Origin: Tetracentron sinense
Lineage: Eukaryota > Streptophyta > Magnoliopsida > Trochodendrales > Trochodendraceae
DNA: 64,000 nt
Assembly (NCBI GenBank): GCA_015143295.1
Contig: CM026565.1
Location: forward strand, 12,398,041-12,462,040
Direction of reading: 5' to 3'
Shown here: one piece after another, positions 1-64,000 of the stretch
How the letters are laid out: each line of letters begins with the position of its first letter
Position numbering within the stretch: the stretch's first letter is position 1
The notes under the pieces: generated by a model
What the model saw: only the letters and a program-made list of their open reading frames with translations
Told to the model about the DNA's origin: nothing
The model's database searches: none
Made by a program: the position numbers and the translations under genes

Positions 1-2250
1 AAATGGGTCCCTGCATGGATTTTTTCAGAGCTCAAGAGGTTTAAGGCAAGGTGATCCCCTTTCTCCCGCTCTTTTCATCATAGCCGAAGAAGTACTTAGT
101 AGAGGATTAAAAAAGGTTTTGGCTCCTAATCCAGCTGCTTATAATGTGGGGAGAAATGGTTTTCCCATTACTCACCTTCTTTTTGCTGATGACACTCTGA
201 TTTTTTGCAATGGTAACTCTAAAACCTTAAAGAATATTTTTGAATTCTTAAAGATTTATGAAGTTTCTTCGGGCCAGAAGATTAACAATAGGAAAAGCAC
301 TTTGTATGGATCCGACAAACTCCTCAACTCTAGAAAAAAGATTATCTCAAATTTCACAGGATTTACATTTAAAAATTTTCCTTTTATGTATCTTGGGATT
401 CCTTTATTCAAAGGTCGTCAAAAAAAGTCTTATTTTTTGCCTATGCTAGAGAAAATTCAGAGACGTATCTCAGGTTGGACAGGTAAGCTTCTTTCTGCAG
501 GAGGGAGATTGATTCTAATTAAGCATGTTCTATCTTCGATTCCTGCTTACACTTTAGCTGGAGTTCATATTCCAGTTGGTATTAGTATTGCTATTGATAA
601 GGCTATGGCAGATTTTTTCTGGAATGACTCTGATTCTTCCAAAAGACGTCACTGGGTGAGTTGGAAGAAATGCTCTATGCCCAATCTGGAGGGAGGGTTA
701 AGTATTCGAAAAATGGCTGAGGTAAATTCTACTTTCCGAGTTAAACAGGCTTGGAAAATTTATTCTTCAGATAGTCTCTGGTCTAGATTTTTCAAAGCTA
801 AATATAGAGTGGATCATGTGTGGAATGCTTTTCCTAGCAAGGGGTCTTCAAAGTTCTGGACAGCTATTTGTGGGGTATTTCAGCTTATGCTTATTAACTC
901 TGCTGTTCTTATTGGTTGTGGTTCTAAGATCAATTTCTGGTTTGATAGGTGGCATGACGATCAAGCCCTCATCTCCTTGGCTTCAGTTCCCCCTTTAGAT
1001 TGTCCTAATATTAGCTCCATACTTAATTCTAATGGGGATTGGGATTTTTCCCAGGTAAGTCAATCTCTTTCCCCTAACATTATGGAGAATATTAGAGCTA
1101 GTGGATATGCTACTTCTGAGGATGAAGATGTGTTTATTTGGAAACCTTCTACTTCTGGAATTTTCTCAGTCCATTCGGCATGGAATTGCATAAGAAGTAA
1201 ACAGCAAAATCAAGTCTGGACTTCTGCTGTTTGGAATCGCATTATACCTACTAAAATTCAGGTTTTTTGTTGGAAAATATTTCATAATGTAATTCCAACT
1301 GATGCAGCGATTCAAAGACTGGGTATACCTTTGGTTAGTAAATGTAGCTGCTGCAAGAATGCTAGGATGGAAGATATCTCTCACTTGCTTATTTGCAGTG
1401 ATATGGCGATTCAGTTATGGAAGTTTTTCTCGGGGTGCTGCTTCATTCCATCTTATATCCAAGATAACATTAAATGCAGACTTATTCGATGGTTTCACAT
1501 GGCTTCTCATAGAAAAAATGATTTACTATTTCTTGTTCCGGCTCTGATTGTTTGGGAAATTTGGATCGAAAGGTGTAACAGAAAACATAATTCCAGAAGG
1601 CGCCCTATTAATAGTTTAAAGGATACCATCTACAGGAAGATTATAAACATTGCATCCTTACATCATCAGAAAAATTTGGACTTGTCTATTTGTGGTATTA
1701 AACTTCCTACTCCCTCTCCTATTCGCCCTCTCTTTGTCAAGTGGAGTTTTCCCCCTAGGGGTAGAATGAAATTAAATGTTGATGGGGCCTCCAGGGGGAA
1801 CCCTGGAACTGCTAGTGGAGGAGGAATTATCAGAGACCATAATGGTGAATTTTTTGCTTGTTTTATTCCTATTATGGTATTGAAAGCAATAACTCAGCGG
1901 AAGCTCAGGCACTTTTGGATGGTCTTATTTTGTGCAACTCCTTGGGTATCTACAACATTGACATTGAATCCGATTCTAAAATTCTGGTTGAGAGATGGAA
2001 CGGAATAAGCTCATATTCGTGGAAGAATTGGTATTTGGATAAGAAGATAAAACTTTATTGGCGCAATAGTTTTTCTTTTAAACATGTTTATCGAGAAGCT
2101 AATTCAGTGGCTGATGGGTTAGCTAATATTGGTTGTGATCTAATGGGCTCTAATCGTATTTTTTCTTCTAGGAGCGTTCCAGAAAGAATTAAAGTGTTGA
2201 TTCTGTTGGATAAATGGTGTTTAGGGAATTTTCGAAAGCAACAGAATTAG
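1..2250 (+). pseudogene. LINE (plant L1-type) ORF2, C-terminal part: RT, zf-RVT, RNase H
   Basis: This is the 3' half of a non-LTR retrotransposon ORF2, which copies element RNA into DNA at a nicked target. Reading starts at base 2 and the 5' part (ORF1, endonuclease, RT fingers) is off the left edge. Visible in order: RT with RQGDPLSP and the catalytic FADD box near 181-195; the RT thumb region; a zf-RVT-like segment with clustered Cys/His near 1340-1400; and an RNase H domain beginning LNVDGASRGNPG near 1770. RNase H needs a +1-type frame change: the first frame ends at 2008, while the second, open over 1858-2250, carries SAEAQALLDG, ESDSK and NSVADGLAN with the expected acidic residues. 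The shift falls at about 1856-1868. The family is clear. The copy is dead because of the frameshift, although the RT part in the window is open. Confidence 0.9.
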
Positions 2251-2534
2251 CTTGTGGGGTAGTAGTTACATTCTTCTATTTTCTTTTCTTTGTAGGGGTA
2301 AGGTTTTATGTCCCCCCCATATTTCTTTTATTTTCGATTTTTTGTGGGGTAAGGTCTTATGTCCCCCCCCCCCTCCTTTTTTTTCGTTTTTTGTAGGGGT
2401 AAGGTTTTTTGTCCCCCCCCCCCCCCCCCCCCCTTTCTCATGTAGGGGTAAGGTTTATGTCCCCCCCAAAAATTTTAATTTTATTAATAAACTGGTAGGG
2501 GTCCGCCAAACCCCCCACTCCTACTGAGTGGCTT

Positions 2535-2566
<32 letters not shown>
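2251..2566 (+). repeat. LINE 3' tail: imperfect C-run repeats and poly(A)
   Basis: After the ORF2 stop, a unit of roughly GTAGGGGTAAGGTTTTATG followed by a C run occurs four to five times with variable spacing. The C runs range from 7 to about 22. A T run and then an A run (about 2555-2566) close the element, directly against copia A LTR sequence. This fits the 3' UTR and poly(A) tail of the LINE, inserted into the LTR. Small ORFs here are low-complexity artefacts. Confidence 0.75.
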
Positions 2567-3626
2567 TAGTTAATCTATTGTTTAAATTAATTGTTAATTT
2601 AAACTAAGGGATTATTTTAGTAATTATTTGATTAACATAATTAAAGAGGAAATGGGTTTGACCCATATCCATAAACCCATTAAAATGGACCTTTAATATG
2701 GGCCAAAGCCCATGGATTTAAACCCTAGGATGGGGCGCCCACTTGAGGAATCCTAATTGGATTAGGATTTGTTTAATTGAATAATTATTGAAATATAATT
2801 CCTTTTATTATGGAATTAAAATCCAAGTGTTGGATTGCAATTAGGATTAAGATGTTATTGAAATTAGATTACAATAAGGAGTTTTAACTCCTCAAATCCC
2901 ACGCCCCATAGAAGCTCACGCCCCCCCTTGTGGATTCCTAGTTTGACTAGGTTTCCTATTTTGGTGTAGGATGTTGACTTATCCCTTTTAATTAAGGAAT
3001 CCTCTTATAATAGGGTCTCTTTAATTAATAGGATTACTATAACTAAAGTAGTTATAGATTAAGTAGGAGTTTATTGAATTACTAATAAGAGTTATTGTTC
3101 ATTAATAAATCCTACTAGATAAGATCAAGTTGGAGTAGGATTAGGATAAAATCCTAATCTATAAATACCCCAACACCCTAGACCATTAAGTAGAATTCTC
3201 CAGAATTTTTTCTCTCCTCTCCTCTCTCTCTCCAAACCGTGAGCCCTAGGGGAGACCCCTAGGGATTTTCGTGAGCTATATTGGTGGTCCTAGTTGGGTT
3301 TTGCAAATCTAGGGTTTTCAACCTTAGTATTATTGGTGATAGAAGGTCTACACCATTGATTCATCTTCTTCCTCTTGCATCTATAATTCCAAAGGAGATT
3401 CTAAAGCTTTGCGGGGATACCGACGTACAAGGATCGAGCTTCTAGTATTTTTTCAGAGAAATCTCTACAAAGAGTTCAGACGGTTCGAATGGATTATGCT
3501 TCACCGGTGAAAAAACATTCACCGAGGTGATATGACTAAAACTCTTAGATAATTTTGATGCTTTTTAGGGTGTTAAGATCTAGGGGATCCAGTTTCCGCA
3601 TAAATTTTTTTCCGGATCCCCCTTCA
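2567..3626 (+). repeat. Copia A 5' LTR, 3' half
   Basis: Matches about 45650-46684 (the 3' LTR) nearly base for base, apart from about 33 bp present here (around 2608-2640) and absent there. A TATA box (TATAAATA at 3160) precedes a CT-rich leader. The LTR ends CCCCCTTCA at 3626, followed by the primer site. The first ~1.1 kb of the LTR is missing because the LINE lies in it; that part should resume left of the window. No palindromic array like those of B-G is seen. Confidence 0.88.
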
Positions 3627-3628
3627 AG

Positions 3629-3640
3629 TGGTATCAGAGC
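3629..3640 (+). other. Copia A primer-binding site
   Basis: TGGTATCAGAGC, complementary to the 3' end of plant initiator tRNA-Met, two bases after the 5' LTR. It primes minus-strand DNA synthesis. Confidence 0.92.
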
Positions 3641-5396
3641 TCATGGTTAGGAGTATTTTTTGTTTATTTTGATAAGGTAATTAAATGGATGATTTAATTC
3701 ATGAGATGAATTAATTTAGATCTATTTAATATTGCTCGTAGTTTTTATTATTTTATTTGTTCATAAGATGAATAAATAAATATTTATTATATTATTGAAT
3801 GAGATTTGATAATTAAATAAATTTAAAAAACTAGTATTATATGTGATATAATTAAATTCAAAACAAAGAGTTTATTTTAAAATTCCTTTTAAATGATTTG
3901 ATCATTAATTAATAAATCCCATGGTGTTTGACACCCTTGCTTAAGTGTTCTTGGAGATTAAAGCTTATTTCGATTTAAATTGATTCATGGATTTTTGGAT
4001 TTGTATTTGATTAGAAGAATCGATATAGTTTTGGTATTTTGGCCATAACTTTATGACCGTAAGTCCGATTTAGATCTATCAGTACATCGTTTCGAAGCCT
4101 TCGAAAAGATCTACAATTTTCGTGAAGAAATTTTTTCCAGAATCAATTTTTTGAGGGTCAAAACTTGAGTCGAAAATCTTATGCGGGAAAAGGAGTTTTC
4201 TAAATTAATTTTCCAAGAGGCTTTCAAATTTTTCCTAAATTGCATTATTTGATTATGATAAATGTTTTATGAAAAATATAATTGTTATTTTTTTTCCGGG
4301 GTTACATCTATATAAGATATAGATTTTTATTGGGCGATTTGATAATTGTTATCAAATTTTAAATCCTTTTAAAAAATAAGAAAAAGTACTCCATCACCAT
4401 GTAGCATCTTTTTTATATGAGATTATAGTTATGGGTCATAATATATGATAAATTGTTTATCATTCATCCATTCATACTAGAGGTTAATATGTAGTAGGTT
4501 TTGGTAATCTCTAAAGGGCAGATTCATTCGGTTTCCCTGAAAAGGACGAATAGAATACTGGTTTCCCTAATGCATTTAAATTCTATTTAATGCATTGGTA
4601 GAGATGCTGCGAAGGAGGATGTTGCGATGTGATCTACATAAGATGATAAAGGAGGGGATCGCGAAGGAGTTTGCGAGCTACCTTTGTTCTTATCACATTC
4701 CCTTGCATCCATGCATTTTAATTTATTGACCCATAACGATTAATCTTGTATACTAATGTTTTATTATCATAAGATGATAACTACTGTTTATTTATCATGA
4801 GATGATATCTGTTTATATGTTTAATTATTCTGTTGAAATAATTGCTCTTGATATATCATGTGTATATAAGACTAGGGACAAGTCCCTAAGTATTATGATC
4901 TTCTACCATACACTATGTGATCCTATAGTGGGGAGTGTGAGTAAGCTGACAGGCCAAAGCTGGGCCCAATCCCTCTCACCTATGAGTGAACATGGTGAAA
5001 ACTAAATAAGCAAATAGTGGGAGCAATAACGCCAAAGCGTGAGCTTTCATTAGGGGTTTATTAGGTTCATGGTAGGTGGGCACATGAATAAGAGATATTA
5101 TACAATAACGCCAAAGCGTGAGTATAACATCCCTTATAGATCAGACAGTAGATCAAATACTCTAAAATTCACAAGATGAGATCTGTGAAATTGGAGAAGA
5201 GAGTTTCTATCTGCCTATTCAAGGCGATGTGATGATGTGCCTAGAAGCAGGATCACATTAAGCCAGTGTCTAGGTTTTCGATGCCAATTAATTCTTCCCA
5301 ATTTGGCAATACCTTTAGAAACAGACCCATAATCTAATTGGTATAAATGAATACAATAGATCCCTAATACTGTCTTATTTGTCATTTGATTAGATC
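3641..5396 (+). other. Copia A untranslated leader
   Basis: About 1.75 kb of AT-rich sequence between primer site and gag, with no credible ORF. The only structure noticed is a direct repeat of AATAACGCCAAAGCGTGAG at about 5026 and 5104. A long leader is common in plant copia elements. Confidence 0.6.
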
Positions 5397-6230
5397 ATGA
5401 CAAGCCTACTCCCATTAACTGAAATTCTTCGTGATGAAAAGTTAGTAGGAACTAACTATGTAAACTGAGAATTTAGGATATCCTGGTTCTCTCTGCTGAA
5501 AAGCTTACCCTGTGTCTTACAACTCCTAAACCTGAGGTTCTCTCGGATTCAACACCAGATCTGTTAGCTGAAGCTGATTTATAGAATCGTTCCAATCAGA
5601 CAGCAAGAAATTGGGTGTTAACATCATTATCCACTATATTGTATAACCATCATAATCATATGGATAATACTTCAGACATATTGCATCACCTACATGAGAT
5701 GTTTGGTGAAGAGAATAAGTCTGCCAAAGAAACAGCGTTAAGGTCTCTTCTTATCACCGAGATGAAAGAGGGAACTTCAGTCAGAGAACACGTCATGAAG
5801 ATAATGGGTTTTATTAAAGAACTGGAGATGTACGGTAGAGAGATGGATCACCAAAATCAATACTATTCTACAGTCACTCCCTCGGTCATTCAACTTGTTT
5901 GTAGTGAATTACAGTATAAACAAGTTAGAGATGACTCTAAGTGGGTTGTTGGACTCACTGATAGCTGTAGAAGATGAGATCAGAAAAGATATTGATAGTG
6001 AAATCATGTTTGTTGAAAGACCTATACCTGTGATGATGTCTGAAAAGAAAAGGAAGAGAAATAATGGTAAAGGAAAGCTGAAAGACAACTGGAGTAAGGC
6101 AAGAGTTGCCAAAGGTTCTTTAGGGACAACTGGCAAGGAAAACAAAGGCAATGGAAAGTATTTCCACTGTGGTAAAATAGGCCACTGGAAGAGGAATTGC
6201 AGGACTTACCTCGCAACTCTTAAGAAGGGT
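5397..6230 (+). pseudogene. Copia A gag
   Basis: Capsid-nucleocapsid region, which packages element RNA. The ATG at 5397 opens a typical copia Gag start (LTEILRDEKLVGTNYVN) and then hits TGA where the family has Trp. Frame changes follow, with open pieces at 5615-5977 and from 5895. The middle piece contains the usual Gag helical region (EMKEGTSVREHVMKI). The zinc knuckle near 6160-6200 reads YFHCGKIGHWKRNC. The first Cys of CX2CX4HX4C is Tyr, so the knuckle is broken as well as the frame. It is followed directly by the protease. Confidence 0.85.
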
Positions 6231-7846
6231 AGCAGAAGTACTCAAGGTATGAGATACTTTGAAGTACATTTTACTGTTGAGTCTAACTTTCTAGACATTC
6301 CTCCTAACTCATGGTGTGTGGATTCAGGATCCACTGTACACGTTTGTAATTCTTTACAGGGGTTCAAGGAAACCAGAAAGTCGACCAAACAGGAGCAGAA
6401 GCTTAAAGTTGGCTCCGGTGCAAATGTTTCAGTGAAGTCAATCGGTTTGTTTACTCTTTATTTACCTAATAGAAAGACATTAATTTTAGAAGACTGTTTT
6501 TATGTACCTTCAGCACATCGAAATTTGATTTTAGTATCTAGACTCTTATTTTATGGATCCTCTATCAATTTTAATTCAATTGTTGAAATTAAGAAAGATG
6601 GAATGGTCTTGATAACTGGTAATCTAATTTATGGTCTTTATTTGATATTTCCATTGGTAAATAATGAATGTCTGCAAAGTGACAATGTCTCATCATTTAG
6701 ATTTTCTGGAATGAAGAGATATTGCACTGAGTCTACTTATCTTTGGCACAAGAGACTTGGTCACATTTAGTAATAGATGGTCTCCTTGACTTCCTCAAGG
6801 TAGAACCATTCCCTACATGCGAGTCTTGTCTCGAAGGGAAGATGACCAAGAAGCCTTACCCTAAAAAGGTAGGAAGAGCTAAAGAAAAGTTAAGACTAAT
6901 ACATAGTGATGTATGTGGTCCATTTAACATTGTTGCACGGGGTCAATACCGGTATTTTGTGACATTTACCGATGACTATTCTAGATATGGATATGTCTAT
7001 TTGATGCAACACAAATCTGACACCTTTGAAAATTTCAAAGAATTCAGATTAAAAGTTGAGAATCAAACTGACAAAACCATAAAGACACTTTGATCAGATC
7101 GAGATGGTGAATACCTCACCAACGAGTTTATGGATTACTTAAGGGATAATGGGATTATCTCGCAATGGACAAGTCCTGCCTCTCCTCAACAAAATGGAGT
7201 TTCTGAAAGAAGAAACCAGACCTTATTAGATATGGTTCGCTCTATGATGAGCCATGCCGATGTTCCTTCATATCTTTGGGGATATGCTATACAAACTGTT
7301 ATTTATATTCTAAACCGGGTTCCATCTAAGTCTATTCCGTTTACACCCTATGAATTGTGGACTGGGTGAAAACCTAGTTTACAACATTTAAGGGTATAGG
7401 GTTGTCCTGCGCATGTTCACAAACTCGAACCCACTAAATTGGAATCTAGGACAGAGAAATGGAATTTTATAGGATATCCAAAAGAAACTAAGGGTTTCTA
7501 TTTCTACTCCAAGGCAGACTAAACAATAGTTGTTAGGCTTCATGCCACTTTCTTGGAGGAAGAAATGGATCTCCTTAAGAAAGTTGAATTTCATGAGATG
7601 AAAGACGACACAGCCAGTATCCAAACTGAACTTAATCCTTCCACTTTAATTTTTCCTAATTCTGTTCCACTGAGAAGGTCTGAAAGAGTTTCTAGACCAC
7701 CATATAGACTTCAGTATTACAATAATGAAGTTTATCTAGTTATCCCTGATGATGAGGATAAAGATCCTAATACTTATCAGGAAGCTACATTGGATGTAGA
7801 TTCATCTCAATGGAATAAAGCCATGAATGCTGAAATAGATTCCATG
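6231..7846 (+). pseudogene. Copia A protease and integrase, up to the CACTA insertion
   Basis: Encodes the aspartic protease that cuts Gag-Pol and the integrase that inserts the DNA copy. Protease shows WCVDSGSTVHVCNS near 6315. The pre-integrase HHCC region shows LWHKRLGH then, after a frame break near 6769, CESCLEGK. The integrase core has HSDVCGPF (first Asp), SDRDGEYL (second Asp, just after a TGA at about 7091) and GVSERRNQT (Glu). Further stops occur at about 7367, 7400 and 7520. The C-terminal part (RRSERVSRPPYR near 7675) leads into the RT start, where the frame stops at the CACTA boundary (SQWNKAMNAEIDSM). The copy is non-functional. Confidence 0.88.
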
Positions 7847-8125
7847 CACTACAAAAATATAAGCTTTTTGCGGCAATTTTTTAATGGCGTTTAATAATAA
7901 ACGCCTGTAAAGGCATTAAAACACGGCGTTTCCTAAAAAACGCCACCGAAGAGGTGGCGGAGAACTCTATCACGGCGTTTTATAAAAAAATGCCGTAGTT
8001 GATAGACTCTATTACGGCATTTTTTTTAAAAGATGCCGCCGAAGACATGGCGGGAAAAGTCACGGCATGGCAAACACGGCGCCACTTAAGGGCATTTTAC
8101 GGCACTTTTTAGAAAACGCCGTCAA
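7847..8125. repeat. CACTA left terminal and subterminal repeats
   Basis: The terminal CACTACAAAAA is followed by at least eight copies, in both orientations, of GGCGTTT/AAACGCC or the degenerate GGCATTTT form, up to about 8125. These are the expected transposase-binding sites. Confidence 0.85.
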
Positions 8126-8561
8126 AGGCCAAATATTTGACATTTTAGGGCCCGACCCTTTCCCTCTTCTGTTTCCCTCCACATTTTCGCTCCCTTTCCC
8201 CCTTTCCCTCTTCACTTTAAGGCTCCTAACTCCGGCCACCTTCTCCGGCTCCCTTGCTCCGGCTCTGGCTCCTCTGCTCCCATCTCCGGCCATCTTCTCC
8301 GGCTCCCCTGCTCTGCCGCTGGGAACGATAGCTCCTGTTGTAGCCAGTACGCCTCTACTGCCATTTCTACACGGGTTTTCTCTTCCACAAGTCTCATTGA
8401 TCAGAGATCAACCGTATTTCTGGAAAAACTGTAAGTGAGCAAAAACATTTAAACTGTAGACGATGATGCTGTCAAGGTTTTTTCCTCTTTTCTATTACAA
8501 TGTATTTAATTTTGGAGTCTCATTTGAAACCCTAATTTCTTCGATCATCTCTGGAGTTGCA
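8126..8561. other. CACTA interior: C/T-rich promoter- or 5' UTR-like DNA
   Basis: A pyrimidine-rich stretch with repeated CTCCGGC motifs, then sequence ending in TCTGGAGTTGCAG, a good splice acceptor, right before the PABN exon. It probably came with the captured gene as 5' UTR and intron. The 8060-8440 ORFs on both strands are compositional and match nothing I recognise. Confidence 0.4.
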
Positions 8562-8666
8562 GGAGCTCGATGAAATGAAGAAACGGTTGAAGGAGATGGA
8601 AGAGGAAGCAGCTGCTCTTCGTGAAATGCAGGCCAAAGTCGAGAAGGAAATGGGTACTGTACAAGG
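8562..8666 (+). pseudogene. Captured exon of nuclear poly(A)-binding protein (PABN/PABP2-like)
   Basis: One exon-sized block encodes [31 protein letters not shown] in pieces that match the coiled-coil helix lying N-terminal to the RRM in plant nuclear poly(A)-binding proteins (PABN1-3). In those proteins this helix stimulates poly(A) polymerase. The block has an acceptor (TTGCAG) before it and a donor-like CAAG|GTTTGC after it, so it was captured as genomic DNA with introns. The RRM exons are not seen downstream. It is a fragment with no complete protein, carried inside the CACTA. Recognition is from memory of the family and needs a database match. Confidence 0.7.
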
Positions 8667-11448
8667 TTTGCTTCTGTTCTCCTTTTTTTTTTTTTTTATA
8701 TATGTATATCTTTGGTCTTTGGTTTTTAGGGTTTTGGATCTTCTATGCTGTTTCATGCTATCCGCTGTTGTATGTAGAATTTCAGGTGGAGACATCTGTT
8801 GCTTTTACTTGATTTTATATTATATTTATTTATTGTTCTTCAATTTTAGCTAACTGCACCTTTTGTTTGATTAAATTGATGATGTAGATTTTTCCAAGCC
8901 TTAAATTTTGTCATTTGACTGGATAGACAAGATAATCGTTCCTTTTGATGTTATTTTAAGCCATATTTGGTTTTTGATGTACAATAGCTCCCTAATAACT
9001 AATAATTGCCATGTTAGAGAGTACAATAAGCGTAGATAAAGCTGTGGTACCAATTGGAAACAAGACTGTAGAGTTGATGGCAAGGGAAAAACATGGATAA
9101 AAATAGAGAAAGAAAAACAACAAAAAAGAAATATTTACATGGTTTAGTACACAAAGAAAATGTAAGAACTCTCACTATGAGGAGATTACAAGTACATGAG
9201 TTCCACCCATTGGAAGTCCCTGACTTGTCTTCACCCGTGGACGTAGTATCTCAAGTGACAAATAATGTAAATAGTCTTGTATAGTTTATCTTTCTTTCTA
9301 TTTCTCCATGTTTCTCATGTTGCCATCTACCATACGGTCACGTTTCAACACATTAATTGGTATTAAAAAATTATAGATTTCCTACAAGGCCATAAAAAGG
9401 AAGTCTGATTTTATTGTTTTTCTTCGATTCGGTTACCCACAATGATAGATTTCCTAGAAATACACTTAATATGAGCCATCCTTAGTGTACAAGTTCTGAT
9501 TTAGATCTTCACCATTTTCTTGTTTGTTTGTTATTTTGCATTTGTTGGGTACATAGAGAAATCCCCTTTTGCTATTAGGGTTTCTTCTCAACCAACTGTG
9601 CGTAGAGAGAAAGTCTGATTCCATTTCTGTTTTGATTTTGGAATCGGCCAGACAACCGTAGAGATGGTATCCACAGATGAAGGGGCTTGGTTCTCCAAAA
9701 ATCCCCCCTTTGTCTACTAATTCCATCTCACATTCTATACGAATCTCAACTCGTTTCTTTGATCTTGTTTCATAGTTTAATATTCTCTGTTTTATCATGA
9801 CACTACGTGAAAATGAGATAAAAACAACACAAAATAGGCGCTGAAAACAATGGTTTTTAGCCATGGTTAAATGAACCACGGCCTATAATCGTGGTATAAA
9901 TCTTTCGGTGATAACCATGGTTGATATTCATGGTTTATGAATCCAATACCCCTCTCAGACCTCTCATTTCTCACAATCTATTTACTCCCCTCTTAGAGCT
10001 AGTGCTCTCTTAGATCTCTCGTCTATCGTCTCTCCTCTGATCTTCTATGGCTGAAATCTTTGGTGGCGATTGAAATCTCGGTGAATCTCTCTCTTCTTCT
10101 TTCCTGTTTGATTTTCATTTTTTTGGGTGATTCTCTTGTTGTGATCTCAAATAGGATGGCACGCTGCAAGCCAGATTTTTGAACAAGAAAGTACTCGAAA
10201 CTGAGGCGAAAATCAGAATTTAGCAATGAACAAAAATCTAGAATGGTTTTGGATTTTGAATGTTAACGGGTATATATTATCAGACTCGTTCAATTGATGA
10301 AATTTGTAAAAGTGTAAACACTTTTGTAAACAGTTTTGGGCTTGTTTATTGTTTAACTTAAGTTGTCCTCTTTCTAGGAGGAAGATGAATTATAGAAGTT
10401 TGTTTCCAATTAAATTTAGTGAATGTCTAATGATCGAGTCGACATTGTCAGAGTTATGGCTTTATGTATTTGTGAATTTCACGATAGAACCAATTTGCAA
10501 GATCATCTCTATGCTTTTCTGGAATAATCTTAATGAAATGCTTGTCCGAACATATTAATTTATTTGTGCATAACATATTCTATATAATTTGTGCATATTA
10601 ATTTATTTCATAAATACTATAGGATATACAGACTGACATTAATTATGTGCTCTAACCTCTGTGTAAAACCCATTTACTGTACACGATATGTTCTCAAATG
10701 GCATCATACTCTGGAGAAAGAAGTTCACTTGCTTACCTGAGAAAGGATGAGCAATAGTGCCCACTGTTGCGTTATTGCGCAAATGTGGTAGAGGTGGTGG
10801 CCACGTCAGCCAACAGAAGTGGTATTCACTACCACATCGAGACTGGATGTTATGCTTTCTGATGTGGTGTCTTTTCCGCCACATTTGGGAAACAGACGAC
10901 GCTGTTTCTCATCCTTTGTCTATTTACCTATGTGCATCAGTTGTCATTTAATGCTTATACAATCTTCATTTTTCTATTAGTTTCCAAAATATTTAATGCT
11001 CAATGCTTCTGACTGATCCACATATCTCCACGGTACAAAAATTTGACCGAAACTCATATCCGTGTCCATGCAGCTGTGTTTGAAACAAATTTTCTGTTTT
11101 CTTTGCTTGTTTTCAGCTAATAAGATACGTCTCTAGAATAAGGGTGTCGATTCCGAAAGCTTCCACCCCCATTACCACAATCATGAAAAGCGATTAAGAC
11201 TAACGTATGATACTCACTTTATCCTTTTTTTCAGCTTCATTGTCACAGAGTAGGACTCTCCTTTAAATCGTGGTTTTTCTGCCTAATAAGCAATGGTGAA
11301 CCTGAGAGACCGTTGGTAATCCATGTTGGATGGCTAGGAGTTGAGAATAGTTTGGATTTCCTTAAAAGGTAGTATTCTTTGAAAATATTAGATTCACTGG
11401 CTCTTTGCCTTTAGAATGTTGATTTTGTTGGCAGATATTGTATGGCAT
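8667..11448. other. CACTA interior, mostly unrecognised AT-rich DNA
   Basis: No convincing gene. The first few hundred bases look like the intron following the PABN exon. At 9801 a CACTACGTGAAAATGAG end-like sequence is followed by AACCATGGTT repeats, perhaps the terminus of a second CACTA. Around 10740-10890 are several inverted AATGTGGT/ACCACATT motifs. The rest shows no structure I can assign. Confidence 0.4.
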
Positions 11449-11640
11449 TCCTTTTTTTTTTGGTGTGGTAACGGAGGGTGTCCCAAAGCCTTCAAGCCAA
11501 GGACTAGTCCATTCGGGTATCCGTACCGACCCATTCAGAATTTTCCCTACGGATACCAGGGTAAGTAGAGGAGTGGGACTTGTACACATGACCAGAGGGA
11601 CCAAAACTGGGACTCTAGCCAACTGCACCAACCCCTTTTT
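11449..11640 (-). mobile_element. Probable tRNA-derived SINE
   Basis: Read on the minus strand from about 11640, the sequence has an A-box-like TGGTGCAGTTGG. About 40 bases later comes a B-box-like GTACAAGTCCC, then about 110 bases of body and an A run of ten or so (T run at 11452-11461 on plus). That is the layout of a plant tRNA-derived SINE of about 190 bp. The B box is degenerate and I could not define a clear TSD. Confidence 0.5.
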
Positions 11641-13257
11641 ATTTGTTGGTCATTGTTTTGAGCATGTTCCACTATAATTAAGTAGCTTTATAAAATGATT
11701 GTACCTATATTCCAATAAAGTAAAAAGATCATTTGCTTACACCTATGGAAGCAGATGGGGTTTGCCTCAGTCTTTAGCTCTCTTTTTCTTTAGGCAAAAA
11801 ACATGATGCAGGTAAAAAGTTTATCTAGGGAACCAAGGTTTAGAAACTCAAAACATGACTTGGACCAAATGAGGGGACTGAATTGAGTAAACTTCAAACT
11901 CAGTGAAGGACTGATTTTTCCAAGTTTAGAGAGCTTATGCTCTCTGAACTTTTTTAGTTTCACAAGCATCTTATCAAGATTGTTCAGCAATTGAGAGTTC
12001 TGTTTCGAGTTTTATAAATATGACTTCATCCTGATCCAACTGAGTTGACCTTGGAATTTCTCAAGCACCCTGTCAAGTTTTTAAACTTCTTTCTCAGGTT
12101 TGCTTTCTCTGTGGTGTAATGCTTGTGCTTTTGGATTTGTCGGTTGATATCCCTTGCAACCTTTTTGTGAACTGTGAACAACTTTTTTGTTTGTGTAATT
12201 ATCTTTTTTATTTGATTTTTTTAGGAGAAATGAGCTTTATATTAAGCGGTGTATTAAGGTAATTTACTGGATTGGAGTAATGTTGCCCAAATAAGAAAGA
12301 ATTGTGCAAAACTGCAAATGATTGTTAAATTATTTGTGACTATGCTTCTTTCTTATTTGCTTTTGTTCTTTTTTCTTTACTGGTACTTGGTTGAATTGTT
12401 CTTACCTTCTATTTACATGATTGCAATCCTCTATCATATAACACTTTATTTGCAGACCTTAGGAGAGACCAAATTCCATTTGTTAAATAATTCAAGCTTA
12501 TTGAAGTCTTTGGACATTTGGTTTTGTTCTTTTTTCTTTTTTTAAAAGTCAATTCATAGCAAAAATTCTTGATGAGCTTGACAGATGTCATTATTGTGCA
12601 TTTTAACTATAGTTCTATTTACATGTTGAAAACTAACATAACTAGAGACTCAACCCGATTGATAATATCTATTATAGCTGCATCATCAACACTTAGGTTG
12701 TGTTAAAATACACGCGTTAGAAGAAACGACATTGAAAACCAAGGCCCGGTTATGATTTGGTGTGGTGTGCGATTAGTGATAAGTTTGCATGCATGTTATT
12801 GATTGAACATTATTTGTTTTTTTTGTTCTTTGCATATTAATTATGAAATCTGTAAATTTTATTATTTCAATATTCAACTAAATAATTTTATTTAATTCTT
12901 TGTAGGAGGGAGCAGGCAACACACATCTGTCGAGTTTTAGGGGTGCAGGAGGGAACTAGCGAGATGAAGATAGTTAGATTTACGATTTATTGACACTTTT
13001 TATGGACATGTGTATTGTATTATTACATTATGATGGACACGTGTGATTTGATGTATTTATTTTATATTGATTATATATTTTCATGTAGAAAATTTCTTTT
13101 TATATATAATGTCATTATGGGTACAGTTTTGTTTATTTTATATTGTTGAAGTACTGAACAGGGAAACAAATATTTATATTGTTGACAGGTACAGGTACAA
13201 AACAGGGGAAAAAATTTGTGAAAAAATAAATTTTATTTTTTTTAATTCATGACTATT
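11641..13257. other. CACTA interior, AT-rich, no gene seen
   Basis: T-rich, intron-like sequence without a supported ORF or RNA gene. Nothing recognisable until the right subterminal repeats begin at about 13258. Confidence 0.4.
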
Positions 13258-13683
13258 CGCGGCGTTTGGTCAACGCCGTCATTGGTACTCGTCTTAATCA
13301 CGGCGTTTTAAAACTGCCGCCATAGACCACCTTTGAAGGCGTTTCAAAAATGCCGTAATAGGCTAAATTTTTTTACGGCATTTCTAAAAATGATGTTAAA
13401 GTTTTTTACGGCATTTCTAAAAACGCTGTCAAAAGCTAGTTTATAACGGCATTTTGAAAAACGCCGTAAGAAGTTAGTCTATGACGGCATTTTTAAAAAC
13501 GCCGTAAAAGGTTAGTCTATGACGGCGTTCCTAGAACGCCGCCAAGACAAATTCCGTCTTTACCTTTCCTGACATAAGCAATAACGGCGTTTGCTTTGAA
13601 ACGCCGTGATTGCCTATAACGGCGTTTTTTGGATTTTTGACAGCGATTTAAAAACGCCGTAAAAGGTCTTAAATTTTGTAGTG
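13258..13683. repeat. CACTA right subterminal and terminal repeats
   Basis: About fourteen copies of GGCGTTT/AAACGCC or GGCATTTT forms, with units of roughly 30-40 bp such as TAGTCTATGACGGCATTTTT, ending in TTTTGTAGTG at 13683. They mirror the left end. Confidence 0.87.
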
Positions 13684-14416
13684 ATGTATAACAACGGTGT
13701 CTGGACTTTAGTAGATCCACTAGATGGTATAAGGCCAATTGGATGCAAAATGGATTTACAAAAGGAAGAAGGGTGCCGATGGTAACGTGGAGACCTATAA
13801 AGCTAGACTTGTTGCAAAAGGTTATACTCAAATTCAAGGAGTTGATTATGAAGATACCTTTTCACCTGTACCTATGCTTAAATCCATCAGGATATTACTA
13901 GCTATTACTGCACACTATGACTATGAGATATGGCAAATGGATGTCAAAACTGCTTTCCTTAATGGAATGTTAGATGAAGACATCTAATGAAGCAACCAGA
14001 GTGCTTCATTGCTCCTAATCAGGAGAACATGGTATGAAAGCTCAACAAGTCGATATATGGTTTGAAACAAGCTTCAAGAAGCTGGAACCAAAGATTTGAT
14101 CTTTCGATCAAAGAATTCCAAATGAATTTGGAAGAATCTTGTATATACAAAAAGGACAGTGGGAGAGCAATAGTATACCTAATTCTTTATGTAGATGACA
14201 TCCTACTCATTGGGAATGATGTAGAGATGTTGTCATCAGTCAAGATATGGCTTTCTCAGCATTTCTCAATGAAAGACTTAGGAGAGGCATCATATATTCT
14301 CGGAATAAAGATTCTGAGAGATAGAAAATGCTGAATGTTGGGATTGAGCCAAACTTCCTACATAGACAAGATATTGTCAAGGTACAGTATGAGTGATTGT
14401 AAGATAACACTCATTC
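13684..14416 (+). pseudogene. Copia A reverse transcriptase, between CACTA and D
   Basis: The RT continues from 7846 after the ATG duplication. Visible: VWTLVDPLDG, GCKWIYKRK, KARLVAKGYTQ, DYEDTFSPV and QMDVKTAFLNG near 13930. A stop at about 13987 and another frame break follow. A second open piece (14062-14334) carries YGLKQASRSWNQRFD and the catalytic LYVDDILLIGND near 14190, then KDLGEASYILGIKI. A TGA follows IKILRDRKC at about 14332, and gypsy D begins at 14417 within this region. The YVDD catalytic residues are intact but the frame is not. Confidence 0.9.
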
Positions 14417-16628
14417 TGTCACGACCCAAAACCCACCCTAGGAGTTAGAGTAAACTTTGGACGACTAATCATGGCTTACATGACTTGCTTGACAAACCAA
14501 CCTGCAAAAACCCACAGAGCATATACAATAGAGGATGACAGCGGAAACATAACTATAAAACACAGCGGAAGTCTAACAACCTCTAAGTATATACACATGG
14601 TCCAAGTTTAATACAAAGAAATCAAAACAAAGAAAGTGCGGACATGCCCGCCAAAATACATGGATATAATCACTCATGCTCACCCACAGCTAATCCACTT
14701 AGAATCTAACACCACCTACTGATAACCCTCTACGGGAGGTTCCTCCAAAGGCTCCTCGACGTACTCCTCTTCCACCCATGGACTAGGAGCACAAACATCA
14801 AATGGAGCAGCAGCTCCCTCAGAACCTGCCGACATAAGAAGTACGGCTGAGCATGGAATACTCAGCGGGTACCAACTACTAACCAATAGTCATAGCATAA
14901 AAATGGCAATACATAAATCAGGAGCAATTCATATATGTTAGACGGAAACAATTCATATCATACAAGGAAGTAAAGCAATTTATAATCATGCTTGTATTTC
15001 GTAGAAAGCCGATAAAACCTCTTGAAAACATCGTGCACTTGACTTGGGTTGAAATATCTTTTCGTACTTGAAAGCTTGTCGTGTTTGTCTTGCTTGATCT
15101 TGTCGAGCGTGTCGTACGTGTCATGTCATGAATGTCATGCGTGCTTGCTTCTGATCATGTAACTTGTGAGATACACTTGTGAGATATCCTTGTGAGATGC
15201 GCTTGAGAGATGCCTTGAGAGGGAAGGGAGACCCTTCTTCATGATATGTATGTACTTGCGAGGGAAGGGAGGCCCTTCTTCATGATATGCACTTGTGAGT
15301 GAGGGGAGACCCCTCGTGGAATGTTGGTTCTTGTTTTCTTGTGAAAAGCGAGGTAAAACATATCGTAGGATATGTCCCACCTCTAACCATGTTCTTGAAA
15401 ACCTCGGTAAATCATGTCATGCATGCCGTGCTCGTGGGAATCGTGTACATACTTGCATTTAAATTTAAATATGACATTTGGGTAATTCACAACACATATA
15501 ACATCAATGATTGAGCAATGTAATATTCACATCATTTATGGAAAGCAAGAAAACACACTATCATAGGCCCTAGCAATATCCATAATTTATTAGGCATGCA
15601 TTTCCCAATTTACAACTCACTTTATTCACCTTGGCATTTCATCAAACATGGTGTGTTCATTATTCATTATTCTTTTAAACCTAAATCATGCTTTTCTAGG
15701 TGAGTTTACTCACATCATACGTGTTTGTTCATTATGGATACAATGCCCTCCCCATTTCATTCATCATTTCATTTCACACGGCATCCAATCGCCTATTCCA
15801 TCTCCATTCACCACGTTCACACTTCCAAACTCATAGCCCATGTACAAATGAAAGAAACAAAGAGAAATAAAGGAAAAGAGGAGCTATAGCTAGGAGGGTA
15901 GCAAGAAGTACCGACCTTGAAGAAATGAGGAAGAAACCCCTTCCAAAAACGACCGTGTAGCTGCTGCCCTAGCTTGAGGAGATGCTCCTCACGAGCTTGT
16001 GCCTTGATCTTGAAGAAAAATGGGCTTGAGTTGAGTGTGGGTTCACAAACCCCTTGATTTCTCTCCAAAATGGAAACCCTAGGTTTAGGAATCACCCTCT
16101 CCTCTCTTCTTATCTCCCAATCTCTCTAAGTGTTGAGAATGAGCCCTAAAGGCTCGAGCGATCCTATATAAGAAAGGGTATAACACCCGAATGCCGAAAA
16201 TGCCCTTAGTGAAAATTCTGCAAAACGCGAGGACCGAGCGATCGGTGTTTATAACCGATCGATCGGTTGCCTACCGAGCGATCGGTGTGTTGACCGAGCT
16301 CTCGACCAAAAATAAACTCTCTGGAAAATTTCCCCATACAAAAATCTTGACCAGTCGATAGCTACCGATCGATCGGTTTTGGACCGATCGATTGCTCTAT
16401 GGACCGAGCGATCTGTTGCCTGCAGGTCCAGACTGTTTTGGCCATATCTTTTGACTCGCTCGTCGGATTTTGACGATTCAACTTGCGTTGGGTTCGTACT
16501 TCGAAAAGGAACATTTCTAATGTTTTGGAATTTTCAATTTCTTCTTTATTTATTAATTGTACTAATTTAAAGGCAAAATGGCTATGAAAGTGTCATGCAT
16601 TAAATGTGAAAAGGTCCGGGACTCTACA
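14417..16628 (-). repeat. Gypsy D 3' LTR
   Basis: 2212 bp, TGTAGAG...GACA when read on minus. It holds the palindrome array (16232-16417), a TATA box (16165-16170) and a hairpin with GCTGAG/CTCAGC stems near 14850. It also has purine-rich direct repeats containing GAGGGAAGGGAG (15215-15300), with fewer copies than in the 5' LTR. Confidence 0.93.
16165..16417 (-). promoter_or_regulatory. Gypsy D 3' LTR: palindrome array plus TATA
   Basis: Seven sites of the ACCGATCGATCGGT type, several with one half changed to GAGCGATCGG, occupy 16232-16417. In the direction of transcription they end about 60 bp before TATATA (16165-16170). The middle of the array contains a 61-bp block (16317-16377) also present in copia C. 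A conserved anchor with a TCGTCN5-6GACGA inverted repeat lies upstream at about 16460-16480. Confidence 0.8.
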
Positions 16629-16730
16629 TCCTCCCCTCCTTACAAAAATTTCGTCCTCGAAATTTAGACGCTACTTGCATTACAAACCAAAAAAGAAAAT
16701 TACAAGTCATATACAAACTTATGCAAAAAC

Positions 16731-17249
16731 TCATTCAAATAATTCTGGGTACTTCGCTTTGATTTCGGCTTCACGCTCCCATGTAGCTTCTTCCCGAGCA
16801 TGGTGTTGCCATTGCACAAGAACCAAAGGGATTGTCTTGTTGCGAAGCACTTGATCTCTTCGATCCAAAATCCTAACCGGCTTTTCAATCAAGGTGAGGT
16901 CCTCTCGAATCTCCAACGGTTCCAAGTCTATGACATGCGAAGGATCCGCAATGTACTTCCGAAGCATAGACACATGGAAAACGTTGTGAACTGCGGTCAT
17001 GTGAGGTGGGAGAGCTACCCTGTAAGCAACCTCACCAACTCGCGTGATAATCTCAAAAGGCCCAACATACCGCAGACTGAGCTTGCCTCGCTTACCAAAT
17101 CTCATGATCCCTTTGCTAGGAGATACTTTCACAAAAACTTGATCCCCTACTTGAAATTCCAAGTCCCTACGGCGCGTGTCCGCATAACTTTTCTGGCGAT
17201 CTTGAGCGGCTTTCAATCGATCCCGAATGATCTTAACTGTGTTTGCAGT
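16731..17249 (-). pseudogene. Gypsy D integrase C-terminus and chromodomain
   Basis: The end of pol after a TAA stop at 17250-17252. It contains the GPFEIITRVGEVAYRVALP integrase C-terminal fold and then the chromodomain-like RILDRRDQVLRNKTIPLVLVQW with EEATWE. This module is thought to guide chromovirus integration to particular chromatin. It ends at a natural stop at 16731. This segment is uninterrupted; only the upstream stop breaks the polyprotein. Confidence 0.9.
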
Positions 17250-17252
17250 TTA

Positions 17253-19037
17253 CTCAATCAACTCCGGACCCAGTACTTTCCTTTCTCCTACCTCATCCCA
17301 ATAGAGAGGAGACCTACAACTTCGCCCATACAAGGCCTCAAATGGTTCCATTTGGATACTCGCCTGATAGCTGTTATTATAGGCGAATTCAACCAAAGGC
17401 AAATGCTCTTCCCAACTGCCTCTGAAATCCAACATACAAGCCCGAAGCATGTCTTCAATGACTTGGTTCACTCTCTCGGTTTGTCCATCCGTCTGTGGAT
17501 GAAAAGCGGTGCTGAAATCAAGTCGGGAACCCATGGCATCCTGAAAGCTTTTCCAAAATCTTGACTTGAATCTTGGATCCCGATCTGACACAATACTGAC
17601 GGGCACTCCGTGCAACCTCACCACTTCCTTGATGTATAGAGCGGCCAACTGGCTAGAGTTGAAAGTAGTTCGGTAGGGTAGGAAGTGAGCAGACTTCGTC
17701 AGACGGTCTACTACAACCCAAATTGCATCTGAGCCCTTTGCCGTTTTTGGCAAGCCAACTATGAAATCCATGGATATGTTCTCCCATTTCCACTCGGGAA
17801 TAGGAAGAGAATGCAATAGACCGGCGGGTCGCATGTGTTCTGCTTTCACCTGTTGGCACACTAAGCACCGTGCCACATATTCTGCAACATCCCTCTTCAT
17901 ATTCCGCCACCAAAAGTGACTCTTGAGGTTCCGGTACATCTTTGTACCCCCTGGATGCACAGTGTACTTTGCCCGGTGGGCTTCATCCATAATCTCCCTC
18001 CGAAGATCTGCATTGGCTGGGACACACAGCCTTCCCTTGAATTTGATAGCACCTTGGCTAGTGAGAGAGAAGTCCTCACTACCCTTAGCAACTTCCTTGT
18101 CCTGATAAGCCAACAATTCAACATCCATGGCTTGGTATTCTTGGATCAAATCTATAATGTATGGCCGAACCGTGACATTTGCCAAGATAGGACTACGGAC
18201 AGAGTCATTCACACTAATGTCCAGATTTGCCAAGTCTTCAAGTAGCTTCCATTCCTGCACTAACATGCATGCTAATAACCCCGGAGGTCTTCTACTCAAA
18301 GCATCAGCCACTACATTTGCTTTACCCGGGTGGTATTGAATGGTAAAATCATAGTCTTTCAAAAATTTCATCCAACGCCGTTGCCTTAGATTCAGCTCCT
18401 TTTGGGAAAAGAGATACTTGAGACTCTTGTGATCGGTGAACACATAGAACTCCACCTCATAAAGGTAATGACGCCAAATCTTAAGTGCAAACACGACCGC
18501 CGCAAGCTCCAAGTCGTGCGTGGGATAATTCTTCTCATGCTCCTTCAATTGCCTTGATGCATAGGCAATGACTTTCTTGTGCTGCATAAGTACACACCCA
18601 AGTCCAACGTGTGAGGCATCACTATACACCTCATACCCATAAGGTCCAGATGGCACAGTAAGGACAGGGGCTGTAGTAAGCCTCTTCTTCAGTTCCGTGA
18701 AACTGCTCTCGCACTTATCACTCCATACAAACTTGGCGTTCTTCCTTGTCAGGTAAGTGAGCGGTGCCGCAAGGCTGGAGAAACCCTCTACGAATCTCCT
18801 GTAGTAGCCTGCCAACCCAAGAAAACTGCGTATCTCCGTGACACTCTTGAGCCTCGCCCAGCTCATAACAGCCTCTATTTTCTTCGGATCAACGGAGATG
18901 CCTTCCACAGAAACAACGTGGCCTAGGAATGCCACCTCTTCCAACCAAAACTCACACTTACTAAGTTTGGCGTATAGCTTGTGCTCTCTTAGCATTTCCA
19001 AAGCAAGGCGAAGGTCTCGTGTGTGATCTTCCCTTGT
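17253..19037 (-). pseudogene. Gypsy D RT end, RNase H and integrase
   Basis: Continues pol after a TAG at 19038-19040. Visible: RT thumb ([20 protein letters not shown]), [14 protein letters not shown], then RNase H ([35 protein letters not shown]). Integrase follows, with its zinc region ([17 protein letters not shown] ... [11 protein letters not shown]) and catalytic core [18 protein letters not shown] and [14 protein letters not shown]. All motif residues expected for activity are present. It stops at TAA 17250-17252 where the related element B has Gln, so a CAA-to-TAA change is likely. This is one of the least damaged pol regions in the window. Confidence 0.94.
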
Positions 19038-19040
19038 CTA

Positions 19041-20056
19041 GGAATAGACCAAAATGTCATCAACAAATATAATCACACACCTATCAAGATATGGCCGGAA
19101 CACCCGGTTCATCAAATCCATAAAGGCTGCCAGCGCGTTCGTGAGTCCAAAAGGCATCACCAAGAACTCGTAGTGTCCATACCGAGTCCTGAAAGCAGTT
19201 TTGGGAACATCTTCTGCCTTAATCTTCAACTGGTGATAACCCGATCGAAGATCTATCTTTGAGAAAAATCTCGCTCCCTTCAACTGATCGAACAAATCGT
19301 CAATTCTAGGCAATGGATATTTATTCTTTATAGTGACCTTGTTCAATTGCCGGTAATCGACGCACATCCGCATCGAACCATCTTTCTTCTTAACAAACAA
19401 CACCGGGGCACCCCACAGTGAGACACTTGGTCGAATGAAACCAAGGCCTTGTAATTCCTCCAACTGAGTCTTCAACTCCTTGAGTTCCACCGGGGCCATT
19501 CTATACGGAGCCCGAGAGATGGGAGCTGTGCCTGGTGTAAGCTCAATCACAAACTCAATCTCCCTGTCTGGAGGTAATCCTGGCAACTCCTCTGGAAATA
19601 CATCCAGGAATTCACTCACGACCGGAATAGTCGAAGAGTCCTTTGCCTCGAGGTTCGCTAAGCTCAATGCCGCAAAATGAGCGATATCTCTACTTTTTAA
19701 CCCCCGAAAGTGAAATGGTTTTCCTTCTACCGGCTTGAAGAGTACCATCTTCTCAAAGCAAGCTACATGCCCATGATGTGCTGCTAACCAATCCATTCCC
19801 AATATAACATCAAAGTCTGGGAATCCCAGGACGATGAGATCAACCGCCAACTCGTGGCTTCCAACTTGGACCACACTATTTCTATACACTTTATCTGCCA
19901 ATACTGTTTTGCCGAGAGGAGTCGAAATGGCTAACTCTGGTCCTAGCTGACTTGGCTCTACAGAAAAGCCTTCTGAAAAACTCGGCGAGACAAACAAATG
20001 AGTAGACCCGGTATCAATCAACACTCGAGCCAAACACTCATTGACTAGTAGGGTTC
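19041..20056 (-). pseudogene. Gypsy D protease and reverse transcriptase (exon 2)
   Basis: Begins at the inferred acceptor (TTTCAG|GAACCC). After splicing, the frame from Gag enters [14 protein letters not shown], the protease active site (DTG). It continues through [10 protein letters not shown] and the linker [18 protein letters not shown] follows: [72 protein letters not shown] and catalytic FVDDILVYS. It ends at TAG 19038-19040. The first ATG at 20033 is internal and is not a true start. Confidence 0.92.
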
Positions 20057-20200
20057 CTGAAATTTTAGCTAGTTACGTCAATTCAAGCATCAACAATGTA
20101 TACACATAGGTATATATATATATAGCATACCAAGTACGTACACAAGGAATAAAACATAACATAACAATCACGAATAAAGAAAATAACTCCAAACGCGTAC
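20057..20200 (-). other. Gypsy D gag-pol intron (144 nt, inferred)
   Basis: On minus, donor CAAG|GTACGC and acceptor TTTCAG|GA. The interval is T-rich and AT-rich, with an in-frame stop at about 20073. Removing it joins ...DDVVQG to [16 protein letters not shown] in frame. Gypsy B has an intron at the same codon with different sequence. Inferred from sequence only. Confidence 0.72.
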
Positions 20201-21449
20201 CTTGCACCACATCGTCAGATGCAAGTGCATCACCCTCTGTCAAGGCAAAAACTCGCCCCTGGTTCGTCTGGCGAGGTGGAGGTGTAGACCGGGTAGTCTG
20301 GGATGACGCCTGATATGATCCTGCTGGGTGTGCTGGGGGCCTAATCCCCTGAGACTGGCCTGGTAAATGCCGACTGGGGCAATCCCTGATCATATGGCCC
20401 TGGCGACCACAATGAAAGCATCCACCCGATGCCCTTCAGCAATCTCCTACCGGGTGCCTTCGGCCGCACGAAGTGCAGACCTCGTGTGTATAGGTCGGAG
20501 GGGCCGGAGGTGGAGCATACCTCATCGTCTGAGGTGCAACAGGCCGTGGGGCCGGGAGGGCCTGAGGTCGAGGTGCTTGTGGTACATACTGCCGTGGTGC
20601 TGGAGGCGCATAAGTCGGCCTCATCAGTGGTGCTGGCCACGCATACTGATAAGGGCCGGTACGAGCCCGCCTCTCTGGAGGTGTTGAACTACTAGCTTGG
20701 CCTCCCGCCAACTCCCTCTTCTTGGACACTGTCTCTGAATTGGCCTCGACCAATAAGGCCTTGTCTACTACCTCAGGGTAGGTAGCATGTCTGAAAACTG
20801 AAACCTTCTCCATGATAACATCTTTGAGCCCTTGCTTAAACCTTCTTGCCTTCATTGCCTCGGTGGCAACCATGTGAGTCGCGAAGCGTGATAGCTCCGA
20901 GAACTTGGCCTCGTATTGTGCCACCGACATCAAACCTTGCTCGAGGTTGATGAATTCTCTCTCTTTCTTTTCCCGTGCTCCAATCGGAAAATAATTCTTG
21001 TAAAAAGCGTCCTTGAACTCATCCCAAGTCCAAGGTTGACCCTGCATGGTCAAATCTCGCATCCTCAATGCGGACAACCACCAATGGTGGGCTTCGCTCT
21101 CTAGCATGAAAACTGCCCATGCTACTCTATCCTCCTCTGTAGGCGAGAGGACCGCAAAGATCTTCTCCATCTGGAGGATCCATGCCTCCGCAGCAAGAGG
21201 GTCCACACTCCCATGGAAGGATGGAGGCCTCAATCTCCTGAATGCCTCAACTCCAGCGGTACGATGTACTGGAGCTGCGGGCGGTGGAGTAGGTGCCGCT
21301 GATGCCGGTATAGTTTGCCGAGCCGCCAGGATGGCGAGTGTCTCAGCAATAGAGCCTAATACCTGAGAGAGGTCTGGCTGCTCATCCTCATCCCGTGAAG
21401 AAGAGGAAGCTCTGGTATGTGGTCCACGACCCCGTGTGTTCCGTCTCAT
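20201..21449 (-). pseudogene. Gypsy D gag (exon 1)
   Basis: Starts MRRNTRGRGPHTRASSSSRD at 21449, 346 bases after the primer site. A disordered N-terminus and a Pro/Ala stretch lead to the retrotransposon Gag domain (RPPSFHGSVDPLAAEAWILQMEK ... WTWDEFKDAFYKNYFP ... EFINLEQGLMSVAQYEAKF). A Pro/Tyr-rich linker then leads to two zinc knuckles: CTSCGRRHPVGDC and, after a stop, CFHCGRQGHMIRDC. The TGA at 20436-20438 lies between the knuckles where CGA is expected, and is the only break. The remainder runs to the donor at 20201. Without splicing, translation would stop shortly inside the intron, giving Gag alone. Confidence 0.92.
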
Positions 21450-21794
21450 GACTAAAGTCCTGAGAATAATAACACCACATGAGTCTAACTTGAAACCACA
21501 GTTTATTTCAATGCCATTTCACAATAATTCAATTTGTATTAGTTGTATAATACTAATATACATCACATCAAGTCATCAGAGTATTCATCACATTATACTT
21601 ATACTTTAGTGTTCTAGCGTACCTAGGACCCGTACTTGGTTAAAGCAACCATTTTAGACTAAGACTAAAGTTTAGTTTTACACTTGGAACCAGACTCGCT
21701 CCCGACTTACTTCCTTCCTAACTTGTTTCCTAACATATGCTCTTGTCAAGCCGTGGTATAAGATTCTAAATGACCCTAAAGACCTAAAGCCTAA

Positions 21795-21806
21795 GCTCTG
21801 ATACCA
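21795..21806 (-). other. Gypsy D primer-binding site
   Basis: TGGTATCAGAGC on minus, four bases from the 5' LTR; complementary to initiator tRNA-Met. Confidence 0.92.
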
Positions 21807-21810
21807 CTTC

Positions 21811-24059
21811 TGTCGCGACCCAAAACCCACCCTAGGAGTTAGAGTGAACTTTGGACGACTAATCATGGCTTACATGACTTGCTTGACAAACCAACCTGCA
21901 AAAACCCACAGAGCATATACAATAAAGGATGACAGCGGAAACATAACTATAAAACACAGCGGAAGTCTAACAACCTCTAAGTATATACACATGGTCCAAG
22001 TTTAATAAAAAGAAATCAAAACAAAGAAAGTGCGGACATGCCCGCCAAAATACATGGATATAATCACTCATGCTCACCCACAGCTAATACACTCAGAATC
22101 TAACACCACCTACTGATAACCCTCTACGGGAGGTTCCTCCAAAGGCTCCTCGACGTACTCCTCTTCCACCCATGGACCAGGAGCACAAACATCAAATGGA
22201 GCAGCAGCTCCCTCAGAACCTGCCGACATAAGAAGTACGGCTGAGCATGGAATACTCAGCGGGTACCAAATACTAACCAATAGTCATAGCATCAAAATGG
22301 CAATACATAAATCAGGAGCAATTCATATATGTTAGAAGAAAACAATTCATATCATACAAGGAAGTAAAGCAATTTATAATCATGCTTGTATTTCGAAGAA
22401 AGCCGATAAAACCTCTTGAAAACATCGTGCACTTGACTTGGCTTGAAATATCTTTTCGTACTTGAAAGCTTGTCGTGTTTGTCTTGCTTGATCTTGTCGA
22501 GCGTGTCGTACGTGTCATGTCATGCATGTCATGCGTGCTTGCTTCTGATCATGTAACTTGTGAGATACACTTGTGAGATATCCTTGTGAGATGCGCTTGA
22601 GAGATGCCTTGAGAGGGAAGGGAGACTCTTCTTTATGCAATGCACTTGAGAGGGAAGGGAGACCCTTCTTCATGATATGTATGTACTTGAGAGGGAAGGG
22701 AGGCCCTTCTTCATGATATGTACTTGTGAGTGAGGGGAGACCCCTCGTGGAATGTTGGTTCTTGTTTTCTTGTGAAAAGTGAGGTAAAACATATCATAGG
22801 ATATGTCCCACCTCTAACCATGTTCTTGAAAACCTCGGTAAATCATGTCATGCATGCTGTGCTCGTGGGAATCGTGTACATACTTGCATTTAAATTTAAA
22901 TATGACATTTGGGTAATTTACAACACATATAACATCAATGATTGAGCAATGTAATATTCACATCATTTATGGAAAGCAAGAAAACACACTATCATAGGCC
23001 CTAGCAATATCCATAATTTATTAGGCATGCATTTCCCAATTTACAACTCACTTTATTCACCTGGGCATTTCATCAAACATGGTGTGTTCATTATTCATTA
23101 TTCTTTTAAACCTAAATCATGCTTTTCTAGGTGAGTTTACTCACATCATACGTGTTTGTTCATTATGGATACAATGCCCTCCCCATTTCATTCATCACAT
23201 CATTTCACACGGCATCCAATCGCCTATTCCATCTCCATTCACCACGTTCACACTTCCAAACTCATAGCACATGTACAAATGTAAGAAACAAAGAGAAATA
23301 AAGGAAAAGAGGAGCTATAGCTAGGAGGGTAGCAAGAAGTACCGACCTTGAAGAAATGAGGAAGAAACCCCTTCCAAAAACGACCGTGTAGCTGCTGCCC
23401 TAGCTTGAGGAGATGCTCCTCACGAGCTTGTGCCTTGATCTTGAAGAAAAATGGGCTTGAGTTGAGTGTGGGTTCACAAACCCCTTGATTTCTCTCCAAA
23501 ATGGAAACCCTAGGTTTAGGAATCACCCTCTCCTCTCTTCTTATCTCCCAATCTCTCTAAGTGTTGAGAATGAGCCCTAAAGGCTCGAGCGATCCTATAT
23601 AAGAAAGGGTATAACACCCGAATGCCGAAAATGCCCTTAGTGAAAATTCTGCAAAACGCGAGGACCGAGCGATCGGTGTTTATAACCGATCGATCGGTTG
23701 CCTACCGAACGATCGGTGTGTTGACCGAGCTCTCGACCAAAAATCAACTCTCTGGAAAATTTCCCCATACAAAAATCTTGACCAGTCGATAGCTACCGAT
23801 CGATCGGTTTTGGACCGATCGATCGCTCTATGGACCGAGCGATCGGTTGCCTGCAGGTCCAGACTGTTTTGGCCATATCTTTTGACTCGCTCGTCGGATT
23901 TTGACGATTCAACTTGCGTTGGGTTCGTACTTTGAAAAGGAACATTTCTAATGTTTTGGAATTTTCAATTTCTTTCTCATTTATTAATTGTACTACTTTA
24001 AAGGCAAAATGGCTATGAAAGTGTCATGCATTAAATGTGAAAAGGTTCGGGGCTCTACA
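21811..24059 (-). repeat. Gypsy D 5' LTR
   Basis: 2249 bp, almost identical to the 3' LTR. The main difference is an extra purine-rich repeat unit at about 22610-22690. It carries TATATA at 23596-23601, the array at 23662-23848 and the conserved hairpin. This copy would drive transcription. Confidence 0.93.
23596..23848 (-). promoter_or_regulatory. Gypsy D promoter: palindrome array plus TATA
   Basis: Same layout as the 3' copy: about seven CCGATCGATCGG-type sites (23662-23848) lie just upstream of TATATA in the direction of transcription. Some sites differ from the 3' copy by single bases, such as CCGAACGATCGG near 23705. Confidence 0.8.
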
Positions 24060-24669
24060 CATTCCTTTTAGACATGGTGTCACTTTGTCTAAAAATATGG
24101 CCCCTACATCAGCTGATGAGATCAAGCAGATGAAGAGGTGCCCTTATGCTTCAGTAGTTGGGAGCCTCATGTATGTCATGTTTTGTACTAGACTGGATAT
24201 CTATCATACAGTGGGAGTTGTTAGTCGGTTCCAAAGCAATCCAGGTGTTAATCATTAGACTGCAGTGAAGCACATTATGAAGTATCTGAAAAGGACTAGG
24301 GATTATGTGCTTACCTTTCAATCAGAAGATTTAGTTGTACTGGGTTATACTGATTCCGATTTCCAATATGATCCGAACAATAGAGCTTCCACATCTAGGT
24401 ATGTGTTTACACTGGGTGGTGCTGCTGTCAGTTGGGGCAGCATAAAGCAGAAGAGTATTGCTGACTCGACCACAGAAGCATAATATATTGTAGCTTCAGA
24501 AGCAGCATAAAGCAGTTTGGTTCAGAAGATTTTTGCAAGAGTTAGGAAATGTTCCTTCAACACTCAGACCTATCACTCTCTTCTATGATAGTAACGGTGC
24601 AGTAGCCCATAGCAAAGAACCTAGGAACCACAATGGGATTAAAATCTATGGCACAGTGAGTTTTAGGGC
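24060..24669 (+). pseudogene. Copia A RNase H and pol end
   Basis: Resumes copia A after the CATTC duplication. Visible: CPYASVVGSLMYVMFCTRLDI (RT-RNase H connection), KHIMKYLKRTRDYVL, LGYTDSDFQ, a WGS/KQKSIADSTTEA stretch and, after a stop at 24481, FYDSNGAVAHSKEPR in broken frames near 24580-24620. Stops also interrupt at about 24256. The region ends at the polypurine tract. Confidence 0.87.
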
Positions 24670-24680
24670 AAGTGGGAGAT
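24670..24680 (+). other. Copia A polypurine tract
   Basis: AAGTGGGAGAT directly before the 3' LTR (TGTTGG); primes plus-strand DNA synthesis. Confidence 0.88.
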
Positions 24681-24870
24681 TGTTGGACATAATGCTCAGA
24701 AAAGTCATTTAGATTGTTAGAACCTTATTAATTTGATTAATAAATGCTTCTTCTTAATCTATTATGTATTCATTATGGGTAATTGACCATGATCATGAGA
24801 TGATCTATACGATATAAGATATCAATAAAGGTCCATATTATATATTGTAGGAAAGTTATGTGATTAGATT
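24681..24870 (+). repeat. Copia A 3' LTR, first part
   Basis: The first 190 bp of the 3' LTR (TGTTGGACATAATGC...), ending at the AGATT target site of gypsy B. The LTR resumes at 44688. Confidence 0.88.
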
Positions 24871-25371
24871 TGTAGAGACCCAGATCTGTTTCATGTTTTT
24901 AATTTCAAGCATTGAAAGTATTATAGTCCTTGTGATGTTTTAATGTTTATGTATTAATATCTAATTGGTATAGTGTCATTGAGGCTTGATCAAACTTGTA
25001 ATCGGAGGGATGTCATATCACACCCTGACCTTTAGGAAGCTCCAGTTTTGGCCTCGTTTATTGGAATTGAGTGATTTTTGAACCATTAGAAAGGTATTGG
25101 AACCCTCTTCGAGGTTCATGTTTAATGTTTTTCCACATTTTTAGTCTAAGCTAAATCAAAAGTTGGTTTTCCGATGTTTTGTCTGATGGAATTACAGATC
25201 AGTAAACTTTGGGGACATTTTGGTCTATAAATAAAGTAGAATTTGAAAATTTTTAACTGTTAGAAATGTTCCTTTTCGAAAGACGAATCCAACGCAAGTT
25301 GAATCGTCGAAATCCGACGAACGAGTCAAAAGTTATGGCAAAAACAGTATGATGGGTCAAATTCTACAGAG

Positions 25372-25678
25372 CACCGATCGCTAGGGATCGATCGGTACCC
25401 TACCGATCGCTCAGTACCCTACCGATCGCTCGGTCAGAAGTGGTGATCGATCGGTCCACAACCGATCGATTGGTAGCTATCGACTGGTTAACTTTTTTGT
25501 ATGGAAAATTTTTTCAGAGAGGGTGTTTTTGACCGAGAGCTCAGTCATAACCACCGGTCGATCGGTAGGCGACCGATCGCTCGGTCATAACCACCGATCG
25601 CTCAGTCCTTCATGTTTTTGCAAAATTTCAGTAAGGGCTTTTAAGTCTTTTGGCTCTCAAACCTTGGGGCTATAAATA
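25372..25678 (+). promoter_or_regulatory. Gypsy B promoter: palindrome array plus TATA
   Basis: About ten sites of the ACCGATCGNTCGGT type (25372-25607), then TATAAATAG at 25671-25679. Upstream at about 25263-25345 is the anchor block shared with D, E and F, including the inverted repeat TCGTCG-AAATC-CGACGA. Confidence 0.82.
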
Positions 25679-26582
25679 GGAGTCCTATTTCGAGGTATTA
25701 GAATACTCTACGTATTTCTAACCTAATTTGGCAAAAAGGGAGAGAAAACCTAGGGTTTTGAGAGGAAGATTGCTTGGAGAAGAAGGAGATAGCTTGGATA
25801 TCGCTAGGAAAGCTTGTAGATCGTCCTCAAAGCTTCCCCAAATCATCTTGAGAGCGATTTGGATCCAAGAGAAGGATCCCTAAGGTCGATATACTACCCT
25901 AATCAACTCTATTTCAATGTTTCGTGAATGTTAATATGATAGAAATGATAGAATGGAGATTAGATGAATTCTCTCCTAATTTTCTATGAATTAAGCTAAT
26001 TATGGATGGGAAATGTTGATGGAAATGTAGATTAGAATGTGGATAGAATGTATGGAGGATGGGAAATGTATGGATGATGGAATTAATATGTGGATGTGAA
26101 TGGTGAATGGATTGTAGGGATGGATTATGGTTTGATGAATGCTTGAAAATGTAGAAGGGCAATGGATTCATATTACGCATACTCAAGGTGTTTGTGAAAA
26201 TTCTTGAGAGGATAAATGCTATTGTACTCTTATGAAATGGTGGTAAATTGATTACGAGTTGTGTTATGAATTATGATAAGATATGTATATGTGATTGTTT
26301 GATAAGTATGTCTAATTACTTGCATGGAAATTGGCAGTTGGGAAGGTAAGAACTTAGAGGAAAATCTCTCAAACCGGGAATTCTCTAACTATTTGGTATG
26401 GGACAGTATAGTGGAGTTTCCATGGTGGGAGATCGGAATCTAAGCAATTACCAACTCGAATGTTAATTTCGACACTTAAGCACATATGCATGTGTATGTT
26501 AAGATAAGAGTCTCACAAGTCACACATGTGGACCACAAGCATGAGCATGACATACGTATGACATTCTGAATAAGCATAAGCA

Positions 26583-26735
26583 TGACATGGATAGTATTCG
26601 CCAAGAACAGCGTGTCAACCATTTGATTCTTAAGCATGGTCCGTATCCGCCAAGAACGGCATGCCAACCATATGATTTCTTGGACATGGTCTGTATCTGC
26701 CAAGAATGGCATGTCACATCATTGTATGATTTGAA
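26583..26735 (+). repeat. Direct repeats in the gypsy B LTR
   Basis: Three imperfect ~50-bp units, each with CCGTATCCGCCAAGAACGGC or a close variant followed by CAACCATNTGATT. The same repeats occur in the 3' LTR at about 43862-44010. Confidence 0.75.
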
Positions 26736-26809
26736 TAAGTGCATAAGCAAAAGCATCTCACAAGCACGTGGTCTCATAAGCATAAGCAGTTCATAAGTGT
26801 ATTGTCTTC

Positions 26810-27519
26810 CTGGTGTTTGTGAGAGAACAGAAGGAGATTGAATTCTCTACCTTGGAGCAAGGGAGGATGTCAGTGGCCGAGTATGAGGCCAAGTTTGTAG
26901 AGCTTTCTAGGTTCGCTCCTCACTTGATTGCTACGGAGAGAATGAAGACAAAGAGGTTTGAGCGAGGCTTGAAGGATTTTATTTGGGAGATACTTCAGCT
27001 CGAAACATGTAGGGAGGTGTATCAGCGCGCCTTGATAGCTGAGAAGAATTCAGAGGAATTTTTGAAGAAGAGGGAGAAGATTCAAGCATGCAGGTTTGGT
27101 CCCCAGGACAAGAAGCCGAGGATGTCAGGTCCTATGTCGATTGCTAGGCCTACCCCGGTATCAGAGGCCTACTCAGGCAGCCCCTCGAGCATCTCAGGTG
27201 GCTCTGCCTACTACTGGTACCCAGTCGTATAATGCATGCGGCTAGTGCGGAAAGAGGCATAGAGTAGGAGAGTGTAGGGCAATTACTGGAGGTTGTTTTC
27301 ATTGTGGAGATGTCTCACACCAGATCCGAGATTGCCCACTCCGCATTCAGCAGGGGCTTCAGCCAACTCAACCACAGGGAGTCAGGCCCCCAGGCAGGCA
27401 GTCCATGTAGCAGAGGCCACTACAGGGCCTTAGACCTCAGCAGCCTCGCCAGCCAGCTCAGGGTCGAGTGTTTGCTACCTCGGAGCGGGATGCACAGGCG
27501 TCCGACGACGTTGTGCAGG
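26810..27519 (+). pseudogene. Gypsy B gag remnant (exon 1)
   Basis: Lacks its N-terminus because of the LTR-to-gag deletion. Reading begins inside the Gag domain (EIEFSTLEQGRMSVAEYEAKF, then RFAPHLIATERMKTKRFERGL), matching D Gag. A stop falls at about 27230. In another frame come two zinc knuckles, CGKRHRVGEC and CFHCGDVSHQIRDC, near 27240-27340. A Gln/Pro-rich linker ends at ASDDVVQG, the same point as D exon 1. Frame breaks and the deletion make it non-functional. Confidence 0.88.
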
Positions 27520-27655
27520 GTACGTCTATTTGTGTTTTTAGTTAATTAAAATATTGTTCTGATGCTATGCGAGTGATTTTGAATATTATGTAGTATAATG
27601 TATGATGTATGTATGCATTCATAATTTGAAAAATTAGCTTTGTGTATTAATTCAG
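27520..27655 (+). other. Gypsy B gag-pol intron (136 nt, inferred)
   Basis: Donor CAGG|GTACGT (27520) and acceptor ATTCAG|GC (27655). Removal joins DDVVQG to [19 protein letters not shown] in frame. The unspliced frame meets TAA within 30 bases. Same codon position as in D, with little sequence similarity outside the splice sites. Confidence 0.72.
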
Positions 27656-28890
27656 GCTCATTATTGATAAATAATTTTCTCACTCTTGTGTTGATCGATA
27701 CTGGTTCCACTCACTCCTTCGCACTTCTAGTTTTGCACGAGAGTTTCCGATGGAGCCAAGTCTGTTAGGTCGCGAATTGTCGATCGCTACTCCTGTTGGT
27801 AGTTCAGTCATCACTGATAAGGTCTATCGAGATTGTGATATTCGAGTAGGTCAGAGATAGATGCCAGCTGATCTGATTGTCCTTGAGTTCCAAGACTTCG
27901 ACGTCATACTAGGCATGGATTGGCTTTCCAAATACCATGGGCATGTCGACTGTTTTGGAAAGGTAGTCAACTTTAGACCAATCAGTGAGCCTCCTTTCCG
28001 TTTCCAAGGGTTGAAGAAGAAAGACTTAGCTCATTTTACGGCATTGAGTCTTGCTACCTCGAAAGCAATAGATTCCTCAAGTATCCTTGTTGTAGAGGAA
28101 TTCATGGATGTCTTTCCCAAAGACTTACCGAGTTTACCGCCAGATAGAGAAGTAGATTTTGCAATTGAGTTGGCTCCGGGTACGGCACCCATCTCTAAAG
28201 CGCCATATAGGATGGCTCCAGTAGAGTTGAAAGAGCTTAAGGAGCAGATTGATGAATTGCTTGGTCTTGGGTTTATCCGCCCAAGTGTATCACCTTGGGG
28301 AGCTTCTGTTTTGTTTGTGAAGAAGAAGGATGGTTCGATGAGGATGTGCATCGACTATCGGCAACTGAACAAGGTCACTATCAAGAACAGATATCCTTTG
28401 CCTAGGATCGATGATTTGTTTGATCAGTTGTAAGGAGCTAAGTATTTCTCCAAGATCGATTTAAGGTCAGGCTACCATCAGTTGAAGATAAAGGTGGAAG
28501 ATGTGCCTAAGTCTGCATTCAGAACCAGATATGGGCATTTTGAATTCCTAGTCATGCCGTTCGGTTTGACAAATGCTCCGACAGCATTCATGGATCTCAT
28601 GAACAAAATCTTTAAGCTGACTCTAGACCGCTTTGTGATCGTGTTTATGGATGACATTCTAGTGTACTCCAGGACACAAAAGGAGCATGGATGCATCTCC
28701 GGGTCACACTGAAGACACTTCGTGAGCATAAGTTATATGCTAAGCTTAGCAAGTGCGAGTTTTGGCTAGAAAAGGTAGTATTTCTAGGCCATGTGGTGTT
28801 AGAAGAGGGGATTTCTATGGACCCTTCCAAGATAGAAGTAGTGGAAGGATAGGGAAGGCCAAAGAGTGTTACAGAGATGTGAAGCTTCTT
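27656..28890 (+). pseudogene. Gypsy B protease and reverse transcriptase (exon 2)
   Basis: Protease shows [10 protein letters not shown] near 27693; a TAG lies just before the [10 protein letters not shown] segment at 27861. RT shows [56 protein letters not shown] and a TAA at 28431 where Gln is expected. It then shows [26 protein letters not shown] and the catalytic box as [10 protein letters not shown] small frame change follows near 28690, before [18 protein letters not shown]. Family assignment is firm and the gene is dead. Confidence 0.9.
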
Positions 28891-29446
28891 GGGCCTAGCT
28901 GGATATTATCGAAGATTTGTAGAAGAATTTTCCAGTTTGGCAGCTCCGCTTACTCATCTAACTCAAAAGAACGCCAAGTTCGAGTGGAATGAGAAATGTG
29001 AGAAGAGTTTCCTTGAGTTGAAGAAGTGTCTCACCACCACTCCGATCTTGACTGTTCCATCCGGTAGTGAAGGTTTTGTGGTGTACAGTGACGCCTCACT
29101 CATTGGGTTAGGTTGTGTTCTTATGCAACACGGGAAAGTTATTGCCTATACTTCTCGACAGTTGAAAGACCACAAGAAGAACTATCCCACCCATGATTTG
29201 GAGTTAGCAGCTTTGGTCTTTGCTCTTAAGATCTGGAGACACTACTTATACGGTGCGCAGTTCAAAGTTTTCACCGACCACAAAAGCTTAAAGTATTTGT
29301 TCTCGCAGAAAGAGCTGAATTTGAGGCAACGTCGCTGGGTGGAATTCCTCAAAGATTATGATTACGCTATCCAGTACCACCCGGGAAAAGTAAATGTGGT
29401 GGCAGATGCACTAAGTAGGCAACCTACTGGATTCTTGGCAACTTGA
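28889..29446 (+). pseudogene. Gypsy B RNase H
   Basis: Open for 185 codons: [20 protein letters not shown], then RNase H with [59 protein letters not shown] and VVADALSRQ. It degrades the RNA strand of the RNA-DNA hybrid. It ends in TGA at 29444 and overlaps the start of the integrase frame by a few bases, consistent with a small frameshift between them. Confidence 0.92.
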
Positions 29447-30975
29447 TGGTCCAAGAATGGAAACTACTCAAAGAGGTATCTAGCCTTGATGCAGGTTTCA
29501 GTGTGGGAGCGTTTGGAGCCTTGTTGGCTAACATTATGGTCAGGCCAACCTTATTCGACAGGATTAAAGATCTGCAGTGGAGTGATAGAGAATTACACTC
29601 TGCCATGAATAAGTCGCTTAGCAGTGGGTTTGAGGATTTCTCTTGGAGAGATGGTGGAGTTTGTTTCAAGGGTAGACTTTGTGTTCCGGATGATGAAGGT
29701 TTGAGAAGGGAGATTTTGGATGAAGCACACAAGTCCAAGTACACTGTCCATCTGGGAGATACTAAAATGTACCAGAACCTCAAGAAGTATTTCTGGTGGA
29801 AAGGTATGAAGAAAGATGTGGCTACCTTTGTATCTAAGTGTTTGGTGTGTCAGCAAATGAAGGCTGAACACAGGAGGCCAGCAGGACTTCTTCAGTCTCT
29901 TCCTATTCCCGAGTGGAAGTGGGAAAATATCTCCATGGATTTCGTTGTTGGTTTGCCAAAGACGGCCAAGAACTTTGATGCCATTTGGGTTGTGGTTGAC
30001 CGATTGACTAAATCAACTCATTTTCTTCCATATCAGACCACTTTCAACTCCAATCAATTGCCTAACCTCTATATCAATGAGATAGTTCGTTTGCATGGAG
30101 TGCCAGTTAGTATTGTTTCTGATCGAGACCCGAGATTTACATCCAGATTCTGGAAGAGTTTTCAGCAGGCCATGGGTTCCCATTTGGATTTTAGTACGGC
30201 TTTTCATCCGCAAATAGATGGGAAAACTGAGAGGGTGAACCAGATCATAGAGGACATGCTACGAACTTACATGTTAGACTTTCAGGGTAGTTGGGATGAT
30301 CACCTACCATTGGTTGAGTTTGCCTACAACAATAGCTTTCAAGCTAGCATTCAGATGGCACCATTTGAGGTACTTTATGGGAGGAGTTTTCGTTCACCTT
30401 TGTGTTGGGATGAAGTTGGCGAGAGGAAGCTTTTAGGTCCCGAGCTCGTTGGTCAGACTGTGGATAGAGTTCAGTTGATCAGGGAGAGGTTGAAAGCAGC
30501 TCAGAGTAGACAGAAGAGCTATGCCAATACTTGCAGGAGGGATCTTGAGTTCCAAGTCGGAGATTTTGTGTTTGTCAAGATCTCACCTACGAAAGGGGTG
30601 ATGAGATTCGGCAAGCGGGGCAAGCTTAGTCCGAGATATGTAGGTCCTTTTGAGATCATCACCTGAGTTGGAGAAGTTGCTTATCGGGTCACTTTGCCAC
30701 CTCACATGGAATGTGTGCATAATGTCTTTCACATCTCTATGTTGAGGAAGTACATTACGGATCCTTCACATGTCATTCATTTGGATCCCTTGGAAATTCG
30801 GGAAGATTTGACTCTAGTGGAGCAACCGACTCGAATCTTGGACCGGAAGGAGCAAGTTTTGCGTTCTAAGGTCATTCCTCTTGTACTCTTGTAATGGGAG
30901 CATCACTCTAGAGAAGAGGCTACTTGGGAGAGAGAAGCCAAAGTCCGCGAAAAGTACCCGCACTTGTTCACCTAA
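29443..30975 (+). pseudogene. Gypsy B integrase and chromodomain
   Basis: Open for 407 codons to a TGA at 30664. The zinc region is HKSKYTVHLGDTKMYQNL...CLVCQQMKAEH; the His-Pro of the family reads His-Leu. The core shows [22 protein letters not shown] and FHPQIDGKTERVNQ, so Asp, Asp and Glu are all present. After the TGA, where Arg is usual, come GEVAYRVTLPPHM and VFHISMLRKYI. The chromodomain-like RILDRKEQVLRSK has a TAA at 30893 and then EEATWEREAK. A typical Tekay/Del C-terminus, interrupted twice. Confidence 0.92.
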
Positions 30976-31006
30976 GGTACGTAAATTTCGAGGACGAAAT
31001 TCTTTT

Positions 31007-31019
31007 GAGGGTGGGAGGA
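31007..31019 (+). other. Gypsy B polypurine tract
   Basis: AGGGTGGGAGGA directly before the 3' LTR TGTAGAG; primes plus-strand synthesis. Confidence 0.88.
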
Positions 31020-32255
31020 TGTAGAGACCTAGATCTTTTTCATGTTTTTAATTTCAAGCATTGAGAGTATTATAGTCCTTGTGATGTTTTAATGTTTATG
31101 TATTAATATCTAATTGGTATAGTGTGATTAAGGCTTGATCAAACTTGTAATCGGAGGGATGTCATATCACACCCTGACCTTTAGGAAGCTCCAGTTTTGG
31201 CACTGTTTATTAGAATTGAGTGATTCTTGAACCATTAAAAAGGTATTGGACCCTCTTCGAGGTTCATGTTTAATGTTTTTCCACATTTTTAGTCTAAGCT
31301 AAATCAAAAGTGGGTTTTCTGATGTTTTGTCTGATGGAATTACAGATCAGTCAACTTTGGAGACATTTTGGTCTATAAATAAAGTAGGATTTAAAAATTT
31401 TAAAATGTCGAAAATGTTCATTTTCGAAAGACAAATTCAATGCAAGTTGAATCGTCGAAATCCGACGAACGAATCAAAAGTTATGGCCAAAACAGTATGA
31501 TGGGTCAAATTCTACAGAGCACCGATCGCTAGGGATTGATCGGTACCCAACCGATCGCTCGGTCAGAAGTAGCGATCGATCGGTCCACAACCGATCGATC
31601 GGTCCACAACCGATCGATCGGTAGCTATCGATCGGTTAAATTTTTTGTATGAGAAAATTTTCCAGAGAGGGTGTTTTTGACCGAGAGCTTGGTCATAACC
31701 ACCGGTCGATCGGTAGGCGATCGATCGCTCGGTCATAACCACCGATTGCTCGGTCTTTCGTGTTTTTGTAAAATTTCAGTAAGAGCTTTTAAGTTTTTTG
31801 GCTCTCAAACCTTGGGGCTATAAATAGGAGTCCTATTTCGAGGTATTAGAATAATCTACGTATTTCTAATCTAATTTGGCAAAAAGGGAGAGAAAACCTA
31901 AGGTTTTGAGAGGAAGATTGCTTGGAGAAGAAGGAGATAGCTTGGATATTCGTTAGGAAAGCTTGGAGATCGTCCTCAAAGCTTCCCCAAATCATCTTGG
32001 GAGCGATTTGGATCCAAGGGAAGGATCCCTAAGGTCGATATACTATCCTAATCTACTCTATTTCAATGTTTCGTGAATGTTAATATGATAGAAATGATAG
32101 AATGGAGATTAGATGCATTCTCTCCTAATTTTCTATGAAGTAAGCTAATTATGGATGAGAAATGTGGATTAGAATGTGGATAGAATGTATGGAGGATGGG
32201 AAATGTATGGAGGATGAGATTAATATGTGGATGTGAATGGTGAATGGATTGTATG
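31020..32255 (+). repeat. Gypsy B 3' LTR, first part
   Basis: Matches the 5' LTR up to the GTATG target of copia C. It contains its own array (31521-31754) and TATAAATAG at 31819. Array units differ from the 5' LTR. The LTR resumes at 43399. Confidence 0.92.
31521..31827 (+). promoter_or_regulatory. Gypsy B 3' LTR: palindrome array plus TATA
   Basis: Around ten CCGATCGATCGG-type sites followed by TATAAATAG. Compared with the 5' copy, one unit (around CTACCGATCGCTCAGTACC) is missing and one (around TCCACAACCGATCGATCGG) is duplicated. Confidence 0.8.
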
Positions 32256-33466
32256 TGAAATTTATCCAGATCAATGATCTCTAAGACCTAGAGGGGGGGT
32301 GAATAGGTCTATCTAATAATTTCTAACCAATTTTAATTTTTCAATTAATATGTTTAGAAATCAATGAACAATTCACTCGGACAATCCACACAAATCAAAC
32401 ACAGAAGATTTTTACGTGGAAAGCCCTAACGGGAAAAAACCACGGGACCTCGTCCAGCAATAAACTTCACTATGAAAAGATTTCAAGTACAAGACAAGAC
32501 CTTACCAAAACAGAAACGACGTTCCTAGGTATAGACTCTTACTCTTGATTTCCACGAACCAGCAGGTTCGATCTCCGCCGTAGCAGCTTCGGTTCCACAC
32601 CGACCAAATCTTCTCAAGCTACTTCAAAACCATGATCACACACGATCGATCTCCTTCCACGAAGGCTCCGGATCAAACACCGGACACACACACAAGGTGT
32701 AGGGTTGTGAATCAATTTTGGAAGTTTAAAACCCTAGAGGGATCTCATATAGATTTGAGATCACACAATGCAAGATCAAAAGTTTAGATCTATACTTGCA
32801 TTCTCTAGGATCAAAGAAAGAGGAGGGATCAACAAAGATCTAATAAGAACAATAGGAAAAACCCTAGAAGAGTTTCTCAGACCTCTACTCTTTCAAAAAT
32901 AAACAAAGATGAAACCAAGATACGAATTAGGTCTCCAAAAAGTTGTTTATATAGGGTTTAAAAAAGAATCCAGAAAAAGAAAAATTCTTTTTACGGGGAC
33001 CGATCGATCGGTGCTCATTACCGATCGCTCGGTCCAAAACGGATCGATCGGTGCTCTAACCGATCGAGCGGTTGAAAATCATCTCTCTGGAAAAATACCC
33101 CATACAAATTATTTGTCCAGTCGATAGCCACCGATCGATCGGTCTCAATACCGAGCGATCGGTTGAGACAGAATTTTTTCAAACCATGATTCATTTCATG
33201 TTTATTTGATTCAACTTAGATCAAACAACTTTATTAGGTTTAAAACTATCCTCCTAGGTATGTTTAGAGTTATCTAAGTCAAATCCAACCTAGGTAGGGG
33301 TCTCTAAGTCCATTACCTTTCTAGATCCAGAGTAGGAGCTTTTTCTTCACTTTCTTCAATCTTCTTGATGCTTTAGCTCTTCTCTTCTGACAAGTTAAAC
33401 ACGACTTGACTCACATGACCTATCTAATGATCACGGAATTTGCCAACACCTACTTAGGGATTTACA
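32256..33466 (-). repeat. Copia C 3' LTR
   Basis: 1211 bp; on minus it begins TGTAAATCCC and ends in TTTCA. The array lies at 32999-33163 and CTATATAA at 32947-32954. It differs from the 5' LTR by scattered substitutions and lacks one 18-bp array unit. Confidence 0.93.
32947..33163 (-). promoter_or_regulatory. Copia C 3' LTR: palindrome array plus TATA
   Basis: Six CCGATCGATCGG-type sites (32999-33163), about 45 bp upstream of CTATATAA in the direction of transcription. The block 33083-33143 aligns without gaps to gypsy D 16317-16377. Confidence 0.82.
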
Positions 33467-34074
33467 ATCTCCCCCTTTGGCAATTCCGGGACAAAACAAG
33501 ACTAACTCATATACTAGGTTCAAATTTTCCCAAATGATTCAAAAATGGAAAATTGACCTTTACATGACTCAAAAATAAATACATGACATTTGACATTTTA
33601 ACTTGTCATGATTAATCAAACTTAGAACCTGTTTGCCTACACATGCTAAATCAAAAACCTGTGAAGCATGGGAAATAAAATATGGAAAGAAATAAAACAT
33701 GTATAACATCCACAATTCCACAATACTATATCCATAACAGGTTAATCATGTTTCCATAACATCATCCACAAAATCATCACCACATCCACAAAATCATATC
33801 CATGTGTTATCATGCACTCTCCCCCTTTTTGGCTCGAAATGCCAAAGGCGGACTATTAACAATAAAATTAACGTATAAACACAAATGAGATGAGATATAA
33901 GAAACCATCCAAATGCATACATATATGACCAAGTCAATAACATCCAAAAGGCTTGTACTCAGTACAACCAAGACAAAATACATCTTAATGTCAAATAAAA
34001 CTAGTACTAAGATAAACTCCAAAATATACACATGAACCAGAAGGAGTTTCTATCCTACTACATCAATCTAACTA
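33467..34074 (-). other. Copia C polypurine tract and ORF3 3' UTR
   Basis: The polypurine tract (on minus GCCAAAGGGGGAGAT, 33467-33481) abuts the 3' LTR. The rest is AT-rich with many ACAT/CCACAA repeats, and no gene is seen. Confidence 0.75.
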
Positions 34075-35364
34075 TCACTCCTGCTCATCATCAGAAGTGA
34101 GCTGGGACTCATAATAAGTTCGAAAGTCACGAACATCTCTCTGTACGCCCAGCACTGCTGCATCCAATGATCCAAGTCTGCCACGGATCTTTGTGGTGAA
34201 CTCCTGGTGAGATGAAATATGCGTTGAGAGATCCATCTGCATCTCTCTCATCATTCTGGCTAGATCATCAATCATGGCCGGAGGTGCATGAGAGGATCCT
34301 GTACCAAACTCAGCTTCTTCCTCAATATCTCGAATGAAAGCATGAGAGAAACTCTGAGCTATAGTCTTTTTGTTGATTGGACCTTTTGGAGTACGGGTAG
34401 GAACTCCAGGAGGAGCAATGATTCCTTGAGAACCAAGGAGTTTAGTAATCAGGGATCCAAAGGGAAGAGCTCCAACCACAGTTTGAGTTTGATGGGCTTG
34501 AATCATCAAATCAATTATGTGGGCTGCAAGGTCAATATCATGCCCACGAAGGAGACTGAATAAAAATCAAGCTCTATCTTCCCTAAGGTCCGCAGTATGA
34601 ACCTTTGGGTGGATATTGGCACTCATAACTAGGTTTACAAGTCTGGCATCCCTAGTGAGTTTTGTGACTTCGATTAAGGAACCAACCCAAAATGTAGGAG
34701 CACCACAAAGAAATGTGACTACATTGTTCATAGATTCTTTATCCTCATCTTTCTTGTATTTATAAGGATAATAGGCATCTGGAACTCGAGGACAACCAAG
34801 AAATTTTGCAATGACATTTGGATTTATCAAAACTGATTGTTCTAAAGATCGAGATTTAAAAGACCAGGTTTTGAAATTTATTTCAGAAAAATTTGAGTAA
34901 AATTCCTGGACTAACTGAATAGGAGCAGGACCGGATAAATTGAGAAGACCTTCCCAGTGACGATCAGTAATGATTTTAGAAAGGTAGTAATCACCAAAAT
35001 CTGAAATTCTAATGCTCCTTTCAACCATTATACCATTTTTACTAAAATACTCACTATAAAGTTGAGCAGCATTAGGGCTAATGAAAGGACCCAATAGAAC
35101 AGTGGAAGATGAACTGGCTTTTCCCTTTTGTTTCCGGGTTTTATCTGCCAAAGCCTTTTGGCGATTTTCAGTAGTAGAATCCACCATTCTATGAATTGGT
35201 CGATCCCCTATTGAAATCCCATGACCTATAGGAGTGAAGGAAAAGGGCTCTTGGATTTGCTCATCTTCAGGAGGGTCCTCTTGGTTGTTGAGGACCAACT
35301 TTCCGCATTTGGGAACGCCAGACATGAGATAGGCTAGAAGGAGTAAGGACAAAATGAAAGCCAT
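34075..35364 (-). pseudogene. Copia C ORF3: envelope-position protein, putative plant transposon protein domain
   Basis: About 430 codons on the same strand as gag-pol, downstream of RNase H. The first ATG (35364) gives a hydrophobic start, MAFILSLLLLAYL, that could be a signal or membrane segment; a second ATG follows in MSGVPKCGK. The middle part (HWEGLLNLSG, LVQEFYSNF, VIAKFLGCPRVPDAYYPY) resembles the 'putative plant transposon protein' domain found in many plant repeats. A TGA at about 34564 splits it; the C-terminal piece (144 codons from the first Met) is rich in charged helices (ARMMREMQMDLSTHISSHQEF). It has its own upstream promoter-like module. Function is unknown. Copia G starts a homologous ORF, so this is an inherited gene and not chance. 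Confidence 0.72.
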
Positions 35365-35620
35365 GGACGAACAGACGATGCCCTAGATGAGAAATTCATC
35401 CTATACGCAAGAAAACGTACAAGGCTTACCTTTTTTATGCTTGGGAAACCCTTAGAGTCGAATGGAATGACCGTAGGAAGGTTTTGGAGGAGAGGTAACC
35501 GAGAGATCGCTCTTGAGTTCGGAGAAGAAGTGAACAGAAAAAATAGAAATGAGGGTTTTATAACTCTGTTCACGAAAGACCGATCGATCGGTCTTTAACA
35601 CCGAGCGATCGGTGGTCTGA
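35365..35620 (-). promoter_or_regulatory. Copia C ORF3 promoter: two palindromes, TATA, leader
   Basis: Two ACCGATCGATCGGT-type sites, 7 bp apart (35578-35614), are followed about 15 bp downstream on minus by TTATAAAACCC (35556-35563). A CT-rich leader of about 190 bp then leads to the ORF3 ATG. The pair has the same order as in the C LTR (perfect site, then the GAGCGATCGG form). Inferred promoter. Confidence 0.65.
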
Positions 35621-36784
35621 AAAATTAAAACCATTTCTCCCCCTCAACCAATGGTACAATAAAAACTTATTTTCACCTCAAAATAACCAATTCACCAAAA
35701 AATTTGCAATAATTGATTTCATTAAAATCATAAAGAATGATCACCCAAGAATTTATATATCAAGTATAGTCATAAATAAGGATTATGTAAACAATAATTG
35801 ATTTTCAAAGGTGATTAATTTTGGTATTTGCATCAAATTCACAATCAGAGTCAAGAAACAATTAGAAGTAATGTTAGTGTGAAATCAAAATTCATTACCT
35901 GACTCTTTGAATTGGTTTCCTTCCTTAAGCTAGATTTTGACATTATAGCTCAAATGGGACTCTAAAATTTTCAAAAACTAGTTTTAAAACCAATAAACAT
36001 CCATACTTATATGATGAGCAATTTTTACCCCAAATTTGACTAACAAATTTATTTCATTTCTTTTTCAGTCAAATTGTACTCATTGTGAAAATTCTTTTTG
36101 GAGTACACATATATAGTTTTTTTTTAGCACATTGGTGACTTTCACACAAGTGAGAAGGTAGCTCTTTCTAATGACAGTGGGGGCTTTCACACTAGCAATC
36201 CATATAGATATCTACTGTTTGTTTAGGTAGCCATTACTCACTGTTTGTATTCACTAGTAGCTATCACACAAACTCATAGGTAGTCCTCTCCATGTCAATA
36301 ATTTTTTATTACTAGGGGGCTCACCTTATGGAATTTTTTATTACATTGGTTATACTATATTTTGATTAATCTAGGGAACCATATGGAGGTATAATATCAG
36401 AACCTTTAAATAGGAACTAATACCATCTAAAGAATCAGTCAGAGTGCATGTGCAACATATAACATCTTTGTTTACTCAACTCTAACTGAGATTAGTTAGC
36501 ATGACCAAATTCAATCACAAGATCAAACCAATAGTTGACCTATCCTAATTTATCCAATCCTATGAAATATTTATCCTTGTATTATATGTTCAAATATGAT
36601 TTCAAGGAGATAAATTTAAGCAAAATGATTGGAAAGAAGGTCATACAAACACATTATTTTTTGCAATATTTTTCAATTTTTGAATGTTTTTGGATTTTTA
36701 TTACTTAAAGAAAATAACAAAAAAAATAGCTCTATGACATAAATAGAACATGAAGAACACATAGGCTATGAAACAAGTACATCT
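35621..36784 (-). other. Copia C pol-ORF3 spacer with conserved GGCTTTCACAC repeats
   Basis: No ORF. At 36130-36270 are several copies of a motif around GGNGNCTTTCACAC and GTAGCC. The same motif set occurs at the matching place in copia G (about 48045-48215), although the rest of the spacer has diverged. This points to a conserved cis element. Confidence 0.55.
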
Positions 36785-39016
36785 TTATTCAATTCCGCAC
36801 AAACCTATAGATTTCCTAAGGAGTTCAAACCTAAGGGAATCTAAGGGTTTTGTAAGAATGTCCGCAAATTGATTCTCTATTTGGACATACTCTATAGACA
36901 CAATCTTTTGCTCAACAAGATCACGGATGAAGTGATGTCTAATGTCTATGTGCTTTGTGCGAGAATGTTGAACGGGATTTTTGGAAATATTGATAGCACT
37001 TGAATTATCACAATACACAGTCATAGTGCTTTGTTCAATCCCGTAATCATTCAACATCTGCTTCATCCACAGAAGTTGAGTGCAACAACTGCCAGCTGCT
37101 ATGTACTCAGCTTCTACAGTGGACAGTGAAATTGAATTCTGCTTTTTGCTAAGCCAAGCAACTAAGCAGTTTCCAATATAGAAACATCCTCCAGAGGTGC
37201 TCTTCCTATCATCAGCATTTCCGGCCCAATCGGCATCGGAATATCCAACTATCGTGGCATTTGTATCAAAAGAATACAAGAGGCCAAATGATAGAGTTCC
37301 ACTCACATATCGAATGATACGCTTAACTGCAAGCAAGTGAGACTCTTTTGGGCTCGCTTGATAGCGGGCACATGCACCAACACTAAAGGCTATGTCAGGT
37401 CTAGTAGCAGTTAGGTAGAGTAAACTACCAATCATGCTTCTATAAGAAGTTTGATCAACATCTTTGCCTGAAGCATCTTTACTAAGTTTTGTAGTAGAAC
37501 TCATAGGAGTCCTTACATGCTTAGCAGAGCTCATGCCAAATTTCTTCACTAGATTTTTAGCATATTTGATTTGAGATACTGAGATCCCAGAATCCAATTG
37601 CTTGATCTGAAGACCAAGGAAGAAACTTAGCTCACCAACCATGCTCATTTCAAATTCATTTTTCATTTGTTCAGCAAATGAAAGAGCATGTAAGTCTAAT
37701 GTGGAACCAAACACTATGTCATCAACATATATCTGGGCGATGACAATATCACCTTTCACATTCTTTATGAAAAGGGTTCTGTCTACTCCCCCTCTCAAAA
37801 ATCCGTTTTCCAAGAGATAAGTAGTCAGCCTCTCATACCAAGCTCTTGGAGCTTGCTTTAAACCATAGAGGGCCCTTTTTAGCCGATAGACTTGATCAAG
37901 GTGATGTGGATCTTCAAACCCTTTTGGTTGTTCCACATAGACTTCCTCTTGTAGAATGCCATTCAGAAAGGCACTCTTAACATCCATTTGAAAAAGTTTG
38001 AATTTCATATGGCAAGCCACAGCTAGAAGAATTCTTATTGATTCTAGCCTGGCTACAGGAGCAAAGGTTTCATCGAAGTCAATACCTTCAATTTGGGTGT
38101 ATCCTTGTGCAACTAACCTAACCTTATTTCTTATGATAGTACCTTTTTCATCAGATTTGTTCTTGAAAATCCATTTGGTACCTATCACATTTGTATTGTT
38201 AGGCCTAGTTACTAAATACCAAACATCATTCCTAGTAAACTGAAGTAACTCTTCTTGCATTGCATTTATCCAATTATCATCTGCAAGAGCTTCAGCTACA
38301 TTCTTGGGTTCAAAAGATGAAGTATAGCAAATGTAGCTAACTTCATTTTCAATTTGTTTCCTCGTTCTCACTCCACTTTCAAGATCACCAATTATGTCAG
38401 TGGGGGTATGAGGACTCATGACCCTAGAATGTGTAGGTTTTGATGGAGATGATTGCTTATTTATATGTGGAGTTGAAACAGTTTCAACATTTTCATTTTC
38501 AGCACTTTCATCATCCTCAAGTTGCACATTTTCAACACTGGAGTCATCCACAGCTACATTTATGGACTCCATAATCGTAGAGGTTCTCAAGTTATACACT
38601 CGATAAGCTCTACTGTTGGAGGAATATCCAAGAAATATCCCTTCATCACTCCGGGATTCAAATTTGCCCAGTTGCTCTCTATCCTTAAGGATATAGCATT
38701 TACTTCCGAATTCTCAAAAGTACTTGACACTGGATTTTTTGTTATTCCACAACTCATATGGGGTTTTCCTTGTTCCAGGTCTTACAAAAACTCTATTAAC
38801 TATATAGCAAGCAGTGTTAACTGCCTCAGCCCAGAAATGAGAAGCTAGATTGTTGCTGTGAAGCATAACTCTAGCCATCTCTTGGAGAACTCTGTTCTTC
38901 CTCTCTACTACACCATTCTGCTGAGGTGTAATAGGTGCAGAAAATTCATGTTTGATACTCGACTCATCACAAAAGTCGTTGTACTTAGAGTTTTCAAACT
39001 CCTTTCCATGATCACT
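36785..39016 (-). pseudogene. Copia C integrase core end, RT and RNase H
   Basis: After a TGA at 39017-39019 (Arg CGA expected), integrase continues SDHGKEFENS and NGVVERKNRVLQEM. A second TGA near 38718 again replaces CGA ([10 protein letters not shown]). From there the frame is open to the natural stop at 36785. RT shows [62 protein letters not shown] and catalytic [11 protein letters not shown]. RNase H shows [30 protein letters not shown] and [15 protein letters not shown]. All RT and RNase H key residues are intact. Confidence 0.93.
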
Positions 39017-42000
39017 TCAAATTCGAGTGATTGGGCATCTTTTCTCATTTTGAATTTTCAAGCAAATACTTTTGAAATTGTCAAAAGCATCGGATTTCTC
39101 TCTTATAAATGCCACCCATGACATTCTTGAGAAATCATCAACCATAACTAGGATGTATCGCTTTCCACCTAGGCTTTCAGTTCTTGTAGGACCCATTAGA
39201 TCCATATGAATTAATTCCAGTGGATATGAAGTAGCAATACTTGTAGTCTTCTTATGTGGGGTTCTAATTTGTTTACCAATTTGGCATGGCCCACACACAG
39301 CAGTAGAAGGCTTTCCTAGTTTGGGAACACCTCTTACAATCTCTTGCTTGGAGATTTTACATAGGTCTTTGAAGTTCATGTGACCTAGTCTTCGGTACCA
39401 CAAATCAACCTCCTCAATTTTAGTCTTATAACAGACATTTGAGGGATTAGGACTGGGAATTAAGCCGTAGCAATTGTCAGTGGTTCTCAACCCTTCTAGA
39501 ACACACTTACCTTTACCATTAATGACTAAGCATTTATTTTGGGTAAAGTGCACAGCATGGTTATCATCACATAGTTGACTTATGCTAATTAAATTAGCTT
39601 TCAGTCCTTCAACAAACAAGGCATCTTTCAATTTTGGTATGCCTGGTGAATCGATGATACCCTTCCCCTTTACTAAAGACTTGCTTCCATCACCAAAAGT
39701 AACAGTCCCATCTGGACAGTCCTCAAATTGAGTAAATAAGGACTCGTTACCTGTCATATGCTGAGAACACCCACTATCGAAGTACCACATTTCTATGTTT
39801 TGGGCTTTCAAGGCAGTGTGAATGGCGAAGCACTTAAGGTCATCCTTTCTTACATAAACAGTCTTTAAACTTTGTTTAGATCTTTGATCATTAAACTGTG
39901 TATTAGAAACCTTTTTCCTTTTTGTCCTCCTTGACCTTTTCCTGTTTTGTTCACTTCTAGCTTTTTGATTAGTCAAATTCTTTCCTCTTGAATAATCATT
40001 TGGAATAAATTGACCAGTTCTTGTCATAGAGATTTGAGCAATTCTATTAACATCTTCGCTCAATATTCTAGACTTTTCAGCCAGAACCTGAATCTGCCTT
40101 TGAAGAGTCCCTTGACTTTGATTTTGGTTCCATGAACCATTTTGGGGAGCTCTCCTAAAAGCATTACAATTTGGACGAATGTGACCTCTTACACCACAAA
40201 AGTGACATGTGGGTATGAATCTTGGGAGAGGAGGATTTCTTCTAAAAGGAATTTGATTCCTCATAGCACTCACTCTAGGAGCTGTATTTCTAGGCTTTAC
40301 AAAATTTGTATAAGCCTTAGTACTTGATGTTGAAGGTAGATTCACTTTAGGATCAGAATGTATTGGCTCAAACACTGCACTAGTCATTGTACCAACAGCT
40401 AAAGGACCAGCTGGTGTGTCAGCATGTCCTATCCCAGATCTACTCGAATTTGACCCATACTTTCTAACTAGTTCATCTAGGCAGCTAGTGTTACCAAACA
40501 TTCTTACTTCTTTTTCAAGAGTATTGACCTTCTGAATCAAGTCAGTCTTGTCTTTAAGGGTAATTTGATGTTCTTTTTCAAGAAATTTCACCTTATCAAC
40601 AAGAGAGTCTTTAAAAGTTTCCAGCTCCATTTGCAGAGTTCTTAACTCTTCAATTTCTTTCATGGAAGTGTCTCTGTCAACTTCTAATTTTCTGACCACA
40701 TTAGTCAATGAGACATTCTCTTCCAAAAGACATTGAACTTTCATAACAAATACTTCTTTTTCATTTTCCAACTGACTAACTAGAGCACTCTTCTCTTCTG
40801 CTACTAGTTTACAAGTATCTCTTTCATTTTGAATGATTTTGAGTTTTTTGCTCAAGGAGATTTTTGTTTTAGTCAGCTTCAAACTTTCAGCATACAACTT
40901 ATCATAAGTTGTTTTCAAATCTTCATCACTTTCAGAGTCAGTTTGACTCTTCTGTATGTCATCACTAGACTCAGTATGAACACTCTCATCACTTCTATCC
41001 TTTTCATCAACCACAGAGGTAGTCTCAAGAATCCCAGAAAGGGAAACAGTGAAAGCCGTATGATTTCCAGTATCTTCACTTGAAGAGGAACTGTCCGATT
41101 CTTCATTCTCGGAATCACTGTCATCCCAACAGGCATTCATCACCTTGCCCTTACTCTTCTTCTTGTTAGGACAATTAGGTGAAATATGACCGAAGCCATG
41201 GCATTCATAACATTGAACACCTTGGGATTTCTTGTCGCCATTCTTGGAATTTTTCTTGTTTTCCCAGGGCTTAGACTTTGACTTCTCAAAAGATTTTCCT
41301 CCCTGTTTGGGATTGAACCTCTTTTTCGTTCTAAAAATTTTTTGAAATTTTTTAACGAAGAGAGCCATTTCTTCCTCATTCATATCTCCATCACTGTCAT
41401 CCTCATCCAAAGATTCCTTGATGGATTTCAAGGCTAAAGATTTGTTCTTCTTGGATGGACGGAGATTGAGTTCATAGGTTTGGAGTGAACCAACCAATTC
41501 CTCAATCTTCAGAGAGTCAACATTTTTACTCTCTTCGATTGCAGTGACTTTGGGTTGAAATCTCTCAGGGAGAGATCTAAGGACTTTTCTAACTATTTTG
41601 GACTCAGATATTTTCTCACCTAAATTGAAACTAGCGTTGACAATGTCACTAAGTTTTGCATAGAATTCATCAAAAGTGTCATTGTCATCCATGTTTAAAT
41701 GTTCAAATTTGGTGGTTAACATTTGGAGTTTTGAGATTTTAACAGTGGTAGTACCCTCATGGGTAATTTCAAGAATGTCCCAAGCCTCCTTTGCTGTTTC
41801 ACATGAAGAAATTCGTCTGAATTCCTCAGCAGTGACTGCAGTAAAGATAGCATTGAGACCTTTAGTGTTTCATCCACTTGACTCAAGCTCTTCTCTGGTC
41901 CATTCATTATAATATTTGACGACAGTCAAATCACCTACAGTATTCATGGGCGTAGTCCACCCATTCTGTATAGACATCCAAATTCTCTCGTCAATTGATT

Positions 42001-42103
42001 TGAGAAAGGCTCTCATTCTAGCTTTCCAGTATGCATAATTATTTCCATCAAAAAGTGGAGGACGAGAGACGGATCCTCCTTCTCTTAGAGTACTCATGAT
42101 CAC
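39017..42103 (-). pseudogene. Copia C gag, protease and integrase N-terminus
   Basis: Starts at the ATG at 42103 (MIMSTLREGGSVSRPPLFDG, the copia Gag start NYAYWKARMRAFL), about 50 bases after the primer site. A TGA near 41869 replaces Trp. From there to 39017 the frame is open: the UBN2-type Gag region (DTFDEFYAKLSDIV, VLRSLPERFQPKV), zinc knuckle CYECHGFGHISPNC, a Ser/Asp-rich stretch, about 150 residues of coiled coil, and a second knuckle CHFCGVRGHIRPNC. Protease shows WYFDSGCSQHMTG; integrase shows LWYRRLGHMNF, CGPCQIGKQ and IHMDLMGPTR. Coiled-coil Gag is a known Sirevirus trait. This is the most intact copia Gag here. Confidence 0.92.
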
Positions 42104-42150
42104 GGATAATACAGGATCACACTTAAGGGATTAGCCTTATCAGTGAACTA

Positions 42151-42162
42151 GCTCTGATACCA
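42151..42162 (-). other. Copia C primer-binding site
   Basis: TGGTATCAGAGC on minus, two bases after the 5' LTR; pairs with initiator tRNA-Met. Confidence 0.92.
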
Positions 42163-42164
42163 AT

Positions 42165-43393
42165 TGAAATTTATCCAGATCAATGATCTCTAAGACCTAG
42201 AGGGGGGGTGAATAAGTCTATCTAATAATTTCTAACCAATTTTAATTTTTCAATTAATATGTTTAGAAATCAATGAATAATTCACTCAGACAATCCACAC
42301 AAATCAAACACAGAAGATTTTTACGTGGAAAACCCTAACGGGAAAAAACCACGGGACCTCGTCCAGCAATAAACTTCACTATGAAAAGATTTCAAGTACA
42401 AGACAAGACCTTACCAAAACAGAAACGACGTTCCTAGGTATAGACTCTTACTATTGATTTCCACGAACCAGCAGGTTCGATCTCCGCCGTAGCAGCTTCG
42501 GTTCCACACCGACCAAATCTTCTCAAGCTACTTCAAAACCACGATCACACACGATCGATCTCCTTCCACAAAGGCTCCGGATCAAACACCGGACACACAC
42601 ACAAGGTGTAGGGTTGTGAATCAATTTTGGAAGTTTAAAACCCTAGAGGGATCTCATATAGATCTGAGATCACACAATGCAAGATCAAAAGTTTAGATCT
42701 ATACTTGCATTCTCTAGGATCAAAGAAAGAGGAGGGATCAACAAAGATCTAATAAGAACAATAGGAAAAACCCTAGAAGAGTTTCTCAGACCTCTACTCT
42801 TTCAAAAATAAACAAAGATGAGACCAAGATACGAATTAGGTCTCCAAAAAGTTGTTTATATAGGGTTTAAAAAAGAATCCAGAAAAAGAAAAATTCTTTT
42901 TACGGGGACCGATCGATCGGTGCTCATTACCGATCGCTCGGTCCAAAACGGATCGATTGGTGCTCTACCCGATCGAGCGGTTGAAAATCATCTCTCTGGA
43001 AAAATACCCCATACAAATTATTTGTCTAGTCGATAGCCACCGATCGCTCGGTAGGCCACCGATCGATCGGTCTCAATACCGAGCGATCGGTTGAGACAGA
43101 ATTTTTTCAAACCATGATTCATTTCATGTTTATTTGATTCAACTTAGATCAAACAACTTTATTAGGTTTAAAACTATCCTCCTAGGTATGTTTAGAGTTA
43201 TCTAAGTCAAATCCAACCTAGGTAGGGGTCTCTAAGTCCATTACCTTTCTAGATCCAGAGTAGGAGTTTTTCTTCACTTTCTTCAATCTTCTTGATGCTT
43301 TAGCTCTTCTCTTCTGACAAGTTAAACACGACTTGACTCACATGACCTATCTAATGATCACGGAATTTGCCAACACCTACTTAGGGATTTACA
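42165..43393 (-). repeat. Copia C 5' LTR
   Basis: 1229 bp. The array is at 42908-43092 and TATATA at about 42857. It has one more palindrome unit than the 3' LTR (near 43039-43056). This copy drives the genomic transcript. Confidence 0.93.
42855..43092 (-). promoter_or_regulatory. Copia C promoter: palindrome array plus TATA
   Basis: Seven CCGATCGATCGG-type sites just upstream, on minus, of CTATATAA. One unit more than the 3' LTR copy. Confidence 0.82.
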
Positions 43394-43398
43394 GTATG

Positions 43399-44682
43399 GA
43401 TGGATTATGATTTGATGAATGCTTGAAAATGTAGAAGGCAATGGATTCATATTACGCATACTCAAGGAGTTTGTGAAAATGCTTGAGAGGATAAATGTTA
43501 TTATACTCTTATGAAATGGTGGTAAATTGATTACGAGTTGTGCTATGAATTATGATAAGATATGTATATGTGATTGTTTGATAAGTATGTCTAATTACTT
43601 GCATGGAAATTGGTAGTTGGGGAGGTAAAAACTTAGAGGAAAATCTCTCAAACCGGGAATTCTCTAACTATTTGATATGGGACAGTATAGTGGAGTTCCC
43701 ATGGTGGGAGATCGGAATCTAAGCAATTACCAACTCGAATGTTAATTTCAACACTTAAGCACATATGCATGTGTATGTTAAGATAAGAGTCTCACAAGTC
43801 ACACATGTGGACCACAAGCATGAGCATGACATACGTATGACATTCTGAATAAGCATAAGCATGACATGGTCCGTATCCGCCAAGAACAACGTGTTAACCA
43901 TTTGATTCTTAAGCATGGTCCGTATCCACCAAGAACGGCATGCCAACCATATGATTTCGTAGACATGGTCTGTATCTGCCAAGAATGGCATGTCACATCA
44001 TTGTATGATTTGAATAAGTGCATAAGCAAAAGCATCTCACAAGCATGTGATCTCATAAGCATAAGCAGCTCATAAGTGTATTGTCTTCTAAGTCTAAGAT
44101 TCTCACAAGTACACGAGTCAAGGTAATGATATGATGTATATGCGCACACGTTCTTCTGTACTCTAATTATGTTATTATGCTATTGGATATGTTTCTAACT
44201 AAGTGCAGGTATATTATTATTGTTGGTTGGATTTTATATACACCGAGTACTTTTGTACTCAGCCGGACTTTGTTTTGGTAGGTCTTGAGCAGGAGCACAC
44301 GGTGGAGCCGTGGATTGAGGAGGCATACGTTGAGGAAGGAGGTGAAGGTGAGCCTTCCAATGAGGGAGCCAAGGGCTTTGATAGTTACCCCTATTAGCTT
44401 ATGTTCTATTTGGTTTAAGAGTTTTGTAATAGACTTTTTAGAAGATGTTGCCCATTGGATTATTTTATAGTTGGATGTTAGACTATTTGTTTATTGTGGG
44501 TGGTGATGTTGAGCATAGACTTGAGCAGGATGACTTGGTGACATATATATATTTCGAAATTTTATTACTCTCATTTTTGGAGACTCGTGTAATAGCCTTG
44601 TATGCATGGTTTTAAGTAGGTTTAAGTAATGTGGCGATTCCGAAGTCCTATTTTAGCCTTGTGGGATTTTGGGGTTGTTACA
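43399..44682 (+). repeat. Gypsy B 3' LTR, second part
   Basis: Resumes after the GTATG duplication with the CCAAGAACGGC repeats (43862-44010). It then has the perfect hairpin GAGTACTTTTGTACTC at 44245-44260 and the LTR end GTTACA. The 5' LTR lost the last ~590 bp of this part. Confidence 0.92.
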
Positions 44683-44687
44683 AGATT

Positions 44688-46684
44688 CTCACAGGTAGAT
44701 ATAACTTTCTGATTCCTTATACCTTGTATAGTCACATCTGTGGGTGAAGCTGGACACTTCACTTATATGGCTGCCAGAATGCTAAGATGTTCTCAATAGT
44801 TGAGATGTAGTTCTGTCTCGAACTACTGTAGTGGAGACTACACATCAGCATATGGGTGCTTAAATGTACACTGACTGATTGCATTCAATGAGAGACCTCT
44901 TGCATAAACATACTATCAGATAGTTGGTCTCTCATTCACATTGAACGGTTTCGATGATCCTTAGATCTGATGAGTTCATCTATGACTGGGCAATGATCTG
45001 ACTGTTTTGATTCCACCAACGAATTTTCTAACTTAGGGAATACAATACAGTGACAGTTGGATATTCAGAAAGTTGTTCGAGTCATGATGAATTTCAAACA
45101 AGAAATCCATGCTCATTAATTTGAGAGATTGTCCAAGTTCTGAGTAAGACAGTTGATTCAGTTCAAATCCTGCGCAGGTGATTTTGAAAACAAAATAAGT
45201 TTTGAAATATACTTTTATTAAAAGGTATTATACTTATAAAATGATTTTTTCAAAATGTTTTTCATGAGAAATTATTTCTCATGGCTTAATCATAAGTCTT
45301 GGAAACTCGGATGATTTGCAATGGGCTATGGGTTAGATAGTATGTCAATCTCGAAGGCCCATTAGGGATAATGTATTTGGAAGGATATATCGAATTTAAA
45401 AGTTCATGTGGCGGGATCCGTAATGGTTAATATTCATACACTAGGATTCAATTGTAACATGGATATCTCACGTCACTTGCAATTCCGATGTAATTCTCGT
45501 TTAGGGTCAATGGGATAACATTGGATAAGCCAGGGTAAGAATGTCCCAGAGCAATCTGTGGAGGTGCTCACATAAGAAATACAAGCTCAATAATTGATTA
45601 AAAGTTAATCAATTATTTGAAGTGTTTAAAAGTTAATCATTTAATTAAATAGATTAATAGTTAATCTATTGTTGAAATTAATTGTTAATTTAACATAATT
45701 AAAGGGGAAATGAGTTTGACCCATATTCATAAACCCATTAAAATGGACCTTTAATATGGGGCAAAGCCCATGGGTTTAAACCCTAGGATGGGGCGCCCAC
45801 TTGAGGAATCCTAATTGGATTAGGATTTGTTTAATTGAATAATTATTGAAATATAATTCCTTTTATTATGGAATTAAAATCCAAGTGTTGGATTGCAACT
45901 AGGATTAAGATGTTATTGTAATTAGATTACAATAAGGAGTTTTAACTCCTCAAATCCCACGCCCCATAGAAGCTCACGCCCCCCCTTGTGGATTCCTAGT
46001 TTGACTAGGTTTCCTACTTTGGTGTAGGATGTTGACTTATCCCTTTTAATTAAGGAATCCTCTTATAATAGGGACTCTTTAATTAATAGGATTATTAAAA
46101 CTAAAGTAGTTATAGATTAAGTAGGAGTTTACTTAATTAATAATAAGAGTTATTGTTAATTAATAAATCCTACTAGATAAGATCAAGTTGGAGTAGGATT
46201 AGGATAAGATCGTAGTCTATAAATACCCCAACACCCTAGACCATTAAGTAGAATTCTCCAGAATTTTTTCTCTCCTCTCCTCTTTCTCTCCAAACTGTGA
46301 GCCCTAGGGGAGACCTTTAGGGATTTTCGTGAGCTATATTTGTGGTCCTAGTTGGGTTTTGCAAATCTAGGGTTTTGAACCTTAGTATTATTGGTGATAG
46401 AAGGTCTACACCATTGATCCATCTATTTCCTCTTGCTTCTATAATTCCAAATGAGATTCTAAAGCTTCGTGGGGATAGCAAAGAACAAGGATCGAGCTTC
46501 TAGTATTTTTTCAGAGAAATCTCTACAAAGAGTTCTGACGGTTCGAGTGGATTATGCTTCACCGGTGAAAAAACATTCACCGAGGTGATATGAATAAAAC
46601 TCTTAGATAATTTTGATGCTTTTTATGGTGTTGAGATCTAGGGGATCCTGTTTCCGCATAAATTTTTATCCGGATCCCCCTTCA
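44688..46684 (+). repeat. Copia A 3' LTR, second part
   Basis: Continues the LTR broken by gypsy B and ends CCCCCTTCA at 46684. The last ~1030 bp match 2567-3626. TATAAATA lies near 46219. AT-rich, with no gene and no palindromic array. Confidence 0.88.
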
Positions 46685-46779
46685 GGGACATCATCTTTTG
46701 CCCAAGAGAGGATGAGGCGGCGCTTCGGACGACCCGCCATGAGAATGGAGGCAATGAGAAGAAGGAAATCAAGAGCCAT
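46685..46779 (-). pseudogene. Copia G ORF3, N-terminal stub
   Basis: The ATG at 46779 gives MALDFLLLIASIL then MAGRPKRRLILSWAKDDVP, the same plan as C ORF3 (hydrophobic start, second Met, basic stretch). The frame is cut at 46685 by the end of copia A. Conservation of the hydrophobic start between C and G suggests the first ATG is used. Assigned by position and N-terminal resemblance. Confidence 0.62.
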
Positions 46780-47157
46780 AGACCCAAAGTTGAAAGAACT
46801 GGAAAAGAGGTAGAGTTTTACCGTGAAGAGGAGATGGAAGCACGCAGACACCAGGGATTGTGATGGTTGAACCTCACTGTGGAGAGGTGAAGACGTACGA
46901 AGCAGCTGAGCACTCACAATAATCAAACCAGAGACTTGATAGAAGGATGCTGGAAATCGCACGACCGAGTGTGGTCTTGAAATTACAAGAGAGGACGTGA
47001 AGCTCTGTGGTGAAAATGGGAGCTGGACAACACGGTTTATGGCTGGAAAATGCTACAAGAAGGCAAGGAATCCTGCTACTGTAAGAGAGCAAAGAGGACA
47101 AAATAGGAAGGCAACCATGTGACTCGAAGGCAAGATTCGAAAACCCCATGTTTGTGT

Positions 47158-47197
47158 TCGGTCGACCGAATGACCACTCAAGGTCGACCCTCAAACC
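47158..47197 (-). promoter_or_regulatory. Copia G ORF3 upstream GGTCGACC module
   Basis: Two GGTCGACC palindromes about 15 bp apart within a 40-bp stretch. It is nearly identical to 54873-54912 in the G LTR array (TTCGGTCRACCGAATGA ... GGTCGACC). It lies about 380 bp upstream of the ORF3 ATG. I see no clear TATA here. Confidence 0.65.
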
Positions 47198-48752
47198 AAA
47201 ACCTGTACACCTGCGAAATGTTGGAGAGAGAGGGACTCCCTAGCACTTTGGCCTCTTGTGGAACATGATGGTGGGAAGAGAATCTTCAAAGATGAAGCTG
47301 AAAAAGCTGCATTTAAACACAAAATGCCAAACTACCCATACAGCCTTGAGTGGCAAAGACCAATTCAAGTGGCCATGGTTTCAACCGAAGAACCACCTGG
47401 AAACTAATTGTAAAAAGGGAGCCAGAAGAGGTGACACAAAAATTGGCAAAACAATTGTGTCTTAAACACTTGAACACAAAAAAAAAATTAGCAATGGAAA
47501 ATCAGTCAAAAGTTTGCACTTTGTGAGAAGAAATTTCAAAAATTCTCCACTTTACTCAGAAGTATCAGTCATCAAAAAACTTTCCCTTGAAAAAAATTTC
47601 AACATTATGTCCAGGAAGGAAAGACAGTATGTGCAACTTTTTCAAGAGAAAAATAATACAATGTCCAAGAATGTTTAGCATACAAACACTGAGTATCCAA
47701 GGATATTTCCATCGACCCTATGCGCAAGGGATGGCAAGACACAGTCACACATGCTAATGTACAGTGAATAATAGGCTATACCATCAATGTGAAGTGTGTG
47801 AGGTGAAATTCTTACTGAACACCTTTAGAGGTAGGCACCCTTAGATAGATAAGAACATTAGTGCATTTCAGGAACACCAAGTGTCAAAAAATACTGAGAG
47901 ATGCATTAAGGGTAATCCAAAGGATGAAGAATTTTATGTGCAATTTTTACCCTTTGCATATGTTGCTCTCACAGTGTTTATAGAATTTTTGCTTGGTGAA
48001 GGCATTCTTGATCAGTCTTTTTCTTTTGAATTTTGGAATGCAATGGTGGCTTTCACACTTACTGGGTAGGTAGCCCTAGCTATTGGCAGCAGGGGCTTTC
48101 ACTCTAGGGACCCAGATAGATACCTACTGTCCACCTTAGTAGCCATTTCCATATTGTTTGCATCCAATAGTGGCAGTCACACTATCCCAGAGGTAGCCCT
48201 TTCCATTGCATAAAAATTTTAAACTAGGGCACATTTTGAGGGATGGTACCTTCATGATCTAGTCAGATTGTATCAACTGGAAGAACCATCATGACTAATA
48301 TCATTACCTATTCATAGGGATATGTACCATCTGCAGGAGATAGCTAGAGTGCAAGTGCAGGTAATAGTGCAACAGTATTTGCCATATTTCTAACTGTATT
48401 TAGCAAGATAGTCTATGTGCATGTCCCTAAAGACACTTTGGTAGGTATGATATCCTCATGAACTCAATACGATCAAATATGTATCTTGGACAAGCATTAT
48501 GAGCACCAGAAAAATTCAACCATGCACACCACAATCCAAACCCCCGCCCCCTTTTTTTTTAAATATGCCTAACTAAAAGAAAACAAAAATCTTTTTGAAG
48601 TTTTTCTGAATTTTTTTATGTTTTTGTATTTTTGAAATAAGATAAACAAACAAGAGAACAACAATAAGCAAAAACTGATAGTATACACCGGAGGAATAGA
48701 GCTAGGAAGAGATATGGATATGAGATTACCTAGTCTATCAAAAAGCACTCAA
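47198..48752 (-). other. Copia G pol-ORF3 spacer
   Basis: Noncoding. It holds the GGCTTTCACAC/GTAGCC motif set at about 48045-48215, shared with copia C 36130-36270. It also has a C8/T9 run near 48541-48560. Nothing else recognised. Confidence 0.5.
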
Positions 48753-50423
48753 TCACTCAATATTGCACACACCGATGGATTTCCTAAGAAACTCAAACCT
48801 AAGGGAGTCTAGAGGTTTGGTTAGGAGATCTGCAAGTTGAGTATCAGTTTGCACATATTCCAATGTAATGACACTTTTCTCAACAAGCTCTCGAATAAAA
48901 TAGTGTCTAATGTCTATGTGTTTGGTGCGAGAGTGTTGCATAGGATTTTAGGAGATGTTGACGGCACTAGTGTTATCACAATACACAGTTATGGTTCCTT
49001 GTTCTATCCCGTAGTCCTGCAACATCTGTTTCATCCACAGAAGTCGAGTGCAACAACTGTCGGCTACAATGTACTCAGCCTCAGCAGTAGACAAAGAAAT
49101 GAAATTCTGTTTTTTGCTAAGCCAAGCAACCAAACAGTTTCCAACATAAAAGCATCCTCCGGAGGTGCTTTTCCTATCATCAGTATTTTTGGCCCAGTCG
49201 GCATCAGAATATCCAACAACCACGGCATTAGTATCAAAGGAATACCAGAGGCCAAAAGAGAGAGTTCCACTTACATATCGAATAATTCGTTTGACAACAA
49301 GTAAGTGTGACTCTTTTGGGCTTGCTTGATAGCGAGCACAAGCTCCGACACTAAAGGCAATGTCAAGATGACTAGCATTGAGGTAAAGCAGACTACCAAT
49401 CATACTTCGATATGTGGTTTGATTGACACTTTTGCCTAAAGTATCTTTGTTGAGTTTGGTGGTGGTGCTCATAGGAGTGCGAGCATGTTTAGCTGAGCTC
49501 ATGCCAAATTTCTTTACAAGGTCTTTGGCATATTTAGTTTGGGACACAGAAATTCCATTGCTCATTTGTTTTACCTACAGACCAAGAAAGAAATTCAGCT
49601 CACCAACCATGCTCATCTCAAATTCGTTCTTCATTTGTTCAGCGAAGGAGTGTGCATGTGAGTCTGATGCGGAACAAAAGACAATATCATCAACATATAT
49701 CTGAGCAATAACCATATCATCCTTGACATTTTTAATGAATAGGGTCCTGTCTACTCCCCCTCTCAAAAATCCCTTTTCTAAGAGGTATGTAGTTAGTATC
49801 TCATACCAAGCTCTGGGAGCTTGTTTCAAACCATAGAGAGCCCTTTTTAATCGCTAAACCTGATCAGGATGATTAGGGTCCTCAAACCCTTTTGGTTGTT
49901 CCACATAAACTTCCTCCTAAAGAATTCCATTTAGAAAAGCACTCTTGACATCCATCTGAAAAATTTTAAATTTGAGATGGCATGCAACAGCAAGCAAGAT
50001 CCTGATAGACTCTAGTTGGGCAACAGGAGCAAATGTTTCATCGAAATCAATGCCCTCAATCTGAGTGTATCCCTGTGCAACTAACCTAGCCTTGTTTCTA
50101 ACAATGGTACCATGTTCATCAGATTTGTTCTTGAAAATCCATTTAGTACCAATAACATTTGTATTTTTAGGCCTAGGTACTAAAAACCATACATTATTCC
50201 TTGTAAACTAATTGAGCTCTTCTTGCATGGCATTTATCCAGTTTTCATCAATGAGAGCTTCAGTTACATTTTTGGGTTCAAATGTAGAAGTGTAGCAAAG
50301 GTGACTAACTTCATTTTCAACTTGTTTTCGAGTTCTCACTCCACTATCAAGGTTTCCAATAATTTCAGTTGAGGAGTGAGGCGTCATAACCCTAGGATGT
50401 GTAGGTTTTTTAGGAGGTGACTT
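48753..50423 (-). pseudogene. Copia G reverse transcriptase and RNase H
   Basis: RT motifs are close to [28 protein letters not shown] near 50050, [12 protein letters not shown], and [11 protein letters not shown] near 49690. RNase H shows [41 protein letters not shown] and then, after a stop at 48948, [14 protein letters not shown]. Stops at about 49855, 49920, 50210 and 49573 and at 48948 interrupt. RNase H ends at a natural stop at 48753. Confidence 0.9.
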
Positions 50424-51759
50424 TTAAGATGATTCATTTTCTGATTTAGATATTGGAATTTTCACACCTTCATCAGCATTGTCATCCTCTAGTTGCAAGG
50501 ACTTAGATCTTGAGTCATCAACCACCACATTTATGGACTCCATAACAGTAAAGGTTCTCAAGTTGTACACTCGATAAGCCCTACTATTTGTGGAATATCC
50601 AAGAAAAATCCCTTCATCACTCCAGGAATCAAATTTACCCAATTGCTCTCTATCCCTAAGGATATAGCACTTACTTCCGAATACTCGAAAGTACTTGACA
50701 TTGGGTTTCTTGTTGTACCACAGCTCATAGGGTGTCTTCCTAGTTCTGAGCCTAGTGTAGACTCTGTTAACAGTATAGCATGCAGTGCTAACTGCTTCAA
50801 CCCAGAAATGAGCAACCAGGTTATTGCTGTGAAGCATCACCCTAGCCATCTCTTGAAGCACCCTGTTCTTTCTTTCCACCACACCATTTTGCTGAGGTGT
50901 TATTGGTGATGAAATTCATGTTTGATGCCCGTTTCATCACAAAACTCATTGTACTTGGAGTTTTCAAACTCCTTTCCATGATCACTTCGAATATGAGTGA
51001 TAGGGCATCCTTTTTCATTTTGCACTCTCAAGCAGATGTTCTTGAAGTTCTCAAATGCATTCGACTTCTGTCTTATGAATGCCACTCATGACATCCTTGA
51101 GAAATTATCAACCATCACTAGGATATATCGCTTTCCTCCTAGATTTCAGTTCGAGTTGGACCCATTAGATCCATGTGTATAAGTTCTAGTGGGTGTGACG
51201 TAGCGATATTTGAAGCCTTCTTGTGTGGGCTTTTAATTTGTTTGCTAATTTGACATGGTCCACACACAGCAGTAGAGGGCTTCCCTAGTTTTGGCACACC
51301 TCTCACACGCTCGTGTTTTGAGAGTTTGCTTAGGTCTTTGAAATTCATGTGACCTAGCCGCTTGTGCCACAGTTCAACTTCTTCAACTTTAGCCCTGTTG
51401 CACATTTGAGAATAACTAACACTAGGAATTAAACCATAACAATTGTCAGTGGTTCTTGACCCTTCCAAAACACACACATCTTTGTCATCCATAATAGAGC
51501 ACTTGTTGTTGGTAAAGTGGACAGCATGGTGATCATCGCACAATTGACTTATGCTAATTAGATTAGCTTTTAGTCCTTCTACAAATAAGACATCCTTCAG
51601 TTTAGGAATGCCTGGTGCTTGGATGACACCTTTTCCTTTCACAAAGGATTTGATTCCATCACCAAAAGTAATAGTCCCATCCGAGCATTCCTCAAGGTGA
51701 GTGAAGAGAGACTTGTTACCAGTCATGTGTCTGGAGCATCAACTATCGAAATACCACAT
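50424..51759 (-). pseudogene. Copia G protease (end) and integrase
   Basis: The protease DSG region near 51745 is damaged (a TGA precedes SRHMTGNKSLF). Integrase shows LWHKRLGHMNFKDLSK, CGPCQISKQIKSP and IHMDLMGPTRTE, a break near 51139, then MAFIRQKSNAFENF, IRSDHGKEFENS, a frame change near 50900, and VERKNRVLQEMARV. The C-terminal part continues [17 protein letters not shown]. Related to C throughout; several breaks. Confidence 0.88.
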
Positions 51760-53990
51760 GTCAGAATTTTGGGCTTTCAATGTGGATGACAAGGCATTTT
51801 AGATCATCCTTTCTCACATAAATGAACTTAGACTTTTGGGAAACCCTATTGTCTTTGTTCACTTCATTTGTAGGCATAACCTTCTTTTTGTTAGATCTCC
51901 TGTTCTTCCTTCTTTTCTGGGTAAACCTTGCATTTTGGTCTATCCTGTTACCTTCTTTATGATGAGCATAAGAAGTTTCACGACCATATTTTGTACTAGA
52001 GAGTTGAGCAATCTTCATCACTTCTTCACTCAAACTCCTAGACTTTTCTGCTAAGGCTTGAATTTGCCTTTGGAGATTCCCTTGATGTTGAGTTTGATTC
52101 CAAGAACCATTTCGGGGATTTCTCCTAAAGGCATTGCAATTAGGTCGGATGTGTCCCTTCACTCCACAATGGTGACAAGTGGGAATGAACCTGGAAGGAG
52201 GAGATCTGTTAGCCTGAGACTGAACTTTTGTTCTCTCAGTTTCAATTGAATTTTTACTTTCTCTAGACGTGACAAATGTTTGGTACAACTGAGAGTTTGG
52301 CATCCTGGATGTTGATCCTGAGGAGATAGAACTCACAAATCTCAGATTTTCATGTATTGGCTCAAATCTTGTAGTAGACATTCTTCTTGACATTCAAAGG
52401 ACCGGATAGTCTGTCTGGATGTCCTATGCCGAACATGTTTACTGTTGAGCACTACATGCTAGCCAGTTTATCCAAGATTTGAGTGTTGCTAAGGAGTCTA
52501 GCTTCTTTTTCGAGTTCAGTTACTTTCTTAGCCAACCCATCCTTAACCTTTAGAATATCAAGAAATTCCTTTTCTAGAAATCTAACTTTTTCAATAAGGT
52601 TATTTCTTTCAGATTCCAACTCTGAAATTCGAGTCTTTGACTCTTCAGATACACTCATGGAGTTATCTTCCTCAGTTTCTAGAACCTTGATCCATTTGGA
52701 TAACGAGGCATTTTCTTCTTCAAGGTATTCTAGTTTGGACACCAGTTCAGCCTTTTCACTTTCAAGCTGAGATACTAGAGCATTCTTCTCTTCTGCTTCT
52801 AGTTTGCAAGAGTCACTTTCTTGTTGGGTAAATTTAAGTTGTTTGTTCAAAGAGATCTTAGCTTTCTTCAGCTTAAGGCTTTCAGAAAACAACCTTTCAT
52901 AGGCGTTGTCCATATCTTCATCAGACTCAGAGACAATGTGACTCTGATCATGATCTTCACTAGACTCACTTACTTGATCTTCATCACTCTTCTCTTTATG
53001 AGTAGTGGGAGGATGGTCTATCTCTGATAGGGTGACAGTGAAAGCCATGCGATTTTCAGATTCCTCACTTGAGGTAGAGCTTTCAATTTTTTCTTCATCA
53101 GAATCACTGTCAGTTCTTTTGGAGACTTTCTTGTTATCTCAAGGTTTTGACTTTGGCTTTTCAAGAGGTTTTCCTCCTAGTTTAGGCTTATACCTTCTAT
53201 TTGTTTTTAGATATTTTTGAAATTTTTTAACAAATAGAGCCAATTCCTTCTCTCCCAACTCAGCATCACCGTCATCCTCATCCAAGGTCTCTTTGACAGT
53301 TTTTAAGGCTACATATTTGTTTTTCTTGGATGGTCGAAGATTGAGTTCGTAGGTTTGGAGTGATCCGACTAATTCCTCAATCTTGAGAGCATCAACGTTC
53401 TTGCTCTCCTCGATAGCAGTGACCTTAGATTGAAACCTTTCGGGTAGAGATCTAAGGATTTTTCTGACAATTTTGGACTCACTGATTTTCTTACCCAGGT
53501 TGAAACTAGAGTTGAAAATGTCACTTAGTTTAGCATAGAATTCATCAAATGTGTCATTGTCCTCCATTTTCAGATTTTCAAATTTTGTTGTGAGAATTTG
53601 AAGCTTAGAGATCTTGACAGTGGTTGTACCTTCATGAGTCATTTCCAGAATATCCTATGCCTCCTTTGCTGTTTCACATGAAGAAATTTGTCTGGATTCT
53701 TCAACAGTGACTGTAGTAAAGATGGCATTGAGACCTTTCGTGTTCCAACCACTTGTCTAGAGCTCTTCTTTGCTCCAATCCTTGGTGCTTTTAGTGAGAA
53801 TTACATCACCTAGAATATTCACCGGTGGAGTCCATCCATCCTGAATGGATTTCCAGATTCTCTCGTCTATGGATTTGATAAATGCTCTCATTCGAGCTTT
53901 CCAATATGCATAATTGTTCCCATCAAACAGTGGGGGACGAGAGATGGACTCACCCTCTCTTAAAGTAGTCATTGACTTAAGGATAGACAC
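51760..53990 (-). pseudogene. Copia G gag
   Basis: Starts at 53990 (MSILKSMTTLREGESISRP, then LFDGNNYAYWKARMRAF). Open pieces are 53990-53757, 53642-53139, 53048-52452 and 52393-51761. It shows the UBN2-type Gag region and the acidic stretch. A coiled coil (YERLFSESLKLKKAKISL onward) and the second zinc knuckle CHHCGVKGHIRPNC follow. The first knuckle seen in C falls in the damaged stretch around 53100 and is missing or deleted. Stops and frameshifts separate the pieces. Confidence 0.88.
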
Positions 53991-54029
53991 AAGATCACAC
54001 TTAAGGGATTTAACCTTATGAGTGAACCT

Positions 54030-54041
54030 GCTCTGATACCA
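54030..54041 (-). other. Copia G primer-binding site
   Basis: TGGTATCAGAGC on minus, two bases after the G 5' LTR. Confidence 0.9.
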
Positions 54042-54043
54042 AT

Positions 54044-55262
54044 TGAAATTCCTTATTTCAATGCACTCTTAGATCTAGAGGGGGGGTGAATAGGTCTACT
54101 TCAATTTTCTCTACCAATTTTAATTTTAATCAATCACACACAATCAATCTCACTTGAACACACAAGACTTTTACGTGGAAAACCCTTCCGGGAAAAACCA
54201 CGGGACCTAGTCCAGCACAAAATTCACTATGAGAAAATTTGAATAATACAAGACTCGAATCTTACCCAACCGGACACGACACACCATTCCTCGGTATCAA
54301 TTCCTCAGATTGCAAACCACGAACACAGCACGTTCGATCCTCGCAATAGCAGCTCCGGTTCCTCACCGGCCAATCTTACTCAAAGTAATCAACCACGGTC
54401 TCCGAAGACGGATCTCTATCCTTGACGGCTTTAGCTTAGGCTAACCAACGCTCACAGAAGAGCATACAGTGGGTTTTAGGGTTTGTGGAAGCCCTACGGT
54501 GATCTCTTAATGATTAAGGATCATCTAATACAAGTTTGAGAAAGTATGCTTGTAAACTTTGCACAACCTAGAGGCCAACTAATGGAGATGAAGATTAGTG
54601 AATCCAAGAGTTTTCTTAAACTCAAAATAGGCCCATAGTGCTCTAAAAAGTCTCTCATCCATCTCCCTCACGGATTGGGAGAGGTCCCCTATATATAGGA
54701 TAAGTTCAAAGGATTAGAAGTTGCTAAAAAATGGTTTTAGAAAGTTTTTCAATATCAAGGTCGACCCTGGGGGATCCCTAGGTCGACCCATTATTGCAAA
54801 CACATCAAACAGTCGAAATCCCATATCAGGGTCGACCTTGGGGGATGGTTCAGTCGACCAAAATGTACACTTCGGTCAACCGAATGATCCTTCAGGGTCG
54901 ACCTCCAAATTTTTTACTCTCAACCCAATAAACACCAAACAAAAGAGGGGCTATTCAGGGTCGACCCAAAACGGTCAGGGTCGACCCTGGGGTGCAATTT
55001 TTCAATACTTTTCTCCTTTTAGCTTTAAATTCAATCCCCTAAACCTCTAGTGTTTTTTGACTAAAATTTTATGATAAATTGGACAATTTCATGAGGTAAC
55101 CTAAGGTCATCTAGGTCTCTCTTTCAAAACTTACTTTTTGAGCCAAGCTTAGTGGTGTAGCTTCAAGATTCTTCATGGCTTCTTCTTCACCTTGTCTTTA
55201 GACCAGATGAGACCTACTATGACTTATGTAACATTTTGGGCTCAGAATTTTTCCAATCAACA
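54044..55262 (-). repeat. Copia G 5' LTR
   Basis: 1219 bp, TGTTGATTGG...TTTCA on minus. It shares the transcribed part with C (GTGAATAGGTCTA, TTTTACGTGGAAAACCC, CCACGGGACC) but has a different U3 array, GGTCGACC type. CTATATATAGG lies at 54690-54699. Confidence 0.9.
54690..54992 (-). promoter_or_regulatory. Copia G promoter: GGTCGACC array plus TATA
   Basis: About eight GGTCGACC or one-mismatch sites (54758-54992), often with flanking CAGG/CCTGGG that extends the palindrome. They end about 60 bp upstream, on minus, of CTATATATAGG. Same layout as the C LTR with a different motif. Confidence 0.78.
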
Positions 55263-56271
55263 CTTTGACTTTACACAAGAAATTAAATATATACAGGCAT
55301 GATAATAAGGAAGATAACAAGTACTACGCAAGTATACAAAAACACAAGCATGACTGTATGATTGAGTTTTGCACTGACCAAGTACCCACAAGCCTAAGAT
55401 CAAGGCAAGACAAGCAGTATACATCGGATAATGTGTATACAAGCCGTTTACACCAGATAATGTGTAGACAAGCTGTATACATCAGATAATGTGTAGATAA
55501 GCTGTATGCACCGGATAATGTGTAAACCGTGTGGTACCTCAGAAAGTAGGGTATATGTTAATCTCTATCCAATATATGGGGTAGAGTTATTTTAAGTTAT
55601 CTCATTTTGCATGTTGTTGGATATATTCACGAACAAGAAAGTCAAGTAAGATAAACAAGAGAAATAAGTACAAGTGAGCACATATAAGAATTGAATTTGA
55701 ATTATGCTTCTGCACTCTGAATTATTTATATGTTTACATGTCATGTTGAATTCCAAATTATGCTTTATATTAAAAGTTGTTATACTGTTAGCTATTAGCT
55801 TATATATACGCGCGATAACTTATTACTCAGCCGATGACTGTTGTTGTCGGCAGGTTCTAGGTTTGATATCTGTGTCCTAGGACCTTGGGAAGAAGAAGAG
55901 GAAAAGGAAGAAGTGGAAGAGTCAGCAGGTGATTACCTCGATGGTGAATGGAATTTGAACCGTTGGCCATTTTCGGGAAATTAATTATTAGTATTTTGAT
56001 TTGGAAGTTTAGACATTGTAATAGACTAAATTTTACATTTATGGTAAGATTGAATTGATGATTGGGAATCATGGAGGATGATTTGAATTATTTATGATGT
56101 TTTAGTATTTATTCCAGACATTAGACTTGATCATGAAATACTTAAAGAAAAATTTTTAGGTTCATGTTTTAGAATTGTCTTAAATGCTTTATGACCGGAA
56201 GATATGAAAGTGATGGTTAAGTTACGTGTCAATGTCCTACATTAACCTAGATGGGATTTTGGGGTGCGACA
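55263..56271 (+). repeat. Gypsy I 5' LTR, 3' part
   Basis: Ends GGGATTTTGGGGTGCGACA, like the LTR ends of D-type elements, and is followed by a primer site. TACTCAGCCG and GTCGGCAGG near 55827-55855 match the conserved hairpin region of D, E and F. Its upstream part is beyond copia G, outside the window. Only the primer site remains of its interior here, because H follows. Confidence 0.7.
55418..55530 (+). repeat. Tandem ~28-bp repeats in gypsy I LTR
   Basis: Four imperfect copies of GATAATGTGTANACAAGC with ATACATCG/ACACCA between them. Function unknown. Confidence 0.75.
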
Positions 56272-56275
56272 GAGG

Positions 56276-56287
56276 TGGTATCAGAGC
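56276..56287 (+). other. Gypsy I primer-binding site
   Basis: TGGTATCAGAGC, four bases after the I LTR; H is inserted five bases further on. Confidence 0.85.
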
Positions 56288-56291
56288 CAAG

Positions 56292-56820
56292 TGTCACGGT
56301 CATTTTGTCCAGTGCTCGGCACATGGCCATGACCCGTGTTTTGTAAGCCTTGTACATATGAGTCATGTAAAGTGTCCCGGGGTTTATTGTAAATACCTTT
56401 TGTAGTCAAGGGTAGTTTAGTAAGGTAATTTGTAATGGCAGAGTTGTAAATACCCCAGTATGACTCCACTAGCAAGGAGGATGTTTCATTCTGTAAAAGG
56501 GTGAAATGTTTATTTTCCTACCTTGAGGAGAGGTGAGCAAGGTGAGTCCTTAGCCCATGTCCCTTTGAGTTTCTAGCAAGCTCAATCTCCTCACAAATTG
56601 TAGTCTGTAAAGAGTTGCTTGGAAGGATCAATAAAGTTTAAAGTTGCTTTCAATCAGTGTTGCTTGTTGCTACGTGTTGCTTACTTTGTCCCTTACTGAC
56701 TTGGTGTGCATCTTACCACTTGGGAATACTTCTCGGGTGAGTATCTTGTGGTTGGCTGACTCGCAAGTGTAGCCGTGTGCCGCACGGTCGCTTCGCTTAC
56801 AAAAAGGTTGGATCGTGACA
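56292..56820 (+). repeat. Gypsy H 5' LTR
   Basis: TGTCACGG...CGTGACA, 529 bp, with an AATAAAG polyadenylation-type signal near 56629. No palindromic array. The 3' LTR is off-window. Confidence 0.82.
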
Positions 56821-56822
56821 GT

Positions 56823-56834
56823 TGGTATCAGAGC
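56823..56834 (+). other. Gypsy H primer-binding site
   Basis: TGGTATCAGAGC two bases after the LTR. Confidence 0.9.
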
Positions 56835-56864
56835 GGTCATTGTGATCCTCTAGAAGTTGGAATC

Positions 56865-57351
56865 ATGCCACCGAGACCGGAATGGACAAACAAAGAGCAG
56901 ATCGAGGATCTCGAGTCGCAAGCTTCACAACTTGGCAGTTTTGTAGACGGACTTGCACAACTTGCCGAGCATGTCGAAAGATCGAGATGGAACAAAGGAA
57001 TGTTGCTAACACTACTGATATGCTCAGCGAGGACTTTAGGGCTACGGTGGAAGCCCTACAAGCCGAAATTGGTGACCTTGTTGCTAAGGTGAATGTTCTC
57101 ACTAGGGCAATGGGAACAACTAGCCCGAATGCAGGTGAAACTTCTAGGATCCGAATTCCTGAACCTAGAAACTATGTTGGTGCTCGTGATGCAAAAGAAC
57201 TTGAGAACTTCTTGTTCGATATGTAACAATACTTCCGGGCTGTTAGAACTGACTCGGAAGAGACTAAAGTCATGATGGCTACTATGTATTTGGTGGGTGA
57301 TGCCAAACTGTGGTGGCAAACAAAGTACGATGATATAGTCAGGGGTGTTTG
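56865..57351 (+). pseudogene. Gypsy H gag, N-terminal part
   Basis: The ATG at 56865 gives MPPRPEWTNKEQIEDLESQ. A frame change near 56980 leads into a helical stretch (VEALQAEIGDLVAKVNVLT) and the Gag domain start (IRIPEPRNYVGARDAKELENFLFDM). A TAA at about 57224 replaces Glu; YLVGDAKLWWQTKYDD follows. It stops at the GTTTG target of solo LTR E, and the same protein continues at 59694. Confidence 0.86.
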
Positions 57352-57577
57352 TGTAGAGCCCGGACCTTTTCACATTAATGCATGAAACTTTCGTTGCCAT
57401 CTTGCCTTCAAAGAGGTATAATTAATAAATAAGGAAGAAATTGGAAATTTTGAAACGTCAGAAATGTTCCTTTTCAAAGTACGAACCCAACGCAAGTTAA
57501 ATCGTCGAAATCCGACGAGCAAGTCAAAAGTTATGGCCGAAACAAGAAGGAGGAAAAATATGAAATTTTGCTGCAAG

Positions 57578-57823
57578 TTACGACCGATCGTACACACCCT
57601 ACGAACGATCGTAGGTGAGTTACGATCGATCGTAGAGGTTACGATCGATCGTAGAATCTCAGGAATTGACAAAAGTTTTGGGTCGATATACGATCGATCG
57701 TGGATAATTTGCGATGGATCGTAGTACAACATACGATCGATCGTAGACAGGTTACGATCGATCGTAGATCGCGAATCCAGAAATTTTAATCGGATTTTTA
57801 GGGTTTCTTCACTACCTATAAAG
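57578..57823 (+). promoter_or_regulatory. Solo LTR E: TACGATCGATCGTA array plus TATA
   Basis: About eight sites (57578-57768), several of them perfect 14-bp palindromes, then TATAAAG at 57817-57823. Upstream is the conserved anchor with TCGTCG-AAATC-CGACGA at about 57502-57518. Same layout as D and B, with the outer bases of the palindrome changed. Confidence 0.8.
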
Positions 57824-58620
57824 GTTGCCCGAGCCTTTAGGGCTCTCATTCCCACACCTAGAGTATTTTTGAGAGTTAGAGAGAGAGGAGAAGGGGATCC
57901 TAACCTAGGGTTTGTTCTTGAAGGAGAAATCAAGGGTTTGATACCCTAGATCACCCCAAGCTTCGGTCAAGCTCGGGAGGACCACGTTCTCCAAGCTCGG
58001 TAGCATCTCACGCACGTTTTTGCAAAGGAGTTCTTCCCTATTCGGGTCGGTACTTCTTGCTACCCTCCTAGTTATAGTTCTTCTTTTCCTTTATTTTCTT
58101 TGTGTTCCTTTATACATCCATGTATTATGAGATGGGTTGTGAATGGTGAATGGTGAATGGTGAATGGTGAATGGAGATGAATATGAGCGATTGGATGTCG
58201 TGTGTATTGATGTGATGGATGAATGGGGAGGGCATTGTACCCATAATGAACATACATATGTGATGTGAGTAAAACCCACCTAGAAAAGCATGTCGTAGGG
58301 TTAATAAATGATGAATGCACCATGTTTGATGAAATGCCAAGGTGAATAAAATGAATAATAATTAAGAAAATGCATGTTTAAGTTATGGAAATTGCTAGGG
58401 TCATGATAGTGTGATTGTTCGCTTTCCCTAAATGATATGAATATTAAATTGCTCAAATCATTGATGTTATGTGTTATGAATTACTCAAATGCCATATTTA
58501 ATTTCAAATGCAAGTATGCACACGACCTCACGAGCACGCATACATGACATGATTTACCGAGGTTTTCAAGAATGGGGTTTAGAGGTGGGGCATATCTTAC
58601 GATATGTTTTACCTCGTTCA

Positions 58621-58980
58621 AAGCATGACAAGACATGGCATGACAAGCATAAGCATTCTAGGAAGAAGGGTCTCCCTTCCCTCACAAGTAGTTTACTTTT
58701 CCAAGCAAGCATGACAAGACATGGCATGACAAGCATAAGCATTCTAGGAAGAAGGGTCTCCCTTCCCTCACAAGTAGTTTACTTTTCCAAGCAAGCATGA
58801 CAAGACATGGCATGACAAGTATAAGCATTCTAGGAAGAAGGGTCTCCCTTCCCTCACAAGTAGATTACTTTTCCGAACAAGCAAGCATGATACATGACAT
58901 GACAAGCATGGGCATTTAGGAAGAAGGGTCTCCCTTCCCTCACAAGTAGTTTACTTTTCCAAGCAAGCATGACATGGCAT
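58621..58980 (+). repeat. Tandem ~86-bp repeats in solo LTR E
   Basis: Four near-identical units, each with GACATGGCATGACAAGCAT and AAGAAGGGTCTCCCTTCCC; the last is shortened. The GGGTCTCCCTTCCC core also repeats in D and F, so this is a variable-number region of the family. Confidence 0.88.
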
Positions 58981-59693
58981 GACACACATGACACGCATGA
59001 TACGATAAGATAAGACAAACATGACAAGTTTTCAAGCACGGAAATGGTATTTTCAGTCAAGTCAAGTGCACGGTGTTTTCAAGGGTGTTATCGGCTTTTC
59101 ATGAAATGCAAGCATGATTATGAATTGCCTTATTTCCTTGTTATGATATTGATGGCTCCTGCTTTATATATGTGAAATGCTTCCTGTTTCCTATGCTGCT
59201 ATGGTTTTACTATGACTATTGGTTAGTATTTAGTACCCGCTGAGTATTCCATGCTCAGCCGTACTTCTCATGTCGGCAGGTTCTGAGGGAGCTGCTGCTC
59301 CATTTGATGTTTGTGCTCCTGGTCCATGGGTGGAAGAGGAGTACGTCGAGGAGCCTTTGGAGGAACCTCCCGTAGAGGGTTATCAGTAGGTGGTGTTAGA
59401 TTCTGAGTGGATTAGCTGTGGGTGAGCATGAGTGATTATATCCATGTATTTTGGCGGGCATGTCCGCACTTTCTTTGTTTTGATTTCTTGGTATTAAACT
59501 TGGACCATGTGTATATACTTAGAGGTTGTTAGACTTCCGCTGTGTTTTATAGTTATGTTTCTGCTGTCATCCTCTATTGTATATGCTCTGTGGGTTTTTG
59601 CAGGTTGGTTTGTCAAGCAAGTCACATAAGCCATGATTAGTCGTCCAAAGTTCACTCTAACTCCTAGGGTGGGTTTTGGGTCGCGATAGTTTG

Positions 59694-60034
59694 CACCATT
59701 GACTCATGGGAGGACCTAAAGAGGGAATTGAAGGCACAATTCTTTCCCGAGAATGTCGAGTATATGGCTCGACGAAAGTTGAGAAACCTTCAACAAACCG
59801 GTACTGTTCGCAAATATGTGAAGCAGTTTTCGGCATTGATGCTGGACATTCGAGATATGTCCGAGAAGGACAAGCTATTCTATTTCCTTGAAGGCCTCAA
59901 ACCTTGGGCCTAAACTGAGTTACAAAGACAAAGGGTACAAGATCTGGCGTCAGCGTAAGCTACGGCCGAGCGCCTAACCGACTATACTACCGAGGATGGT
60001 GGGAAGAAGAAAATAGCTTACTCGGGAAACTCAA
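59694..60034 (+). pseudogene. Gypsy H gag, middle part
   Basis: Continues the Gag domain after E: DSWEDLKRELKAQFFPEN, ARRKLRNLQQTGTVRKYVKQFS, DMSEKDKLFYFLEGLKPWA. A TAA follows where Gln is expected, then LQRQRVQDLASA and another TAA. It ends at the CTCAA target of solo LTR F. It forms the 341-bp spacer between E and F. Confidence 0.88.
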
Positions 60035-61886
60035 TGTCGCGACCCAAAACCCACCCTAGGAGTTAGAGTGAACTTTGGACGACTAATCATGGCTTACATG
60101 ACTTGCTTGACAAACCAACCTGCAAAAACCCACAGAGCATATACAATAGAGGATGACAGGGGAAACATAACTATAAAACACAGCGGAAGTCTAACAACCT
60201 CTAAGTATATACACATGGTCCAAGTTTAATACAAAGAAATCAAAACAAAGAAAGTGTGGACATGCCCGCCAAAATACATGGATATAATCACTCATGCTCA
60301 CCCACAGCCAATCCACTCAGAATCTAACACCACCTACTGATAACCCTCTACGGGAGGTTCCTCCAAAGGCTCCTCGACGTACTCCTCTTCCACCCATGGA
60401 CCAGGAGCACAAACATCAAATGGTGCAGCAGCTCCCTCAGAACCTGCCGACATAAGAAGTACGGCTGAGCATGGAATACTCAGCGGGTACCAAATACTAA
60501 CCAATAGTCATAGCATAAAAATGGCAATACATAAATCAGGAGCAATTCATATATGTTAGACGGAAACAATTCATATCATACAAGGAAGTAAAACAATTTA
60601 TAATCATGCTTGTATTTCGTAGAAAGCCGATAAAACCTCTTGAAAACATCGTGCACTTGACTTGGCTTGAAATATCTTTTCGCACTTGAAAGCTTGTCGT
60701 GTTTGTCTTACTTGATCTTGTCGAGCGTGTCGTACGTGTCATGTCATGCATGTCATGCGTGCTTGCTTGTGATCATGTAACTTGTGAGATACACTTGTGA
60801 GATATCCTTGTGAGATGCGCTTGAGAGATGCCTTGAGAGGGAAGGGAGACCCTTCTTTATGCAATGCACTTGCGAGGGAAGGGAGACCCTTCTTCATGAT
60901 ATGTATGTACTTGCGAGGGAAGGGAGACCCTTCTTCATGATATGCACTTGTGAGTGAGGGGAGACCCCTCGTGGAATGTTGGTTCTTGTTTTCTTGTGAA
61001 AAGCGAGGTAAAACATATCATAGGATATGTCCCACCTCTAACCATGTTCTTGAAAACCTCGATAAATCATGTCATGCATGCCGTGCTCGTGGGAACCGTG
61101 TACATACTTGCATTTAAATTTAAATATGACATTTGGGTAATTTCACAACACATATAACATCAATGATTGAGCAATATAATATTCATATCATTTAGGGAAA
61201 GCAAGAAAACACACTATCATAGGCCCTAGCAATATTCATAATTTATTAGGCATGCATTTCCTAATTTACAACTCATTTTATTCACCTTGGCATTTCATCA
61301 AACATGGTGTGTTCATTATTCATTATTCATTTAAACCTAAATCATGCTTTTCTAGGTGAGTCTACTCAAATCATAAAGGTGTGTTTATTATGGATACAAT
61401 GCCCTCCCCATTTTAATCATCACAACACAACCCTTGGCATCCAATCGCCCATTCCATCTCCATTCACCATTCACAACCATCCATCTCATAGCACGTGTAA
61501 ATGAAAGAAAATCAAAAGAAATAAAGGGAAAAGAGGAACTATAACTAGGAGGGTAGTAAGAAGTACCGACCTTGAAGAAATGAGGAAGAAACCCCTTCCA
61601 AAAACGATCGTGAGGTGCTGCCCTAGCTTGGGGAACGCTCTCCACGAGTGCTTGAGCCGTGATCTTGGAGAGAAAAACCGGACTTGAAGTGATCTAGGGT
61701 CTCAAAACCCCTTTGATTCTTCTCCAAAAGCAAAACCCTAGCTTAGGAAACCCTTTCTCCTCTCTTCTAATCCCCCAAATCCTCTAAGTGTTGAGAATGA
61801 GCCCTAAAGGCTCGAGTTAAACTCTTAAGGTAAGAGTGAACCGACCAAAAGACCATAATACCCTTACTAAAATTTCTGCAAAAACA

Positions 61887-62268
61887 CGAGTGCCGAACAC
61901 GTTGAGCTGTGAATAGTGCCAAACACGTTGTGCTGTGAATAGTGCCGAACACGTTGTGCTGTGAATAGTGCCAAACACGTTGTGCTGTGAATAGTGCCGA
62001 ACACGTTGTGCTGTGAATAGTGCCGCCAAACACGTTGTGCTGTGAATAGTGCCGAACACGTTGTGCTGTGAATAGTGCCCAACACATTGTGCTGTGAATA
62101 GTGCCGAACATGTTGTGCTGTGAATAGTGCCAAACACGTTGTGCTGTGAATAGTGCCGAACACGTTGTGCTGTGAATAGTGCCGAACACGTTGTGCTGTG
62201 AATAGTGCCGAACACGTTGTGCTGTGAATAGTGCTGAACACGTTGTGCTGTGAAGGGTGCCGAACCCG
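61887..62268 (-). repeat. 26-bp tandem array in solo LTR F U3
   Basis: About 14 units of TGCCGAACACGTTGTGCTGT plus GAATAG, with few mismatches. One unit is 29 bp. Each unit holds an ACGT core (CACGTT). It sits where D carries the CCGATCGATCGG array. The ORFs through it are repeat artefacts. Confidence 0.92.
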
Positions 62269-62580
62269 TTGTCACGTTGTCTTATGTACAACGTGCTCGT
62301 TGTGAACTGTACAACGTACACGTTGTTTGTTGTACAACGTACACGTTGTCTGCTGCACGACGTACCCGTTGTCTATTGCACAACGGATGCACAATGTATA
62401 CGTTATTAGAGCTAGAGCTACGTTATCAGAGTACGTTGTCTATGCGTTGTCTGTGCCTTATCAGAGCACGTTGTCAGAGCACGTTATCAGAGCTACGTCC
62501 TTAGTGCCTTCCGAGCTACGTCCTTAGTGCCTTCCGAGCTACGTCCTTAGTGCCTTCCGAGCTACGATTGCCTGCAGGTC
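62269..62580 (-). repeat. Second repeat block in solo LTR F U3
   Basis: Several ACAACGTACACGTTGT-like inverted sites (62300-62360), then ACGTTATCAGAG/ACGTTGTC repeats. Three exact copies follow of a 23-bp unit around GAGCTACGTCCTTAGTGCC (about 62505-62572). It ends at the conserved CCTGCAGGTCCAGACTG boundary shared with D. Confidence 0.85.
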
Positions 62581-62785
62581 CAGACTGTTTTGGCCATATC
62601 TTTTGACTCGTTCGTCCGATTTTGACGATTCAACTTGCGTTGGGTTCGTACTTCGAAAAGGAACATTTCTGACATTTCAGAATTTCTAATTTCTTCCTTA
62701 TTTATTAATTATACCTCTTTAAAGGCAAAATGGCAATGAAAGGGTCATGCATTAAATGTGAAAAGGTCTGGGGCTCTACACTCAA

Positions 62786-63498
62786 GCTCGAGTGCTAAGT
62801 CGGGGAAGTTTAACAAGCCCAAGAGTGGGGGAGGTGATAAGAGACCTTCAGGATCCTCACAATTCAAAGGATCCACATCGTCTTCAGCTAGGTTGAAGAC
62901 TATTAGTTGCTTCCTTTGTGGAGGGCCACATCGGATTGCTGTGTGCCCACAAAAGCAGGCTTTGAATGCCTTACAACAGTCTCCTCAAGCTGAGATAGTG
63001 CCTGAAGAGGACGAAGGTGAGGAGCCAACTCGGATGGGTGCTCTACGGTTGCTTAATGTTGTGAAGAAGCAAAGTGTAGAGAAGAAATCATCCCCTACCA
63101 AAGGTCTTATGTATGTTGAATTGAAGATCAATGGTAAGCTGACCCGTGCTATGGTCGACACAGGGGCCACTCATAACTTTGTGGCGGGTTCGGAAGCGAA
63201 ACGCCTCGGGTTGAATCTAGAGAAGGATTCTAGTCGAATGAAAGCTGTAAACTCAGAGGCCAAACCAATCCATGGTGTGGCCAAGTCGGTACATGTGAAG
63301 TTGGGCGACTGGGAAGGAAGAATGAACCTTACAACTGTTCTGTTGGACGATTTTCAAGTCATTCTTGGGATGGAGTTCCTAAGAGAGACTAAGGCGGTAC
63401 CGATGCCATTCTCAAACTCAATTTGTCTACTCGGAGATAACCCTTGCATGGTTCCTTCCACTAACAAGAAGAGAAGTTTCTATCAGCCCTCCAACTGA
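62786..63498 (+). pseudogene. Gypsy H gag end and protease
   Basis: Open from the F boundary. A Ser/Gly/Lys-rich linker leads to the zinc knuckle CFLCGGPHRIAVC (CX2CX3HX4C), an acidic linker, and then aspartic protease: LMYVELKINGKLTRAMVDTGATHNFV with the DTG active site, and LLDDFQVILGMEFL. It ends at TGA 63496-63498, near the protease-RT linker where the frame changes. This piece is intact on its own. Confidence 0.9.
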
Positions 63499-64000
63499 AG
63501 AAGGGTCTGAAGAAGGGGGAACCAACTTATGTGGCTTCCCTTGTGGAAGTGCATGAGGAGTTGAGAGAAGCTCCTATACCAAAAACTGTGTAACAAATCT
63601 TGAAGGAGTTCGAGAATGTGATGCCTGGTGAACTCCCCAAGTCATTGCCTCCGACAAGAGGGAGTCGATCATCAAATAGAATTGGTTCCTGGAGCTAAAC
63701 CACCTGCAAGAGGGGCATATCGTATGGCTCTGCTAGAGTTGGCAGAATTGAGAAAACAATTGGATACCTTGCTGGAGTCAGGGTTTATCCGGCCATCAAA
63801 GGCCCCATTTAGAGCACCTGTGCTATTTCAGAAGAAGCAGGATGGAAGCTTAAGGCTGTGTGGATTATCGTGCCTTGAACAAGTTAACTGTCCGGAACAA
63901 ATACCCTATCCCACTCATTGCAGATTTGTTTGATCAGTTGGGAGCTGCAAGATATTTCTCTAAGCTTGATTTAAGGTCAGGCTATTATCAAGTCCGCATT
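63499..64000 (+). pseudogene. Gypsy H reverse transcriptase, start
   Basis: RT N-terminal part in several frames: [56 protein letters not shown], then a frame change near 63860 (the [16 protein letters not shown] motif), and [15 protein letters not shown] at the window edge. A TAA lies near 63591. The catalytic box is off-window. Confidence 0.88.

Follow-up and report, generated by a model that had tools for sequence, protein, structure and literature searches.

A U3 cassette of palindromic units, together with its non-palindromic linker, is common to one Ty1/copia and two Ty3/gypsy retrotransposons in the 64-kb stretch of Tetracentron sinense DNA analyzed here (contig CM026565.1; hereafter, the window), which suggests that elements exchange such control modules and that a common protein, probably of the host, reads them. 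In the reading that we favor, with a probability of roughly 0.6, the palindrome arrays would be modular U3 enhancer cassettes that are read by a host factor and replaced as modules, with the ORF3 promoter tuned to the same factor. The homologous cassette common to copia and gypsy, linker included, is the part that goes beyond the literature searched, in which, with subscription papers mostly outside, no publication on such a cassette was found.

The window is filled by nested plant retrotransposons, with copia C residing inside the 3′ LTR of gypsy B and A, G, H1, and H2 lying around them (Table 1). Arrays are carried by two copia elements (C and G), two gypsy elements (A and B), and two solo LTRs (H1 and H2). 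Copia C has a Ty1/copia polymerase, as judged from its RVT_2 (E = 2.1e-72), Retrotran_gag_2, and Pol_BBD domains, and displays the marks of Sireviruses, namely, a PBS at 42162, at the LTR junction, a polyC signal at the LTR ends (42209 and 32300), and copies of the PPT motif GGGGGAG in the linker (35643, 33825, and 33475), with another copy in pol (37792). The third gene between pol and the 3′ LTR, a feature of many but not all Sireviruses, is also present, interrupted by an in-frame stop. Gypsy A is a chromovirus by its domains (Retrotrans_gag, RVT_1, and an integrase Chromo domain with E = 1.8e-6, above the cutoff). No third ORF of at least 90 aa was found between the integrase and the LTR of gypsy A or gypsy B.

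Table 1 Retrotransposons, palindrome arrays, and ORF3 pieces of the window
Feature	Position	Strand	Remarks
Gypsy A	14414-24059	(-)	LTRs 21808-24059 (5′) and 14414-16628; target duplication CATTC
Gypsy A, second cassette copy	16228-16418	(-)	in LTR 14414-16628
Gypsy A, 5′ LTR U3 cassette	23659-23849	(-)	homologous (high confidence) to C cassette; TATA 23596-23601
Gypsy B	24871 to about 44682	(+)	target duplication AGATT
Gypsy B, 5′ LTR	from 24871, match to partner LTR reaching 26809	(+)	
Gypsy B, 5′ LTR U3 cassette	25373-25608	(+)	TATA 25671-25676
Gypsy B, 3′ LTR	31020-32255, resuming 43394 to about 44682	(+)	interrupted by copia C
Gypsy B, 3′ LTR U3 cassette	31521-31755	(+)	TATA 31819-31824
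Copia C (Sirevirus-like Ty1/copia)	32256-43393	(-)	inserted in 3′ LTR of gypsy B; 5-bp target duplication GTATG
Copia C, LTRs	32256-33466 and 42165-43393	(-)	97.4% identical to each other
Copia C, 3′ LTR U3 cassette	32994-33161	(-)	palindromes 33151, 33131, linker, 33060, 33040, 33021, 33000; TATA 32948-32953
Copia C, ORF3 second piece	34075-34509	(-)	
Copia C, ORF3 N-terminal piece	34567-35364	(-)	265 aa, ends at in-frame stop; PF20167 (Transposase_32, putative plant transposon protein)
Copia C, mini-array before ORF3	35578-35614	(-)	two units, 35601 and 35580, pitch 21; TATA 35557-35562
Copia C, 5′ LTR U3 cassette	42903-43093	(-)	7 units; TATA 42857-42862; aligns with gypsy A 23659-23849
Copia G, 5′ part	about 46685-55260	(-)	one LTR only within window; outer end approximate
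Copia G, pair before ORF3 remnant	47158-47197	(-)	two GGTCGACC-type units, pitch 22
Copia G, 5′ LTR U3 array	54745-54999	(-)	8 GGTCGACC-type units, pitch 20-22; TATA 54692-54697
Solo LTR H1	57351-59689	(+)	target duplication GTTTG; gypsy A relative outside array
H1 array	57579-57766	(+)	8 ACGATCGATCGT-type units, 5 of 8 exact
Solo LTR H2	60035-62781	(-)	target duplication CTCAA; gypsy A relative outside array
H2 array	61880-62557	(-)	26-bp tandem repeat and four ACAACGTACACGTTGT-type units, pitch 23

The array palindromes are 12-14 bp long, follow one another mostly at 19-22 bp, roughly two turns of the helix, and are located upstream of a TATA box, which follows the last unit by 17-65 bp in A, B, C, H1, and G as well as before the C ORF3. 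Ten arrays provide 45 adjacent spacings of up to 35 bp, of which 40 measure 19-22 bp, for the CGATCG and GTCGAC words alike, and five do not; this count takes both LTRs of A, B, and C, so that its entries are not independent, and it leaves aside H2, with its pitch of 23 and 26. One pitch shared by unrelated words would fit protein sites two helical turns apart, and the regularity could partly stem from tandem duplication. In the favored reading, a host DNA-binding protein would bind the palindromes as a dimer, with neighboring copies on the same helix face. Helical phasing between the two blocks of units was not upheld (block gaps of 49, 63, 71, 78, 91, and 92).

With at most one mismatch, CCGATCGATCGG occurs at 33 sites in the window, compared to 0.02 expected from 100 dinucleotide shuffles. 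Nineteen of these sites lie within Ty3/gypsy LTRs (10 in A and 9 in B), a location absent from a preliminary description of this DNA. When two mismatches are allowed, copia C contains six units in the left LTR, seven in the right LTR, and two before ORF3, with none elsewhere in the element, and all such units in the window fall within the features of A, B, C, and H1. The H1 units begin with A in seven of eight cases and end with T in all eight, positions which in the A, B, and C units are mostly occupied by C and G.

The arrays might also act through nucleic-acid structure, adjacent units forming RNA hairpins for small-RNA silencing or for the RNA's own use, with DNA binding being secondary. 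All seven hand-chosen array pieces are more stable than the shuffle mean (z from -2.6 to -6.3), two opposite-variant units of C are predicted to pair with each other, and the available portions of two studies (PMC5311732, PMC10760457) report the palindromes of maize Sireviruses as hotspots of small RNAs. However, any palindrome array folds well, the one-mismatch variant units of gypsy A are all in one orientation, without a compensating partner, and the place before the TATA box in both the LTR and the ORF3 promoter, along with the common pitch, points to DNA sites. We regard a primarily structural role as rather unlikely, though a serious alternative.

The cassette of A, B, and C consists of the common word at a pitch of ~20 bp and the non-palindromic linker, is ~190 bases long, and precedes the TATA box in gypsy A and B as well. 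In an LTR-wide comparison, C and A align in the same orientation over 191 bp of U3 in each, with 154 of 202 columns identical and a score of 153 (best of 100 shuffles, 33), and nothing above background was detected in this LTR alignment outside the cassette. The other A LTR yields a score of 138 (best shuffle, 34), and B yields 102 and 98 (shuffle maxima of 40 and 33). Across 144 control comparisons of real sequence (12 copia by 12 gypsy stretches, both strands), the maximum score was 33 and the median 25, the stretches being hand-chosen with the C, A, and B arrays left out. The likeness extends beyond the palindromes: after these were masked, the 55 columns of the C-A linker alone score 66, which none of 1000 shuffles reaches (the two LTR pairs giving shuffle maxima of 31 and 30), and B-C comparisons score 35 and 43, higher than any of 1000 shuffles (maxima of 30 and 29). 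Under the same masking, H1 versus A, B, and C and G versus A and C remain at chance level. H1 was considered as a holder of the A/B/C cassette with another word and rejected, its masked match being no better than shuffles.

Based on these alignments, our confidence in the homology between the C cassette and those of the gypsy elements is high. The preliminary description had proposed an element-specific regulatory code, which does not survive the presence of the C cassette in gypsy A and B. Insertion of C within gypsy B does not account for the sharing, since the C cassette is closer to that of A (76%) than to that of B (72%), and the C and B cassettes are judged too diverged for recent conversion. 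Gypsy and copia could each have picked up the cassette on their own, from the same host promoter or satellite, and neither direction nor donor is indicated by any result here. Yet, the place and orientation of the cassette before the TATA box are identical in both superfamilies, and the window holds no unit within two mismatches beyond the features listed above; accordingly, independent capture appears improbable.

To compare cassette type with element descent, best local identity was measured separately upstream of, within, and downstream of the cassette. The gypsy A LTR and H2 match at 91% upstream and 93% downstream, with no match in the cassette; for A and H1, the corresponding values are 88% and 78%, with only a 37-column piece matching in the cassette. 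A and B display 79-85% identity upstream, 84% in the cassette, and little downstream, whereas A and C match in the cassette (76%) and on neither side of it. C and G match only downstream (72%). A weak 76-column match between B and H1 (score 36) is taken for the common CGATCG core. Judging from these comparisons, cassette type is out of step with element descent in both superfamilies, which suggests that U3 cassettes behave as swapped modules, also between superfamilies, a claim of exchange that is based on three elements in one window. Replacement of whole modules would be the simplest account of the incongruence, given that the C cassette is homologous to those of A and B and that different palindromes occur in the relatives of A. 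Reverse transcription uses the 3′ U3 as the source for both LTRs, so that a single swap in the 3′ LTR would suffice to change both; the array copy before ORF3 would have to change separately or be carried with the swapped U3 on one 3′ fragment. Such exchange might have come about by template switching, which the available portion of PMC1950507 infers for two complex elements within copia Angela and not between superfamilies. A related precedent is the Tnt1 superfamily, where U3 likewise changes as a module and the rest of the element stays alike, but this change takes place within one copia superfamily and the available part of the report (PMC1838419) describes no exchange with gypsy elements.

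Within copia C, CCGATCGATCGG-type sites are found in both LTRs and again before ORF3, as the preliminary description stated. The ORF3 pair agrees with the first pair of the LTR in form and, as described, in order, with 91% identity over 35 columns, and it ends 17 bp (not 15 bp) before the TATAAAA box. In copia G, the two stretches previously said to recur almost unchanged do match, but their identity of 82% over 39 columns makes that wording too strong (score 43, with 200 shuffles reaching no more than 31). The palindrome type is indeed matched between LTR and ORF3 within C and within G, and differs between C and G. One palindrome type for the LTR and the ORF3 promoter of an element fits co-regulation of the two promoters by one factor, and the two-unit copy before a TATA box suggests that the C ORF3 probably has its own internal promoter, which would be switched on by the factor acting on the LTR. 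Our confidence in this predicted promoter is moderate for C and low for G. Copia G is the weaker case: its ORF3 is a short remnant with weak likeness to the C ORF3 (E = 0.28), no TATA[TA]A was found at 46950-47230 near the ORF3 pair, and one LTR lies in the window. The C ORF3 pair scores 52 against the gypsy B LTR and 53 against its own LTR; its likeness to the end of the gypsy B array (common CGGTCTTTCGTG) may be due to chance.

Matched arrays could alternatively reflect plain co-inheritance, with no need of selection for a common reader: just 2.4 kb or so separates the ORF3 promoter from the 3′ U3, so that the two might travel together, or the LTR array might once have been copied before ORF3. 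The similarity of the G pair to one stretch of its LTR exceeds the core word, the C pair repeats the first LTR pair, and the window provides just two such elements, all of which is compatible with this account. Nevertheless, when each stretch upstream of ORF3 is aligned with its own LTR, the best match covers no more than 35-39 columns of the array, and the pairing is known from nine diverged Sireviruses, which argues for maintenance. We consider co-inheritance alone a possible but minority explanation.

The paired LTR and ORF3 arrays are in fact a rediscovery, the pattern having been in print for nine Sireviruses since 2010 (Bousios et al., PMC2829016); with C and G added, matched arrays are known in 11 elements. 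That paper, in the portion available, assigns a single palindromic repeated motif (RM) to each of 13 Sireviruses, located for the most part in the upper LTR half ahead of the TATA box. The nine with an env-like gene (ENV) all have extra RM copies in the linker, 77 out of 79 of them upstream of the gene, and the four without it have none there. Six further ENV-containing Sireviruses lack RM boxes, so that the pairing is not universal and ENV does not need the boxes in general. The arrays described here resemble the RM in being CpG-bearing palindromes of one type per element, clustered in the LTR before the TATA box with copies upstream of ENV. The Vitis motif of that paper, CGGTCGACCG, is the core of the copia G motif, and the CGG-CCG core of the RM is present in G (TCGGTCGACCGA), whereas the C word is CCG..CGG; Tnd-1 in the same paper is also without the core. 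Two differences stand out. The RM is termed there Sirevirus-specific with respect to classic Ty1/copia elements, whereas here the array is found outside Sireviruses, the same cassette residing in Ty3/gypsy A and B. Furthermore, the authors suggested an internal ENV promoter but, by their own account, did not conclusively identify one, whereas C has a TATA box 17 bp after the ORF3 pair. Clusters of palindromes in the LTR cis-region, as here, are also reported for maize Sireviruses (Bousios 2016, via PMC5311732 and PMC10760457). The maize Copia palindrome is the top motif in structured regions of Helitrons too (PMC10760457, in the part available), which sets a precedent for a word common to superfamilies; however, only the word is shared in that case, while here a homologous linker is shared too, and by a copia-gypsy pair.

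The preliminary description further offered, as one reading, that the ORF3 protein, or a factor recruited by it, recognizes its own sites, in a logic like that of the VANC anti-silencing proteins of VANDAL elements. In this self-recognition model, the ORF3 protein, or a complex recruited by it, would bind the palindromes of its own LTR and promoter and thereby relieve silencing. The within-element matching of ORF3 and LTR arrays in C and G agrees with this idea, and VANC proteins target short motifs located in tandem repeats that change fast. According to the accessible portion of PMC5735166, these short motifs lie in non-coding arrays, which change in concert from one related element to the next, and a VANDAL motif can occur in an unrelated element, as the cassette does here in gypsy; indeed, VANC6 reportedly acts on AT9TSD1 too, an unrelated element with the same motif. 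VANC6/AT9TSD1 is a reported exception to the confinement of the motif to an element family in VANC systems, and here two gypsy elements share the motif with copia C. VANC, though, is element-encoded and a demonstrated motif binder, whereas the C ORF3 matches another Pfam family. Its N-terminal piece matches PF20167 (E = 1.5e-14), and no VANC domain (DUF1985, DUF287) was detected in ORF3 by Pfam search at E up to 10; the second piece produced a sub-cutoff match to PF03981 alone (E = 0.057, search to E 10). The structure model of the ORF3 piece is uninformative (pLDDT 35, pTM 0.19), and none of 515 candidates in a protein collection was a relative at E up to 0.001. The cassette of gypsy A and B, elements in which no third ORF of at least 90 aa was found between integrase and LTR, and the motifs of the four ENV-less Sireviruses likewise speak against self-recognition, leaving the proposal unsupported and, in our view, very improbable. 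The matching of array types within elements stands, but element specificity and a reading role for ORF3 are not supported.

Searches in other genomes provided no further holder of the cassette. The full cassette pattern has no match in viral or genome contigs, and the two-unit pattern none in viral contigs. A single match to the two-unit pattern in genome contigs comes from a bacterial MAG, where two close sites lie in apparently ordinary bacterial DNA, and is read as chance. Seven pattern matches to the C reverse transcriptase in viral contigs included no relatives.

Taken together, the cassette in gypsy elements in which no third ORF was found, the motifs in ENV-less Sireviruses, and an ORF3 in which no VANC domain was detected favor a host factor as the reader, a mechanism in which our confidence, on sequence grounds, is moderate. 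That ORF3 is nonetheless an element-encoded reader of the cassette, which ORF3-less gypsy elements took up to exploit the reader in trans, seems hardly credible; were it true, the palindrome arrays would be an address code for a VANC-like factor, traded across superfamilies. If the sharing of the cassette by copia and gypsy, next to gypsy relatives with other arrays, extends genome-wide, retrotransposon superfamilies would draw on one pool of enhancer modules, and one host factor could then switch on bursts of unrelated families. The old question of an internal promoter for the Sirevirus env-like gene now becomes testable at a defined TATA box.

CpG observed/expected reached 1.3-2.1 in the cassettes of CGATCG-type palindromes (arrays across 14414-62781), compared with 0.56 for the whole window, whereas it was 0.66 in the LTR array of the second copia element, G. 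In H2, a solo LTR with flanks 91-93% identical to those of gypsy element A, the position of the palindrome array of A is occupied by a 26-bp tandem repeat, adjoined by ACAACGTACACGTTGT-type palindromes with a pitch of 23. A stretch that ends at the ORF3 remnant of G has final 1006 bp that match another part of the window (95%), and past this stretch the remainder of G is missing.

Features of the elements and their arrays (window coordinates)
Feature	Position
Stretch ending at G ORF3 remnant	44683-46684
Match to its final 1006 bp	2621-3626
C ORF3 in-frame stop	34567-34569
PPT-like GGGGGAG	35643
H2 26-bp repeat (U3)	61837-62340
CGGTCTTTCGTG, gypsy B array end	31730-31760
CGGTCTTTCGTG, C ORF3 array end	35560-35600

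In the Sirevirus-like element C, ORF3 is not intact in this copy, being split into two pieces by an in-frame stop. CGGTCTTTCGTG is common to the array ends of gypsy B and C ORF3, and was absent from the C LTR array ends that were inspected. The PPT-like motif lies ~25 bp upstream of the two-unit mini-array preceding ORF3, so that the PPT-array-TATA order there mirrors that of the C 3′ LTR. The ORF3 promoter could represent a relic U3.
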